A stretch of DNA of 56,739 bases, taken from an uncultured Ectothiorhodospiraceae bacterium (GTDB lineage: Bacteria; Pseudomonadota; Gammaproteobacteria; Nitrococcales; Nitrococcaceae). Shown here piece by piece: positions 1-56,739 of this stretch; within the stretch, counting starts at the first letter, position 1, and the number at the start of each line of letters is the position of its first letter. The stretch is taken from positions 1 through 56,739 of the forward strand of contig CAJXND010000006.1 of assembly GCA_913056385.1 (NCBI GenBank), written 5' to 3'. The notes beneath the pieces were generated by a model that was not told the DNA's origin, did no database searches, and saw nothing but the letters and a program-made list of their open reading frames with translations. Both the position numbers and the translations under genes were made by a program.

Positions 1-453
1 GAGCTGGCCCTGTCGGACTGGCAGCGGGTGCTGTCGGTCAACCTCGACTCGGTCTGGCTGCTGTCCCAGGCGGCCGGCCGGCGCATGGTCGACCAGAGCG
101 CCGGCAAGATCGTGATCGTCTCGTCGGTGCTGGGCTCCCAGGGCGGACTGCGCGTGCCGGCCTATGCGTCGAGCAAGCATGCCGTCATCGGCCTGGCCAG
201 GGCCCTGTGCAACGAATGGGCACCCCGCGGCGTCAACGTCAACGCCATCGCACCGGGCTACACCGCGACGGACAACACCCAGGCACTGCGTGACGACCCG
301 GAGCGATCGAGGGCGCTGCTCGAGCGCATCCCCGCCGGCCGTTTCGCAGAGCCCTCGGAAATCGCCGGCGCCGCCGTTTTCCTGGCGTCGGATGCCGCCA
401 ACTACTGCCATGGCAGCGTAGTCACCGTCGATGGCGGCTGGCTCGCCCGCTGA
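1..453 (+). CDS. kduD: KduD-like SDR dehydrogenase (3' part, runs off left edge)
   Basis: The frame is open from base 1, so the N-terminal NAD-binding part lies outside the window; 150 residues are visible. They contain the SDR catalytic Tyr-x3-Lys in AYASSK, the upstream Ser in VSSV, and the family ending VDGGWLAR. The stretches NVNAIAPGY, NNTQ-like DNTQALR and RIPAGR match what I remember of KduD, the NAD-dependent 2-dehydro-3-deoxy-D-gluconate 5-dehydrogenase. KduD-like proteins also act on other sugars, so the substrate is uncertain. The stop is 10 bases before the next SDR gene, which has an AGGAGG ribosome site, so the two are co-transcribed. Confidence 0.8.
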   Translation, partial: ELALSDWQRVLSVNLDSVWLLSQAAGRRMVDQSAGKIVIVSSVLGSQGGLRVPAYASSKHAVIGLARALCNEWAPRGVNVNAIAPGYTATDNTQALRDDPERSRALLERIPAGRFAEPSEIAGAAVFLASDAANYCHGSVVTVDGGWLAR

Positions 454-462
454 GGAGGACGC

Positions 463-1206
463 ATGGACAACACACTCGCAGGCAAGACCGCACTGGTCAC
501 CGGCGCCGCCAACGGCATCGGTCGGGCCAGCGCCGAAGCGCTGGCCGCCCGCGGCGCACGGGTGATCGCAACCGATCTCGACGGTCCGGCGGTGGAGGCC
601 GTTGCCCGTGACCTACCCGGTATGACCGGCCATCAGCTCGACGTGCTGGACGGCGAGGCGGTCGAGGCACTGGTTGCCTCCGTGGCCCCCGTGCATGTGC
701 TGGTGAACTGCGCCGGATGGGTGCATGACGGCACGATCCTCGATTGCGACGATGCGGTCTGGGACCGATCGTTCGACCTCAATGCCAAGGCGATATTCCG
801 GATCACCAAAGCGGTCCTGCCGGGGATGCGCGAGACCGGGAGCGGATCGATAATCAACATCGCCTCCATCGTGTCGAGCGAGAAAAGCGCGCCCCGCCGT
901 TTTGCCTACGCGGCATCCAAGGCGGCGATCATCGGCATGACCAGGTCGATCGCGAAGGATTTCGTCAAGGAGGGCATTCGCTGCAACGCCATCTGCCCCG
1001 GCACGGTGCAGAGCCCATCGCTGAACGACCGGTTGGCGGCAACCGGCGACTTCGACAAGGCACTGGCCGCGTTCAAGGAGCGCCAGCCCATGGGCCGGCT
1101 CGGCCAGCCCGAGGAGATCGCGGAGATGGTCTGCTACCTCGCCGGTGACCTGGCCGCCTTTACCACGGGTCAGGCACTGGCCATCGACGGTGGGTGGTCG
1201 AGCTGA
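463..1206 (+). CDS. SDR dehydrogenase, 2-keto-3-deoxy-L-fuconate dehydrogenase/BDH2-like
   Basis: A complete 247-residue classical SDR. The cofactor motif TGAANGIG is at residues 13-20, with an acidic residue (Asp38) after the second strand that favours NAD. The active site has Ser135, Tyr149 and Lys153. The GWVHDGTILDC and CNAICPGTVQSPS segments resemble both human BDH2 and the 2-keto-3-deoxy-L-fuconate 4-dehydrogenase of the Xanthomonas L-fucose pathway. The neighbours, a KduD-like SDR and an L-2-hydroxyacid dehydrogenase, favour the sugar-acid role, because that pathway releases L-lactate. This assignment rests on remembered resemblance and context. The stop overlaps the next ATG (TGATG). 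Confidence 0.85.
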   Translation: MDNTLAGKTALVTGAANGIGRASAEALAARGARVIATDLDGPAVEAVARDLPGMTGHQLDVLDGEAVEALVASVAPVHVLVNCAGWVHDGTILDCDDAVWDRSFDLNAKAIFRITKAVLPGMRETGSGSIINIASIVSSEKSAPRRFAYAASKAAIIGMTRSIAKDFVKEGIRCNAICPGTVQSPSLNDRLAATGDFDKALAAFKERQPMGRLGQPEEIAEMVCYLAGDLAAFTTGQALAIDGGWSS

Positions 1207-2357
1207 TGGGGCTCGACCGCGCCGCCTCGATCGAGGATCTGCGCCGCCGGGCGCGGCGGCGCATCCCGCGTTTCGCCTTTGACCTCGTGGATGGCGGCGC
1301 GGAGAACGAACGCAACCTGCGCCGCAACAGTGCGGCCCTCGAGGAGGTGGAACTGACGCCCCGCTACATGGTGGACGTCTCCGCACTGGACACGCGCGCC
1401 ACCTTGTTCGGCCACACCTATGATGCGCCCTTCGGCATGGCGCCCATTGGCATGCTGAACGCCTTCTGGCCCGGTGCGGATGAGACGCTGGCCAGGCTCT
1501 GCAAGCGCCACAACCTGCCCTACGTGGCGAGTTCGGCCGCCTCCACCACACTGGAGTCGCTTGCCGAGGCGGCCGACGGGAACGGCTGGTTCCAGCTCTA
1601 CGTCTCGAGCGATCCCGGGGTGACGGAGGGCCTGATCCGGCGGGCGGAGGCGGCGGGGTACACGACATTGATCGTGACCGCCGATGTACCCGCCGCCGGT
1701 AAGCGGGATCGCGATATCCGCAATCAACTCGCAGTGCCATTCCGTATGACCCCCGGCGTGATGGCCGGCCTTATGGCCAACCCGCGCTGGTCGCTGGAGA
1801 GCCTGATCCATGGCAAGCCCAATATCGCCAACTATGCGGGCCTCCTGCAGAGCGCGACGTCCTACGCAGAGGTCCAGAAGACGCTGATCACCCCGGGCTT
1901 CACCTGGCAGGACCTGGAGAAACTCCGGGCGCGATGGAAAGGCAGGTTGCTGGTCAAGGGGATCCTCCACCCCCAGGATGCCCGGAAATGCCTGGAAATC
2001 GGCTGTGACGGACTCGTTGTCTCCAACCATGGTGGCCGGCAGGTCGCCTTCGGGCCACCCACCATCGAGGCACTGCCCGCGATCGCCGCAGCGGTCGGCA
2101 GCCGCATGGCCATCATCATGGACAGTGGTGTGCGCCGCGGCGCCGACATGCTGCGGGCGAAAGCCCTGGGCGCGGACTTCACCCTGGCCGGCCGCGCATT
2201 CGCCTACGGCGTGGGTGCCGGCGGCATGGCCGGTGCCGAACGGGCCTTCGAGATTCTGCATCTGGAGCTGATCCGGGCGCTGGGGCAACTCGGGGTACCG
2301 ACATTCGAGGCGGTCGGCCCCTCGGCGCTCTGCGATCGCCACCCCCGACCCGACTGA
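1206..2357 (+). CDS. lldD: FMN-dependent alpha-hydroxy-acid dehydrogenase (L-lactate dehydrogenase-like)
   Basis: 383 residues, the usual length for the LldD/glycolate oxidase/mandelate dehydrogenase family, an FMN TIM barrel that oxidises L-2-hydroxyacids to 2-ketoacids. The active-site signature SNHGGRQ (catalytic His and substrate-binding Arg) is near residue 270, and the flavin phosphate region DSGVRRG follows. The start is set at ATG 1206, which overlaps the upstream stop (TGATG); an in-frame GTG at 1194 would add four residues. As the last gene of a sugar-acid operon, L-lactate made by that pathway is the likeliest substrate. Mandelate or another hydroxyacid cannot be excluded. Confidence 0.88.
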   Translation: MGLDRAASIEDLRRRARRRIPRFAFDLVDGGAENERNLRRNSAALEEVELTPRYMVDVSALDTRATLFGHTYDAPFGMAPIGMLNAFWPGADETLARLCKRHNLPYVASSAASTTLESLAEAADGNGWFQLYVSSDPGVTEGLIRRAEAAGYTTLIVTADVPAAGKRDRDIRNQLAVPFRMTPGVMAGLMANPRWSLESLIHGKPNIANYAGLLQSATSYAEVQKTLITPGFTWQDLEKLRARWKGRLLVKGILHPQDARKCLEIGCDGLVVSNHGGRQVAFGPPTIEALPAIAAAVGSRMAIIMDSGVRRGADMLRAKALGADFTLAGRAFAYGVGAGGMAGAERAFEILHLELIRALGQLGVPTFEAVGPSALCDRHPRPD

Positions 2358-2393
2358 GCGGACTGGTCAACTCGTCCTGCGACTCGCCGGGTT

Positions 2394-2407
2394 TTGATCT
2401 GGATCAA
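2394..2407 (+). promoter_or_regulatory. FNR/ANR box, perfect consensus, upstream of ccoN
   Basis: TTGATCTGGATCAA is an exact match to the FNR/ANR consensus TTGAT-N4-ATCAA. Its centre is 69 bases before the ccoN ATG. A class II FNR promoter (site at -41.5) would start transcription near 2442. High-affinity cbb3 oxidases are commonly activated by FNR/ANR at low oxygen. No fnr gene is in this window. Confidence 0.85.
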
Positions 2408-2420
2408 AGCGCCGGCCTCC

Positions 2421-2462
2421 CCGGCGTTGGAAACTTGATTGCCATCACAATTCCAACGCTGG
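2421..2462 (+). promoter_or_regulatory. Inverted repeat / mRNA hairpin just before ccoN
   Basis: GCGTTGGAA (2424-2432) and TTCCAACGC (2451-2459) form a perfect 9-bp inverted repeat. With a G-U pair and two more G-C pairs it becomes a 12-bp RNA stem with an 18-base loop. The right arm ends at the GGA likely to serve as the ccoN ribosome site, seven bases before the ATG, so it could affect translation. If transcription starts near 2442 the left arm is untranscribed and the repeat would act only as DNA. Confidence 0.5.
2435..2448 (+). promoter_or_regulatory. Second FNR/ANR-like box overlapping the predicted start of transcription
   Basis: TTGATTGCCATCAC matches TTGAT-N4-ATCAA at 9 of 10 positions. 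Its centre is 41 bases downstream of the perfect box, at the position where transcription from a class II FNR promoter would begin. It lies inside the loop of the 2421-2462 inverted repeat. A site here would be expected to repress rather than activate. Confidence 0.55.
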
Positions 2463-2469
2463 ATCCATC

Positions 2470-3891
<1,422 letters not shown>

Positions 3892-3902
3892 GGAGAATCG
3901 AC

Positions 3903-4514
3903 ATGTCGCATGAAGTCGTCGAAAAGAACGCCGGGCTGATGGCCGTGCTGATCTTCATCGTGATCAGCATCGGGGGACTGGTCGAGATCGTCCCGCTGTT
4001 CTTCTCCCAGCAGACCACCAAGCCCTCGCCCGGGGTGGAACCCCTGCCGGCCATCGAGTTCGCCGGCCGGGACATCTATGTCGCCAACGGCTGCTACAAC
4101 TGCCACTCGCAGCAGATCCGGCCTTTCCGGGCCGAGACGGAGCGCTATGGCGATTACTCCAAGGCCGGCGAGTTCGTCTATGACCGGCCCTTTCAGTGGG
4201 GTTCCAAGCGCACCGGCCCCGATCTGGCCCGGGTCGGCGGTATTTACACGGATGACTGGCATTACGTGCATCTGATCAATCCACGTGACGTGGTGCCGCA
4301 GTCGAACATGCCGGGTTACCCCTGGTTCGCCGAGCGTACGGTCGATGCCGAGCAGGTGGCGAGGAGCATGGCGGCCCAGCGTGATTATCTTGGCGTGCCC
4401 TACAGCGACGAGGACATCGCCGCGGCCCAGGAACTGGAAGGGGTGACCGAGATGGAGGCCATCATCGCGTATCTGCAGGGTCTGGGCGTGAACGGAGGAA
4501 CCAGCGATGGTTAG
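3903..4514 (+). CDS. ccoO: cbb3-type cytochrome c oxidase subunit II (monohaem cytochrome c)
   Basis: 203 residues: one N-terminal membrane anchor (about 11-34) and a periplasmic cytochrome c domain with CYNCH at 64-68. MPGYPWF supplies a plausible Met haem ligand. CcoO passes electrons from CcoP to CcoN. A good ribosome site (GAGGAG) lies 12 bases after the ccoN stop. The reading frame runs eight bases past the start of ccoQ, indicating coupled translation. Confidence 0.97.
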
Positions 4515-4701
4515 CGGAATTTTCACCGTGGTCCTGCTTGTGACCTTTCTGGGGATCGTCGTCTGGGCATTCAGCCGCAAGCGCCGCCAGTCGTTCGATG
4601 AGGCCGCGCAGCTGCCGCTGGAGAACGACGAGCCGCTGCCGCCAAGGGGCGATGACATCGACCGGCGCGAGGGCAACAGCGATGAAGGAGGCCGCTCATG
4701 A
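4507..4701 (+). CDS. ccoQ: cbb3 oxidase small subunit CcoQ
   Basis: 64 residues: a single membrane helix (about 4-22), a basic RKRR stop-transfer and an acidic polar tail. This is the typical CcoQ/FixQ form, a subunit that stabilises the CcoP-core association. It starts inside the ccoO end and its stop overlaps the ccoP start (ATGA). Identification relies mainly on size, topology and the conserved position between ccoO and ccoP. Confidence 0.9.
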
Positions 4702-5618
4702 GCCTGTTCTGGAGCATCTTCATCATTGCCTTCGTGCTGGCCAACATCTTTGCCTGCTGGTGGCTCATTCGCTGGACGGCCAAACCCCGCAAGGGCGAGG
4801 CGGCGGCCCATGAGACCACCGGTCATGTCTGGGACGAGGATCTTCGCGAGTACAACAACCCCATGCCCCGCTGGTGGCTGTGGCTGTTCTACATCACCAT
4901 CGTTTTCAGCCTGATCTATCTGGTGCTCTACCCGGGCCTGGGTAATTTCCAGGGGCTGCTCGGCTGGAGCCAGTACAAGCAGTACGACAAGGAAGTCGCC
5001 GAGGCCGAGGCGCGCTTCGCGCCGCTTTACGCCAGCTATGCGGAGATCCCCATCCCCGAACTGGCCGAGAACGGCGAGGCCATGGCCACCGCCGGGCGAC
5101 TGTTCGCCAACAACTGCGCCACCTGTCACGGCTCGGACGGGCGTGGCGCCCGGGGTTACCCGAACCTCGCCGATCTGGACTGGCAATGGGGCGGTGCGCC
5201 GGCGGATATCCGCCACACCCTGGTCAACGGCCGCCAGGCCGTGATGCCGGCCTTCAGCGCGAGCCTGGACGACAGTGCCATTGAGGCGACCGCGGCCTAT
5301 GTCTACAGCCTCAACGGTCGCGAGGCGCCGGAGCGGCTGGTCAGTCAGGGACGGCAGCAATACCAGACGCTGTGCGTGGCATGCCATGGTGTCGAGGGCA
5401 AGGGTAATCCCATGCTGGGCGCGCCCAACCTGACGGACGACACCTGGCTCTACGGCGGATCGCTGGAGACCATCGAACAGACCCTGATCAACGGCCGCAA
5501 TGGCCAGATGCCGGCCTTCGCCGAGACGCTGGGCGAGGACCGCATCCATCTGGTCGCCGCCTACGTCTACCGCCTGTCGGGCGGTGAGGAGGCCCGGGAT
5601 GCGATCGCAGCCCGCTGA
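4698..5618 (+). CDS. ccoP: cbb3-type cytochrome c oxidase subunit III (dihaem cytochrome c)
   Basis: 306 residues. Two N-terminal helices (about 4-24 and 59-80) precede two tandem periplasmic cytochrome c domains with CATCH at 140-144 and CVACH at 226-230. Each is followed by a Met ligand in a MPAF motif. The first helix and the YNNPMPRWW segment are hallmarks of CcoP. It receives electrons from soluble or membrane cytochrome c and passes them to CcoO. The next gene starts inside its last codons. Confidence 0.97.
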   Translation: MSLFWSIFIIAFVLANIFACWWLIRWTAKPRKGEAAAHETTGHVWDEDLREYNNPMPRWWLWLFYITIVFSLIYLVLYPGLGNFQGLLGWSQYKQYDKEVAEAEARFAPLYASYAEIPIPELAENGEAMATAGRLFANNCATCHGSDGRGARGYPNLADLDWQWGGAPADIRHTLVNGRQAVMPAFSASLDDSAIEATAAYVYSLNGREAPERLVSQGRQQYQTLCVACHGVEGKGNPMLGAPNLTDDTWLYGGSLETIEQTLINGRNGQMPAFAETLGEDRIHLVAAYVYRLSGGEEARDAIAAR

Positions 5619-5937
5619 TCCCGTCGAGGGCGCACCGGCGCAGGAACCGTCGGTGACGCATCCGGCCAAACGGCCCTACCCGCCACGCCGTGCCTGGCTG
5701 GTCGGCGCCTGCCTGTGGCCGGCCTTCCTGTCCGCCGGCCTCGCGACGATGATCTTTTTCTCGGGCATCGACCCCGAGACCCTGCGCCTGCAGACACTGC
5801 CGGACTGGGAGATCAGCCGCACCGCCGGCTACAGCATCGGCTTCCTGATGTTCTGGGCGGTGGCCGGTTTCTCCAGCGCGGTCAGCGTGCTGCTGGTCCG
5901 CGCCCCCTGTCGCGATACCGGAAAGGGATCAGCATGA
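5599..5937 (+). CDS. Uncharacterised two-helix membrane protein in the cbb3 operon
   Basis: 112 residues with no family I can name. A proline-rich, polar N-terminus (1-31) leads to helix 1 (about 32-55), a short loop with DPETLRLQ and DWEISR, helix 2 (about 78-100) and a short basic tail. The ATG is chosen because GAGGAG sits seven bases upstream; the start overlaps the end of ccoP and the stop overlaps the ccoG start (ATGA). Such tight coupling within the oxidase operon argues for a role in cbb3 assembly or stability. It is not CcoH, CcoS or CcoQ, which are all present separately. The function is unknown. Confidence 0.8.
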   Translation: MRSQPADPVEGAPAQEPSVTHPAKRPYPPRRAWLVGACLWPAFLSAGLATMIFFSGIDPETLRLQTLPDWEISRTAGYSIGFLMFWAVAGFSSAVSVLLVRAPCRDTGKGSA

Positions 5938-7310
5938 GTGCCCCGGATTCGATGTATGCCGCCCATGAGAAGATCCACCCGCGGGAGATCAAGGGCCGCT
6001 ACCAGACCGCGCGCAAGATCACGGTGTTCCTGCTGCTGGGTCTTTTCTACGTGCTGCCCTGGGTCCGCATCGGCGGGGAGCCGGCGATCCTGTTTGATCT
6101 GCCGGCCCGCCAGTTCCATATCCTCGGCCTCACCTTCTGGCCCCAGGACTTCTTCTACCTGACGCTGTTGCTGGTGATCTGCGCACTGGCGCTTTTCTTC
6201 GTCACATCACTGGCGGGGCGGGTCTGGTGTGGCTATGCCTGTCCGCAGACGGTCTGGACCGAGGTGTTCCTGTGGATGGAGCACTGGACCGAAGGCAAGC
6301 GCGCCAAGCGCATGAAGCTCGACCGCGGCCCGTGGAATGCCGAGAAGATCCTGCGCAAGGGCAGCAAGCAGGTCCTCTGGATCGTCTTCTCGCTGTGGAC
6401 CGGCTTTACCTTCGTGGGCTTTTTCAGCCCCATTGACGACCTGCTGATGCGCGCCGCGGCGTTCCAGCTCGGGCCCTGGGAGACGTTCTGGAGCCTGTTC
6501 TACGGCTTTGCGACCTATTTCAACGCCGGATTCATGCGTGAGCAGGTCTGCCTCTACATGTGCCCCTACGCCCGTTTCCAGGGCGCGATGTTCGACCGCG
6601 AGACGCTGATCATCTCCTACGACGAAGAACGCGGCGAACCCCGCGGCGGGCGCAAGCGGGGTATCGACCCGAAGGAAAAGGGCCTGGGCGACTGCATCGA
6701 CTGCAATCTCTGCGTCCAGGTCTGCCCCACCGGGATCGATATCCGCGACGGGCTCCAGTACGAGTGCATCGCCTGCGGGGCCTGTATCGACGCCTGCGAC
6801 AGCGTAATGGACAAGATGGACTACCCGCGGGGCCTGGTGCGCTACACCACGGAGAACGCCCTGCAGGGCAAGCCCAGCCGGGTGATCCGGCCACGCACCA
6901 TCCTCTATACGGTGCTGCTGCTGGCCCTGGTCACCGCCGGCGCGACCGGGCTGGCAATGCGCGAGCCGGTGCGGCTGGATATCCTCACCGATCGCAACAC
7001 CCTCTATCGCGAGACGGGCAATGGCCTGATCGAGAACAGCTACAGCTTCAAGCTGACCAACATGAGTGGTGAGGCGCACACCTACGGCTTCAGCGTTGAG
7101 GGGCCGGCCGGCGTGCGCATCGAGACCGAGCCCCGTGAGGTGCGGCTGACCGCCGGCGAGACCCGTACCATCCCGGCACGAATCCAGCTCGACCCCGATG
7201 CCACCGAGAAGATCGGTGGCGTGGACGTGACCGTCACCGTGAAGAGTCTGGATGGCACCGACATTACCGGTTCCGAGACCACCCGCTTCCGCACACCGGT
7301 GGGCCGCTAG
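5934..7310 (+). CDS. ccoG: cbb3 oxidase accessory protein CcoG (polyferredoxin, FixG/RdxA)
   Basis: 458 residues. Several membrane helices surround a cytoplasmic domain with two 4Fe-4S motifs: Cys254, 257, 260, 264 and Cys278, 281, 284, 288. Further conserved cysteines occur in GYACPQTVW and CLYMCPYARFQ. The C-terminal 140 residues form an immunoglobulin-like periplasmic domain, as in other CcoG proteins. CcoG is known to take part in copper reduction and delivery for cbb3 assembly. The start is the ATG overlapping the upstream stop; an open frame continues upstream but is antisense-free shadow coding over the previous gene. Confidence 0.95.
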   Translation: MSAPDSMYAAHEKIHPREIKGRYQTARKITVFLLLGLFYVLPWVRIGGEPAILFDLPARQFHILGLTFWPQDFFYLTLLLVICALALFFVTSLAGRVWCGYACPQTVWTEVFLWMEHWTEGKRAKRMKLDRGPWNAEKILRKGSKQVLWIVFSLWTGFTFVGFFSPIDDLLMRAAAFQLGPWETFWSLFYGFATYFNAGFMREQVCLYMCPYARFQGAMFDRETLIISYDEERGEPRGGRKRGIDPKEKGLGDCIDCNLCVQVCPTGIDIRDGLQYECIACGACIDACDSVMDKMDYPRGLVRYTTENALQGKPSRVIRPRTILYTVLLLALVTAGATGLAMREPVRLDILTDRNTLYRETGNGLIENSYSFKLTNMSGEAHTYGFSVEGPAGVRIETEPREVRLTAGETRTIPARIQLDPDATEKIGGVDVTVTVKSLDGTDITGSETTRFRTPVGR

Positions 7311-7334
7311 TCCGGCACCGAAGGTAACGAGATC

Positions 7335-7844
7335 ATGCAGATGAGCCTTAACGACGCACCCTGGTATCGGCAGTTCTGGGCCTGGTTCGTCATCGTCCCG
7401 CCGCTGACGGCGGTGGTGGCGGGAATCAGCACCGTGGTGATCGCCAACCGCCATGCCGACAACCTGGTGACCGGCGATTTCGAGAAGGTCGGCCTTGGTT
7501 ACCAGAGCACCAGCAAGGCACGCGCCGAGGCGGCCCGACTGGGGCTGAGTGCCGAGGTCAGTCTGCCCGAGGCCGATGGCACGGTCCGCCTGTGGCTGGG
7601 CGGCGCCCACAATTATCCCCAGCAGCTGGACGTGAGGCTGGCCCACGCCACTCAGGGTGACCGGGACCAGCGCATCCAGCTGGTGCGCGTGGACGGTCAG
7701 CGTTACGAGGGGCGGCTGCCGCGCGCCATCGACCAGCGGCATTACCTGATCATCACGGATCCGGCCGAGGTCTGGCGGCTTGAGGGCCGTGTCGGCGCGG
7801 GCGCCACCGAGGCCCGGCTCGGCGCCGGTGCCGATGCACCTTGA
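7335..7844 (+). CDS. ccoH: FixH/CcoH family cbb3 assembly protein
   Basis: 169 residues with one N-terminal helix (about 14-36) after the typical [11 protein letters not shown], then a periplasmic domain. FixH/CcoH binds cbb3 assembly intermediates and is needed for a stable complex. The position between ccoG and ccoI is the standard order. Two in-frame ATGs (7335, 7341) are possible; the first is annotated. Its last codons overlap the TTG start of ccoI. Confidence 0.9.
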
Positions 7845-10288
7845 CCGGCTGCTATCACTGCGGAGAGCCCCTCCCGCCGGGTGATCCGCCGACGGTCACC
7901 ATCAACGGCGAGACCCACTCGGTGTGCTGTACGGGCTGTGCGGCCGTCGCCAGCCTGATCGCCGGCGCCGGTCTGGAGGATTTCTACCAGTACCGCACCG
8001 CGAGTGCCCCGCGACCCGATCCGCAACCCGACGACTGGAACGCCTGGGACAGCGATACCGCCCAGCGCGAACTGGTGCGAACACGCCGCGATGGCAGTTC
8101 CGAGGTGGTTCTGCTCATCGAGGGGCTGCGCTGCTCGGCCTGCGGCTGGCTGATCGAACATCTGCTCGGCCGCCTCCCGGGTGTGGTCGGGATCAGCGTC
8201 AACCCGGCATCCGCCCGCGCCGTACTGGCCTGGGATCCGGAGACGACGGCGCTCTCGGTGCTGCTGCGCGAGCTTGACCGGATTGGCTACCACCCGCATC
8301 CGCTGACCCCGGGAGAACGCGATTCCGCGGCCCTGCGCGAGCAGCGCGCCGCCATCCGGCGCCTTGCCGTGGCGGGCCTGGGGATGATGCAGGTGATGAT
8401 GTATGCGGTGGGCCTGTATGCCGGCGCCATCCAGGCCGACATGGATCCAGCGCTCGAGACCCTGCTGCGCTGGGTGAGCGCGCTGGTTGCCACCCCCGTG
8501 GCGCTTTACGCCGGCTACCCCTTCTTCCAGGGCGCGCTGCGCGACCTGCGTGCCCGGCGCCCCGGCATGGACGTGCCGGTGGCCCTGGCCGTGGGCGGCG
8601 CCTATACCGCAAGCGTCTGGCATGTGTTCACCGGCACCGGCGAAGTCTATTTCGACTCGGTGACCATGTTCGTGTTCTTCCTCACCATCGCCCGCTTCCT
8701 CGAGCTGATGGCCCGGCAGCGCGCCGGGCGCGCGAGCACCGCTCTCGGCCGCCTGCTGCCGGCCACGGCACTGCGGCTCGGTGCCGACGGCGAGGAACGG
8801 GTCGCGCTGGCCGCGCTGGAGCCCGGCGATCACCTGCGGGTGCGTCCCGGCGAGGCCATCCCGGCGGATGGCCGGATCCTGAGCGGTCGCAGTCATGTCG
8901 ACGAATCGCTGCTCACCGGCGAGTCGGTCCCGCAACCGCGTTCCATGGGCGACGAAGTGGTGGGCGGCAGCACCAACACCAGTGGCGCGCTGGACATCGA
9001 GGTCACGCGGACCGGCGGCGACACCGTGGTGGCCTCCGTGATGCGCCTGCTGGAACGTGCCCAGGCGGAACGCCCCCCGGTGGCGCGGCTCGCCGACCGG
9101 ATCGCACGGGTGTTCGTCACCGCCCTGCTCATCGCCGCGGCGGTCACCGGTGCCGTGTGGCTCCAGATCGCACCGGAACGGGCCTTCGAGATCACCCTGG
9201 CGGTGCTGGTAGTGACCTGCCCCTGCGCCCTCTCGCTGGCGACACCGGCGGCACTGGTCAGCGCCACCTCGCGGCTGGCCCGGGAGGGCCTGTTGGTGGC
9301 CCGGGCGGACGCCATCGAGCGGCTCGCCGCCGTCGAGCAGGTGGTCTTCGACAAGACAGGCACCCTGACCCTGGGGCGGATCGCCCTGGGGGAGCGGGAC
9401 ACGCTGGGCAAGCACTCCGAGTCGGATTGCCTGGCCATGGCCGCCGCCATGGAGGCCGAGGCCGGCCATCCTCTGGCGCGGGCCTTTGACGGAATGCGGC
9501 GCGACCCCGCAGTGGAAGCCATCGAAAGCCATCCGGGCCAGGGTGTCGAGGCCAGGCGTGGTGACGGGCAACTGCGACTCGGTCGCCCCGACTGGGTCGC
9601 CGCACTCAGCGGTGCGACGGTGCCGCCACGCCGCAGCGAATCGGGTACGGAAATCCTGCTGGGAGGTACCGAAGGCCTGCTCGCCCGGTTCGTGCTCACC
9701 GACCGCATCCGGCCCGACGCCCAGGCGGCAGTTGCCGCCCTGCGACAGGCCGGCATCCGGATCAGCATCGCCAGCGGGGATGCCGAACCCGCCGTGGCCG
9801 CGGTAGCGGAACGGCTCGGTATCGAGGAGTGGCGATCGGGACTGACGCCAGCGGACAAGCTGGATTGGCTCACGGCGCAGCGCCAGCGCGGCGCCACCGC
9901 CATGGTGGGTGACGGCGTCAATGACGCCCCGGTGCTTGCCGGCGCGGACCTGGCCGTGGCGCTGGGTAGTGGCGCGGCCATTGCCCATGGCAGCGCCGAC
10001 CTGCTCCTTGCCGGTGAGCGCCTCACCGCGCTGGCACCGGGCATCGACCTGGCCCGGCGAACCCGCCGGGTGATTCGCGAGAACCTGACCTGGGCCGCGG
10101 GCTACAACGCCCTGGCGCTGCCGCTGGCCGCCATGGGCCAGATTCCGCCGTGGGCCGCAGCCATCGGTATGTCGGCGAGTTCCGTGCTGGTGGTGCTCAA
10201 CGCCCTGCGCCTGACCCGGGGCGGCAGCCCGCGGGGCGCATCGGTACCGGCGGGTTCACTGGACACCGCCGGCGAGGCGGCCCGATGA
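7841..10288 (+). CDS. ccoI: Copper-transporting P1B-type ATPase CcoI (FixI)
   Basis: 815 residues. An N-terminal cysteine-rich piece (CYHCGE, CCTGC) typical of FixI/CcoI is followed by a heavy-metal domain with Cys98 and Cys101. The membrane copper site is CPC at 460-462, the phosphorylated Asp504 lies in DKTGT, the P1B His-Pro in AGHPLARA, and GDGVNDAP is near 690. It supplies copper for cbb3 CuB, in contrast to the detoxifying CopA at 27910-30423. The start is TTG at 7841, which overlaps the ccoH stop (TTGA); the nearest ATG is out of frame. Confidence 0.95.
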
Positions 10289-10512
10289 ATATCCTCTTCA
10301 TCCTTATCCCGCTGGGCGTGATGCTGCTGGGGGTCGCCGTGGCCGCCTTCATCTGGGCGGTCGGCAACGGCCAGTACGATGATCTGGACAGCCCCGCCTG
10401 GCGCATCCTGCTCGACGACGACAGCCGTCCACCCAAGCAACCCGACAACCCCGACGAGTCCTCCACCGCGGACTCGGATAATCCTCCAGAGAAAAGAGAT
10501 ACGGCACCATGA
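10285..10512 (+). CDS. ccoS: cbb3 oxidase maturation protein CcoS
   Basis: 75 residues with one N-terminal helix (about 3-26), then [19 protein letters not shown], a stretch strongly conserved in CcoS/FixS. The remaining tail is acidic and low in complexity. CcoS is needed for cofactor insertion into the oxidase. Both ends overlap their neighbours by four bases (ATGA). Confidence 0.93.
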
Positions 10513-11201
10513 ACATGGGCGGAACCGACCCGACCCTCATCGCCGGGCTGGTCGCCGGGCTGGCGGGCAGCAGCCACTGTATTGGCATGTGCGGCGGCAT
10601 TGCCGCTGCCCTGGGGAGCACCGCGGCACCCGGCGGTCGCGGCGTGGCCTGCGTGCTCGGCTACAACCTGGGGCGGGTCGCGAGCTATGCGATCATCGGC
10701 GGCATCGCCGGCCTGCTGGGCGCCGGCATTGGCCAGGGCCTGGGCCCGGCTGCGCCGCTGCTCAGGCTGTTCGCCGCGGTCCTGGTGATTCTGGTGGGGA
10801 TCCAGCTGACCCTCAATCGCAATCTGCTGGCCCCGCTGGAGCGGGTCGGGCTGCGGCTCTGGCAGCACATCGCGCCGCTCGCCCAGCGCTGCATGCCGGT
10901 CCACAACCCGGCGATGGCCTTCGCCCTGGGCGGCCTCTGGGGCTGGCTGCCCTGCGGACTGGTCTACGCCATGGCCCTGACCGCCGCCGGCGTGGGTTCC
11001 GCCGGCGGCGGTGCCGCTTTCATGATCGCCTTCGGCATCGGCACCATCCCCGCGATGGCGCTGATGGGCGTTGCCGGTGGCCGGCTCTCGCGGTTCTTCC
11101 AGCATCAGGGCTTCCGCCGCGTGGCCGGCCTGACGGTGCTGGCCCTGGGCGTCTGGACCGCGGTCTTCCCGGTGCGCGCGCTGCTGCGCATGTGGCTGTA
11201 A
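10509..11201 (+). CDS. TauE/SafE-type (UreH-like) membrane protein of the cbb3 operon
   Basis: 230 residues, about six membrane helices, with SSHCIGMCGGIAAAL near the N-terminus and LPCGLVYAM later. These are the paired Cys/His motifs of the UreH-type branch of the TauE/SafE superfamily, often found next to ccoS. Homologues in cbb3 operons are suspected of metal handling or cytochrome maturation. An alternative start is ATG 10515. It is the last gene of the operon; I see no hairpin terminator in the 27 bases before the next gene. Confidence 0.88.
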   Translation: MNMGGTDPTLIAGLVAGLAGSSHCIGMCGGIAAALGSTAAPGGRGVACVLGYNLGRVASYAIIGGIAGLLGAGIGQGLGPAAPLLRLFAAVLVILVGIQLTLNRNLLAPLERVGLRLWQHIAPLAQRCMPVHNPAMAFALGGLWGWLPCGLVYAMALTAAGVGSAGGGAAFMIAFGIGTIPAMALMGVAGGRLSRFFQHQGFRRVAGLTVLALGVWTAVFPVRALLRMWL

Positions 11202-11228
11202 CGAGGGCGGGATGAGACCATTGGCGGT

Positions 11229-12644
11229 ATGGAGTTCCTCGACGCACTGAGACAAGCGCTCGACCCGGAGGCGGTCCTTGCGGCCGGCAAGGGCACGGCT
11301 TCATACCTCGCGGAGCGGCGCGGGCTTTTCGCCGATCGCCCGGTCCTTGCGGTGGTCCGCCCGGCGGACAGTGCCGGCGTTGCCGCTGCGCTTCGAATCA
11401 GCGCCGAATACGGGATCGCCGTTGTGCCGCAGGGCGGTAATACCGGCCTCTGCGGCGGGGCGGCGGCAGCCGGCCACGACGAGGCCATCATCCTGTCACT
11501 GGAGCGGCTCGACCGTATCCGCGCCGTGGATGCGGACAACTTCAGCATCACCGCCGAGGCCGGATGCCGGCTGAGTGCCGTCCAGGCCGCCGCCGCGTCG
11601 GTGGATCGACTCTTCCCGCTGAGTTACGCGGCCGAGGGCGAGTGCCAGATCGGCGGCAACCTGGCCACCAACGCCGGGGGCATGAACGTCCTTCGCTACG
11701 GCAACGCCCGCGATCTGACCCTGGGCCTCGAGGTGGTCCTGGCGGACGGGCGGACCTGGAATGGCCTGCGCACCCTGCGCAAGGACAACAGCGGATACGA
11801 CCTGAAGGATCTGTTCATCGGTGCGGAGGGCACGCTGGGCATCATCACCGCCGCCACCCTGAAGCTCTTCCCGGCGATCCGCGAACGGGCGACCGCCATT
11901 GTCGGCCTCGACAGCGCCGAGTCGGCGGTCGCCCTGTTCGGCATTCTGCGGGCCGAGAGCGGCGACAGCATCACCAGCTGCGAACTCATGGGCCGGCAAC
12001 CCCTGGCCTTTGCGATTACCTATGCAGAAGGCTGTGCGGAACCGCTGCCCGCAGAATACCCCTGGTATCTGCTCATTGAACTGACCAGCAGCGCCCACGA
12101 AGCGGAGCTGGGGCGCCGGCTGGCGCGGGCGCTGTCCGCGGCGCCGGCGGGGACCGGCGATTACCGGATCGCCGATACCGCCGATGAAGCGGCGGCATTC
12201 TGGCGCCTGCGCAACGGGATACCCAGTGCCCAGAAGGGCGCCGGTGCCAGCATCAAGAACGATATCTCGGTTCCGGTGGCGGATATGCCGGCCTTCATGG
12301 ATGCCGCCAGCAAGGCCGTCCGCGCGGCCTGCCCTGGTGTCCGGGTCTGCGCCTTCGGCCATATCGGCGATGGCAATATCCACTTCAACCTGACGCGGCC
12401 CGAGACCATGGCCGATTCGGACTTCCTCGCGGAATGGGATGCGCTCACCCGGCGGGTCCACGATGTGGTCATGACCTACGACGGTTCGTTTGCCGCCGAG
12501 CACGGCGTGGGGCAGCTGAAGCCCGGCGAGGTGGCCCGGCTGAAGGACCCGGTGGAGCAGGACCTGATGCGGCGCCTGAAAGCGGCGCTGGATCCGTCAA
12601 ATCACCTCAACCCCGGCAAGGTGGTGCCGCCGGCCGGGGACTAG
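11229..12644 (+). CDS. FAD-linked D-2-hydroxyacid dehydrogenase (GlcD/D2HGDH family)
   Basis: 471 residues. A vanillyl-alcohol-oxidase-type FAD domain contains PQGGNTGLCGGA, GGNLATNAGG and GAEGTLGIITAATL; the C-terminal cap has FGHIGDGNIHFN and AEHGVGQLKP. This matches the D-2-hydroxyglutarate/D-lactate dehydrogenase family, which passes electrons to the respiratory chain or an electron-transfer flavoprotein. The substrate cannot be read from the sequence. The start follows a weak purine run 27 bases after the cbb3 operon. It converges on the minus-strand gene at 12648 with only three bases between stops. Confidence 0.92.
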   Translation: MEFLDALRQALDPEAVLAAGKGTASYLAERRGLFADRPVLAVVRPADSAGVAAALRISAEYGIAVVPQGGNTGLCGGAAAAGHDEAIILSLERLDRIRAVDADNFSITAEAGCRLSAVQAAAASVDRLFPLSYAAEGECQIGGNLATNAGGMNVLRYGNARDLTLGLEVVLADGRTWNGLRTLRKDNSGYDLKDLFIGAEGTLGIITAATLKLFPAIRERATAIVGLDSAESAVALFGILRAESGDSITSCELMGRQPLAFAITYAEGCAEPLPAEYPWYLLIELTSSAHEAELGRRLARALSAAPAGTGDYRIADTADEAAAFWRLRNGIPSAQKGAGASIKNDISVPVADMPAFMDAASKAVRAACPGVRVCAFGHIGDGNIHFNLTRPETMADSDFLAEWDALTRRVHDVVMTYDGSFAAEHGVGQLKPGEVARLKDPVEQDLMRRLKAALDPSNHLNPGKVVPPAGD

Positions 12645-12647
12645 CCC

Positions 12648-12884
12648 TCAGGCGCCGGACTGGCGGCGGCGGAACAGCCTCGCGGCATAGAAGCTGCCGA
12701 TCGCCGGCGCGAAGGTCAGCGCCGTGGTCAGCCAGATCACGGCGTTGCCGGGGTCGAGCAGCACACCAATCGTCGCCGGTCCGATCTTCATCCAGAGCGC
12801 ACCGACACCGATCAGCACGATATTCAGGGCCACCGCCAGAAACACCCAGCCCAGTCTGCGAAAGAAACGCGGGAGATCATTCAT
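12648..12884 (-). CDS. Small two-helix membrane protein, uncharacterised
   Basis: 78 residues with two hydrophobic segments (about 11-31 and 48-72) and basic ends (RFFRR, RLFRRRQ). No family recognised. The start overlaps the stop of the MOSC gene (ATGA), so it is translated as part of the three-gene minus-strand operon 14408 to 12648. The function is unknown. Confidence 0.65.
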   Translation of the reverse strand: MNDLPRFFRRLGWVFLAVALNIVLIGVGALWMKIGPATIGVLLDPGNAVIWLTTALTFAPAIGSFYAARLFRRRQSGA

Positions 12885-13375
12885 GCCGATGCATCCTCCA
12901 GCTCGGCGGCGACGGCATCGCCCAGAGCAATGCGCCCGGGGTCGACCACCCGCGCCGTAATGCCGCCATGACCGCGCATGGCATTGTATCCGCCCGGCCC
13001 GAGCGATTCCTCCATGAACGAGCAGGGATCGCAGACGCCGGTCCCCTCGAGCAGCACCTCCCCCACCCGGAAACGCTCGCCGCGGAGGGCGTACAGGCTG
13101 ATGCCGCTGACCAGCAGGTTGCGACGCATGATCGCCGGATCCACCCCGGGCTGCCCCATCAGGGCCGCCACCACCGGCAGATGCTCGGCCTGGATGAGCG
13201 TCACCGCCCGCTTGCCGCTGCGGCCGGCATAGCGATCGCCCACCAGTCCGGTCGCGTTCACCTCGGCCTGATCCGGCATCTCCAGTGCGGCACGGCGCGC
13301 CGGTCGCAGGCCGATCCACTCCAGACGGCCGGTGCGGGGATACTGGCTCATCAGCGCTCTGAGCGTGGTCGTCAT
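12881..13375 (-). CDS. MOSC-domain protein
   Basis: 164 residues. A single MOSC (molybdenum cofactor sulfurase C-terminal) domain, with VTLIQAEHLPVV, RRNLLVSG and the conserved cysteine region GTGVCDPCSFMEESLG followed by GHGGITARV. Small stand-alone MOSC proteins bind or transfer Mo cofactor sulfur or detoxify substituted purines; which applies here is unknown. The chosen ATG gives MTTTLRAL; an open frame continues upstream inside the neighbour but lacks MOSC similarity. It lies seven bases after the MTHFR-like gene. Confidence 0.88.
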   Translation of the reverse strand: MTTTLRALMSQYPRTGRLEWIGLRPARRAALEMPDQAEVNATGLVGDRYAGRSGKRAVTLIQAEHLPVVAALMGQPGVDPAIMRRNLLVSGISLYALRGERFRVGEVLLEGTGVCDPCSFMEESLGPGGYNAMRGHGGITARVVDPGRIALGDAVAAELEDASA

Positions 13376-13382
13376 TCGGGCA

Positions 13383-14408
13383 TCATACCGCGCGGGACCC
13401 GGCATGGTGGAGTCTGGCCAGGTCGGTGGCGAGGTCGATGGTGGTTTCGGCGGCGATGGGGCCAATCGGGGCGAGATTGACGCCCAGATTCGGCGCCTCT
13501 CGGCCGTGGGCGTGCTGATGCCCGATGATGTCGGTCCAGGCCCGGCGGATCTGGGCCAGCGAGCGTTCGGGCACTGCATCATCGATGGCAGTGAGCCATT
13601 GCTCCAGCGCATCGGAGAGGCTGACGCCCAGCCAGAGCAGAAATCGCAGGTTGCGCACGGATCGCACCGGGCAGAAGGCGAGCAGGATTTCCGCCGGCGC
13701 GCCGCCCTCCTCGGCCAGCGTATCCAGCATGCCGGTGAAACCCTCGGGCTCGTAGAGGATCTGGGTCGTGAAAAAATCCGCCCCGGCCGTCACCTTGGCC
13801 GCCACCCGCCGCGCCTCGTCGTCGCGGGAGGGGATGCAGATATTGCCGATCCGCAGTGCCGGAATCCCGGCCCGGTCGCGCATCAGCCGGTTGGCCTCGG
13901 GGACCGTCGGCCCCGGATAGCGCGCCGAGCGGCGACCGCCCCCCACCAGCACGAACTGCCGGATGCCGCAGGTCTCCCAGGTCTCCCGGGCCCAGTCGAC
14001 CAATGCCTGTTCGCTGTCGTGGTGGACGACGACGTGGTTGATCATGCATTCCAGGCCAAGCCGGTCATGGAGGATCCGGGCGAGATCGCGCGGTGCCATG
14101 CGCGGTGCGAAGGGTTTGCGCCGCTCGCCCTTGCTGCTGCGGGATGGCTCCTCGTGGATCTCGGGGATATTGACGGCATCCAGCGGCGTACCCGCCTGGA
14201 TGGCTGCCACCTTTTCCACCACGGCATCCACCGCCGCGTCTCCCTTGTGCAGCTCCGGCGGAACGGCCTCCAGAACGGTTTTCACGATGGTCTTTCCCTG
14301 ATCGAAGCGACTCGGAAATGGCCCGGCAGTCTCCGGCGCCCCCTTGCCGCCGTCAAGTGCCGGCGCGCCCGCGGAGGCGCCGGGGATGTTAATCTTCTGC
14401 CATTCCAC
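13383..14408 (-). CDS. Methylenetetrahydrofolate reductase-like (MetF superfamily) protein
   Basis: About 341 residues with the features of the MTHFR TIM-barrel fold: an early PEIHEE, FVLVGGGRRSARYPG in mid-barrel, and TAGADFFTTQILYEPEGF, which corresponds to the AGADFFxTQ signature of MetF. It is more divergent than E. coli MetF and is paired with a MOSC gene rather than methionine genes, so its reaction may differ. The GTG at 14408 is the farthest start and lacks a clear ribosome site. An internal GTG (IVKTVLEA) is also possible, so the N-terminus is uncertain. Confidence 0.75.
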   Translation of the reverse strand: MEWQKINIPGASAGAPALDGGKGAPETAGPFPSRFDQGKTIVKTVLEAVPPELHKGDAAVDAVVEKVAAIQAGTPLDAVNIPEIHEEPSRSSKGERRKPFAPRMAPRDLARILHDRLGLECMINHVVVHHDSEQALVDWARETWETCGIRQFVLVGGGRRSARYPGPTVPEANRLMRDRAGIPALRIGNICIPSRDDEARRVAAKVTAGADFFTTQILYEPEGFTGMLDTLAEEGGAPAEILLAFCPVRSVRNLRFLLWLGVSLSDALEQWLTAIDDAVPERSLAQIRRAWTDIIGHQHAHGREAPNLGVNLAPIGPIAAETTIDLATDLARLHHAGSRAV

Positions 14409-14422
14409 TCGAGGACTGAACC

Positions 14423-15004
14423 ATGAAAAGACTCCAGCAGATCCTGTTGCTGATCGGACTCACACTGCTGCTCGCCGCCTGCAGCCAGGGCACCCAGAAC
14501 CTGCGACTGGCGCCCCAGCCCCCGGAGACAGGGGTTGTGATCGGCGGTGATCTGCCGGTCTCCCTGCAGGTCGTGGACATGCGCAGCGACCGTGACCTGG
14601 GCATGCTCGAGAACCCCGATGGCACCATCGTGCGCCTGCTGCCCGCGGATGACATCAACTACGCCATTCAGCTGGCCGCCGCCGCGGCGCTGCGCGACTA
14701 TGGATTCGAGCCGACCCTGTGGGACGGGCGTGCCGAGCCGCGCCTGGAGATCCGCATTCAGGTGCTGACCCACGATGTCACCGCCGGCGTGCCCTACAAA
14801 CTCGATACGGAAATCGCCCTCCAGGGTGTTGCCTGGATGAACGGCGAGCGGTTCACCGGCCGGGCCCAGACCACACTGACCCGGCAGCGCGCGCTGCCCC
14901 CGGGCGAAAAGGCCAATGCCGAGGCCATCGACACGGCCATCACCCGAGCCCTTGGTCAGCTCCTCAACGAGGAGATGGCCAACTTCCTGGCCGGACGCGG
15001 CTGA
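14423..15004 (+). CDS. yajG: YajG-like outer-membrane lipoprotein
   Basis: 193 residues. A lipoprotein signal ends in LLAAC with Cys20 as the lipidated residue; the next residues (SQG) lack the Asp+2 retention signal. The body matches the YajG family: alternating strands, DMRSDRDLG, an AIQLAAAAALRDYGFEP helix and a C-terminal amphipathic helix. The function of YajG is not established. The ribosome site GAGGA is upstream of the ATG. It is divergent from the MTHFR-like gene and 10 bases ahead of otsB. Confidence 0.82.
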   Translation: MKRLQQILLLIGLTLLLAACSQGTQNLRLAPQPPETGVVIGGDLPVSLQVVDMRSDRDLGMLENPDGTIVRLLPADDINYAIQLAAAAALRDYGFEPTLWDGRAEPRLEIRIQVLTHDVTAGVPYKLDTEIALQGVAWMNGERFTGRAQTTLTRQRALPPGEKANAEAIDTAITRALGQLLNEEMANFLAGRG

Positions 15005-15014
15005 ACGGGGTGAG

Positions 15015-15788
15015 ATGATCGAAGCGAGCGCGACAAGTCTGCCGGGCCTGCCGGCCCCCGACACCGGCTGGGCCCTTTTCCTTGATTTCGACGGCACCCT
15101 CGTGGAGATCGCAGAGCATCCGGATGCCGTGATGGTCCCGGATGCCCTGCCGGACCTGCTGACGGCGCTGGTCCAGCGACTGGACGGGGCCGTGGCGATC
15201 GTCTCCGGTCGTGATCTGGCCGGCCTCGACGCCCTGCTCGACGGCGCACTGCCCGCCATGGCGGGTATCCATGGCCTGGAGCGCCGGGATGGCCAGGGCC
15301 GGCTCTACCAGCCCGTGGATCACAGCGAACGCTTCAGCGAGGTGCGCGCCGCGCTGAGCCGTTTCGTCGAGGTGCACCCGGGGACTTCCATGGAAGACAA
15401 GGGCAACGCGCTGACCCTGCACTACCGGGGTGCGCCGGCCGTGGCCGAAGAGGCCGCGGCGGTCATGCAGAAGCACTGCGAAGCCCTCGGCGACGAGTTT
15501 CGCGTCCAGCCCGGCAAGCGGGTGCTCGAGCTCCGTCCTTCAAGCCACCACAAGGGCACTGTCGTCGAGGCCTTCATGGCCGAGGCACCTTTTCGGGGGC
15601 GCATCCCGGTGTTCATCGGCGACGATGTGACCGATGAAGACGCCTTCCGGGCCGTCAACGAGCTGGGTGGCCATTCCATCCGCGTCGGCACCGACCGCCC
15701 GACCGCGGCGCAATACGAGATCGAATCTGTCAACGAGGCACTGCAATGGCTGACCAGCCTGGCGAGGCAACTGACCCCTCCGAGCTGA
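15015..15788 (+). CDS. otsB: Trehalose-6-phosphate phosphatase
   Basis: 257 residues of the HAD superfamily. The nucleophile motif is DFDGT (Asp24 and Asp26), SGRD supplies the threonine/serine motif, and the magnesium site is GDDVTDEDAF from residue 202. This enzyme releases trehalose from trehalose-6-phosphate made by OtsA. The start ATG 15015 follows GGGGTGAG; an open frame upstream belongs to a shadow of the lipoprotein gene. The last 43 bases overlap the next gene. Confidence 0.95.
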   Translation: MIEASATSLPGLPAPDTGWALFLDFDGTLVEIAEHPDAVMVPDALPDLLTALVQRLDGAVAIVSGRDLAGLDALLDGALPAMAGIHGLERRDGQGRLYQPVDHSERFSEVRAALSRFVEVHPGTSMEDKGNALTLHYRGAPAVAEEAAAVMQKHCEALGDEFRVQPGKRVLELRPSSHHKGTVVEAFMAEAPFRGRIPVFIGDDVTDEDAFRAVNELGGHSIRVGTDRPTAAQYEIESVNEALQWLTSLARQLTPPS

Positions 15789-17557
15789 ATCTGGAACTGG
15801 GCGTGATCGGTAATTGCCAGATCGCGGCACTGATCGACGCGGGCGGGGCGCTGGTCTGGTCCTGCCTGCCGCGGTTCGACGCCCAACCGGCCTTCTCCCG
15901 GCTGGTGGACACCAGAGACCGGGGGCATTTCAGCATTGAACTGATCGACCACTGCGACACCCGGCAGTACTACCGGCACAACACCGCGATCCTCTGCACC
16001 GAACTCAGCGACCTGCATGGGGCGGTACTCCGGATTACCGACTTCTGCCCGCGCTTCCGACAGTATGGCCGTTACTACCGGCCGGTCATGATCATTCGCC
16101 GCCTTGAGGTGCTGCGTGGCAATCCGGTCATCCGCACGCGACTGCGGCCCACCAGCGGCTGGGACGGCCAGCAGCCGGCCACCACCCGCGGCAGCAACCA
16201 CGTCCGTTTCATTCGCGAGGAGCAGGTGCTGCGGGTGACCACGGATGCGCCGCTGACCCATGTGCTGGAGGAAACCCCGTTTGTGGTGGATGGCACGATG
16301 ACCTTTGTGCTGGGCCCGGACGAGAGCGCCAAGGAATCCGTCGATGCCATGGGCCGGCGCTTTCTCGAGAATACCGAGACCCACTGGCGGGAATGGGCAC
16401 GCTCCCTGGCGATTCCCTTCGAATGGCAGCGCGAGGTGATCCGGGCGGCGATCACCCTCAAGCTCTCCGCCTACGAGGATACCGGCGCGGTGATTGCGGC
16501 CTTCACCACCTCTATTCCCGAGGCGGCCGATAGCGGGCGCAACTGGGACTACCGATACTGCTGGCTGCGGGATGCGTATTTCACCGTCCATGCCCTCAAC
16601 CGACTGGGCGCGACGCGCACCATGGAGGGCTTCCTGCGATACATCATCAACCTGGTCGCTGCGAGCGGGGATCATCGTCTGCAGCCGCTCTACGGCATCG
16701 GTGGCGAGCGACGCATTGACGAGACCCGGGCCGATGCCTTTACCGGCTACCGGGGGATGGGGCCGGTCAGGGTGGGCAATGCCGCTTATCACCAGGATCA
16801 GCATGACGTCTACGGGACGGTGGTGCTGGCCGCCACCCAGGCGTTTTTCGACGAACGCCTCGAGCGGCCGGGCGACAAGGCGCTCTACCACCGCCTCTGC
16901 CCACTGGGCGAGGAGGCGGCGCGACTCTACGATCAGCCGGACGCCGGCATCTGGGAATATCGCGGCCGGGCGCGGGTCCACACCTATTCGGCGATGATGT
17001 GCTGGGCCGCCTGCGACCGGCTGCGGCGCATCGCCGAGCGTCTCGGCCTGGATGCCGACGCGGCCCGCTGGCAGGGCGAGGCCGACCGCATGCACGAGAC
17101 CATCTGTCGAGAGGCCTGGTGCGAGCAACACGGCGCTTTTGCCGAGACCTTTGGCGGTGACACGCTGGACGCGAGCCTGCTGTTGATGCACGAACTCGGC
17201 TTCATCGCCCCCGACGATCCGCGCTTCATCGGCACGGTCGAGGCCATCGAGCGCCAGTTGCGTCGCGGCGATCACCTGTTCCGCTACGCCGCCGAGGATG
17301 ACTTCGGCCTGCCGGAAAACGCCTTCAATATCTGCACGTTCTGGTTCATCGACGCGCTGCAGGCCATCGGCCGCGGCGAGGAGGCGCGGCGGCTTTTCTG
17401 CAACATGCTCGGACACCGCACGAAACTCGGGCTGCTGTCCGAGGATCTGAATACGGAGAACGGTGAACTGTGGGGCAATTTCCCGCAGACCTACAGCATG
17501 GTCGGTCTGATTCACTCGGCCATGCGCCTGAGCCGCAGTTGGGAGGAGAGCCTTTGA
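15746..17557 (+). CDS. Glycoside hydrolase family 15 protein (glucoamylase/trehalase-like)
   Basis: 603 residues. An N-terminal beta-sandwich (about 1-230, beginning LELGVIGNCQIAAL) precedes the (alpha/alpha)6 catalytic barrel. The barrel entrance motif YRYCWLRDA is at about 270-277. Likely catalytic acid is Glu404 in GIWEYRG; likely base is Glu566 in LLSEDLN, followed by GNFPQTYS. GH15 includes glucoamylases, dextran glucosidases and bacterial trehalases. Lying between otsB and otsA, it may hydrolyse trehalose or trim an alpha-glucan. No signal peptide is visible, so it is cytoplasmic. Confidence 0.9.
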   Translation: MADQPGEATDPSELNLELGVIGNCQIAALIDAGGALVWSCLPRFDAQPAFSRLVDTRDRGHFSIELIDHCDTRQYYRHNTAILCTELSDLHGAVLRITDFCPRFRQYGRYYRPVMIIRRLEVLRGNPVIRTRLRPTSGWDGQQPATTRGSNHVRFIREEQVLRVTTDAPLTHVLEETPFVVDGTMTFVLGPDESAKESVDAMGRRFLENTETHWREWARSLAIPFEWQREVIRAAITLKLSAYEDTGAVIAAFTTSIPEAADSGRNWDYRYCWLRDAYFTVHALNRLGATRTMEGFLRYIINLVAASGDHRLQPLYGIGGERRIDETRADAFTGYRGMGPVRVGNAAYHQDQHDVYGTVVLAATQAFFDERLERPGDKALYHRLCPLGEEAARLYDQPDAGIWEYRGRARVHTYSAMMCWAACDRLRRIAERLGLDADAARWQGEADRMHETICREAWCEQHGAFAETFGGDTLDASLLLMHELGFIAPDDPRFIGTVEAIERQLRRGDHLFRYAAEDDFGLPENAFNICTFWFIDALQAIGRGEEARRLFCNMLGHRTKLGLLSEDLNTENGELWGNFPQTYSMVGLIHSAMRLSRSWEESL

Positions 17558-18930
17558 GCCGACTGGTGGTGGCCTCCAACCGGGTCCCGACCCCCAGGGC
17601 CGGTCAGCCCCAGGCGGGCGGTCTGGCCGTGGCCCTGTCCGATGCACTGGCCCGGCGCGGCGGACTGTGGTTTGGCTGGAACGGGCAACTGAGCGCCGGC
17701 CCCGTGACCCGGCCACGCGTGGTCCGGCACGAGGGCATTGACTACGCCACCCTGCCGCTGGCCAGGGAAGACTATGACGACTTCTATCTCGGCTATGCCA
17801 ATGCCGTGATCTGGCCGGTGTTCCACTTCAACCTGGGTGCCATGGACTACCAGCGTCGGTACTCCGAGAGCTACGCCCGGGTCAATGCGCTGTTCGCCGA
17901 TGCGCTGGCGCCGCTGCTCGAGCCCGACGATGTCCTCTGGATCCATGACTACCACCTCATGCCGCTCGCCCGGGAGTTGCGTGAGCGGGGCGTGCGCAAC
18001 CACATCGGCTTTTTCCTCCATATCCCGTTCCCGGATTACGATGTCCTGCGGGCCATGCCGGGCCATCGCCGGCTTCTCGAGGATCTGTGCCGCTTCGATC
18101 TGCTCGGCTTCCAGACCGAGAACGACCGACATGCCTTCGAGGAGTCCGCGAGCCGCGCGATCGGCGCACTGGTTTTCTCGCCGGGGCATCTCCGCCACCG
18201 GAACCGGCATTTCCACACTGGCGTCTACCCCGTGGGCGTGGCCGTGGATGAGCTCGCCGAGCTCAGTCGCCGTACCATGACGACGCCGCGGGTGCGCCGG
18301 CTGCTCGACGGCCTTGGCGAGCGCGACCTGATGATCGGGGTCGACCGGCTGGACTACTCCAAGGGCCTGGAACAGCGCTTCCGCGCCTTCGAGGCACTGC
18401 TCGACGACTATCCGCACCGACGCGGCCATACCGTCCTGATGCAGATTGCCAGCCCATCCCGGGGCGACATCGCCGAGTACGCCGAGCTGCGGCAGCGGCT
18501 GGAGGGGTTGAGCGGGCATATCAACGGGACCTATGCCGATCTGGACTGGGCCCCGATCCACTATCTGAACAAGACCTTCGCCCGGGGCTCCATCGTGGGT
18601 CTCTATCGGGCGGCGCGGGTGGGCGTGGTGACGCCGCTGCGCGACGGCATGAACCTGGTGGCGAAGGAGTTCGTCGCCAGCCAGGACCCGGACAACCCGG
18701 GTGTACTGGTGCTCTCCGAGCTGGCCGGCGCGGCGGCCGAGCTCACCGACGCCGTACGGGTCAATCCCTACGACATCGACGCCATTGCCGATGGCCTCAA
18801 TCAGGCCCTGGCCATGCCGCTGCCCGAGCGGCGGCGACGCCACCATCGGATGATGGCCACGCTGCGCGACAAGGATATCGGGGCGTGGGAGCAGCGCTTC
18901 CTGGACGATCTCGGCGAAGCCGCCGGCTGA
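17554..18930 (+). CDS. otsA: Trehalose-6-phosphate synthase
   Basis: 458 residues of GT20. LVVASNRVP begins the protein, followed by GGLAVAL, the donor-binding [10 protein letters not shown], the [12 protein letters not shown] motif and [13 protein letters not shown]. It makes trehalose-6-phosphate from an NDP-glucose and glucose-6-phosphate. The start is TTG at 17554, overlapping the GH15 stop (TTGA) and preceded by a strong GGGAGGAGAG. No ATG fits the conserved N-terminus. Confidence 0.95.
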
Positions 18931-18949
18931 GGCCGTTGTCGACCTCGTC

Positions 18950-19993
18950 ATGCGAACCATCATGCATGTCGACATGGACGCATTCTTCGCGTCCGTGGAG
19001 CTCAAGCGCCGTCCCGATCTGGCCGGCCGGCCGGTGATCGTGGGCGGGCGGGGCGACCCCACCCGGCGCGGCGTTGTCTCCACGGCCACCTATGAGGCGC
19101 GGGTATTCGGCATTCACTCCGGCATGCCGCTGCGCACCGCCGCCAGGCTCTGCCCCGACGCGGTGTTTCTGCCGGTGGATTTCACGGCCTACCGGGCGGC
19201 CTCCGAGCGGGTGTTCGAACACCTGGCCGCAGTCACCGAGCGGCTGCAGCCCGTGGGGCTTGATGAGGCCTATCTGGACATCAGCGACCGGCAGGCGGAT
19301 GCACTCGACATCGGCCGGCGGCTGAAAGCGGACATCCTCGCCGGCACGGCTCTGGTGGCCTCGGTGGGCATCGGCCCCAATCGGTTACTGTCCAAGATCG
19401 CATCCGATCTGGAAAAGCCCGACGGCCTGACCTGGTTGCGCCCGACGGATGTGCCGAACCGCGTCTGGCCCCTGCCGGTGCGCACTCTGCACGGGGTCGG
19501 CCCGCGGACCGCTGAACGCCTCGCCGGTCTGGGTGTGCAGACGGTGGGCGACCTGGCCGCCCTGCCGGCGGATCGCCTGCGGGGGGCATTCAGCGAACGC
19601 CATGCCCGGTCACTGCAGCGGGCCGCCCATGGAGAGGATGACCGGCCGGTGCAGACCGAGCGGGTGCGCAAGTCCATCGGCCGGGAGCGGACCTTCCAGC
19701 GGGACTGCCGCAGCAGCGGCCGACTGGCCCACGAGGCGCGACAGATGCTCGACGGCGTCCATGCCCGGCTCATGGAACGCGGCCTCGCGGCGAAGACGGT
19801 GACCGTCAAACTCCGCTACCGCGATTTCACGACCCATACGCGCTCCCGGACCCTGCAGGCACCTACCGACCGCTTCGCACCGCTGGCCGATGCGGTGCAC
19901 GAATGCCTGTACGCCCATCGGCTTCACCGCGCCGTGCGGCTGCTGGGCGTGCAGCTCTCGGGGCTGACCCCGGCCGTAACGGCCGGGGTCTGA
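18950..19993 (+). CDS. dinB: DNA polymerase IV (Y family)
   Basis: 347 residues. The catalytic acids are Asp8 in HVDMDAFFAS and the Asp105-Glu106 pair in GLDEAYLDIS. A helix-hairpin-helix (LHGVGPRTAERLAGLG) and the little-finger domain follow. This is an error-prone translesion polymerase, usually under SOS control, but I see no clear LexA box in the 19 bases upstream; it may be transcribed with otsA. The frame ends at a GC-rich hairpin, 9 bases from the convergent choX stop. Confidence 0.95.
   Translation: MRTIMHVDMDAFFASVELKRRPDLAGRPVIVGGRGDPTRRGVVSTATYEARVFGIHSGMPLRTAARLCPDAVFLPVDFTAYRAASERVFEHLAAVTERLQPVGLDEAYLDISDRQADALDIGRRLKADILAGTALVASVGIGPNRLLSKIASDLEKPDGLTWLRPTDVPNRVWPLPVRTLHGVGPRTAERLAGLGVQTVGDLAALPADRLRGAFSERHARSLQRAAHGEDDRPVQTERVRKSIGRERTFQRDCRSSGRLAHEARQMLDGVHARLMERGLAAKTVTVKLRYRDFTTHTRSRTLQAPTDRFAPLADAVHECLYAHRLHRAVRLLGVQLSGLTPAVTAGV
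19966..19990. terminator. GC-rich hairpin at the dinB/choX convergent junction
   Basis: GACCCCGGCC and GGCCGGGGTC form a perfect 10-bp stem with a GTAAC loop, inside the last codons of dinB. It has no T-run on either side, so it is not a standard Rho-independent terminator. Its position between convergent genes suggests it limits read-through or protects the 3' ends. Confidence 0.45.
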
Positions 19994-20002
19994 CCGGCAG
20001 GT

Positions 20003-20953
20003 TCAGAGTCCGAGATCGTTTCGGACAGCCGTCAGCGCTTCGCGATTGCCGTCCGCCATGGTGACGCCGTCGAGCCAGCGCTCCAGCAGTTCCGGCTGCT
20101 CCTCGAGCAGCGCCTGGCCGGCCTCGAGGGGCGTCATGTCGTCATTGATGACGTAGCCACCGGCCTTGCTCTGCTCCTCAACGCTGTAGGCGTACTGGTC
20201 CAGCAGGCGGCCGACATTGGTGCAGCGCTCGGCATAGCCCTCGGTGGCAATGGTATAGACCGTGGCACCGCCCTGGTTGGGGCCAAAGTAGTCATCGCCA
20301 CCGGTGAGGTAGCGCATGTCGATATTGATGTTCATCGGGTGGGGCGCCCAGCCCAGAAACACCACCCAGTCCTCGCGGGGAACCGAGCGCTGAACCTGCG
20401 TCAGCATGCCGGCCTCGGAGGATTCCATGAGCTGCCAGTCGCCGAGACCGAACGAGCCGTCATCGATCATGGCCTGAATGGCGGCATTCCCGTCGTTGCC
20501 GGCCTCGATGCCGTAGATGCGGCCCTCGAACTGGTCGCTGTACTCATCCAGATCGGCAAAGTCGCGAACGCCGGCCTGCCAGACGTACTCGGGCACCGCC
20601 AGGGTGTACTTGGCGCCTTCCAGGTTGGCCGTGACCTGTTCGATCTCATCATCGTCGAGGTAGGGCCGGATCATGCTCTCCTGCGTGGGCAGCCAAAGGC
20701 CCAGGAAGACATCGCGTTGGCCGTCGGCCACCGACTGGAATGCGATCGGTACCGACGCCGTCGTGAGTTCGGTCTCGTAGCCCATGGTGTCGAGCAGATA
20801 CTGCATGACCTCGGATTTGATGGTCACGCCGGTCCAGTTCACGTTGGCGAGACCCACCGACTGGCAGCTCTCGGGTTCGCTCGCCATGGCCGTCACGCCG
20901 GTGAGCGATAAAAGGGCCGCGCCAGCGGCAGTGCTTACGGTGCGGATGTTCAT
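20003..20953 (-). CDS. choX: Choline ABC transporter substrate-binding protein
   Basis: 316 residues with a cleavable signal peptide ending near AMA-SE (residue 24). It belongs to the OpuAC/ProX-type periplasmic binding family and most resembles ChoX: VNWTGVTIKSEVMQYLL, DVFLGLWLPTQ, NLEGAKYTLAVP and GWAPHPMN. Aromatic residues such as Trp40 and the WAPHP segment are candidates for the quaternary-amine cage. The mature protein is strongly acidic, as expected for a salt-exposed periplasm. No permease or ATPase is adjacent, so those must be elsewhere. It is divergent from betIBA. Confidence 0.88.
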   Translation of the reverse strand: MNIRTVSTAAGAALLSLTGVTAMASEPESCQSVGLANVNWTGVTIKSEVMQYLLDTMGYETELTTASVPIAFQSVADGQRDVFLGLWLPTQESMIRPYLDDDEIEQVTANLEGAKYTLAVPEYVWQAGVRDFADLDEYSDQFEGRIYGIEAGNDGNAAIQAMIDDGSFGLGDWQLMESSEAGMLTQVQRSVPREDWVVFLGWAPHPMNINIDMRYLTGGDDYFGPNQGGATVYTIATEGYAERCTNVGRLLDQYAYSVEEQSKAGGYVINDDMTPLEAGQALLEEQPELLERWLDGVTMADGNREALTAVRNDLGL

Positions 20954-21008
20954 GCATCCTCCAGTGGTTGCCTACACAATGCTGTGCCACTGTCACCTCA
21001 TCATGTTT

Positions 21009-21028
21009 TTAATTGAGCAGTCAATTAA
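21009..21028. promoter_or_regulatory. BetI operator (choX-betI intergenic)
   Basis: TTAATTGA-GCAG-TCAATTAA is a perfect 8-bp inverted repeat. Its core ATTGA-N4-TCAAT matches the BetI box known from E. coli and Vibrio. It overlaps the -35 of the betI promoter (21013-21041) and lies 55 bases before the choX start, so BetI could silence both directions when choline is absent. Confidence 0.85.
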
Positions 21029-21041
21029 TAAAAACTAGAAT
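21013..21041 (+). promoter_or_regulatory. Sigma-70-type promoter of betIBA
   Basis: TTGAGC (21013-21018) and TAGAAT (21036-21041) are separated by 17 bases; each matches its consensus at four or five of six positions. The -35 lies within the BetI operator. The betI ATG is 27 bases downstream of the -10. Confidence 0.65.
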
Positions 21042-21067
21042 AACGGGACCAAACCGGAGACAAGGTC

Positions 21068-21676
21068 ATGCCGAAGAAAGGAATGGAGGCAATCCGCCAG
21101 CAGCAGCTGATCGAGGCAACACTGCAGGTCATCCACGACCAGGGGCTGCAGGCCACGACACTGGGTCGGGTCGGCCAGCGCGCCGGTATCTCCCCCGGTC
21201 TGGTCTCGCACTACTTCGGCGACAAGGGCCATCTGCTCGCCGCCACGTACCTGTACCTGGTCCGCTCGCTGGAGCAGGAATACCGCAAGGCCCGCCACGG
21301 CACCGCCGCCGGTCTGCCGCGCGTAAGGGCCATTATCGACGCCAACTTCGCCGCCAGTCAGTCCGACGAGGTCACGGTCAGCAGCTGGTTGTCCTTCTAC
21401 GCCCAGGTCAACCACGTACCGGCCCTCGCCCGTATCCAGCGGGTGGTGACCCGCCGTCTGGGCAGCAACCTGACGCACGCCCTGTCGACCCTGATGCCCC
21501 GGGACCATGCCCTGCATGTCGCCGAAGGACTCGGGGTGATGATCGACGGCCTCTGGCTCCGCGCCAGCCTGCGCACCGGCGGACTGGATGTGGATGCGGC
21601 GCGGGCGATGGCCCATGACTACCTGGACTCGCAACTGCAGATGCTGACCGGAGACCGCTATGACCAATCCGCCTGA
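21068..21676 (+). CDS. betI: Choline-responsive TetR-family repressor
   Basis: 202 residues. A TetR helix-turn-helix (GRVGQRAGISPGLVSHYFGDKGHLL, about residues 36-60) and the BetI-type ligand domain with SSWLSFYAQVNHVPALARIQR. BetI represses choline oxidation genes and is released by choline. It is the first gene of betIBA, overlaps betB by 17 bases, and a matching operator lies directly upstream, indicating autoregulation. Confidence 0.95.
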   Translation: MPKKGMEAIRQQQLIEATLQVIHDQGLQATTLGRVGQRAGISPGLVSHYFGDKGHLLAATYLYLVRSLEQEYRKARHGTAAGLPRVRAIIDANFAASQSDEVTVSSWLSFYAQVNHVPALARIQRVVTRRLGSNLTHALSTLMPRDHALHVAEGLGVMIDGLWLRASLRTGGLDVDAARAMAHDYLDSQLQMLTGDRYDQSA

Positions 21677-23123
21677 TCGCCTGCTGTGGATCGATAACGC
21701 CGAGGTCGACAGCGGCACACAACAGCGCTTCAGCACTGTGAATCCGGCCACCGGCGAGACGCTGGCCCACATCGCCGAGGCCGACGCCGGGGATGTCGAC
21801 CGGGCGGTTCGCAGTGCCCGCGCCGCCCAGCCGGGATGGGCGGCATTGCCCGGCGTTGAGCGCGGCCGTCTCCTCGCCCGGGCTGCCGCCGCGGTACGGG
21901 CCCACCGCGACGAGCTGGCCCGCCTGGAATGCCTCGACGCCGGCAAGCCCATCGCGGAGACGCCGGAGGCCGACGTGGATTCGGCGGCGGACTGCCTGGC
22001 GTATTTCGCCGGTCAGGCTGCCTCACTGCAGGGCGAGTACCAGGACGTGGCGGGCGGTTTCTTCTACACACGACCGGAGCCGCTGGGCGTCTGTGGCGGG
22101 ATCGGGGCCTGGAACTATCCGCTCCAGATTGCCGCATGGAAGGCCGCGCCGGCACTGGCCGCCGGCAACACCATGGTCTTCAAGCCCGCCGAGCTGACCC
22201 CGCTCTCGGCGCTGCGGCTCGCGGAAATCCTCGCCGGGGCGGGACTGCCCGAGGGGGTATTCAACGTCATCCAGGGAGCAGCGGAAACCGGCCAGGCCCT
22301 GACCGGGCATCCGGACGTGGACAAGATCTCCCTCACCGGGGAAGTCGGTACCGGCAAGGCGGTGATGCGGGCGGCCGCGGACAGCCTCAAGGCCGTGACC
22401 ATGGAGCTCGGTGGCAAATCCCCGCTGATCGTCTTCGACGATGCCTCGCTGGAGGACGCCGTCTCCGGCGCGCTTCTCGGCAATTTCTATACTCAGGGCG
22501 AGATCTGCACCAACGGCACGCGGGTCTATGTCCACGAACAGATCATCGATGCGTTCATCGAACGGGTGATCGATCGCACCCGCCGGCTGCGGGTGGGCGA
22601 TCCGGCCGATCCGGCCACCGACGTGGGTGCGCTCATCTCGCGGGCCCATCGCGACCGTGTACTCGAATTCATTGCCCGGGGCGAGGCCGAGGGGGCGGAA
22701 CGGCTGACCGGCGGCGAGCCGGTGGCAGTCCCGGGTTGCGAGGGCGGGACGTTCGTCTCGCCGGCGGTCTTCCGGGTGGACGACGAGCAGTGTGTCATCG
22801 CCCGGGAGGAAATCTTCGGGCCGGTCATGAGCATCCTGCCGTTCACCGATGAGGCCGACGTGATCGGCCGCGCCAACAACACCCCCTATGGCCTGGCCGG
22901 GGGGGTCTTCACCGCCGACCTGCAGCGGGCCCACCGGGTGGCAGCGGCGTTGAAGGCCGGGGTGGTCTGGATCAACCATTACAACCTCACCCCCATCGAA
23001 ATGCCCTTCGGCGGGGTGGGGCAGTCGGGTATCGGCCGCGAGAACAGTCGTCGTGCGCTGGACCACTACACCCAGCTGAAAAGTGTCTTCGTCGCCAGCA
23101 ATGGCGTTGATGCCCCTTACTGA
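21660..23123 (+). CDS. betB: Betaine aldehyde dehydrogenase
   Basis: 487 residues of the aldehyde dehydrogenase superfamily. General base Glu249 is in MELGGKSP and catalytic Cys283 in GEICTNGTR; the YQDVAGGFFYTRPEPLGVCG segment is typical of BetB. It oxidises betaine aldehyde to glycine betaine, the main osmoprotectant product of this operon. It starts within the end of betI, so translation is coupled. Confidence 0.95.
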   Translation: MTNPPDRLLWIDNAEVDSGTQQRFSTVNPATGETLAHIAEADAGDVDRAVRSARAAQPGWAALPGVERGRLLARAAAAVRAHRDELARLECLDAGKPIAETPEADVDSAADCLAYFAGQAASLQGEYQDVAGGFFYTRPEPLGVCGGIGAWNYPLQIAAWKAAPALAAGNTMVFKPAELTPLSALRLAEILAGAGLPEGVFNVIQGAAETGQALTGHPDVDKISLTGEVGTGKAVMRAAADSLKAVTMELGGKSPLIVFDDASLEDAVSGALLGNFYTQGEICTNGTRVYVHEQIIDAFIERVIDRTRRLRVGDPADPATDVGALISRAHRDRVLEFIARGEAEGAERLTGGEPVAVPGCEGGTFVSPAVFRVDDEQCVIAREEIFGPVMSILPFTDEADVIGRANNTPYGLAGGVFTADLQRAHRVAAALKAGVVWINHYNLTPIEMPFGGVGQSGIGRENSRRALDHYTQLKSVFVASNGVDAPY

Positions 23124-23135
23124 ACGGACAGCACC

Positions 23136-24797
23136 ATGACCCGCGAGCGCTTTGACTACATCATCATCGGTGCCGGATCGGCCGGTGCCGTGCTGGCCAA
23201 CCGCCTGACCGAGGATCCGGACTGCCATGTGCTCCTGCTGGAGGCGGGCCCCATGGACTACAGCCTCTGGATCCACATGCCCTCGGCCTTTGACAAGCCC
23301 ATGGGCAGTCGCCGCTACAACTGGGGTTACGCGACCGACCCCGAACCCTTCATGGACCACCGCCGCATGGACTGTCCGCGGGGCCACGTCCTGGGCGGGT
23401 CGTCGTCGATCAACGGCATGGCCTACGTCCGCGGCAATGCGCTGGACTACGAGGGCTGGGCGGAGGATTTCGGCCTTGAGGACTGGCGCTATGCCGACGT
23501 CCTGCCCTACTTCCGTCGGGCCGAGGACTTTGACCAGGGCGAGAATGCCTACCATGGCAGCGGCGGGCCTCTGCATGTCACCACCGGGGCAATGCGCAAT
23601 CCGTTGTATCGGGCCTTCGTGGATGCCGGGGTGGCGGCCGGCTATCCGGAAACCGAGGACATGAACGGCTACCAGCAGGAGGGATTCGGGCCGATGTTCA
23701 TGACCACGCGGGACGGCATCCGCTGGTCAACGGCGAATGCCTATTTGCGACCGGTCATGCGCCGCGCCAATCTGACCATCCGCACGCGGGCACTCACCGA
23801 GACGCTGACCTTCGACGCCGATCGCGCCAGTGGCGTGCGCTACCGGCATCGCGGACGCATTCAGCAGGCACGGGCCGAGCGGGAGGTCCTGCTCTGTGCC
23901 GGCGCGATCAACTCGCCGCAGATCCTCATGCGATCCGGCGTCGGGCCGGCGGATTCGTTGCGCGGGCACGGCATCGAGGTGCATCACGACCTGCCGGGTG
24001 TGGGGGAAAACCTCCAGGATCATCTCGAGGTCTACGTCCAGTACGGCTGTCGCGAACCGATCACCCTGTTCAGCGCCCTCAAGCCCTGGAACCAGGCCCG
24101 GATCGGACTGCAGTGGCTGACCACCCGCCGCGGGCTCGGGGCCAGCAATCACTTCGAGTCCGGCGGGTTCATCCGCAGCGAGGCGGGGGTGCGCTATCCC
24201 AACCTGCAGTATCACTTCATGCCCATTGCGGTGACTTACGACGGCAGCGTGTCGGCCGACTGTCATGGCTTTCAGGCCCATGTCGGACCGATGCGCCCGG
24301 AGAGCCGGGGCCGTGTCAGCCTGGGGGGCAGCGAACCCGCGGACGCACCGCGGATTGTCTTCAACTACATGGGTACCGAGCGCGATCGTCGGGAGATGCG
24401 CGATGCCGTGCGCCTGACCCGCGAGGTGATCGAGCAGGCGCCCATGGACCGGTTCCGGGATCGCCCCCTGTCACCGGCTATCGACGTCCAGAGCGATGCC
24501 GAGATCGATGCCTGGGTGCGGGTCCACGGCGAGAGCGCCTATCATCCGAGCGGCACCTGTCGGATGGGGCGGACCGACGATCCCGACGCCGTGGTGGATG
24601 GCGAGGGCCGGGTACGCGGCCTGGCCGGGCTCCGGGTGGTGGATGCCTCGATCATGCCGCGAATCACCACGGGCAATCTCAACGCACCCACCATCATGAT
24701 GGCCGAGAAGCTCGCCGATGCCATTCGCGGCGCGACGCCGGCGCGTGATCCCCAGCCCTGGCACGAGGCGGCCGACTGGCAGGAACGCCAACGCTAG
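23136..24797 (+). CDS. betA: Choline dehydrogenase
   Basis: 553 residues of the GMC oxidoreductase family. The FAD-binding GAGSAG is at 12-17, the GMC signature [19 protein letters not shown] follows near residue 90, and the catalytic His470 lies in [12 protein letters not shown]. BetA is membrane-associated and oxidises choline to betaine aldehyde, which BetB finishes. The betA gene follows betB by 12 bases with only a weak ribosome site. Confidence 0.96.
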
Positions 24798-24868
24798 ACC
24801 GGCATCGGCCATGCTTTTCAGACAAGGCGGGTAGTCCCGCGGGTCACAAGTCTGACGCCCGCCTGCGT

Positions 24869-24889
24869 TACAATGTTGCTCTGCAACAT
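24869..24889 (+). promoter_or_regulatory. Promoter -10 with adjoining inverted-repeat operator of the acetyltransferase gene
   Basis: TACAAT (24869-24874) matches the -10 consensus at five of six positions. Overlapping it, ATGTTGC-TCT-GCAACAT (24873-24889) is a perfect 7-bp inverted repeat covering the likely transcription start. The -35 is poor. A protein bound here would block initiation. The regulator is unknown. Confidence 0.5.
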
Positions 24890-24911
24890 ACATCGGCCCG
24901 GAGGACTGCCC

Positions 24912-27629
24912 ATGACGGTCCGTAATATCGACGCACTGCTCAAGCCCCGTTCCATCGCGATCATCGGTGCCAGCCGCCGCCCAGGCTCGGTCGGCGCCGT
25001 TCTCGCCCGCAACCTGTTCAACGGGGGTTTTGACGGGCCCATCATGCCGGTCAACCCGAAGCATGAGGCCATCGAAGGCGTTCTCTGCTACCGCGACATC
25101 AGCGAGCTTCCCGTCACGCCGGACCTTGCCGTTGTCTGTACGCCGCCAAAGACCGTGCCCGACATCGTCCGGCAGCTTGCCGAACGCGGCACTCGCGGCG
25201 TCGTTGTGATTACCGCCGGTTTCGGCGAGGGCAATGACGAGGAAGGCATGGCACTCCGCCAGGCCACGCTGGATGCCGCGCGGCCCCATCTCACGCGCAT
25301 CATCGGGCCGAACTGCCTGGGCATACTGGTACCGGGCATGGGCCTCAATGCGAGCTTCGCCCACCTGGCGCCGCCCAAGGGGCGGATCGCCTTCGTGACC
25401 CAGTCGGGCGCCATCGTCACGTCGGTGCTGGACTGGGCGGAGCGCCGGAACATCGGCTTCTCGCACATGATATCGCTGGGTGACATGGCGGATGTCGACT
25501 TCGGCGACACCATCGACTACCTGGCCAACGACCCCAACACCCGCGCCATTCTGTTGTATGTCGAGGCCATTACCGATGCCCGCAAGTTCATGTCAGCGGC
25601 GCGGGCCGCGGCGCGCATGAAACCGGTGATCGTGGTCAAGGCCGGCCGTCACGCCGCCAGTGCCCAGGCAGCCGCCTCCCATACGGGCGCACTGGCTGGC
25701 TCCGATGCAGTGTACGACGCCGCCTTCCGGCGAGCCGGCATGCTGCGTGTGGACACACTCGGTGAACTCTTTGCGGCGGTGGAGACCCTGGCCTCGACAG
25801 AACCACCGGCCGGCGACCGTCTGGCGATCCTGACCAACGGGGGTGGTATCGGCGTGCTGGCCACCGACGCATTGATTGGCCATGGGGGCCAACTGGCGGA
25901 ACTCCCGCAGGAGACCATCGATTCGCTGAACGAGGTACTGCCGCCAACCTGGTCGCACGGCAATCCGGTGGACATCATCGGCGATGCCCCGGGCAAACGC
26001 TACGCAGACTCCCTGTCCATCCTTGCCGACACCCAGGAAGCCGACGCCATTCTGGTCCTGAACTGCCCCACGGCGGTCGCGGACAGCATGGATGCGGCGG
26101 AGGCGGTAATTGCTGAGCAGGGCCGGCAGCGCAGCGGACGCGGGCATCGGCCGACACTCCTGACCTGCTGGGTGGGCGAGCACACGGCCCAGAATGCCCG
26201 CCGACGTTTTGCCGAGGCCGGCATACCGAGTTACACCACGCCGGAGGGCGCGGTACGGGCATTCATGCACATGGTGGCCTACCGCCGCAACCAGGAGCAG
26301 CTGCTGGAGACGCCACCGTCGGTGCCGGAGCTTTTCACGCCGGATTACGAGACCGCCAATCGACTCGTGGAGAAGGCGGCGGCCGAGGGCCGCGAGATCC
26401 TCAGCGAGCCCGAGGCCAAGCAGCTGCTGGCGGCCTACGGCGTCGACGTGGTGCCCACCGAGGTGGCCAGCGACCCGGATCGCGCCGCGGAGGCGGCCGA
26501 CCGCCTGGGCTATCCGGCGGCGATCAAGATCCTGTCCAAGGATATTACGCACAAGAGTGATGTGGGCGGTGTGGTCCTCGATCTGGAAGACGCCGATGCC
26601 GTGCGCCATGCCGCCGAGGCCATGCAGCGCCGCGTGTCGGAGACCTATCCCGACGCCGAATTGCAGGGCTTCAGTGTGCAGCCCATGGTCAAGCGGGCCG
26701 GTGCGTGGGAGCTCATCGCCGGCTTCACCGAAGACGAGCAGTTCGGACCCGTGGTGCTCTTCGGACAGGGCGGCACCGCGGTCGAGGTGATCAAGGATCA
26801 GTCGCTGGCGCTGCCGCCCCTCAATCTGAAACTGGCCGGCGACATGATCTCGCGCACGCGGATCTACCGTCAGCTGCAGGGCTACCGGGATCGACAGCCC
26901 GCCGACATGGAAGCCATCAAGCTGACGCTTACGCGGATCGCCCAGATCGCGGCCGACCTCTCGCGGATCAAGGAGCTCGACATCAACCCGCTGCTGGCGT
27001 CCGCCGACGGCGTGGTGGCGCTGGACGCCCGGGTGCGGATCGGCGAGAACGGCCAGGGCACCCGGCGCCTTGCGATCCGGCCTTATCCCAGGGACCTTGA
27101 GAAGACCGTCACCGCCGACGACGGCCAGCACTATCTGCTGCGGCCGATCCTGCCGGAGGACGAGCCCGCACTGCACCGCGCGTTCGCCCACCTGACGCCG
27201 GAGCAGATCCGGCTGCGCTTCTTCGCGCCGATGAAGCAGCTCAGCCACATGGCGGCGGCCCGCTTCACGCAGATCGACTACAACCGGGAGATGGCGCTGA
27301 TCATCACCGACCCGAACAAGGTGCCCGGTGAGGCGGAGCTCTACGGAGCAGTCCACATCCATGCCGACCCGGATGGCGAGAAGGCGGAGTACTCGATCAT
27401 CGTGCGCAATGACCTGACCCGCCAGGGCCTGGGACGGCTGCTGATGGAGCATGTCATCGACTATGCCCGCCATCGCGGCATCCGCGAGATCGACGGCGAC
27501 GTGCTGCGCGAGAACCAGCCCATGCTCGCACTCTGCCGCCAGTTGGGCTTCGAGGAGCATGTCGACCCGGAGGAGCGCGACGTGATCCGCGTGACCCTGC
27601 CCCTGGACACCGACACCGGCGGCGGCTGA
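24912..27629 (+). CDS. pka: Protein lysine acetyltransferase, Pka/YfiQ (Pat) type
   Basis: 905 residues. The first 700 resemble ADP-forming acetyl-CoA synthetase: a CoA-binding domain (PRSIAIIGASRRPGSVG, about 13-29), a succinyl-CoA-synthetase-like section with ASHTGALAGSDAVYD, and an ATP-grasp domain (AIKILSKDITHKSDVGGV). A C-terminal GNAT domain (about 730-895) has the acetyl-CoA loop in RQGLGRLLM. This order and length match E. coli Pka/YfiQ, which acetylates lysines and controls acetyl-CoA synthetase; the synthetase-like part is thought not to be catalytic. The ATG follows GGAGGA; the frame open upstream lacks similarity. Confidence 0.93.
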   Translation: MTVRNIDALLKPRSIAIIGASRRPGSVGAVLARNLFNGGFDGPIMPVNPKHEAIEGVLCYRDISELPVTPDLAVVCTPPKTVPDIVRQLAERGTRGVVVITAGFGEGNDEEGMALRQATLDAARPHLTRIIGPNCLGILVPGMGLNASFAHLAPPKGRIAFVTQSGAIVTSVLDWAERRNIGFSHMISLGDMADVDFGDTIDYLANDPNTRAILLYVEAITDARKFMSAARAAARMKPVIVVKAGRHAASAQAAASHTGALAGSDAVYDAAFRRAGMLRVDTLGELFAAVETLASTEPPAGDRLAILTNGGGIGVLATDALIGHGGQLAELPQETIDSLNEVLPPTWSHGNPVDIIGDAPGKRYADSLSILADTQEADAILVLNCPTAVADSMDAAEAVIAEQGRQRSGRGHRPTLLTCWVGEHTAQNARRRFAEAGIPSYTTPEGAVRAFMHMVAYRRNQEQLLETPPSVPELFTPDYETANRLVEKAAAEGREILSEPEAKQLLAAYGVDVVPTEVASDPDRAAEAADRLGYPAAIKILSKDITHKSDVGGVVLDLEDADAVRHAAEAMQRRVSETYPDAELQGFSVQPMVKRAGAWELIAGFTEDEQFGPVVLFGQGGTAVEVIKDQSLALPPLNLKLAGDMISRTRIYRQLQGYRDRQPADMEAIKLTLTRIAQIAADLSRIKELDINPLLASADGVVALDARVRIGENGQGTRRLAIRPYPRDLEKTVTADDGQHYLLRPILPEDEPALHRAFAHLTPEQIRLRFFAPMKQLSHMAAARFTQIDYNREMALIITDPNKVPGEAELYGAVHIHADPDGEKAEYSIIVRNDLTRQGLGRLLMEHVIDYARHRGIREIDGDVLRENQPMLALCRQLGFEEHVDPEERDVIRVTLPLDTDTGGG

Positions 27630-27650
27630 ATGCTGCCGGCCGGTAACCGG

Positions 27651-27947
27651 CTAGCGGTATTTCATGATCTCCATGAGCTCGTCGACGATGACATCGGCGT
27701 CACCGCGCTCGCGGGCGCTGGTCACGTGGTGGTGCAGATGGCTGCGCAGGACCGCGTCGCCCACCTTGGCCAACGCCCCATCCACCGCCTTGAGCTGGCG
27801 GAGCACGTCCACACAGTAGACGTCATCACGCTCGAGCATGCGGACGATGCCCTCGACATGGCCGCGGATGGAAGCCAGCCTTTGCCGTGCGGTCTCCCGG
27901 ACTGTCGGGTCAAGAGCGAGCTGGCAGTGCTTGGTGGTTTCGGCCAT
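27651..27947 (-). CDS. csoR: CsoR/FrmR/RcnR-family metal-responsive repressor (probably CsoR)
   Basis: 98 residues, all helical. Metal-site residues by alignment to CsoR are Cys45 (VYCVDVLRQ), His70 and His74 (RSHLHHHV). The third position is His rather than the Cys of classical copper CsoR. That Cys-His-His pattern occurs in Thermus CsoR and in nickel/cobalt sensors. Placement directly behind copA, overlapping its end by 38 bases, supports copper sensing. Its likely target is the repeat in the copA promoter (30462-30480). The ATG at 27947 is preferred; longer starts add only copA-shadow residues. Confidence 0.85.
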
Positions 27948-30423
27948 GGTCGGGCTCCTGGCGGTGCGCAGCCGGACGGAACCGGCGCAGGCGCAGCGAG
28001 TTGGTGAGGACAAACAGGCTCGACAGACTCATTGCCGCGGCGGCAGCCATCGGGTTGAGCAACCAGCCCGTCAACGGATACAGCAGCCCCGCTGCAACCG
28101 GGATCAAGAGCACATTGTAGCCATAGGCCCAGACGAAGTTGCCCTGGATGGTGCGATGGGTACGTCGGGCCAGGTCCACCGCATCCAGCAGGCCGTTGAG
28201 ATCGGCCCGCATGAGCACCGCATCGCCGGCCTCGATGGCCACGTCCGTGCCGGTGCCAATGGCCACGCCGATATCGGCACGGGCAAGCGCCGGTGCGTCG
28301 TTGATGCCGTCACCCACGAATGCCACGCGACGACCCTCGCCCTGCAGGCGCTGGACCTCCCGCGCCTTGCCATCCGGCAGAACGCCGGCCATCACCTCGT
28401 CGATGCCCAGGCGCTCGGCGAGGGCATTGGCGGTCGCCGCCTGGTCGCCGGTCACCATGGCGACCTTCAGCCCGCGATCACGCAGTTCGGCAATGACCTG
28501 CGCACTCTCGGCCCGGGGTGGGTCGGCCACGGCCGCCACACCGAGTAACTGGCCGTCCACCGCGGCATAGAGCGGTGTCTTGGCCTCTGCCATCAGCGCC
28601 TCGGCACTGGACTGCACGCCACGGGTATCCACGCCGAGCCATTCCATGTAATGGGCGGCGCCGATGTGGACATAACGTCCATCCACCCGGGCCTCGACAC
28701 CAAAGCCGGTGACCGCGTCAAAGTCCGTCGCCATCGGTATGGAAAGGTTGCGCTGGCGGGCCGCATCGACAATGGCCTGGCCCAGCGGATGCTCGCTGTG
28801 GCATTCCACCGCGGCCATCATCGCGAGCGCCTCGTCCTCGCTGCCGGCCGCCACCTCCAGATCGGTCAGTCGCGGTTCACCCAGGGTCAGCGTCCCGGTC
28901 TTGTCGAGCACCACGGTATCGGCCCGGGCCAGTGATTCGAGTGCTGCACCCCGGCGCAGCAGCATCCCGTTCTCGGCACCCTTGCCGGTGGCGACCATCA
29001 CCGCGGTCGGGGTCGCCAGCCCCATCGCACAGGGGCAGGCGATGAGCAGGACGCTGACCGTGGCGACAAACGCGTAGGAGAGCACCGGATCCGGCCCGAT
29101 GGTCAGCCAGACGGCGCCGGTGGCCAGCGCCACGAGCAGGACGATGGGCACGAACACCCCGGCAATGCGGTCCGCCAGCTGCTGGATCGGGGGTTTCTCG
29201 GCCTGGGCCTGTTCCACCATGTCGATGATCTGGGCAAGCACGGTTTCCGACCCCACCTCGGTGACCGTCGCCGTGAGGGATCCCTGACCGTTGACCGTAC
29301 CGGCGACCAGGCGATCGCCGGCGTTCTTGGCGACCGGTACGGGCTCGCCGGTAATCATCGACTCATCGACCCGCGACTGCCCCTCGCTGATCTCGCCATC
29401 CACGGGGATGCGCTCGCCGGGACGGACCAGCACCGTGTCACCGATGGCGACTTCCTCGATGGGCACCTCGACGGTGTCACCATCGCGAACCACCCGGGCC
29501 GTGTGGGACTGCATCCCCAGCAGGCGTTTGATGGCCATGGACGTCCGGCCGCGGGCAATCTGCTCGAGATAGCGACCCACGAGGATCAGGGTAATGATCA
29601 CGCCGGATGCCTCGAAATAGCTGCCCGAGGTCCCCTCGGGGAAGATCGCCGGCACGGTCAGTGCCAACAGGGAGTAGAGGTAGGCGGCGCCGGCACCGAT
29701 CATGACCAGGCTGCTCATGGCCGGTGCGCGGTGGCGCATTTCCTTGAAGCCCTTAATGAAGAAATCCCGGCCGGCCCAGAACACCACCGGCGTGGCAAGG
29801 AGCCATTCAATGGCGATCCATCCCCGGTCAGGCAGCCATTGCGTGAACCACTCGTGGCCGGCCGGGATGTGACGGCCCATGGCGATGATCACGAGCGGCA
29901 GCGTAAAGGCCGCGGCGACCGCCACCCGCTGACGCAGTCGCTTCTGCTCGCGGCGGCCGGCGTCATCCCCGTCACCGTCGGCAGAATCCTCGCCGGTGGT
30001 TCGCGCCCCATAACCCGCCGCCTCGACGGCACGGGTCATGGCCGGCGGATCGGCTGCTGCCGGCAGAAACTCGATGCGCGCGGTTGCCATGCCGAGGTTG
30101 ACACTGGCGTCGAGCACACCGGGGACAGCCTTGAGGGCACTTTCGACATGGCTGACACAGGCACCACAGGTGAGCCCACTGAGCTCCAGGGTAGAGACAT
30201 CGGTCGCCGGCGGATAACCCGCCTCTGTAAGCGCCTTTGCGGCTGCACGTAACGTGGACGCTGGATCATGCCCGGCAGCGATCTCGAGGCGCGCCCTCGC
30301 CGTAGACAGATTGACGCTGACCGCGTCGATGCCGGGGACATTTCCCAGCGCGGTTTCCGCCCGCCGGACGCAACTCCCGCAGCTGAGGCCGGTGATTTCC
30401 AGATTGAACGTTGTCTCGGACAT
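27910..30423 (-). CDS. copA: Copper-exporting P1B-type ATPase
   Basis: 837 residues. Two N-terminal heavy-metal domains (Cys15/Cys18 and Cys86/Cys89) precede the membrane copper motif CPC at 463-465, the phosphorylation motif [16 protein letters not shown] and [11 protein letters not shown]. The late helix motif MSLSS with an upstream [11 protein letters not shown] is typical of CopA. It pumps Cu(I) out of the cytoplasm. It is distinct from the cbb3-assembly pump CcoI (7841-10288), which has one such domain. The C-terminal tail overlaps csoR. Confidence 0.96.
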
Positions 30424-30456
30424 GGCAAACGATCCCCGGCCGATGGCAATGGGATC

Positions 30457-30487
30457 AAGATACCCCTCCCCAGGGGGGGTCGGTCAA
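30457..30487 (-). promoter_or_regulatory. copA promoter with 19-bp spacer holding a GC-rich dyad
   Basis: Read on the minus strand, TTGACC (30487-30482) and TATCTT (30462-30457) are separated by 19 bases. A near-palindrome, ACCCC...GGGGT, fills 30480-30462 with two mismatched pairs. The G/C-run dyad resembles CsoR operators. The long spacer, however, is the hallmark of MerR/CueR-activated promoters. The copA ATG is 34 bases downstream of the -10. Confidence 0.65.
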
Positions 30488-30509
30488 ATACGCCATGATG
30501 GAGTGGTGG

Positions 30510-30538
30510 AAAAGAAAAAGGGGGCCCGAGGGCCCCCT
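30510..30538 (-). terminator. Rho-independent terminator of the glycerol operon
   Basis: AGGGGGCCC (30519-30527) and GGGCCCCCT (30530-30538) form a nine-base inverted repeat, realistically an 8-bp stem with a four-base loop. On the minus strand it is followed at once by TTTTTCTTTT. It lies 31 bases after the glpV stop. Confidence 0.88.
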
Positions 30539-30568
30539 GAAAAGTCCGGATGAGGAGATAAGTCCGGA

Positions 30569-32314
<1,746 letters not shown>

Positions 32315-32358
32315 GCGTTTCTCCTCCTGGAGGGGATCAACCTGATCCCGTTACCAAA

Positions 32359-32391
32359 GGGCAGGGGAACCGGCCCATCCGGTCCTTGCCC
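32359..32391 (-). promoter_or_regulatory. Intra-operon hairpin between glpU and glpV
   Basis: GGGCA/TGCCC (32359-32363 with 32387-32391) and ACCGG/CCGGT (32369-32373 with 32379-32383) form a two-part stem with a purine-rich internal loop. On the minus strand it is followed by TTTGG, too short a T-run for a strong terminator. It sits 45 bases upstream of glpV and could stabilise the glpV mRNA or act as a partial terminator. Confidence 0.55.
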
Positions 32392-32430
32392 ATTTCATGC
32401 CAAGCGAGCACCGAGGCACCCGCAAGCCAG

Positions 32431-32727
32431 TCAGCCCCAACGCAGCATCACCACCGCATAGACGATGGAGATGCCTGAGGCAATCAAAAGACTCGCGTCC
32501 GAAAACGCCAGCCAGATGAGATGGATATAAGCCGCTCCCAGCAGGCTCATGAACAGCCGGTCGCCGCGCGTCGTCGGCACCGGGAGGAAGCCCTTCCGCT
32601 CGTAGGTCGGCAGAACGAACTGGAGCACGCCGAAGACCACCAGCATGACCGCGATCGATGCGAAAAAGATCGCCACCGGCTGGGTCCAGGCCATCCATGC
32701 GAGGTTGAATCCTACTTCTTCATTCAT
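32431..32727 (-). CDS. glpU: DUF2160 small membrane protein of the glycerol transporter
   Basis: 98 residues with three hydrophobic segments (about 12-36, 55-75, 77-95). The opening NEEVGFNLAWMAWTQP and the later LAFSDASLLIASGIS match my memory of DUF2160 proteins found in glpSTPQUV operons. The exact role in glycerol uptake is unknown. It lies 16 bases after glpQ. Confidence 0.88.
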   Translation of the reverse strand: MNEEVGFNLAWMAWTQPVAIFFASIAVMLVVFGVLQFVLPTYERKGFLPVPTTRGDRLFMSLLGAAYIHLIWLAFSDASLLIASGISIVYAVVMLRWG

Positions 32728-32743
32728 CGTGTCTTTACTCCGA

Positions 32744-33547
32744 TCACACGCGGCCCAGCGCGAAACCGCGGGCGATGTGCTTGCGCACGAACCAGATCAC
32801 CAGCGCCCCCGGCACGAGCGTCAGCACACCGGCGGTGGCGAGCAGCCCCCAGTCCAGCCCGGAAGCGCCCACCGTCCGCGTCATCGTGACCGCGATGGGC
32901 TTGGCCTCCGTGGAGGTGATCGTGCGGGCGATCAGCAGCTCCACCCACGAGAACATGAAGCAGAAGAACGCCGTCACGCCCACGCCGGAGCGGATCAGGG
33001 GCAGGAAGATCGTGATGAAGAATCGCGGCCAGGAATAACCGTCGAGATAGGCCGTCTCATCGATCTCCTTGGGCACGCCGGACATGAATCCCTCAAGGAT
33101 CCACACCGCGAGCGGGACCGTGAACAGCGTATGCGCCAGCGCCACCGCGATGTGCGTGTCGTAAAGGCCAACGCTCTGATAGAGCTCGAAAAACGGCAGC
33201 AGGAACACCGCCGGCGGGGCCATGATGTTGGTCAGCAGCCAGAAGAACAGATGCTTGTCACCCAGAAAGTTGTACCGGGAGAAGGCATAGGCCGCCGGCA
33301 GCGCCACGGTCAGCGAGATCACTACGTTCATCAACACATAGAGCGTCGAATTGATGTACCCCGGATACCAGGTGGGATCCGTGAAGATCTTCACGTAGTT
33401 GGCCACTGTCAGATCATTCGGCCATAGCGTGAACGTCGAGAGGATCTCCTGATTGGTCTTCAGCGACATCATGATGAGCCAGTAGATCGGCAGCATCAGG
33501 AAGACCAGCCACAGGCCAAGGAAGATGTAACGTCGCTTGGAACCCAC
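32744..33547 (-). CDS. glpQ: Glycerol ABC transporter permease GlpQ
   Basis: 267 residues, about six helices, of the MalG-type permease family. The EAA cytoplasmic motif that contacts the ATPase is GVPKEIDETAYLDGYSWPRF. It starts with GTG, three bases after the glpP stop. It pairs with GlpP to form the membrane channel. Confidence 0.93.
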   Translation of the reverse strand: MGSKRRYIFLGLWLVFLMLPIYWLIMMSLKTNQEILSTFTLWPNDLTVANYVKIFTDPTWYPGYINSTLYVLMNVVISLTVALPAAYAFSRYNFLGDKHLFFWLLTNIMAPPAVFLLPFFELYQSVGLYDTHIAVALAHTLFTVPLAVWILEGFMSGVPKEIDETAYLDGYSWPRFFITIFLPLIRSGVGVTAFFCFMFSWVELLIARTITSTEAKPIAVTMTRTVGASGLDWGLLATAGVLTLVPGALVIWFVRKHIARGFALGRV

Positions 33548-33550
33548 GGC

Positions 33551-34417
33551 TTAACCCTCCCGGTCCATGTTGAGAATGGTCAGATAGAACACGTAGCTGA
33601 ACAGCAGGATGATCAGGAAGTAGACCAGCGAGAATGCCGCGGCCGGCCCAAGATCGAACTGCCCCACCGCCATCGTGGTCAACCGCTGGCTGAGGAAGGT
33701 CGTCGCGTTGCCGGGCCCACCGCCGGTCAGGACGAACGGTTCGGCATAGATCCGGAAGCTGAAGATGAACCGCAGCAGGATGGCGATCAGCAGCACACCC
33801 TTGAGCTTGGGCAGCTCGATATAGCGGAACACCGCCCAGCGGGATGCACCGTCGATGCGGGCGGCCTGGTAGAAGGCGTCGGGGATCGCCTGCAGCCCGG
33901 CATAGCAGAGCAGAATGACGAGCGATGTCCAGTGCCAGACGTCCATGACGAGCACGGTGACCCATGCATCCACCGAGTCCCCGGTGTAGTTGTAGTCCAG
34001 GCCGATGGAATTCAGGAATACGCCGGCAAGCCCGACGTCGGGACGGGCAAAGACCTGCCAGATCGTGCCCACCACGTTCCATGGCACCAGCAGGGGAAGG
34101 GCCAGCAGCACCAGCGAGACGGACACCCAGGGGCCCTTCTTCGGCAGACACAGGGCAAGACCGATCCCCAGCGGGATCTGTATGAGGAGCACGGCGGCAG
34201 AGAAGATGATCTGGCGGATCAGCGCGCCGTGCAGCTGGGGATCCCGCAATACCTCCTTGAACCATTCCGTACCCACGAAAAACCGGGAATCCGGCCCGAA
34301 GATGTCCTGCACCGAATAGTTGACGACGGTCATCAGCGGCATGATGGCGCTGAAGGCCACCACCAGCACCACTGGCAGCACCATCAGCCACGCCCATTGG
34401 TATTCGCGCTTTTCCAC
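33551..34417 (-). CDS. glpP: Glycerol ABC transporter permease GlpP
   Basis: 288 residues with about six helices, MalF/UgpA-type. The EAA loop is IPDAFYQAARIDGASRWAVF. The partner permease is GlpQ. It starts with GTG and follows glpT by 11 bases. The sequence VDAWVTVLVMDVWHWTS and the operon order agree with GlpP of rhizobial glycerol importers. Confidence 0.93.
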   Translation of the reverse strand: MEKREYQWAWLMVLPVVLVVAFSAIMPLMTVVNYSVQDIFGPDSRFFVGTEWFKEVLRDPQLHGALIRQIIFSAAVLLIQIPLGIGLALCLPKKGPWVSVSLVLLALPLLVPWNVVGTIWQVFARPDVGLAGVFLNSIGLDYNYTGDSVDAWVTVLVMDVWHWTSLVILLCYAGLQAIPDAFYQAARIDGASRWAVFRYIELPKLKGVLLIAILLRFIFSFRIYAEPFVLTGGGPGNATTFLSQRLTTMAVGQFDLGPAAAFSLVYFLIILLFSYVFYLTILNMDREG

Positions 34418-34428
34418 GTTCTCTCCCC

Positions 34429-35499
34429 CTAGCCGACCAGCTTGTCGTCGGCGTACAGCAGTGCGTTCTCGGTGGGGAAGACCACCCGCAGACCGTCACT
34501 GCCAATCTTCTCGGACTGTTCGAGGCGCACGTGAATCTGATGCTGGCCGAGATGGCCGGTCACCAGCTCGTAATCGCCCAGATCCTCGACCTTGTCCACC
34601 TTGACCGTGAGCCCGGGCTCATCCGCACCGGCCGGCCGGATCAGGCCCGGCCGAATGCCGAGCTGCAACAAACCACCCGCGGTGCGCGCCGCCTCGGCCA
34701 TGGCCGGGTCCACCGGAATACGCTCGCCATCCACAACGGCGTGGCTGCCGTCGACCTGGCAGTCGAGGAAGTTCATGCCGGGGCTGCCGATGAAGTAGCC
34801 CACGAAGGTATGCTCCGGGCGCTCGAACAGGGCCTGGGGCGTACCCACCTGCAGCACCTGGCCAGCCAGCATGACCACAACCTTGTCGGCGAAAGTGAGC
34901 GCCTCGGTCTGATCATGGGTGACGTAGACGAGGGTCAGGTTGAGCTGCTCATGCACCTCGCGCAGCTTGCGCCGCAGCTGCCATTTCAGATGCGGGTCGA
35001 TCACGGTGAGGGGCTCGTCGAAGAGCACCGCCGCCACGTCCTCGCGCACCAGGCCGCGTCCCAGCGAGATCTTCTGCTTGGCGTCGGCCGTCAGGTTGTT
35101 GGCGCGGCGCTTGAGCACGTCCTCAAGCCCCAGCATCCCGGCGATGTGGGTAACCCGACGCTCCACGTAATCCTCGCCGAGCTTGCGGTTGCGCAGCGGG
35201 AAGGCCAGGTTGTCGAACACGCTCATCGTGTCGTAGATGACCGGGAACTGGAACACCTGCCCGATATTGCGCTGCTCGGGCGGCAGCGTGGTCACGTCAC
35301 GCTCGCCAAACATCACCCGGCCCTCGGAGGGCTGCAACAGGCCCGAGATGATGTTGAGCAGGGTGGTCTTGCCGCACCCGGACGGGCCCAGCAGTGCATA
35401 GGCGCCGCCGTCTTCCCAGACATGCTGCATGGGCTGCAGTGCGTAGTCGCCGCCGGGAGCGTACTGGTGCGCCAGATGATTGAGTTCTATTCGCGCCAT
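34429..35499 (-). CDS. glpT: Glycerol ABC transporter ATP-binding protein GlpT
   Basis: 356 residues. The nucleotide-binding domain has a normal Walker A (GPSGCGKT, 38-45), Q-loop, Walker B (AAVLFDE) and H-loop His195, but the ABC signature is degenerate: LTADAKQ at 136-142 instead of LSGGQ. A C-terminal MalK-type TOBE domain follows. It should pair with GlpS, which has the opposite defects. The ATG giving MARIELNHL is chosen; an open frame upstream overlaps glpS without similarity. Confidence 0.93.
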   Translation of the reverse strand: MARIELNHLAHQYAPGGDYALQPMQHVWEDGGAYALLGPSGCGKTTLLNIISGLLQPSEGRVMFGERDVTTLPPEQRNIGQVFQFPVIYDTMSVFDNLAFPLRNRKLGEDYVERRVTHIAGMLGLEDVLKRRANNLTADAKQKISLGRGLVREDVAAVLFDEPLTVIDPHLKWQLRRKLREVHEQLNLTLVYVTHDQTEALTFADKVVVMLAGQVLQVGTPQALFERPEHTFVGYFIGSPGMNFLDCQVDGSHAVVDGERIPVDPAMAEAARTAGGLLQLGIRPGLIRPAGADEPGLTVKVDKVEDLGDYELVTGHLGQHQIHVRLEQSEKIGSDGLRVVFPTENALLYADDKLVG

Positions 35500-35503
35500 G
35501 GTG

Positions 35504-36586
35504 TTATCCGCGTTGACTGTCGGGCGCGGCGACCAGCTGGTCCGCGCTATCAAAGGCATAGGCCCGGTTGAGGTCCATGTGTATATCGAAGCGCTCGCCG
35601 GGGTGGACCGGATGCACACCGCGCTCCTCGACCACCCAGTCGCGGCCGTTTACCTCGAGATGCACATAGGTCACCGAACCCGCAATCTCGGCCACTTCGA
35701 CCGTGCCGTGGAGGGTGACGAGGTTGTCGGCCCCGGCCACGTACAGATGGTGTGGCCGCACCCCGAGGGTGTAGTGGCCTGGCGCCAGATCCTTCATGTG
35801 CCCGGGCAGCGGTGCGCGCAACAGCCCCCCCACGCTCACTTCACCATCGCCCACGACCACGGGCATGAGGTTCATGGGGGGGTCCGCAAAGACCTGGGTC
35901 ACGGTGGTGTTGGCCGGATGGCGATAGCACTCCGCGGTCACGCCATGCTGGATGACCCGCCCCTCGTGCAGCACCGTTGTCTTGCCGCCAAGGACCAGCG
36001 CCTCCTCGGGCTCGGTGGTGGCATACACCACCACGGTGTCGCGATCGGCAAACAGCGTCCGCAGCTCTGAGCGCAGCCCTTCCCGCAGCTTGTAATCGAG
36101 GTTGACGAGGGGCTCGTCGAGCAGGACCAGCCGGGCATCGCGCACCAGGGCGCGGGCCATGGCGCAGCGCTGCTGCTGCCCGCCGGACAGCTCGGCCGGA
36201 AGGCGGTCGATGAGGTGATCAATGCCCAGCCGCTCGGCCTCGGTGCGCACAAGCCGGTCGATCTGGCCCTTGTCGAGGCCGGCCAGCTTTAATGGCGAGG
36301 CAATGTTGTCGTACACGCTGAGCGAGGGGTAGTTGATGAACTGCTGGTAGACCATGCCCACTGAGCGCTTGCGAACAGGCACCCGGGTCACATCCTGGCC
36401 ATCCTCGACCACACGCCCAGTGTTGGGTGGCTCGAGGCCCGCCATGATGCGCATCATCGTGGTCTTGCCGGCCTCGGTAAGGCCTAGCAGCACGTTGAAC
36501 TCGCCGCGCTCGAAGGTGAGATTGATATCGTCGAGGTAGACCTCACCACCAACAGTGCGACTCACCCCCTCCAGAACCAGGCTCAT
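35504..36586 (-). CDS. glpS: Glycerol ABC transporter ATP-binding protein GlpS
   Basis: 360 residues of the MalK type. Its signature motif is intact (LSGGQQQR, 133-140) and Walker B is LVLLDE (153-158). Walker A is the unusual GLTEAGKT (35-42), and the H-loop histidine is replaced by Thr191 (YATTEPEEAL). A TOBE-like domain occupies the C-terminus. The start overlaps the glpD stop by one base, so importer and dehydrogenase are translated together. Confidence 0.93.
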   Translation of the reverse strand: MSLVLEGVSRTVGGEVYLDDINLTFERGEFNVLLGLTEAGKTTMMRIMAGLEPPNTGRVVEDGQDVTRVPVRKRSVGMVYQQFINYPSLSVYDNIASPLKLAGLDKGQIDRLVRTEAERLGIDHLIDRLPAELSGGQQQRCAMARALVRDARLVLLDEPLVNLDYKLREGLRSELRTLFADRDTVVVYATTEPEEALVLGGKTTVLHEGRVIQHGVTAECYRHPANTTVTQVFADPPMNLMPVVVGDGEVSVGGLLRAPLPGHMKDLAPGHYTLGVRPHHLYVAGADNLVTLHGTVEVAEIAGSVTYVHLEVNGRDWVVEERGVHPVHPGERFDIHMDLNRAYAFDSADQLVAAPDSQRG

Positions 36587-38115
36587 TATGCAGTTGCCCT
36601 CTTTTTTTCCTGCCCGCCAAACCAGGCATTCACCCGCTCACGCTGGGCCGTATCGAGCACAAGGCCCAGTTTGGTGCGGCGCCAGATCGCATCCTCGGCC
36701 GTCATCGCCCACTCGTGGTCGGCCAGGTAGCGCAATTCCGCCTCGTAGCAGTCGGCGCCGAAGTGCTCACCCAGGTCATCGAGCGACGCCGCCTGACCCA
36801 GCATACGCTCGACCTCGGTGCCGTAGTTGCGCACGAGCCGCCATGCCATGTCCTCGGGCAGCCAGGGACGGGCCTGACGCAGGGTGCGCAGATAGGTATC
36901 GAAGTCGCCGTTGGGGATATCCCCGCCGGGCAGCGCCTCGCGCCCGGTCCAGTCACTGATCGGGGCGCCAAGGAGGGGGGCGATCCGGTCAACCGCCTGC
37001 CGCGCCAACGTCCGGTAGGTGGTGATCTTGCCGCCAAACACCGACAGCAGCGGCGCGGCGCTCGCGTCGAGATCAAGACTGTAATCGCGGCTCACCGCCG
37101 ATACGTTGTCCTCATCGGACTCGTCATACAGGGCGCGCACACCGGAGTAAGTCCAGGCCACGTCCGCCGGCGTGATGTCGTGCTTGAAGTAGCGGTTGAC
37201 CGCGTCGCACAGATACTGGATTTCTTCGGCGCTGGCCGTGGCGTCGGCGGGATTGCCCTCGTAGGCGACGTCGGTGGTCCCGATCAGCGTGAAATGCTGC
37301 TCGTAGGGGATGGCAAAGATCACGCGCCCGTCGGTGTTCTGGAACAGATACGAATCGTCGTGATCGAACATGGCCGGCACCACGATGTGGCTGCCCTTGA
37401 CCAGATGCACATCCTTGTCGTCATCGCGATGCATGGCATCGCTCAGCAGTTTTGCCACCCACGGGCCGGCCGCGTTGACCACCGAGCGGGCCGTGACCGT
37501 CTGCTTGCCGCCCGTTAGCGCGTCGGTGAGTTCGACCTGCCAGGCCTCGCCACTGCGCTCGGCATCGGTGCAGCGGGTCCGCGGCATGACCCTGCCGCCG
37601 CGCGCCTCGACGTCCATGCAGTTGAGCACCACGAGGCGGGAGTCCTGCACCCAGCAGTCGGAGTACATGAAGGCCTTGCGCAGACTGTCATCCAGCGGCT
37701 GGCCGGCATAGTGACGCTGCAGATTGATGCCCTTGGAGCCGGGCAGCTTCTTGCGCCCGCCCAGATGGTCGTAGAGAAAGAGGCCCATGCGAATCATCCA
37801 TGCCGGCCGCAGCTCTTTGACATGCGGCATGACAAAACGCAGTGGCCAGATGATATGCGGGGCGATGCCCATGAGCACCTCGCGCTCGGCCAGCGCCTTT
37901 TGCACCAGCCGGAACTCGTAGTACTCGAGGTAGCGCAGCCCGCCATGCACGAGCTTTGTGCTGGCCGACGAGGTGTAGTTGGCAAGGTCACCCTGCTCGA
38001 CGAGGAGAACCTTCAGGCCCCGCCCAGCCGCGTCACGGGCAATGCCCGCGCCGTTGATGCCGCCGCCGACGACGACCACGTCGTAATGGTCCGAATGCTC
38101 AGCCGTGGAAGACAC
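36586..38115 (-). CDS. glpD: Aerobic glycerol-3-phosphate dehydrogenase
   Basis: 509 residues. FAD-binding VVVVGGGINGAGIARDAAGRG starts at about residue 13, followed by the GlpD signature SSASTKLVHGGLRYLE. The C-terminal domain includes LGLVLDTAQRERVNAWF. It oxidises glycerol-3-phosphate to dihydroxyacetone phosphate, feeding electrons to quinone. The start is GTG, five bases after a strong GGAGGAGAGG. It heads the operon glpD-glpSTPQUV, with a GlpR-like site upstream at 38167-38184. Confidence 0.96.
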   Translation of the reverse strand: MSSTAEHSDHYDVVVVGGGINGAGIARDAAGRGLKVLLVEQGDLANYTSSASTKLVHGGLRYLEYYEFRLVQKALAEREVLMGIAPHIIWPLRFVMPHVKELRPAWMIRMGLFLYDHLGGRKKLPGSKGINLQRHYAGQPLDDSLRKAFMYSDCWVQDSRLVVLNCMDVEARGGRVMPRTRCTDAERSGEAWQVELTDALTGGKQTVTARSVVNAAGPWVAKLLSDAMHRDDDKDVHLVKGSHIVVPAMFDHDDSYLFQNTDGRVIFAIPYEQHFTLIGTTDVAYEGNPADATASAEEIQYLCDAVNRYFKHDITPADVAWTYSGVRALYDESDEDNVSAVSRDYSLDLDASAAPLLSVFGGKITTYRTLARQAVDRIAPLLGAPISDWTGREALPGGDIPNGDFDTYLRTLRQARPWLPEDMAWRLVRNYGTEVERMLGQAASLDDLGEHFGADCYEAELRYLADHEWAMTAEDAIWRRTKLGLVLDTAQRERVNAWFGGQEKKRATA

Positions 38116-38166
38116 GAATGCCTCTCCTCCGTTTCCTTTCAGTCGCGACTATGTTGCCGCTTATTC

Positions 38167-38197
38167 ATGTTCGTTTTCAAACATACCACCGAAAACG
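38167..38197. promoter_or_regulatory. GlpR-like operator and overlapping dyad upstream of glpD
   Basis: ATGTTCG-TTTT-CAAACAT (38167-38184) is an inverted repeat with one mismatch and resembles the E. coli GlpR half-sites (ATGTTCG/CGAACAT). Overlapping it, CGTTTTC (38172-38178) and GAAAACG (38191-38197) form a second, perfect 7-bp dyad spaced by 12 bases. Both lie in the 111-base glpR-glpD gap. Confidence 0.65.
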
Positions 38198-38226
38198 GGC
38201 GCGTCAAGGTGAAAATTCTGCAGGGC

Positions 38227-39015
38227 TCAGTGATCGGTAACGATCAGATTGGCATCGTTTTCGGCAAGGAGCCGGCGAATCGGGGCAGGCGGTTGGGCAT
38301 CGGTGTACAGCTCCGCGATCTGGCTCAGATCGCCCACCCGCACCAGGGCATTGCGGCCGAACTTGCTGTGATCGGCCCCCAGCAGGACGGCACGGGCGTT
38401 GCCCATGATGATCTGGAGCACCCGCACCTCGCGGTAGTCAAAATCGAGCAGGGTGCCATCGGATTCAATCCCCGAGATGCCCATGACGGCATAATCGACC
38501 TTGAATTGGTTCATGAAATCGATCGTGGCCTCGCCAGTGATGCCGCGGTCACGGTGCCGCACGACACCACCGGCCACGATGACCTCGCAGCCGGGGTTCT
38601 CGGCAAGAATGCTGGCCACATTGAGGTTGTTGGTAATCACCCGCAGGCCCTGGTGATCGCGCAGCGCCCGCGCCACGGCCTCGGTCGTGGTGCCCAGGGT
38701 GATATACAGCGAGGCCTGATTGGGTATGCGGGCCGCGATGGCGGCGCCGATGCGCTCCTTGGCATCGGGGTGGAGCACCTGGCGGGCCTGATAGGCCACG
38801 TTCTCCACGCTGGACGGCAGCCCCGCGCCCCCGTGGTAGCGGCGAAGGAGGCCCACCGAACAGAGATCGTTAATATCGCGCCGAATGGTCTGGGCCGTGA
38901 CGCCGAAGTGCTGCGCGAGCCCTTCGACCGAGACAAAACCACGCTCCTGCACCAGGCCCAGCATGGCCCGCTGGCGGCGATTGAGCTCGGCGCCACCGTA
39001 ATCTGCCGCGATCAC
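38227..39015 (-). CDS. glpR: Glycerol operon repressor, DeoR family
   Basis: 262 residues. A DeoR N-terminal helix-turn-helix (FVSVEGLAQHFGVTAQTIRRDINDL) and the sugar-phosphate-binding domain with ITLGTTTEAVA and ITNNLNVA. GlpR binds glycerol-3-phosphate, which releases it from DNA. The GTG at 39015 is chosen because GGGAGGGG lies just upstream; a more distal ATG at 39081 would add 22 residues reaching into the promoter region. It is divergent from glpK and precedes glpD in the same direction. Confidence 0.9.
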   Translation of the reverse strand: MIAADYGGAELNRRQRAMLGLVQERGFVSVEGLAQHFGVTAQTIRRDINDLCSVGLLRRYHGGAGLPSSVENVAYQARQVLHPDAKERIGAAIAARIPNQASLYITLGTTTEAVARALRDHQGLRVITNNLNVASILAENPGCEVIVAGGVVRHRDRGITGEATIDFMNQFKVDYAVMGISGIESDGTLLDFDYREVRVLQIIMGNARAVLLGADHSKFGRNALVRVGDLSQIAELYTDAQPPAPIRRLLAENDANLIVTDH

Positions 39016-39033
39016 TGCACCCCTCCCATGATT

Positions 39034-39045
39034 TTCGTTTGCGAA
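39034..39045. promoter_or_regulatory. GlpR-like operator between glpR and glpK
   Basis: TTCG-TTTG-CGAA is a perfect dyad with the core spacing of GlpR operators (TTCG-N4-CGAA). It lies 19 bases upstream of the glpR start and just upstream of the glpK -35. Further TTCG half-sites occur at 39063 and 39073. Confidence 0.6.
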
Positions 39046-39053
39046 CGTTGCGC

Positions 39054-39081
39054 TTGACTTTTTTCGAGTGCGTTCGATCAT
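39054..39081 (+). promoter_or_regulatory. Candidate glpK promoter
   Basis: TTGACT (39054-39059, five of six consensus) is followed after 16 bases by GATCAT (39076-39081, four of six). The glpK ATG is 49 bases downstream of the -10. GlpR-like half-sites occur between and upstream of the two hexamers. Confidence 0.55.
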
Positions 39082-39129
39082 ACCGGGACAAACGAAGCGC
39101 GCAACAACCCAGCGGAGGAGAGCAGCGGA

Positions 39130-40617
39130 ATGGCTGAACGCGACGGCATCCTGGCAATCGACCAGGGCACGACAAGCTCACGGGCCATCGTTTTCGATAC
39201 CGATGGCAACATCATGGCCACGGCGCAGCAGGAGTTCCCCCAGCACTACCCCCACGGCGGCTGGGTGGAGCACGACCCGCAGGATCTGCTCGAGTCAACG
39301 GTGAACACCTGCCACCGCGCCCTGAAAGCCGCCAAGGCGGCCGGGGTTCATGCCCGCACCATCGGGATCACCAATCAGCGCGAGACCACCATCGTGTGGG
39401 ATCGTGCAACCGGCGAGCCCATTCATAATGCCATTGTCTGGCAGGATCGGCGCACGGCGGAGCGCTGCGCCGCGCTCAAGGCCGCCGGCCACGAGACCAT
39501 GGTGGCCGAGCGCACCGGACTGCTGCTGGACCCGTATTTTTCGGCCACCAAAATCGCCTGGCTCCTCGACAATGTGGCAGGCGCACGGGCTCGGGCCAAG
39601 GCCGGCGAGCTGGCTTTTGGCACGGTCGACACCTGGCTGCTCTGGAAGCTCACCGGCGGCCGCAGCCATGCCACCGACGCCACCAATGCAAGCCGCACAC
39701 TGCTTTTTGATATCCATCGCCAGGATTGGGACGATGAGCTGCTGGCCCTGTTCGACATCCCGCGCGCCATGCTGCCGGCTGTCCTGGACAGCGCCGCCGA
39801 CTTCGGCACGACCGACGCCGACGTGCTCGGCGTGACGCTGCCCATCGAGGGCATTGCCGGCGATCAGCATGCCGCCGTGGTGGGACAGGGCTGCTTTCGT
39901 CCGGGCATGATCAAGAGCACCTATGGCACGGGCTGTTTTGCGCTCATCAATACGGGCGAAGAGGCAGTGCCGTCGCACAACCGTCTGCTCACCACCACCG
40001 CCTATCGCATCAACGGCAAGCCGACCTATGCGCTGGAAGGCGCCATTTTCATTGCCGGCGCCGCCATCCAGTGGCTGCGGGATGAACTGGGCATCATCGC
40101 CCATGCCTCGCAGAGTGAAGGCCTTGCCAACGACGCCGAGGCCGAGGGACTGTACCTGGTGCCCGCGTTCACCGGCCTGGGCGCCCCCTGGTGGGATCCA
40201 AACGCCCGCGGCGCCATCTTTGGACTCACCCGCAACACCGGCGTGGCCGAGTTTGTGCATGCCGCGCTCGACTCCGTGTGCCTGCAGACCGGCGACTTGC
40301 TGGAGGCGATGGCCCGTGACTCGGGAACACCCCAGGAGACACTGCGCGTGGACGGCGGCATGGTGGCCAATAACTGGCTCCTGCAGCGTCTGGCCGATCT
40401 GACCGGGCTGGCGGTCGAGCGCCCCGAAGTTATCGAGACCACCGCACTGGGTGCGGCGTATCTGGCGGGCCTGCAGCATGGCATTTACGACTCGCTCGAG
40501 GACGTGAACTCGCAGTGGGCGCTCAACGCCCGCTTCGAGCCGGCCATCAGCCGCGCGGCGCGCGAGCACATCGTTGAGGGCTGGCACGACGCGGTGCGCC
40601 GGACGCTGACCACCTGA
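39130..40617 (+). CDS. glpK: Glycerol kinase
   Basis: 495 residues of the FGGY family. The N-terminal phosphate loop [13 protein letters not shown] is at about 11-23, followed by TNQRETT, WQDRRT and the second signature [20 protein letters not shown]. It phosphorylates glycerol to glycerol-3-phosphate, the substrate of GlpD and the inducer of GlpR. The ribosome site GGAGGAG is clear. No glpF is present; uptake here depends on the ABC importer. Confidence 0.97.
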
Positions 40618-40689
40618 CCCGGGCAGACCCGCCCCGTGGCCAGCCGCCCGGCGGGCAAGCTATGATGGCGTTTTGCGCAGGAGGTAACG

Positions 40690-41133
40690 ATGCAATACCT
40701 GCACACAATGGTGCGTATTTCGGATATCGACGAGTCGCTGCGGTTTTACTGCGGATTGCTCGGGATGGAGGAAATCCGCCGGCGTGAGAGCGAAAAAGGC
40801 CGCTTCACCCTGATCTTTCTGGCCGCCCCCGCCGACGTCGAGCGGGCGCGCACCGATGAGCAGGCACCCATGCTCGAGCTCACCTGGAACTGGGACCCCG
40901 AGACCTACACCGGCGGGCGCAATTTTGGCCATCTGGCCTATCGGGTCAACGATATCTACGGCCTGTGCCAGCGGCTGATGGACAACGGGGTCACGATCAA
41001 CCGGCCGCCGCGGGATGGCCACATGGCCTTTGTGAAATCGCCCGACGACATCTCGATCGAGCTGCTGCAAAAGGGCGACCCGCTGCCCGAGCAGGAGCCG
41101 TGGGCGTCAATGGCCAACACGGGGAGCTGGTAG
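40690..41133 (+). CDS. gloA: Lactoylglutathione lyase (glyoxalase I)
   Basis: 147 residues, a VOC-fold protein. The four metal ligands of glyoxalase I are present: His5, Glu63, His81 and Glu124. It converts the methylglyoxal-glutathione adduct to lactoylglutathione. Methylglyoxal is made from dihydroxyacetone phosphate, so a place next to glycerol genes is sensible. AGGAGG lies upstream of the ATG. The tspO gene starts four bases after its stop. Confidence 0.94.
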   Translation: MQYLHTMVRISDIDESLRFYCGLLGMEEIRRRESEKGRFTLIFLAAPADVERARTDEQAPMLELTWNWDPETYTGGRNFGHLAYRVNDIYGLCQRLMDNGVTINRPPRDGHMAFVKSPDDISIELLQKGDPLPEQEPWASMANTGSW

Positions 41134-41136
41134 GCC

Positions 41137-41643
41137 ATGTCGGCCCGGCCGCCCATGGCCGACCGGCGCCGTGACCTGTTGGGGCTTGGCGGCTGGACGC
41201 TCCTGGTCATCGTCACGGCAATGGGCGGCATCCTGAGCCCGCCCGGCGCCTGGTACGCGGGGCTCGCCAAGCCCCCGCTGACCCCGCCCGATCTGGCCTT
41301 TCCGGTAGCCTGGACGCTGCTCTATATCCTCATGACCGCGGCGGCCTGGCAGGTCTGGCGGCGCATCGGGCTCGTGGCCGGGCTGGCCGTTTTGCTGCCA
41401 TTCGTAGCCCAACTGGGCGCCAACGGGCTGTGGAGTATTCTGTTCTTTCAGTGGCACCGGCCCGATCTGGCGCTGGTCGATCTGGTTGCACTCTGGCTGC
41501 TGGTCGCGCTGACCATGTGGCGCTTCCGCCAGGTCCACCCACCGGCGGCCTGGCTCCTGGCGCCCTACCTGGTCTGGATCACCTTTGCGGGTTATCTCAA
41601 CATCGGCGTCATTCTGCTGAACGGCCCGGCCCCGCCGGCGTAG
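41137..41643 (+). CDS. tspO: TspO/MBR family tryptophan-rich membrane protein
   Basis: 168 residues with five hydrophobic helices, typical of TspO. Characteristic features are WYAGLAKPPLTPPDLAFPVAWTLLYILM in the first two helices (conserved Pro-Pro and Trp residues) and an ANGLWSILFF helix. TspO binds porphyrins and other ligands and modulates stress responses; its precise role varies. ATG 41137 or 41155 could be the start. Co-transcription with gloA is likely. Confidence 0.9.
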   Translation: MSARPPMADRRRDLLGLGGWTLLVIVTAMGGILSPPGAWYAGLAKPPLTPPDLAFPVAWTLLYILMTAAAWQVWRRIGLVAGLAVLLPFVAQLGANGLWSILFFQWHRPDLALVDLVALWLLVALTMWRFRQVHPPAAWLLAPYLVWITFAGYLNIGVILLNGPAPPA

Positions 41644-41651
41644 CCACGCCC

Positions 41652-42614
41652 TCAGCGGTCGCCGCGAATCCGCTCCTGCCACTCCGCCTCGGTAAACTCC
41701 AGGCCCTCGCTTTCCCAGGGGGGAATCGGGGTGAAAATCTCGACCAGAAAATCGACAAAGGCCCGCACCTTGCGCGACAAATGGCGCCGGTGCGGATAGA
41801 GCAGGAAATACGCCGAGCTTTCGTGCGGATACTGTGGCAGCACGGGCACCAGCTCGCCCCGGCGGATGGCCGGCATGACCAGCCAGGTGGAAAGGCGCGC
41901 CAGGCCCAGTCCGGCAAGCGCCGCCTCGTAGAGCGCATCGGCGGTATTGGCGCGGAAATTGCCCTTTACATGCAGCACACGATGCCCCATTTCCGCATCT
42001 TCAAAGGCCCAGTCATTGAACTGCGAGACCTCGTAGAGCGTGAGGCAATTGTGATCCAGCAGCTCCTCGGGCGTGCGCGGCTTGCCAAACTGCTCGATAT
42101 AGTGCGGTGAGGCGCAGATGATGCGCCGATTTACGCACAGCCGCCGCGCAATCAGCGACGGGTCTTCCATCTGCTCGCGCCACTGGATGGCAACGTCAAT
42201 GCCCTCTTCAATCAGGTCCACATGGCGGTCGGTGAGCTCAAACTCCACGTTGAGGTCGGGATAGCGCTCGAGAAACTCGCTCATGCGCGGTAGCACCTCG
42301 ACCCGGCCAAAGGCCACCGTAGCGGCTACACGCAGTGTGCCGCGCGGGTTTTCGTTGAGCGCCGTGACGGCCTCCTCGGCCTCCTCGATCTCCTGGATGA
42401 TCCGCGAGCAGCGATCGTAATAGGCCTGCCCCACCTCGGTGAGGCTCACGCGCCGGGTGGTGCGGTTGAACAACCGCACGCCCAGCCGATCCTCAAGCCG
42501 GCGGATCTGCTTGCTGACCGCCGAGGGCGTCAGGTCGAGGTCACGGGCGGCAGCCGAGAAGCTGCCCTTTTCCACAGCCCGGACAAACATGTGCATTTCG
42601 GCGGCGCGATCCAT
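41652..42614 (-). CDS. LysR-family transcriptional regulator
   Basis: 320 residues. The N-terminal winged helix-turn-helix (FSAAARDLDLTPSAVSKQIRRLEDRLG, about 18-44) is followed by a substrate-binding domain of the AaeR/DsdC-like subgroup (PRGTLRVAATVAFG). The effector is unknown. It is divergent from the 55-residue gene at 42725, the best candidate target by position, and convergent with tspO. Confidence 0.9.
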   Translation of the reverse strand: MDRAAEMHMFVRAVEKGSFSAAARDLDLTPSAVSKQIRRLEDRLGVRLFNRTTRRVSLTEVGQAYYDRCSRIIQEIEEAEEAVTALNENPRGTLRVAATVAFGRVEVLPRMSEFLERYPDLNVEFELTDRHVDLIEEGIDVAIQWREQMEDPSLIARRLCVNRRIICASPHYIEQFGKPRTPEELLDHNCLTLYEVSQFNDWAFEDAEMGHRVLHVKGNFRANTADALYEAALAGLGLARLSTWLVMPAIRRGELVPVLPQYPHESSAYFLLYPHRRHLSRKVRAFVDFLVEIFTPIPPWESEGLEFTEAEWQERIRGDR

Positions 42615-42643
42615 TTTACCTATTCCTTTTGGGCAACAATACT

Positions 42644-42673
42644 TTGACAGAATACCGGATTATCTTTTTTAAG
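42644..42673 (+). promoter_or_regulatory. Candidate promoter of the 55-residue gene
   Basis: A consensus TTGACA (42644-42649) is followed after 18 bases by TTTAAG (42668-42673), four of six -10 positions. The intergenic DNA is locally AT-rich, unlike the surrounding genes. The ATG is 52 bases downstream of the -10. Confidence 0.5.
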
Positions 42674-42724
42674 GCACAAAGTAAGCTCTACCCCCATCAC
42701 AGTGACAGCAACGAGGTGCCCATC

Positions 42725-42892
42725 ATGATCCATCGCGACCTCTCTCCTGCCGAGATTGACGCCGCCGTCCGTCAGGCCGAAGCCATTCGCAGCGCTTACA
42801 TTGCCGGCGCCTGCAAATCGATGGTAACGCGCATTCGCAACCGCCTGGGTGACCGGGAGGCCGCCCGCAACGGTCTGGCCGCCTCGCACTGA
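42725..42892 (+). CDS. Small uncharacterised protein (55 residues)
   Basis: 55 residues, mostly helical by eye, with a basic patch (VTRIRNRLGDREAARN) near the C-terminus. No known family recognised. GAGGTG lies seven bases before the ATG and a credible promoter is upstream. An open frame continues upstream through the promoter, but that part is AT-rich and non-coding in appearance. It is divergent from the LysR gene and convergent with azlD. Confidence 0.6.
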   Translation: MIHRDLSPAEIDAAVRQAEAIRSAYIAGACKSMVTRIRNRLGDREAARNGLAASH

Positions 42893-42905
42893 GGCAGGCC
42901 GGCTA

Positions 42906-43226
42906 CTAGAGCCGTCCCAGACCGCGCAGCACCCAAAGCACGCTCATCCCCGCCGCCAGGGTCATGAGCGTGCCGCGGGTCCGCCAGGCCACCAACGCCG
43001 CCACCACACCCGCCGCCAGCCGGGCCCCGTCGATCCCGCCATCCTCACCGATCCGGATCAATCCGGGCAGCACCAGCGCCGCAAATACCGCGGGCGGCAC
43101 ATAGTTGAGTGCCCGTCGCACCCATTCGGGCATGCGCAAACGACCGCCGAACACCAGGAACGAGCCCCGCCAGAAAAACGTGCCGGCACCAATGGCCAGC
43201 ACCAGCCACCACAGCGGATCAATCAT
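42906..43226 (-). CDS. azlD: AzlD-family branched-chain amino acid exporter, small subunit
   Basis: 106 residues with four hydrophobic segments. The motif GTFFWRGSFLVFGGRLRMPEW and a VPPAVFAALVLP helix are typical of AzlD. Together with AzlC it forms a branched-chain amino acid exporter. It overlaps the end of azlC by eight bases. Confidence 0.9.
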   Translation of the reverse strand: MIDPLWWLVLAIGAGTFFWRGSFLVFGGRLRMPEWVRRALNYVPPAVFAALVLPGLIRIGEDGGIDGARLAAGVVAALVAWRTRGTLMTLAAGMSVLWVLRGLGRL

Positions 43227-43938
43227 GCCGCCACCACTGCTCGGCCAGCACGCCGGCGGCGATACCGGCCAACGCCCCGAGCGTGAGCCCCAGCCCCGCC
43301 GGTAGCGCCTGCCCCAGTACCGAGCCGCTCCCGCCCACAGCCGCCGCCACCGCTGACGGGCGGGTGCGGACTGCCGGCATCAGCAGGGCCAGAAAGATCA
43401 GCGGCACGATAAAGCCAAGCTCCCAGCTGGGCGGCAGCGCGGTTCCGGCCCAGAAACCGAAGGCGGTTGCCAGCTGCCAGACGACCCACAGCGGCAGAGC
43501 GACTCCCAGATAGAACCAGTGGTTGGCTGGTGGCGGGTCATCGGCCATGAGCCGTGGAACGGTTAGCGCATAGGCCTGATCGGTGAGCAGATAGGCCATG
43601 GGGGCGCGCCAACGCAGGGGAAGATACTGGAAGTGGGGCGCGAGATGCGCGCTGTACATGAGCATGCGCAGATTGATGAGCAGGGCCGTCACCCAGACAA
43701 GGATGCTGGCCGCCTCTGCATCAATGAGCTGCAGGGCGGCAAGTTGCGAGGCCCCGGCAAACACCACCACGGACAGGCCCATCGTGAGCTCGGCACTCAG
43801 CCCCGCATCGAGCCCCGCCACGCCGGCGGTAACCCCGAACGGGATGATGGCGGCCACCATGGGGCCGACCGCCTGCATACCGGCGAGCAGCGTGGCACGC
43901 CGTGTGGCCCGGGACGATGTCGTCTGGCCGGGCCTCAC
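43219..43938 (-). CDS. azlC: AzlC-family branched-chain amino acid exporter, large subunit
   Basis: 239 residues with about seven hydrophobic segments. IIPFGVTAGVAGLDAG, FAGASQLAALQL and NLRMLMYSAHLAPHF are AzlC signatures. The annotated start is GTG at 43938, overlapping the upstream GST stop (GTGA); an ATG 20 codons later (MQAVGPMVAA) is also possible. It acts with AzlD in amino acid export. Confidence 0.92.
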   Translation of the reverse strand: MRPGQTTSSRATRRATLLAGMQAVGPMVAAIIPFGVTAGVAGLDAGLSAELTMGLSVVVFAGASQLAALQLIDAEAASILVWVTALLINLRMLMYSAHLAPHFQYLPLRWRAPMAYLLTDQAYALTVPRLMADDPPPANHWFYLGVALPLWVVWQLATAFGFWAGTALPPSWELGFIVPLIFLALLMPAVRTRPSAVAAAVGGSGSVLGQALPAGLGLTLGALAGIAAGVLAEQWWRHD

Positions 43939-44534
43939 GTCGGTGGCGGGCGAGTCTCGACAAACGCCGGGCGCGCGTTGAGGCGTTCGAGCCAGGCGGC
44001 CGCCGGGCCGCCCCAGTCCCGCCAGGGCACCTCATTGGCAAACCGGTAGTCGAGCCAGTTCAGCACTACGGCAAGCGCCAGATCGCCCAGATCCGGCTCG
44101 CCGGGCCGCTCATCGTCCACGGCTTTGACCACGGCCCGGGCGCCGCGCTGCAGACCCTCCGCGCGACGGGCGGCAAGCGGCGTTGTGGCATCGCCATGAC
44201 GCCGCTCGGTGATCACGCCCACGCCGGCATCGAGGCAGCTCAGCGCAAGCCCCAGGCGCGCATGTACCGACTCCACCGTGTCGCGCGCCATCAGTCGCGG
44301 CTCGGGATACCGGCGCTCCAGATAGAGCACGATAACCCCCGCCTCACAGAGCGCCTCACCACCCTCGGTGATCAGAGCGGGCACGCGGCAGGCCGCATTC
44401 ACCGCCAAAAGCTCGGCGGGCGTCTGCCAGGGGTCAACAAAGTGGTATTCGACCTGCTCGATCAACTGTTTTTCGGCCAGCACCACCCGCACCAGGCGGG
44501 CATAGGGCGACGTCGCCGATGTATAGAGCTGCAT
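43935..44534 (-). CDS. Glutathione S-transferase family protein
   Basis: 199 residues. The N-terminal thioredoxin-like domain starts MQLYTSATSPYARLVRV with Ser as likely glutathione contact, followed by the cis-Pro loop CRVPALIT and the GEALCEAGVIVLYLE motif. An all-helical C-terminal domain follows. The substrate is unknown. GGGAGGGG before the ATG fixes the start; upstream frame extension is not supported. Confidence 0.88.
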   Translation of the reverse strand: MQLYTSATSPYARLVRVVLAEKQLIEQVEYHFVDPWQTPAELLAVNAACRVPALITEGGEALCEAGVIVLYLERRYPEPRLMARDTVESVHARLGLALSCLDAGVGVITERRHGDATTPLAARRAEGLQRGARAVVKAVDDERPGEPDLGDLALAVVLNWLDYRFANEVPWRDWGGPAAAWLERLNARPAFVETRPPPT

Positions 44535-44559
44535 CACTCCCCTCCCATATGAACCGCGC

Positions 44560-47500
44560 TCAGGATACCGGGCCCGTGCGCCGGAGCAACCCGGAGCGCT
44601 GACGCCAACGGGCCAGACGCTGGTGCACATTGTGGCCCAGCATCAGCAGGCAGGGCGTCAAAAGGAGGGTGAGCACCGTCGCAAAGGTCAGACCCCCCGC
44701 AATGGTGGCCGACAGCTGCGCCCACCACTGCGTGGACGGCGCATTGAACTCGATGGTACGCGAAACCAGATCCACGTTGAGCTTGAGCACCATGGGCATC
44801 AGGCCCAGCACCGTCGTGACCGAGGTGAGCAGCACGGGCCGCAGGCGCTGGGCAGCGGTCCGCAGTATGGCCTCGGGCACGGGCATGCCCTCGTCACGCA
44901 GGGCGTTGTAGGTGTCGATGAGCACGATGTTGTTGTTCACGACGATCCCGGCGAGCGCAATCATGCCCACGCCGCCCATGACAATGCTGAACGGGCGCTG
45001 GGTGATCATCAGTCCCAGCAGCACGCCGGCGCTCGACAGCACAATGGCCGACAGCACCAGCAGCGTTTGATAGACGCTGTTGAACTGGGTAACAAGAATG
45101 ATGCCCATTAACGCGATGGCAACCACGAAGGCCGCGGACAAAAACGACTGCGCCTCGCGCTGGTCCTCGTCCTCACCCTTGAAGCTCACGCGAATGCCTT
45201 CCGGGGGTGGCGCCTGGGCAAGCGCCGCGCGCAGGGCCTGGACCCGTTCATCGGCCAGTCGCCCGGCCTCGACATCGGCACTGATGGTGAGGACGCGCTG
45301 ACCATCGATTCGCTCCAATGTCCCGGTCTTGGGCGCTGGCACAAAGTCGACGAAATTGCTTACGGGGACCTGTCCGTAGCGGGTGGGCACGCGAAGCTGC
45401 CCCAGCGAGTCGAGACTGCGCTGCTCCACCGGGAAGCGCACCCGGATGTCCACCTCGTCATCGGCGTCATCCGGGCGATAATCCGCGATCAGCACACCGT
45501 TGGTCACCAGTTGCACGGCATTGCCCACCAGCGCCACATCGGCGCCGTAACGCGCGGCACGCTCGCGATCCACCCGCAGCGCCCATTCAATGCCGGGCAA
45601 CGGGCGGTTATCCTCGACATCGGCAAAGCCGCCCAGCTCGTCCATGCGGGCCCGCACCGCCTCGACACCGGCCTCCAGCCGATCCGGCGGGCCGGCAATC
45701 TGCAACTCGACCGGCTTGGCCTGGCCCGGCCCCTGTTGTTGCTGGGTGATCTGAACCCGTATGCCCGGAATCCGGGCCACGGCGGCGCGAATGTCCTCGA
45801 CGAGGGCGGCGGCCGGCCGGCGCCGGGTCCAGTCGACAAAATCAAGCTGCACCACCCCGATGGCATCGCGCGCCAGGGACTGCCCGCCCGTGCGGGTAGG
45901 GTCGGCAAAGGTGCGCGCATAGACAAACGCCACTTCATCAAAGCCGGCCAGACGCGCCTCGACGGCCCGCACCAGCTGATCCTTTTCGTACACCGACAGA
46001 TCACCCCGGGCCTGGACCTGCACCCGCGCATACTCCGGCTCGGTCGAGGGGAAGAACTCCACGCCCGCGCCAAAGCGCCCATAGGCGATGTAGCTGGCAA
46101 CGACCACCACCAGCAGCATGAACACGACCGTCCCGGGCATCTGCAGGGCCCCGCGCAGCAGGCGCACATAGCCGCCGCTAAAGCCGTCCAGGTGGTTCAG
46201 CTCACCGCTCTCGGCAATGCGGATCCGCTCGTGATGCGCCCCCTGATGGCCGCCGGCCCGCCCAAACCAGCCGCCCAGCACCGGGATAAAGATAAGCGCC
46301 ATGGCAAGCGACGCCGCCAGGGTCACGATCACCGTAATGGGCAGGTATTTCATGAACTGGCCGACCAGCCCGCCCCAGAACAGCAGGGGCACAAACACCG
46401 CCAGCGTGGTCACCGTTGCCGCCGTAATCGGCCAGGCCATGCGCTGCGCGCCATGGCGGTAGGCCTCGGTCGCCGACCACCCCTCGGTCATCCGCCGCTC
46501 GGCGAGCTCAACCACGACGATGGCGGCGTCCACCAGCATGCCCACCACCAGGATCAGGCTGAACAGCACCACGATGTTCATCGTGTAGCCCATGGCATGC
46601 ACGGCAAGAATGCCCGTCAGAAAGGCGCCGGGAATGGCCAGCCCCACCAGCAGGGCCGGGCGCCAGCCCATAACGGCCACTACCACGATCATCACCAGCA
46701 CCACGGCGGTCAGCACGTTGTTTTGCAGATCGCGCAGCATCGTGCGGATGTCCTCGGAGCGATCCTGCAGATAGGTAACGTCGAGCGCCGCCGGCCACTG
46801 TGTGCGCATGCGCTCGACAATGGCGCGCACCTGCCGGTTGACCTCGATGATATTGGCGCCGACCCGCTTTGAGACCTCCAGCGTGACCGCCGGCTCGCCA
46901 TTGATGCGGGCAAATTCATCCGGGTCCTTGAAGGTACGGCGCACGCTGGCCACATCGCCAAAGGTGACCACCCGATCATCGGCCACCTTGACCGGCAGGC
47001 TGAGGACATCGTTCATATCCTCGATAACGCCGGGGACCTTGACCGACAGCCGCCCGGCCCCGGTATCGAGCGCACCCGCGGCAATCAGACGGTTATTGCG
47101 ATCGACCAGGTTGAACAGATCGGCGTAGGAGACATCGTAGGTCTGCATCACGCGGTCATCGACCGCCACCTCGAGCAGCTCCTCGCGATTGCCGCCAATA
47201 TCGGCCTCGAGCACGCCACTGAGGGATTCGATTTCGTCCTGCAGCGCCTCGGCGGTATCAAGCAGGGCCCGCTCGGGCACCGGCCCCGACAGAGCCACGG
47301 TGAGCACCGGGAAGAGCGCCACGTTGACCTCGTTGACCCGTGGCTCCTCGGCCCCCTGCGGCAGCTCCGACTTGGCAATATCAACGCCCTCGCGCACGTC
47401 ATCGAGCGCACGATCGGCATCAAAACCGGCATCGAACTCGAGGGTGACCGAGGCAAATCCCTCCGTGGCCGTGCCCTTGATCTCGGCCAGCCCCTCAATG

Positions 47501-47721
47501 CCCGAGAGCTCGCGCTCCATCGGGCGCACCAGCAGCCGCTCGGCATCCTCGGGCGAGATCCCCTCGTAGGCCATCGACACGTAGATCACGGGGATATTGA
47601 CGTCGGGCTCGGCCTCCTTGGGGATGTCCTGATAGGCCATGAGCCCCAGTCCCACGACCAGCAGCAGGACAAAAGTGACCGAGCGGCTGCGACTGAAGGC
47701 GGCGTTGATGAGCGTGCGCAT
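44560..47721 (-). CDS. RND-family efflux pump inner-membrane protein
   Basis: 1053 residues, full length for HAE-type RND pumps (AcrB-like), with 12 expected helices and two large periplasmic loops. In helix 4 the proton-relay pair Asp-Asp of AcrB is Asp-Ala (GMLVDAAIVVVE). In helix 10 the relay Lys is replaced within GIVVNNNIVLID. These changes are typical of a different RND subgroup rather than AcrB itself. The substrate is unknown. The adaptor gene lies five bases upstream; no outer-membrane channel gene is in the window. Confidence 0.93.
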   Translation of the reverse strand: MRTLINAAFSRSRSVTFVLLLVVGLGLMAYQDIPKEAEPDVNIPVIYVSMAYEGISPEDAERLLVRPMERELSGIEGLAEIKGTATEGFASVTLEFDAGFDADRALDDVREGVDIAKSELPQGAEEPRVNEVNVALFPVLTVALSGPVPERALLDTAEALQDEIESLSGVLEADIGGNREELLEVAVDDRVMQTYDVSYADLFNLVDRNNRLIAAGALDTGAGRLSVKVPGVIEDMNDVLSLPVKVADDRVVTFGDVASVRRTFKDPDEFARINGEPAVTLEVSKRVGANIIEVNRQVRAIVERMRTQWPAALDVTYLQDRSEDIRTMLRDLQNNVLTAVVLVMIVVVAVMGWRPALLVGLAIPGAFLTGILAVHAMGYTMNIVVLFSLILVVGMLVDAAIVVVELAERRMTEGWSATEAYRHGAQRMAWPITAATVTTLAVFVPLLFWGGLVGQFMKYLPITVIVTLAASLAMALIFIPVLGGWFGRAGGHQGAHHERIRIAESGELNHLDGFSGGYVRLLRGALQMPGTVVFMLLVVVVASYIAYGRFGAGVEFFPSTEPEYARVQVQARGDLSVYEKDQLVRAVEARLAGFDEVAFVYARTFADPTRTGGQSLARDAIGVVQLDFVDWTRRRPAAALVEDIRAAVARIPGIRVQITQQQQGPGQAKPVELQIAGPPDRLEAGVEAVRARMDELGGFADVEDNRPLPGIEWALRVDRERAARYGADVALVGNAVQLVTNGVLIADYRPDDADDEVDIRVRFPVEQRSLDSLGQLRVPTRYGQVPVSNFVDFVPAPKTGTLERIDGQRVLTISADVEAGRLADERVQALRAALAQAPPPEGIRVSFKGEDEDQREAQSFLSAAFVVAIALMGIILVTQFNSVYQTLLVLSAIVLSSAGVLLGLMITQRPFSIVMGGVGMIALAGIVVNNNIVLIDTYNALRDEGMPVPEAILRTAAQRLRPVLLTSVTTVLGLMPMVLKLNVDLVSRTIEFNAPSTQWWAQLSATIAGGLTFATVLTLLLTPCLLMLGHNVHQRLARWRQRSGLLRRTGPVS

Positions 47722-47726
47722 CGGGC

Positions 47727-48863
47727 TCAGCGCTCCGACTGCGCCTGCGCCGGCGCCTGTGCCGTGGGCGGACGGCCTGCTGCCGAGGCGGTATCGGGCA
47801 GCTCGCCCTCACCCGCCATTGGCTGCACCGGCTCACCCGGGCGCACAAACCCCTGGCCCACGGTAATGATGCGCAGCGAGTCGGGCAGTCCGCTCACCCA
47901 CACACCATCGCGCTCGGCCCGAACAATCTCGACCGGGTGAAAGACAACGCGATCGCCGGCATCCACCGCCTTGATGCCCACCTGCCCGCTATCTTCCAGC
48001 GACAGCCAGGCCGGGCTGACAAAATGCGCCTCGAGCGGGGCGAGAGGGATCTGCACAGTGGCACTTACCCCCACAGGCAGTCCTTCCGGGTTGGCTGCGG
48101 TGACCTCTACCCGAAAGGTTCGCGAGCCGGATTCCGCGGCCGACGCGATGTAGGTTACCTCGCCCTCGAGGACGTCGCCGGTGGCAAGCTCAACCCGGGC
48201 CTCGCGGCCCAGTTGCACCCTGCGAATATCCTGCTGGGCCACATTGGCCACGGCGATCAGCGGGTCGGCATCGAGCAGGCGTGCCACCTCATCCCCCACC
48301 GCCAGGTAGTCGCCCACAGCCGCGGGGCGCTCCTCGATCACACCCGCCACGGGCGCCTCGATCCGGGTGTTGGCGATCTCCTCGGTAATCGCGGCGAGCT
48401 GGGCGCGGGCCGCTTCGAGGGCCGCCCGGGCCTGGTTGACCGCCACCTGCGACTGATAGCCCTCGCCCTGCAGGCGTCGGGCCGCCTCGAAATCGGCCGT
48501 GGCCTGAGCCACGCGCGCCTCGGCCTCGGCGCGACGGGGTTCGCGGTCATTCATGGCAAGCCGGAGGATGAGGTCACCGGCCGCCACCCGATCGCCTTCG
48601 TCAACCGCCACCTCAACCACGCGCCCGGCGGTCTCGGCGCGCAGACGCACATCCTCATCGGCATGGGTATCGCCCTGGTTTTCAAGAAAGCGCTGCACCG
48701 GCTCGGCCTCCACCGCGGTGACCTGCACGGTCATGGCCTCGCGCGCATCGGCCGCGCCCGCCGTATCGGCCGGAGAGTCGGCAACACCGAACTGCCCGCT
48801 CAGCATCCAGACCCCCAGCAACAGGGCCATGGACAGGGCTATGAGATAAGACTTGAGATTCAC
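47727..48863 (-). CDS. RND efflux pump periplasmic adaptor (membrane fusion protein)
   Basis: About 378 residues: an N-terminal anchor (NLKSYLIALSMALLLGVWML), a lipoyl-like half (ETAGRVVEVAVDEGDRVAAGD), an alpha-hairpin with repeated Ala/Glu/Arg heptads and the second lipoyl half (NTRIEAPVAGVIEERPAAVGD), then beta-barrel domains. It bridges the pump to an outer-membrane channel. The GTG start at 48863 has GGAG about 11 bases upstream; a TTG at 48905 adds 14 residues but lacks a ribosome site. Confidence 0.9.
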   Translation of the reverse strand: MNLKSYLIALSMALLLGVWMLSGQFGVADSPADTAGAADAREAMTVQVTAVEAEPVQRFLENQGDTHADEDVRLRAETAGRVVEVAVDEGDRVAAGDLILRLAMNDREPRRAEAEARVAQATADFEAARRLQGEGYQSQVAVNQARAALEAARAQLAAITEEIANTRIEAPVAGVIEERPAAVGDYLAVGDEVARLLDADPLIAVANVAQQDIRRVQLGREARVELATGDVLEGEVTYIASAAESGSRTFRVEVTAANPEGLPVGVSATVQIPLAPLEAHFVSPAWLSLEDSGQVGIKAVDAGDRVVFHPVEIVRAERDGVWVSGLPDSLRIITVGQGFVRPGEPVQPMAGEGELPDTASAAGRPPTAQAPAQAQSER

Positions 48864-48976
48864 CGCGTCGCTCGCTCCGACCCGCTTTTGATCAATAGTC
48901 TGCAAATGCTACAGGGATTGGACGACAGGTGCCCCCAACGGTTTCTGACAGGGGTCAAGCCGCGGGCAGTTCGCGA

Positions 48977-49600
48977 TCAGTCACGTTCGAAATGATGCCC
49001 GAAGCGGGCGGCCTTGGTCTCGAGATAGGCGTGGTTGTGGGGATTGCGGCCGGCGAGGAGCGGCAGGCGCTCGAGCACCTCGATCCCGGCCGCAGCCAGG
49101 CCGTGGACCTTCTGCGGATTATTGGTGAGCAGGCGCAGGCGCGTGACACCAAGGGCCTGGAGCATGGCCGCTGCCACGCCGTAGTCGCGGGCATCGGGGG
49201 CAAAGCCAAGGGCCTCGTTGGCCTCGATGGTATCGGCGCCCTCGCGATCCTGCACCCCGTAGGCGCGGATTTTGTTGAGCAGGCCAATGCCCCGGCCTTC
49301 CTGGCGCAGATACACCACCACGCCGGTGCCGGCCTCGCCGATGCGCCGCATGGCGGCCTCGAGCTGCGGGCCACAGTCGCAGCGCTGGCTGAACAGCGCA
49401 TCGCCGGTAAGGCATTCGGAGTGGACCCTTACCAACGGCGCCTCGGCCGCCGCCGGGTCGCCCATCACCAGCGCCACATGCTCGCTGCCATGGGCATCCT
49501 CAAAGCCATGAATGCAGAACTGGCCCCATTGCGTGGGCAGTCGCGCATCGCCCGTCTCGCGGGCCTGCACATTGGCGCTGGACACTGACTTGGTGGTCAT
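48977..49600 (-). CDS. ribA: GTP cyclohydrolase II
   Basis: 207 residues. Zinc ligands are Cys63, Cys74 and Cys76 in the pattern [17 protein letters not shown], and the catalytic region is [10 protein letters not shown] followed by [13 protein letters not shown]. It opens GTP to start riboflavin synthesis. It is the stand-alone RibA rather than a RibBA fusion. The start gives MTTKSVSS; the farther ATG overlaps yqjG. Confidence 0.95.
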
Positions 49601-49613
49601 CCCGCCAATGGTA

Positions 49614-50573
49614 TCACGCACCCCGTCCGTGCGGCGCCTCGAAATCGAGCACCGGGCCGGCCGGAATCACGCCGGTCGGATTGATCATGGGGTGGCTGGT
49701 GTAATAGTGGCGCTTGATGTGATCCAGGCTGACCGTGCCGGCAATGCCCGGCTGCTGGTAGAGGTCGCGCAAATAGCCCGAGAGATGCGGATAGTCGTCG
49801 ATACGGCGCAGGTTGCACTTGAAATGCCCCACATAGACGGCGTCAAAACGCACCAGGGTGGTAAAGAGCCGCCAGTCGGCCTCGGTAATGGCCGCGCCGG
49901 TGAGATAGCGCTGCTCGCCCAGCCGGGCCTCGAGCTCGTCCAACGCCGCAAAGAGCTCGCCGACCGCCTCTTCGTAAGCGTCCTGGGCGGTGGCAAAACC
50001 TGCCTTGTACACCCCGTTGTTCACCGCATGATAGATGCGCGTGTTCAGGCCATCGATTGCATCCGCCAGGGCCGCCGGATACAGATCCAGCCCGGCGTTC
50101 ACCCCCGGCAGGTCATCAAAGCCCCGGTTGAGCATGCGCACCAGATCGGCGGATTCGTTGCTCACGATGGTCTCGCGCTCGCGATCCCACAGCACGGGCA
50201 CGGTGACGCGTCCCGTGTAGTGCGGATCGGCCCGTTGATACAGCTGATGCAGATACTCAAGGCCATAAAGCGGCTCGGCGGTGGCCCCGGGGTAGTCGGC
50301 CGCAAAATGCCAGCCGCCCTTGCCCATGTACGGATGGACCACCGAGACATCAATATGCGCCGCAAGGCCCTTTAGCGCGCGGACGATGAGGGTACGGTGG
50401 GCCCAGGGACAGGCGAGGGAGACATACAGGTGGTACCGCCCCGAGGCCGGTGGATGGTCGCCGTTGGGGTCGATCCAGCCCCGAAACACCGTGTCGGGCC
50501 GCTCAAAGCGCCCGCCGGTGGATTCCGTGTCATACCAGTTGTCATGCCAGACGCCGTCGACCAAAAGGCCCAT
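49614..50573 (-). CDS. yqjG: Glutathionyl-hydroquinone reductase (YqjG/Xi-class GST)
   Basis: 319 residues of the Xi-class GST family. The nucleophilic Cys55 lies in the signature [19 protein letters not shown]. The C-terminal part contains [29 protein letters not shown]-like features, of which the NGVYKAGFA motif is diagnostic. The enzyme removes glutathione from glutathionyl-hydroquinones. The gap to ribA is only 13 bases, and both may share a transcript. Confidence 0.94.
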
Positions 50574-50668
50574 GTGCGCTCTCCCGCTGTGTGTAAACCC
50601 ATGTACCTCGCGAGCAGGCTACGCCGACCCGGTGACACCCGCCAGGCAACCGCCGCGCCCCCGGCCGA

Positions 50669-51979
50669 TCAGTCGGCAGGCGAGGCCGTATCGTCACCGC
50701 CCAATGCCCGCCCTGCGGCGCGGGCCATGCTGCGAATGACCGCCCATTCCGCCTGCACCCGACGCAGGCTCCCATGCCAAGTGTCGCGCGCGGTATCGCG
50801 CGATGCCGCCCGGGCACCCGACTCGGCAACCCGCTCGGCGCTCAGGCAATCGGCGTAATGCCCCAGCGCAAGTGCCGCGCAGCGCTCGCGGGAGTAGGCC
50901 CGCGCTGTCTCGGCCGCGGCCTCGCGCCGGGCACGCCGGGCCGCCTCGTCGGCCTGCAGGCATTGCCCCAGCGCGGCCGCGAAGGCCTCGGTGGTGGCCG
51001 TCGCCGGCAGCAAACGCCCGTTGCGGCCGTTGACCACCTCGCGCGCCCCGGGAGCATCCAGCGCGACCACGGGCACGCCCGCCGCCATGGCCTCGGCCAG
51101 GACCATGCCCTGGGTTTCGGTATGCGAGGCAAAGCCAAACACATCCATGGCGGCATAGGCATCGGCCAGCCCGGGAAGATGCAGCGACCCCGGCCGATGC
51201 AGGCGCGCCTCAAGCCCGGCCTCGGCAAAGCGGGCATCGATCGGCGCTGCCGCCGGCCCGTCACCCACCACCAGGCAATGCACCGTCTCATCGGTCTGCG
51301 CCGCCTGCACCATGGCGCGCGCCAGATAATCCAGGTTTTTCTCCTCGGCCAGCCGGCCGACATGGCCGATAACCGGCGCGTCGGCGGGAATGCCCTGCTG
51401 CGCGCGAAAGGCCGCGCCATCGCCATTGGCAAACGCCGCCGCATCGATGCCCGTGGGCACCACGGCGACCGGCGCCTCGACACCGCGTTCATGCAGGAGC
51501 GTGGCCACACTCTCGCTCGGCGCAAATACCGCATCGCAGCTGTTTGCATAGCTCGTCGAGAGCTCCACGACAAAGCGCTTCAGGGCCGCCGAGTCCCCCG
51601 GCACATAGTGCGTGTAGGCCTCGTACAGGGTGTGATGGGTAAACACGAGTGGACAGTCACGCTCCGCTGCCACCCGCAGCGCCGTCGAGCCGATCAGAAA
51701 CGGATGATGGGCGTGGATGATCTGGGGGGCGAAGGCGTCCAGGGCCTCATCCAGCCGGCCCGGCACCGGCAGCACCACCGAGAAATCGCTGCCGTTGAAG
51801 TTCTGGATGGCCGGTATGCGCACCACATCGGGCTCGTGGGCGGGCATGTCCGGAAAAACCGGTGCCACCACCAGCACCCGGTGGCCACGATCGCGATAGG
51901 CCTCGGTAAACGCCGCCACCGAGTTGGCAACGCCCCCCACATGGGGTGTAAAGGTATTGGTCATCATGACGATGTTCAC
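50669..51979 (-). CDS. GT4-family glycosyltransferase
   Basis: 436 residues with the GT-B fold. The acceptor domain starts NTFTPHVGGVANSV; IIHAHHPFLIGSTAL and HHTLYEAYTHYVPG follow; the donor domain has HVGRLAEEKNLDYLARAM and the E-x7-E region SHTETQGMVLAEAMAAGVP. It resembles diacylglycerol glucosyltransferases, so a membrane glycolipid is a possible product, but the acceptor is not certain. It starts with GTG overlapping the upstream stop and is coupled to the unknown barrel protein. Confidence 0.88.
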   Translation of the reverse strand: MNIVMMTNTFTPHVGGVANSVAAFTEAYRDRGHRVLVVAPVFPDMPAHEPDVVRIPAIQNFNGSDFSVVLPVPGRLDEALDAFAPQIIHAHHPFLIGSTALRVAAERDCPLVFTHHTLYEAYTHYVPGDSAALKRFVVELSTSYANSCDAVFAPSESVATLLHERGVEAPVAVVPTGIDAAAFANGDGAAFRAQQGIPADAPVIGHVGRLAEEKNLDYLARAMVQAAQTDETVHCLVVGDGPAAAPIDARFAEAGLEARLHRPGSLHLPGLADAYAAMDVFGFASHTETQGMVLAEAMAAGVPVVALDAPGAREVVNGRNGRLLPATATTEAFAAALGQCLQADEAARRARREAAAETARAYSRERCAALALGHYADCLSAERVAESGARAASRDTARDTWHGSLRRVQAEWAVIRSMARAAGRALGGDDTASPAD

Positions 51980-54288
51980 AACGGCGCCTCCGGCAGTTTC
52001 ACCGAGCGCGCATGACCGCTTACCTCCAGCGCATCCCGGCCCGGCAGCGCAATTCTGACGCCATCGGGATCGGCACCGTCAATCGACCATTCCACGGTAT
52101 GCGCGCCCGTTGCCGCCGGGCGTATGAACACGCTCACCGCCCCCAGCACCGTGGGCGTGGGCCCATACGAGAGCCGGTTACCGGGCACCAGCCAGCGCGG
52201 CGGAATGCCAGCGCCCAGCACCAGCCGCCTGTCCTCCTCCCGGCAGAAGGCATTGCGCATCATCGCCACCCACTCGGCGGCCGCCCACACGTGTTGGCCA
52301 TCGCCCATGCAGCCACCGAGCGTGCCGGGGTGAATGGCCTCGGGCCACTGCCCGGTCGACGTGGCCAATCCGGCCACGGCGTCAATCAGCTCGAGCCCGC
52401 GCGGGTCTTCGGCGCGCAGCAGCACCTGGGCCAGATGCAGGGTCAGATAGGCGTTGACGCCCGAATGAATCATCTCCTGGAAGAAACCACCGTGCACCCG
52501 ATGCGCCTCGAGCAGGTAGTCCACCGTGCCAAGCAATTCGGGATCATCCGGCGCGGCCCGCTGGAGCGGGTAGCCGGGGACAAGCGAGCCGATGGCCCCC
52601 GCATCCATCCGCCGAAGGGGTGATGCGGGGATGGCCGTCACGCCAAGGCGCCGGGCATCGGCGGCCTGGGCCCGCTCGATGCAGGCCGCCAGATCGCCTG
52701 CCTCGGCACGCATCCAGTCCGCCAGCTCCGCCTCGCCCTCGGCCAGCGCAAGGCCGGCTGCCGCCTCAAGCCCGCCGACGGCCCAATCGTCGTCCCAGTA
52801 GTAATAGTCGTTGGGCCCCAGGTGCTCGGCACTGAACCCGGCCGGGAGCAGGCCCGCCTCGGGGCGGCCCGTGTCGCTTGGCAGGCGCTTGCGCTGCACC
52901 CACTCGGCACCGCGCCGAATCACGCGCAGCCACTCGGTACGGCTTGCACCCGGCGGCAGCGCACCCGTCAGGGCGTGGTAGCGCGCCACAATCCACAGGG
53001 CCTGGCCGTTGGCATCCCACTCGCCCTCCTGACTGTGGAAATAGCCGCTTGCCCGGGTCTGGCGCTGGGGGAAATGCGCAAGCGCCCGTCCCGCCCGATC
53101 CACAAAACCGACATGTAACAGCGCGTGAATGATGAACGCGGCATCCCGAAACCAGAACCGCCGATAGGTATACGGCCCGGGGTAGATATCCTCGACCGAG
53201 TGCTGGAGAAGGGTTTTCAGGGCGGCGTTGTACAGACTGACGGCGCGGGCATCGGGTGCCTCCAGCTGCGCCGCACCAGCCAGTGCCTCGCCCCAGGTCT
53301 GTGCCACCGAGGCGCTGGCATGTGCCGGCAAGGGGATGCGCAGACGGACCGAGCGCGGCGTGCTGGCGGCCAGGTCAAACAGTGCCACGGCGGTTACCAA
53401 CCCGGTCTCGCAGTCCACCGCCTCACCCGGAGCGGGTATCTCGCCATCACCGCGAGCGGCCGGCAGCGCGACATCGCCGTGTTCGTAGTCGGAGGCAAGC
53501 CAGGCGTCCGGTCGCTGCGCAAACTCGATAGCGGTCGGATGGCTCCCCGGCTCGTCGTCGTAGACCCGCCAGCGCCAGCCGTCCCCGGCCGTTGCGTCGC
53601 TGCGGATCCGCCGGACAAAGCTGATGCCCTCGGGGTTGTAGGGCCGCAGGGCAATGGCAAGGCGCGCATCGGCGTTGCTGTGAGCCTGGTACTCGGCCAC
53701 CAGATAATGCCGGCTGCCGTCGCGCTCCACTCGGGCGCGGGCCGTCAGGGTCATCCCGTGGCCCTCGACGCGCGTGACCACCACCAGATCATCACCGCCC
53801 CCCTCGACCTGCTGGACGGCAGTGCCCGCTCGCGAGGGGTAGAGGGCCCGGCCATCAGGCCCGAGCACCCAGGCATCGAGCGACCAGCCATCGTCGAGCG
53901 CGGTGAGCAGGCCGCGCGGATCGACGATGGGGAGCGCCGCACAGTCGGGCCGCCCCACGGCCGTCCAGTTCCGATGCGTGAGGTTGACATGGGTAATGCT
54001 GAATGCCCGCGGCAGAAAGGCCCGGCTGGTCGGGTCAAACTGCTGCTCGATCCAGTACGGCCACACCCAGTCGAGGTTGTGCTGAATGACCCGCGTGTTC
54101 ACCAGCCCCCGGGCATGAAACACCATCCCGGCGCGCAGCAGCTCGATGGGCTCGGCCACCTCCGAGGGCTGGCCAAAGCGGCGCAGCCGCGCCATTAGCG
54201 CCAGCGGATCCAGAAACCCCTGCGAGCGCGCCGCCCGGCGGAGCAGCCAGCGCCAGGGCAGCCAGCGAATTACTCCCATCAATCGCAT
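51976..54288 (-). CDS. Uncharacterised (alpha/alpha)6-barrel, glycosidase-like protein
   Basis: About 770 residues. A basic N-terminus ([15 protein letters not shown]) and a beta-rich first half precede a helical second half with [19 protein letters not shown], which mirrors the YCWLRDAYFTVHAL entry motif of the GH15 protein at 15746. Later segments [15 protein letters not shown] and [11 protein letters not shown] have acidic residues that could be catalytic. I do not recognise the family. No signal peptide is evident. The stop overlaps the GT4 gene, suggesting a two-step glycan function. ATG 54288 is chosen; the first codons remain uncertain. Confidence 0.75.
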
Positions 54289-54389
54289 CAATCGACACCC
54301 TCTGGGTCGTTTTTCTGTCGTGCCAGTGTAGAATTGATCGGTCCTGCCTCTTGAACCGGGGCAATAAACCATCCGAATGGAGATCGTTG

Positions 54390-54953
54390 ATGAATCCCGA
54401 TCTGGACCACCATTTCGAGCAGATCATCCGCGGCCTCGGCGAAGACGTCGAGCGCGAGGGTCTGGCCAAGACGCCCTATCGGGCCGCCCGCGCCATGGAA
54501 TTTCTCACGCAGGGCTATCAGCAGTCGCTGGATGAGCTCGTCAATGAGGCGATGTTCGAGTCCGACAATGACGAAATGGTGATTGTTCGCGACATCGAAT
54601 TCTACTCGCTGTGCGAGCACCATGTGCTGCCGTTTTTTGGCCATGCGCAGGTCGGCTACATCCCCGACGGCCGCGTGATCGGCCTGTCCAAGATCGCCCG
54701 CATTGTCGATATGTTTGCGCGGCGCCTGCAGATCCAGGAAAACCTGGCGCGCGAGGTTGCCGAGGCCCTGCAGCGGGTCACCGGAGCCCGGGGCGTTGCC
54801 GTGCAGATGGATGCCCAGCACATGTGCATGATGATGCGTGGCGTGAGCAAGCAGAACGCCGAGATGAGCTCATCGGTCATGCTGGGCACCTTCCGCGAGT
54901 CGGTATCCACCCGCAACGAGTTCCTGCAGCTGATCCGGCGGCGGCCCGCATGA
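54390..54953 (+). CDS. folE: GTP cyclohydrolase I
   Basis: 187 residues. Zinc ligands Cys75 and Cys146 are in [12 protein letters not shown] and QHMCMMMRG, with the catalytic His77/His78 pair. The enzyme turns GTP into dihydroneopterin triphosphate. The ATG follows GGAG; a longer frame from 54351 is not needed. Its stop overlaps folX (ATGA), and the pair looks like the monapterin branch. Confidence 0.95.
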
Positions 54954-55327
54954 GCGACGGGCTCGACCGACCCCTGTCGCAGATCCACATCAAGGATCTG
55001 CGCCTGCGCACCTTCATCGGCTTTAACGACGAGGAGCAGCGCAAGCGCCAGGACGTGGTGGTCAACATCCGCATCGACTATGACGCCCTGCCCGCCGCGC
55101 GCGGCGATGAGGTGGCCGAGGCGCTCGACTACAAGACCATCACCAAGCAGGTGATCGCGCATGTCGAGGACAACCGCTTTTTGCTGCTCGAAAAGCTGGT
55201 CAATGACCTTGTCGAGATGGTGATGGCGCACAACCCGGCGCAGCATGTCGAAGTCGAGGTCGACAAGCCGCATGCCCTGCGGTTTTCCGACTCCGTATCG
55301 CTCACGATGGCGGCCAGTCGAGGCTGA
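54950..55327 (+). CDS. folX: Dihydroneopterin triphosphate 2'-epimerase (FolX)
   Basis: 125 residues of the FolB/FolX fold. It matches E. coli FolX rather than FolB in my memory: [36 protein letters not shown] and [12 protein letters not shown]. FolX epimerises dihydroneopterin triphosphate to the monapterin form, leading to tetrahydromonapterin, a phenylalanine hydroxylase cofactor in Pseudomonas. FolB activity cannot be fully excluded. It is translationally coupled to folE. Confidence 0.88.
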
Positions 55328-55357
55328 GCCGATCCGGCGGCATCGCATGCCCTGCCC

Positions 55358-55669
55358 ATGACACTGGCTGCCTGGCTCTCGCTACTTGGCATCTGCCTGC
55401 TTGGCGCCATGTCGCCCGGGCCCAGCCTGGCCGTGGTCATTCGCAACACGGTAGCGGGCGGGCGCAGGGGCGGCCTGGCCACCGCGCTCAGTCACGGCCT
55501 TGGCGTGGGGGTATACGCGCTCGCAACGGCGCTCGGTCTGGCCACTTTGATCGCCACCCGGGAAACGCTGTTCACCGGGCTTACGCTGGCCGGCTCGGCC
55601 TATCTGCTGTGGCTTGGGGCCAATGCGCTGATGAAATGGGGCGAGTGGACCGCCGGAGCGGAGCTCTAA
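55358..55669 (+). pseudogene. LysE/RhtB-family exporter, truncated at about half length
   Basis: 103 residues. The N-terminal half of a LysE/RhtB amino acid exporter is clear: LLGAMSPGPSLAVVIRNTVAGGRRGG with the PGP signature, then two more helices and YLLWLGANALMKW. The family normally has about 200 residues. The frame stops at TAA 55667-55669, beside a sharp change in base composition, and no continuation is seen after it. It is either a gene cut by an insertion or a contig join artefact. Confidence 0.8.
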
Positions 55670-55697
55670 ACCTGCGCCCCTTACCTCATCAGCGACC
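55662..55697. other. Composition breakpoint / probable chimeric junction
   Basis: Left of this point sampled 60-base lines have about 68% G+C (41/60 at 55321). To the right they fall to 53% (56281, 56521) and 40% (56581). The LysE-type gene is cut here and the gene style changes. GAGCTC occurs at 55662-55667. No repeat, att site or transposase flanks the change. Confidence 0.75.
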
Positions 55698-56452
55698 TAT
55701 CTGGGTGGCAGTCCAACCAAAGCGCGCGAGGCGGGTTCACGCAGATGGAAATATTCCCCCGCATAGTCCGCGCCGCCGGGCCCGCAGAGATAGGCAATCG
55801 CCTGCGCCACATCGGAGGCCGCAATGTGGTCAGACAGCTCCAATTGGCTGACCGGATTAACCCCGGTGGCTTTGATCTCAACCTGCATCTGCGTCGCCAC
55901 AGTGCCAGGGCTCAACCCCAAACAGCGAATGCCTTGATCGCCATATTCAGCATGGCCAGAGCGGGTCAATTGCAGCACCGCAGCCTTAGAGGCGCAGTAA
56001 TGGCTCCAGCCTTCCAGCACCCCATAGGCCGCACCGGACGAAATATTGAGGATCGTCCCGCCCCCCTGTGCCGTCATGATCGGCAGGGCCGCCTTCATCA
56101 TGTAAAAGACACCTTTAACATTCACATCAATCACCCGGTCCCAATCGGCGGCTTCGAAATCCGCCATTCGATGCACAGGCAAGAGCATTCCTGCGTTGTT
56201 GACGACAATATCAAGACGACCGAAGCGCGCCACAGTTTGATCAACAGCCGCCTGCACCTGTGCAAAATCGGCAATATCGCAGGCGATCGCCAGCGCTTTT
56301 GACCCAATTTTCTCTGCCAATTTCGCCAGTTCAGCCTCAGAACGAGCCGTCAAAACCACCTGCGCCCCAAGGGTTGCAAAATGTTCAGCCGCCGCCGCTC
56401 CAATGCCGCGGCTTGCGCCGGTTATCAACACTGTTTGCCCTGAAAAATCCAT
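55697..56452 (-). CDS. SDR-family oxidoreductase of foreign (Rhodobacterales-like) style
   Basis: 251 residues of the classical SDR family. The cofactor motif is TGASRGIG (11-18), with the active site at Ser138/Ser139, Tyr152 and Lys156. The C-terminal HLREPASRALVGLPPR is complete. Base use is poorer in G+C than all genes to the left, with many CAA, TTT and AAA codons. The substrate is unknown; FolM, also an SDR, would fit after folX but orientation and composition argue against that. The ATG at 56452 is the natural SDR start. Confidence 0.88.
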   Translation of the reverse strand: MDFSGQTVLITGASRGIGAAAAEHFATLGAQVVLTARSEAELAKLAEKIGSKALAIACDIADFAQVQAAVDQTVARFGRLDIVVNNAGMLLPVHRMADFEAADWDRVIDVNVKGVFYMMKAALPIMTAQGGGTILNISSGAAYGVLEGWSHYCASKAAVLQLTRSGHAEYGDQGIRCLGLSPGTVATQMQVEIKATGVNPVSQLELSDHIAASDVAQAIAYLCGPGGADYAGEYFHLREPASRALVGLPPR

Positions 56453-56577
56453 TCTTGTTACGCCTTTTGCTGTGTCTGGCCAAAGGCTAGCTCTGCCGGC
56501 CAATCTGCACAAGTCATCACTTCTGGCTTTACCCAGCCAGCAAGCCATGGCACCACAGCTTCAGATTGGAGATTGCC

Positions 56578-56739
56578 ATGCGCGCGACATTGATAATTTT
56601 GACTTTTGCCTATGTCTTGTCCCAATTTTATCGGGCATTTCTGGCCGTTTTGGCAGCCCCCTTGCAGGCAGATATTGGCGCGACCGCTGCGCAGCTCTCG
56701 GCGGCCTCTGGCTATTGGTTTTTAACCTTCGCTCTGATG
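56578..56739 (+). CDS. MFS transporter, N-terminal fragment (runs off right edge)
   Basis: 54 codons remain open to the end of the window. The peptide MRATLIILTFAYVLSQFYRA and the following FLAVLAAPLQADIGATAAQL are typical of the first helix and loop of MFS permeases. AGATTG lies upstream of the ATG. Composition is about 40% G+C at the 5' end, again unlike the rest of the window. Substrate unknown. Confidence 0.7.
   Translation, partial: MRATLIILTFAYVLSQFYRAFLAVLAAPLQADIGATAAQLSAASGYWFLTFALM

Follow-up and report, generated by a model that had tools for sequence, protein, structure and literature searches.

Does the end of contig C6 (G000:C6), where a gene of the LysE type breaks off and the base composition falls, record an acquisition of foreign DNA by the host, or was it created when the contig was made? 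The window, i.e. the whole stretch of DNA that was analyzed, is the entire contig of 56739 bases, and the feature therefore sits at a contig end. The bin to which the contig belongs comprises 1.95 Mb in 86 contigs (98.8% complete, 3% contamination), the genomes of 12 of the 13 congeners measure 1.6-2.2 Mb, and the G+C content of the host is about 66%. For the host side, the locus was compared with 39 relatives, including the 13 congeners, and with other contigs of the same bin. As judged from these comparisons, contig C6 is very probably a false join of host DNA and DNA of the Planktomarina lineage.

The host side of the locus consists of folE, folX and the start of lysE (Table 1). Some match to this three-gene query was found at an E-value of 0.001 in 29 of the 39 relatives, a few of these being short stretches only. 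In 7 of the 13 congeners, the match spans folE and continues into lysE, stopping at 55621-55630, and C6 is colinear up to about 55620 with these seven and with contig C4 of the same bin, all eight of which carry a full-length lysE after folE-folX. The other six congeners yielded no match running into lysE: in G004, G005 and G011 (L097, L094 and L098) it is limited to folE-folX, G005 being a single-contig genome, in G010 only a fragment at a contig end was found, and G003 and G008 gave no match. Thirteen loci, from C4 and 12 relatives, were examined for the gene itself, and a lysE match was present in nine and absent from four; the nine matches, at 65-79% amino acid identity, come from seven congeners, C4 and one member of the family, and two of them cover only 53 and 72 residues. 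Thus, the intact gene downstream of folX that the earlier note proposed to seek in relatives exists in 7 of the 13 congeners and in C4, and the other six gave no match running into it; a lysE gene behind folX is not a constant feature of the host genus.

Compared with the host-genus locus, C6 has the same genes in the same order as the seven congeners and C4 up to lysE codon 84, and differs in that its lysE breaks off. The LysE-type open reading frame (ORF) of C6 encodes 103 amino acids and covers positions 2-78 of the 193 positions of the Pfam LysE profile, whereas the full-length proteins have 206-217 amino acids in the seven congeners (counted from the start of the match) and 215 in C4, which bears out the earlier description of a gene cut at half its length. 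Residues 1-84 of the ORF are LysE, and the final 19 are the C-terminus of an oxidoreductase of Rhodobacteraceae bacterium IMCC1909. The true continuation of lysE was sought elsewhere in the bin, and the search returned only the full copy on C4 and a distant homologue on C11 (30% identity). The fusion keeps the reading frame, and the 103-residue ORF passes the Pfam LysE cut-off (64.9 versus 25.6 bits), so an annotation pipeline would call a LysE-family protein of 103 residues at 55358-55669, although the ORF is probably chimeric.

Downstream of this point, C6 follows a different genome. The tail is matched by the IMCC1909 locus JAPDHM010000002.1 (L003) at 96.1% nucleotide identity over 1130 bases in unbroken gene order, by three loci of Planktomarina metagenome-assembled genomes (MAGs; L004-L006) at 87-90% DNA identity, and, at 71%, by a further Planktomarina locus that is less closely related (L008). 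The matches of L003-L006 all begin at 55610 and continue to the final base of C6; that of L008 starts at 55605. A scan of public genome contigs with the SDR protein retrieved 387 relatives, and among the best 80 of the 387, which were kept, IMCC1909 ranks first (97% amino acid identity), followed by these three Planktomarina MAGs (91-92%). The SDR and the start of the MFS gene had been described as alphaproteobacterial, and this assignment holds and can be narrowed to the Planktomarina lineage. The SDR-MFS pair that was to be sought in Rhodobacterales is present in IMCC1909 in the same order, after a gene of the DAO family. The three genes, their order and their orientation are identical in the two loci; C6 differs in being confined to a stretch that opens with the final 20 codons of the DAO gene (stop included) and closes with codon 54 of the MFS gene. 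Over 759 bases, a comparison that takes in two codons upstream of the ATG, the SDR gene differs from that of IMCC1909 at 26 nucleotides, 18 of them at third positions, and at 8 of 253 amino acids; this predominance of third-position changes (18/26) is what one would expect if the sequences had gone on evolving as genes in a closely related organism. In sequence, the tail has the appearance of a normal stretch of a genome of the Planktomarina lineage. It is absent from all 39 relatives searched, save three matches of 33, 41 and 78 bases.

Table 1. Coordinates of the features on the two sides of the joint in contig C6.
Feature	Coordinates	Strand	Evidence
folE, GTP cyclohydrolase I, native	54390..54953	+	Pfam PF01227, E 5.9e-72; colinear in 7/13 congeners and C4
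folX/folB-type dihydroneopterin aldolase, native	54950..55327	+	Pfam PF02152 FolB, E 1.3e-28; colinear in congeners
lysE-type exporter gene, first 84 codons, native	55358..55609	+	65-79% aa to nine lysE ORFs; Pfam PF01810
Joint zone, Trp-Leu-Gly-Ala codons common to both source proteins; right limit inferred	55610..55622	+	L003-L006 identity begins at 55610; congener lysE alignable to 55620-55630
Entire foreign tail of the probable chimeric contig	55610..56739	+	96.1% over 1130 bases to JAPDHM010000002.1 (L003), colinear
FAD-dependent oxidoreductase gene, 3' end (19 codons + stop), Planktomarina-lineage, in-frame fusion to lysE start	55610..55669	+	WLGANALMKWGEWTAGAEL = C-terminus of 445-aa ORF L003:8787-10124; DAO family PF01266
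SDR gene, intact, foreign; start set at ATG 56452	55697..56452	-	97% aa to IMCC1909; PF00106
MFS transporter gene, first 54 codons, foreign, cut by contig end	56578..56739	+	Residues = IMCC1909 MFS from Met-Arg-Ala on; PF07690 on full L003 protein

The earlier note had reported a fall in G+C from about 68% to about 40-53% within about 30 bases. The shift is real, and 7 of the 17 full 60-base lines of the tail do lie at 0.40-0.53; the other 10 are higher, with a maximum of 0.65, and the transition is less sharp than reported. In 60-base lines, the G+C content passes from 0.67-0.77 at 55380-55619 to 0.60-0.63 at 55680-55919, and in 300-base windows it declines from 0.70 (55300-55599) through 0.62 (55600-55899) to 0.53 (56300-56599), the drop being spread over about 800 bases. 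To the left of the joint, 33 of 927 60-base lines likewise have a G+C content of 0.53 or less, and the first 7 kb of the contig, at its left end, range over 0.61-0.69. The tail as a whole (55610-56739) has a G+C content of 0.568, and none of 364 bin windows of the same size (1130 bases), drawn from pieces of 20 other contigs, all of C4 and the left part of C6, is that low (minimum 0.577, mean 0.656, sd 0.025). The tetranucleotide distance of the tail is 0.23 to L003 versus 0.51 to the bin, a comparison that favours L003, as it holds the homologue of the tail; all 49 windows left of the joint are closer to the bin than to L003. By itself, composition is only suggestive of a foreign origin of the tail.

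The position of the joint follows from the two sets of alignments. The congener lysE genes track C6 for 84 codons, after which C6 follows IMCC1909; this places the joint at 55609/55610 or immediately to the right of it, and not within 55640-55720, the interval over which the earlier note proposed to map reads. The codons for Trp-Leu-Gly-Ala are followed by AGT or AGC in six of the eight host-side sequences (C4 and the seven congeners), by TCG in one and by CGT in one; C6 reads AAT, like IMCC1909. The exact word TGGCTTGGGGCC was found in none of these eight sequences, the nearest having one mismatch, and the longest exact word of 55610-55640 anywhere in the host-side loci has 8-11 bases; IMCC1909 is identical to C6 for 20 bases at the joint. 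On these values, the overlap of the two sources may be anything from about 5 to about 20 bases.

Two non-overlapping parts of C6 thus match two different genomes, and both stay colinear with their respective sources until the joint zone is reached. Against positions 40000-55630 of the window, the IMCC1909 genome gave only six short matches at 63-82% identity among the 40 of 48 candidates scored. A wider contamination of the bin by Planktomarina was sought with a 16.8-kb query from L003, which yielded, beyond the tail, only two weak matches (67% over 531 bases and 81% over 53 bases, on C22 and C3) among the 40 of 57 candidates scored. Two sources that run unbroken to one point and meet in codons for the same four residues, 1.1 kb from the contig end, form the pattern of a false path in an assembly graph. 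The sequence of events would be as follows. Bases 1 to about 55609-55622 would derive from the bin's high-G+C host genus and bases 55610-56739 from an alphaproteobacterium of the Planktomarina lineage, both organisms presumably being present in one sample. The switch between the genomes, made by the assembler or, with lower probability, during amplification, would have taken place at a short word in the Trp-Leu-Gly-Ala codons that LysE has and that the oxidoreductase has close to its C-terminus, and the contig would have stopped 1.1 kb further on. The "LysE" of 103 residues would then be a fusion made by no organism. This supports the earlier view that a chimera is the simplest explanation, given a colinear Planktomarina-lineage tail that reaches the last base of the contig.

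A published study of metagenome assembly (PMC8171044) provides the closest known case. There, chimeric nodes in multispecies assembly graphs are said to be possibly stretches conserved across species, and chimeras among the 500 longest contigs of the CAMI low-complexity set range from about 60% (Velvet-based assemblers and Megahit) to 87% (metaSPAdes) (PMC8171044). C6 resembles the inter-species chimeric contigs of de Bruijn graph assembly described there (PMC8171044) in that non-overlapping parts match different species, and differs in that its joint word, itself inferred, seems short and coincidental between two unrelated proteins. Several observations count against a false join. The exact TGGCTTGGGGCC is missing from the eight host-side sequences, and the bin search for the continuation of lysE returned nothing beyond the copies named above; with six of the 13 congeners giving no match into lysE, an altered lysE would not be unheard of in the genus; and the reading frame is kept across the joint, an outcome that a chance join would yield in a third of cases. 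Our confidence in the false join derives from the two colinear matches, and not from the congener counts or the shared word.

A laboratory chimera, produced by ligation of fragments or by amplification with template switching, would be a special case of the false join and falls within the confidence given to it. Template switching likewise gives short shared words at joints, but a lone chimeric molecule would rarely become the consensus in a deep data set; nothing in the analysis separates this origin from an error of the assembler, and we consider it unlikely as the specific cause.

A real acquisition is very unlikely. It would be a recent horizontal transfer in which illegitimate recombination, at a short word common to both sequences, placed at least 1.1 kb of Planktomarina-lineage DNA inside lysE. 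Seen from one side, the single joint of such a transfer would look identical to that of a chimera, the SDR frame is intact, and since some congeners have no lysE after folX, the gene may be dispensable. The foreign piece, however, begins within the final 20 codons of one gene and runs off the contig, with no host DNA seen beyond it. Sharing of the insertion by some relatives would support a transfer without being required by it, and none of the 39 shares the tail beyond 33-78 bases. No mobile-element, tRNA or repeat signature of an acquired insertion was detected: there is no tRNA in the window, repeats around the joint are weak and short only, and the tail genes (the oxidoreductase end, SDR and the MFS start) are not mobile and include no integrase, in agreement with the earlier remark that neither integrase, repeat nor tRNA marks the joint. 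A mobile element was considered and rejected on the same grounds (0/3 tail genes mobile). A very recent transfer of the DAO-SDR-MFS fragment into a high-G+C, possibly halophilic host, creating an in-frame LysE-oxidoreductase fusion ORF, is accordingly rated as highly improbable. The least credible reading, a native tail whose G+C shift is local variation between genes, could appeal to the host windows that reach down to 0.577 and to the low lines left of the joint, yet as a native low-G+C island it is rejected on the 96% nucleotide match to an alphaproteobacterium, and the gene order common to that organism, the absence from 39 relatives and the broken lysE also speak against it.

A second, probable mixture became apparent in the same bin. 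Positions 6962-55620 of the window align in reversed orientation to C4:28675-74115 (L083-L086); the alignment consists of four blocks with a combined length of about 44 kb and 73-79% identity. C6 and C4 thus carry diverged versions of one region of about 49 kb. At one of the breaks between blocks the gene content differs: a set of ORFs at 20003-24797 of C6 corresponds to about 1 kb in C4; these are betI-betB-betA-like, which we take to be of the choline-to-betaine type, and lie beside an ORF resembling a substrate-binding protein. Together with the genome sizes and the G+C content given above, these betaine-type genes are reminiscent of Spiribacter-like halophilic gammaproteobacteria; a search of G009 for a 16S gene returned no match. 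In congener G009 (three contigs), the long matches of window positions 25000-40000 and of C4 40001-55000 overlap on one region of its contig C1. A duplicated region of such length and divergence is unlikely within one genome of 1.95 Mb, and the bin probably contains DNA of two congeneric species; the 49 kb are about 2.5% of the bin, close to the stated contamination of 3%. Long matches to G009 from pieces of C1, C4, C6 and C9 all show 86-88% identity and gave no separation of C4 from C6 as the intruder; over folE-folX-lysE, C4 has 89.9% identity to G009 versus 83.2% for C6.

The false join at the end of C6 would be an ordinary artefact, relevant for curation only, and the same holds for the probable mixture of two species (C4 and C6). 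Positions 55610-56739 should be cut from the contig, and neither the LysE protein of 103 residues nor the SDR and MFS genes should be assigned to the host. The half-length gene at the joint is, on the present alignments, almost certainly an artefact and not the product of a real gene transfer, and a "recent alphaproteobacterial gene transfer" deduced from the end of C6 would most likely be false.
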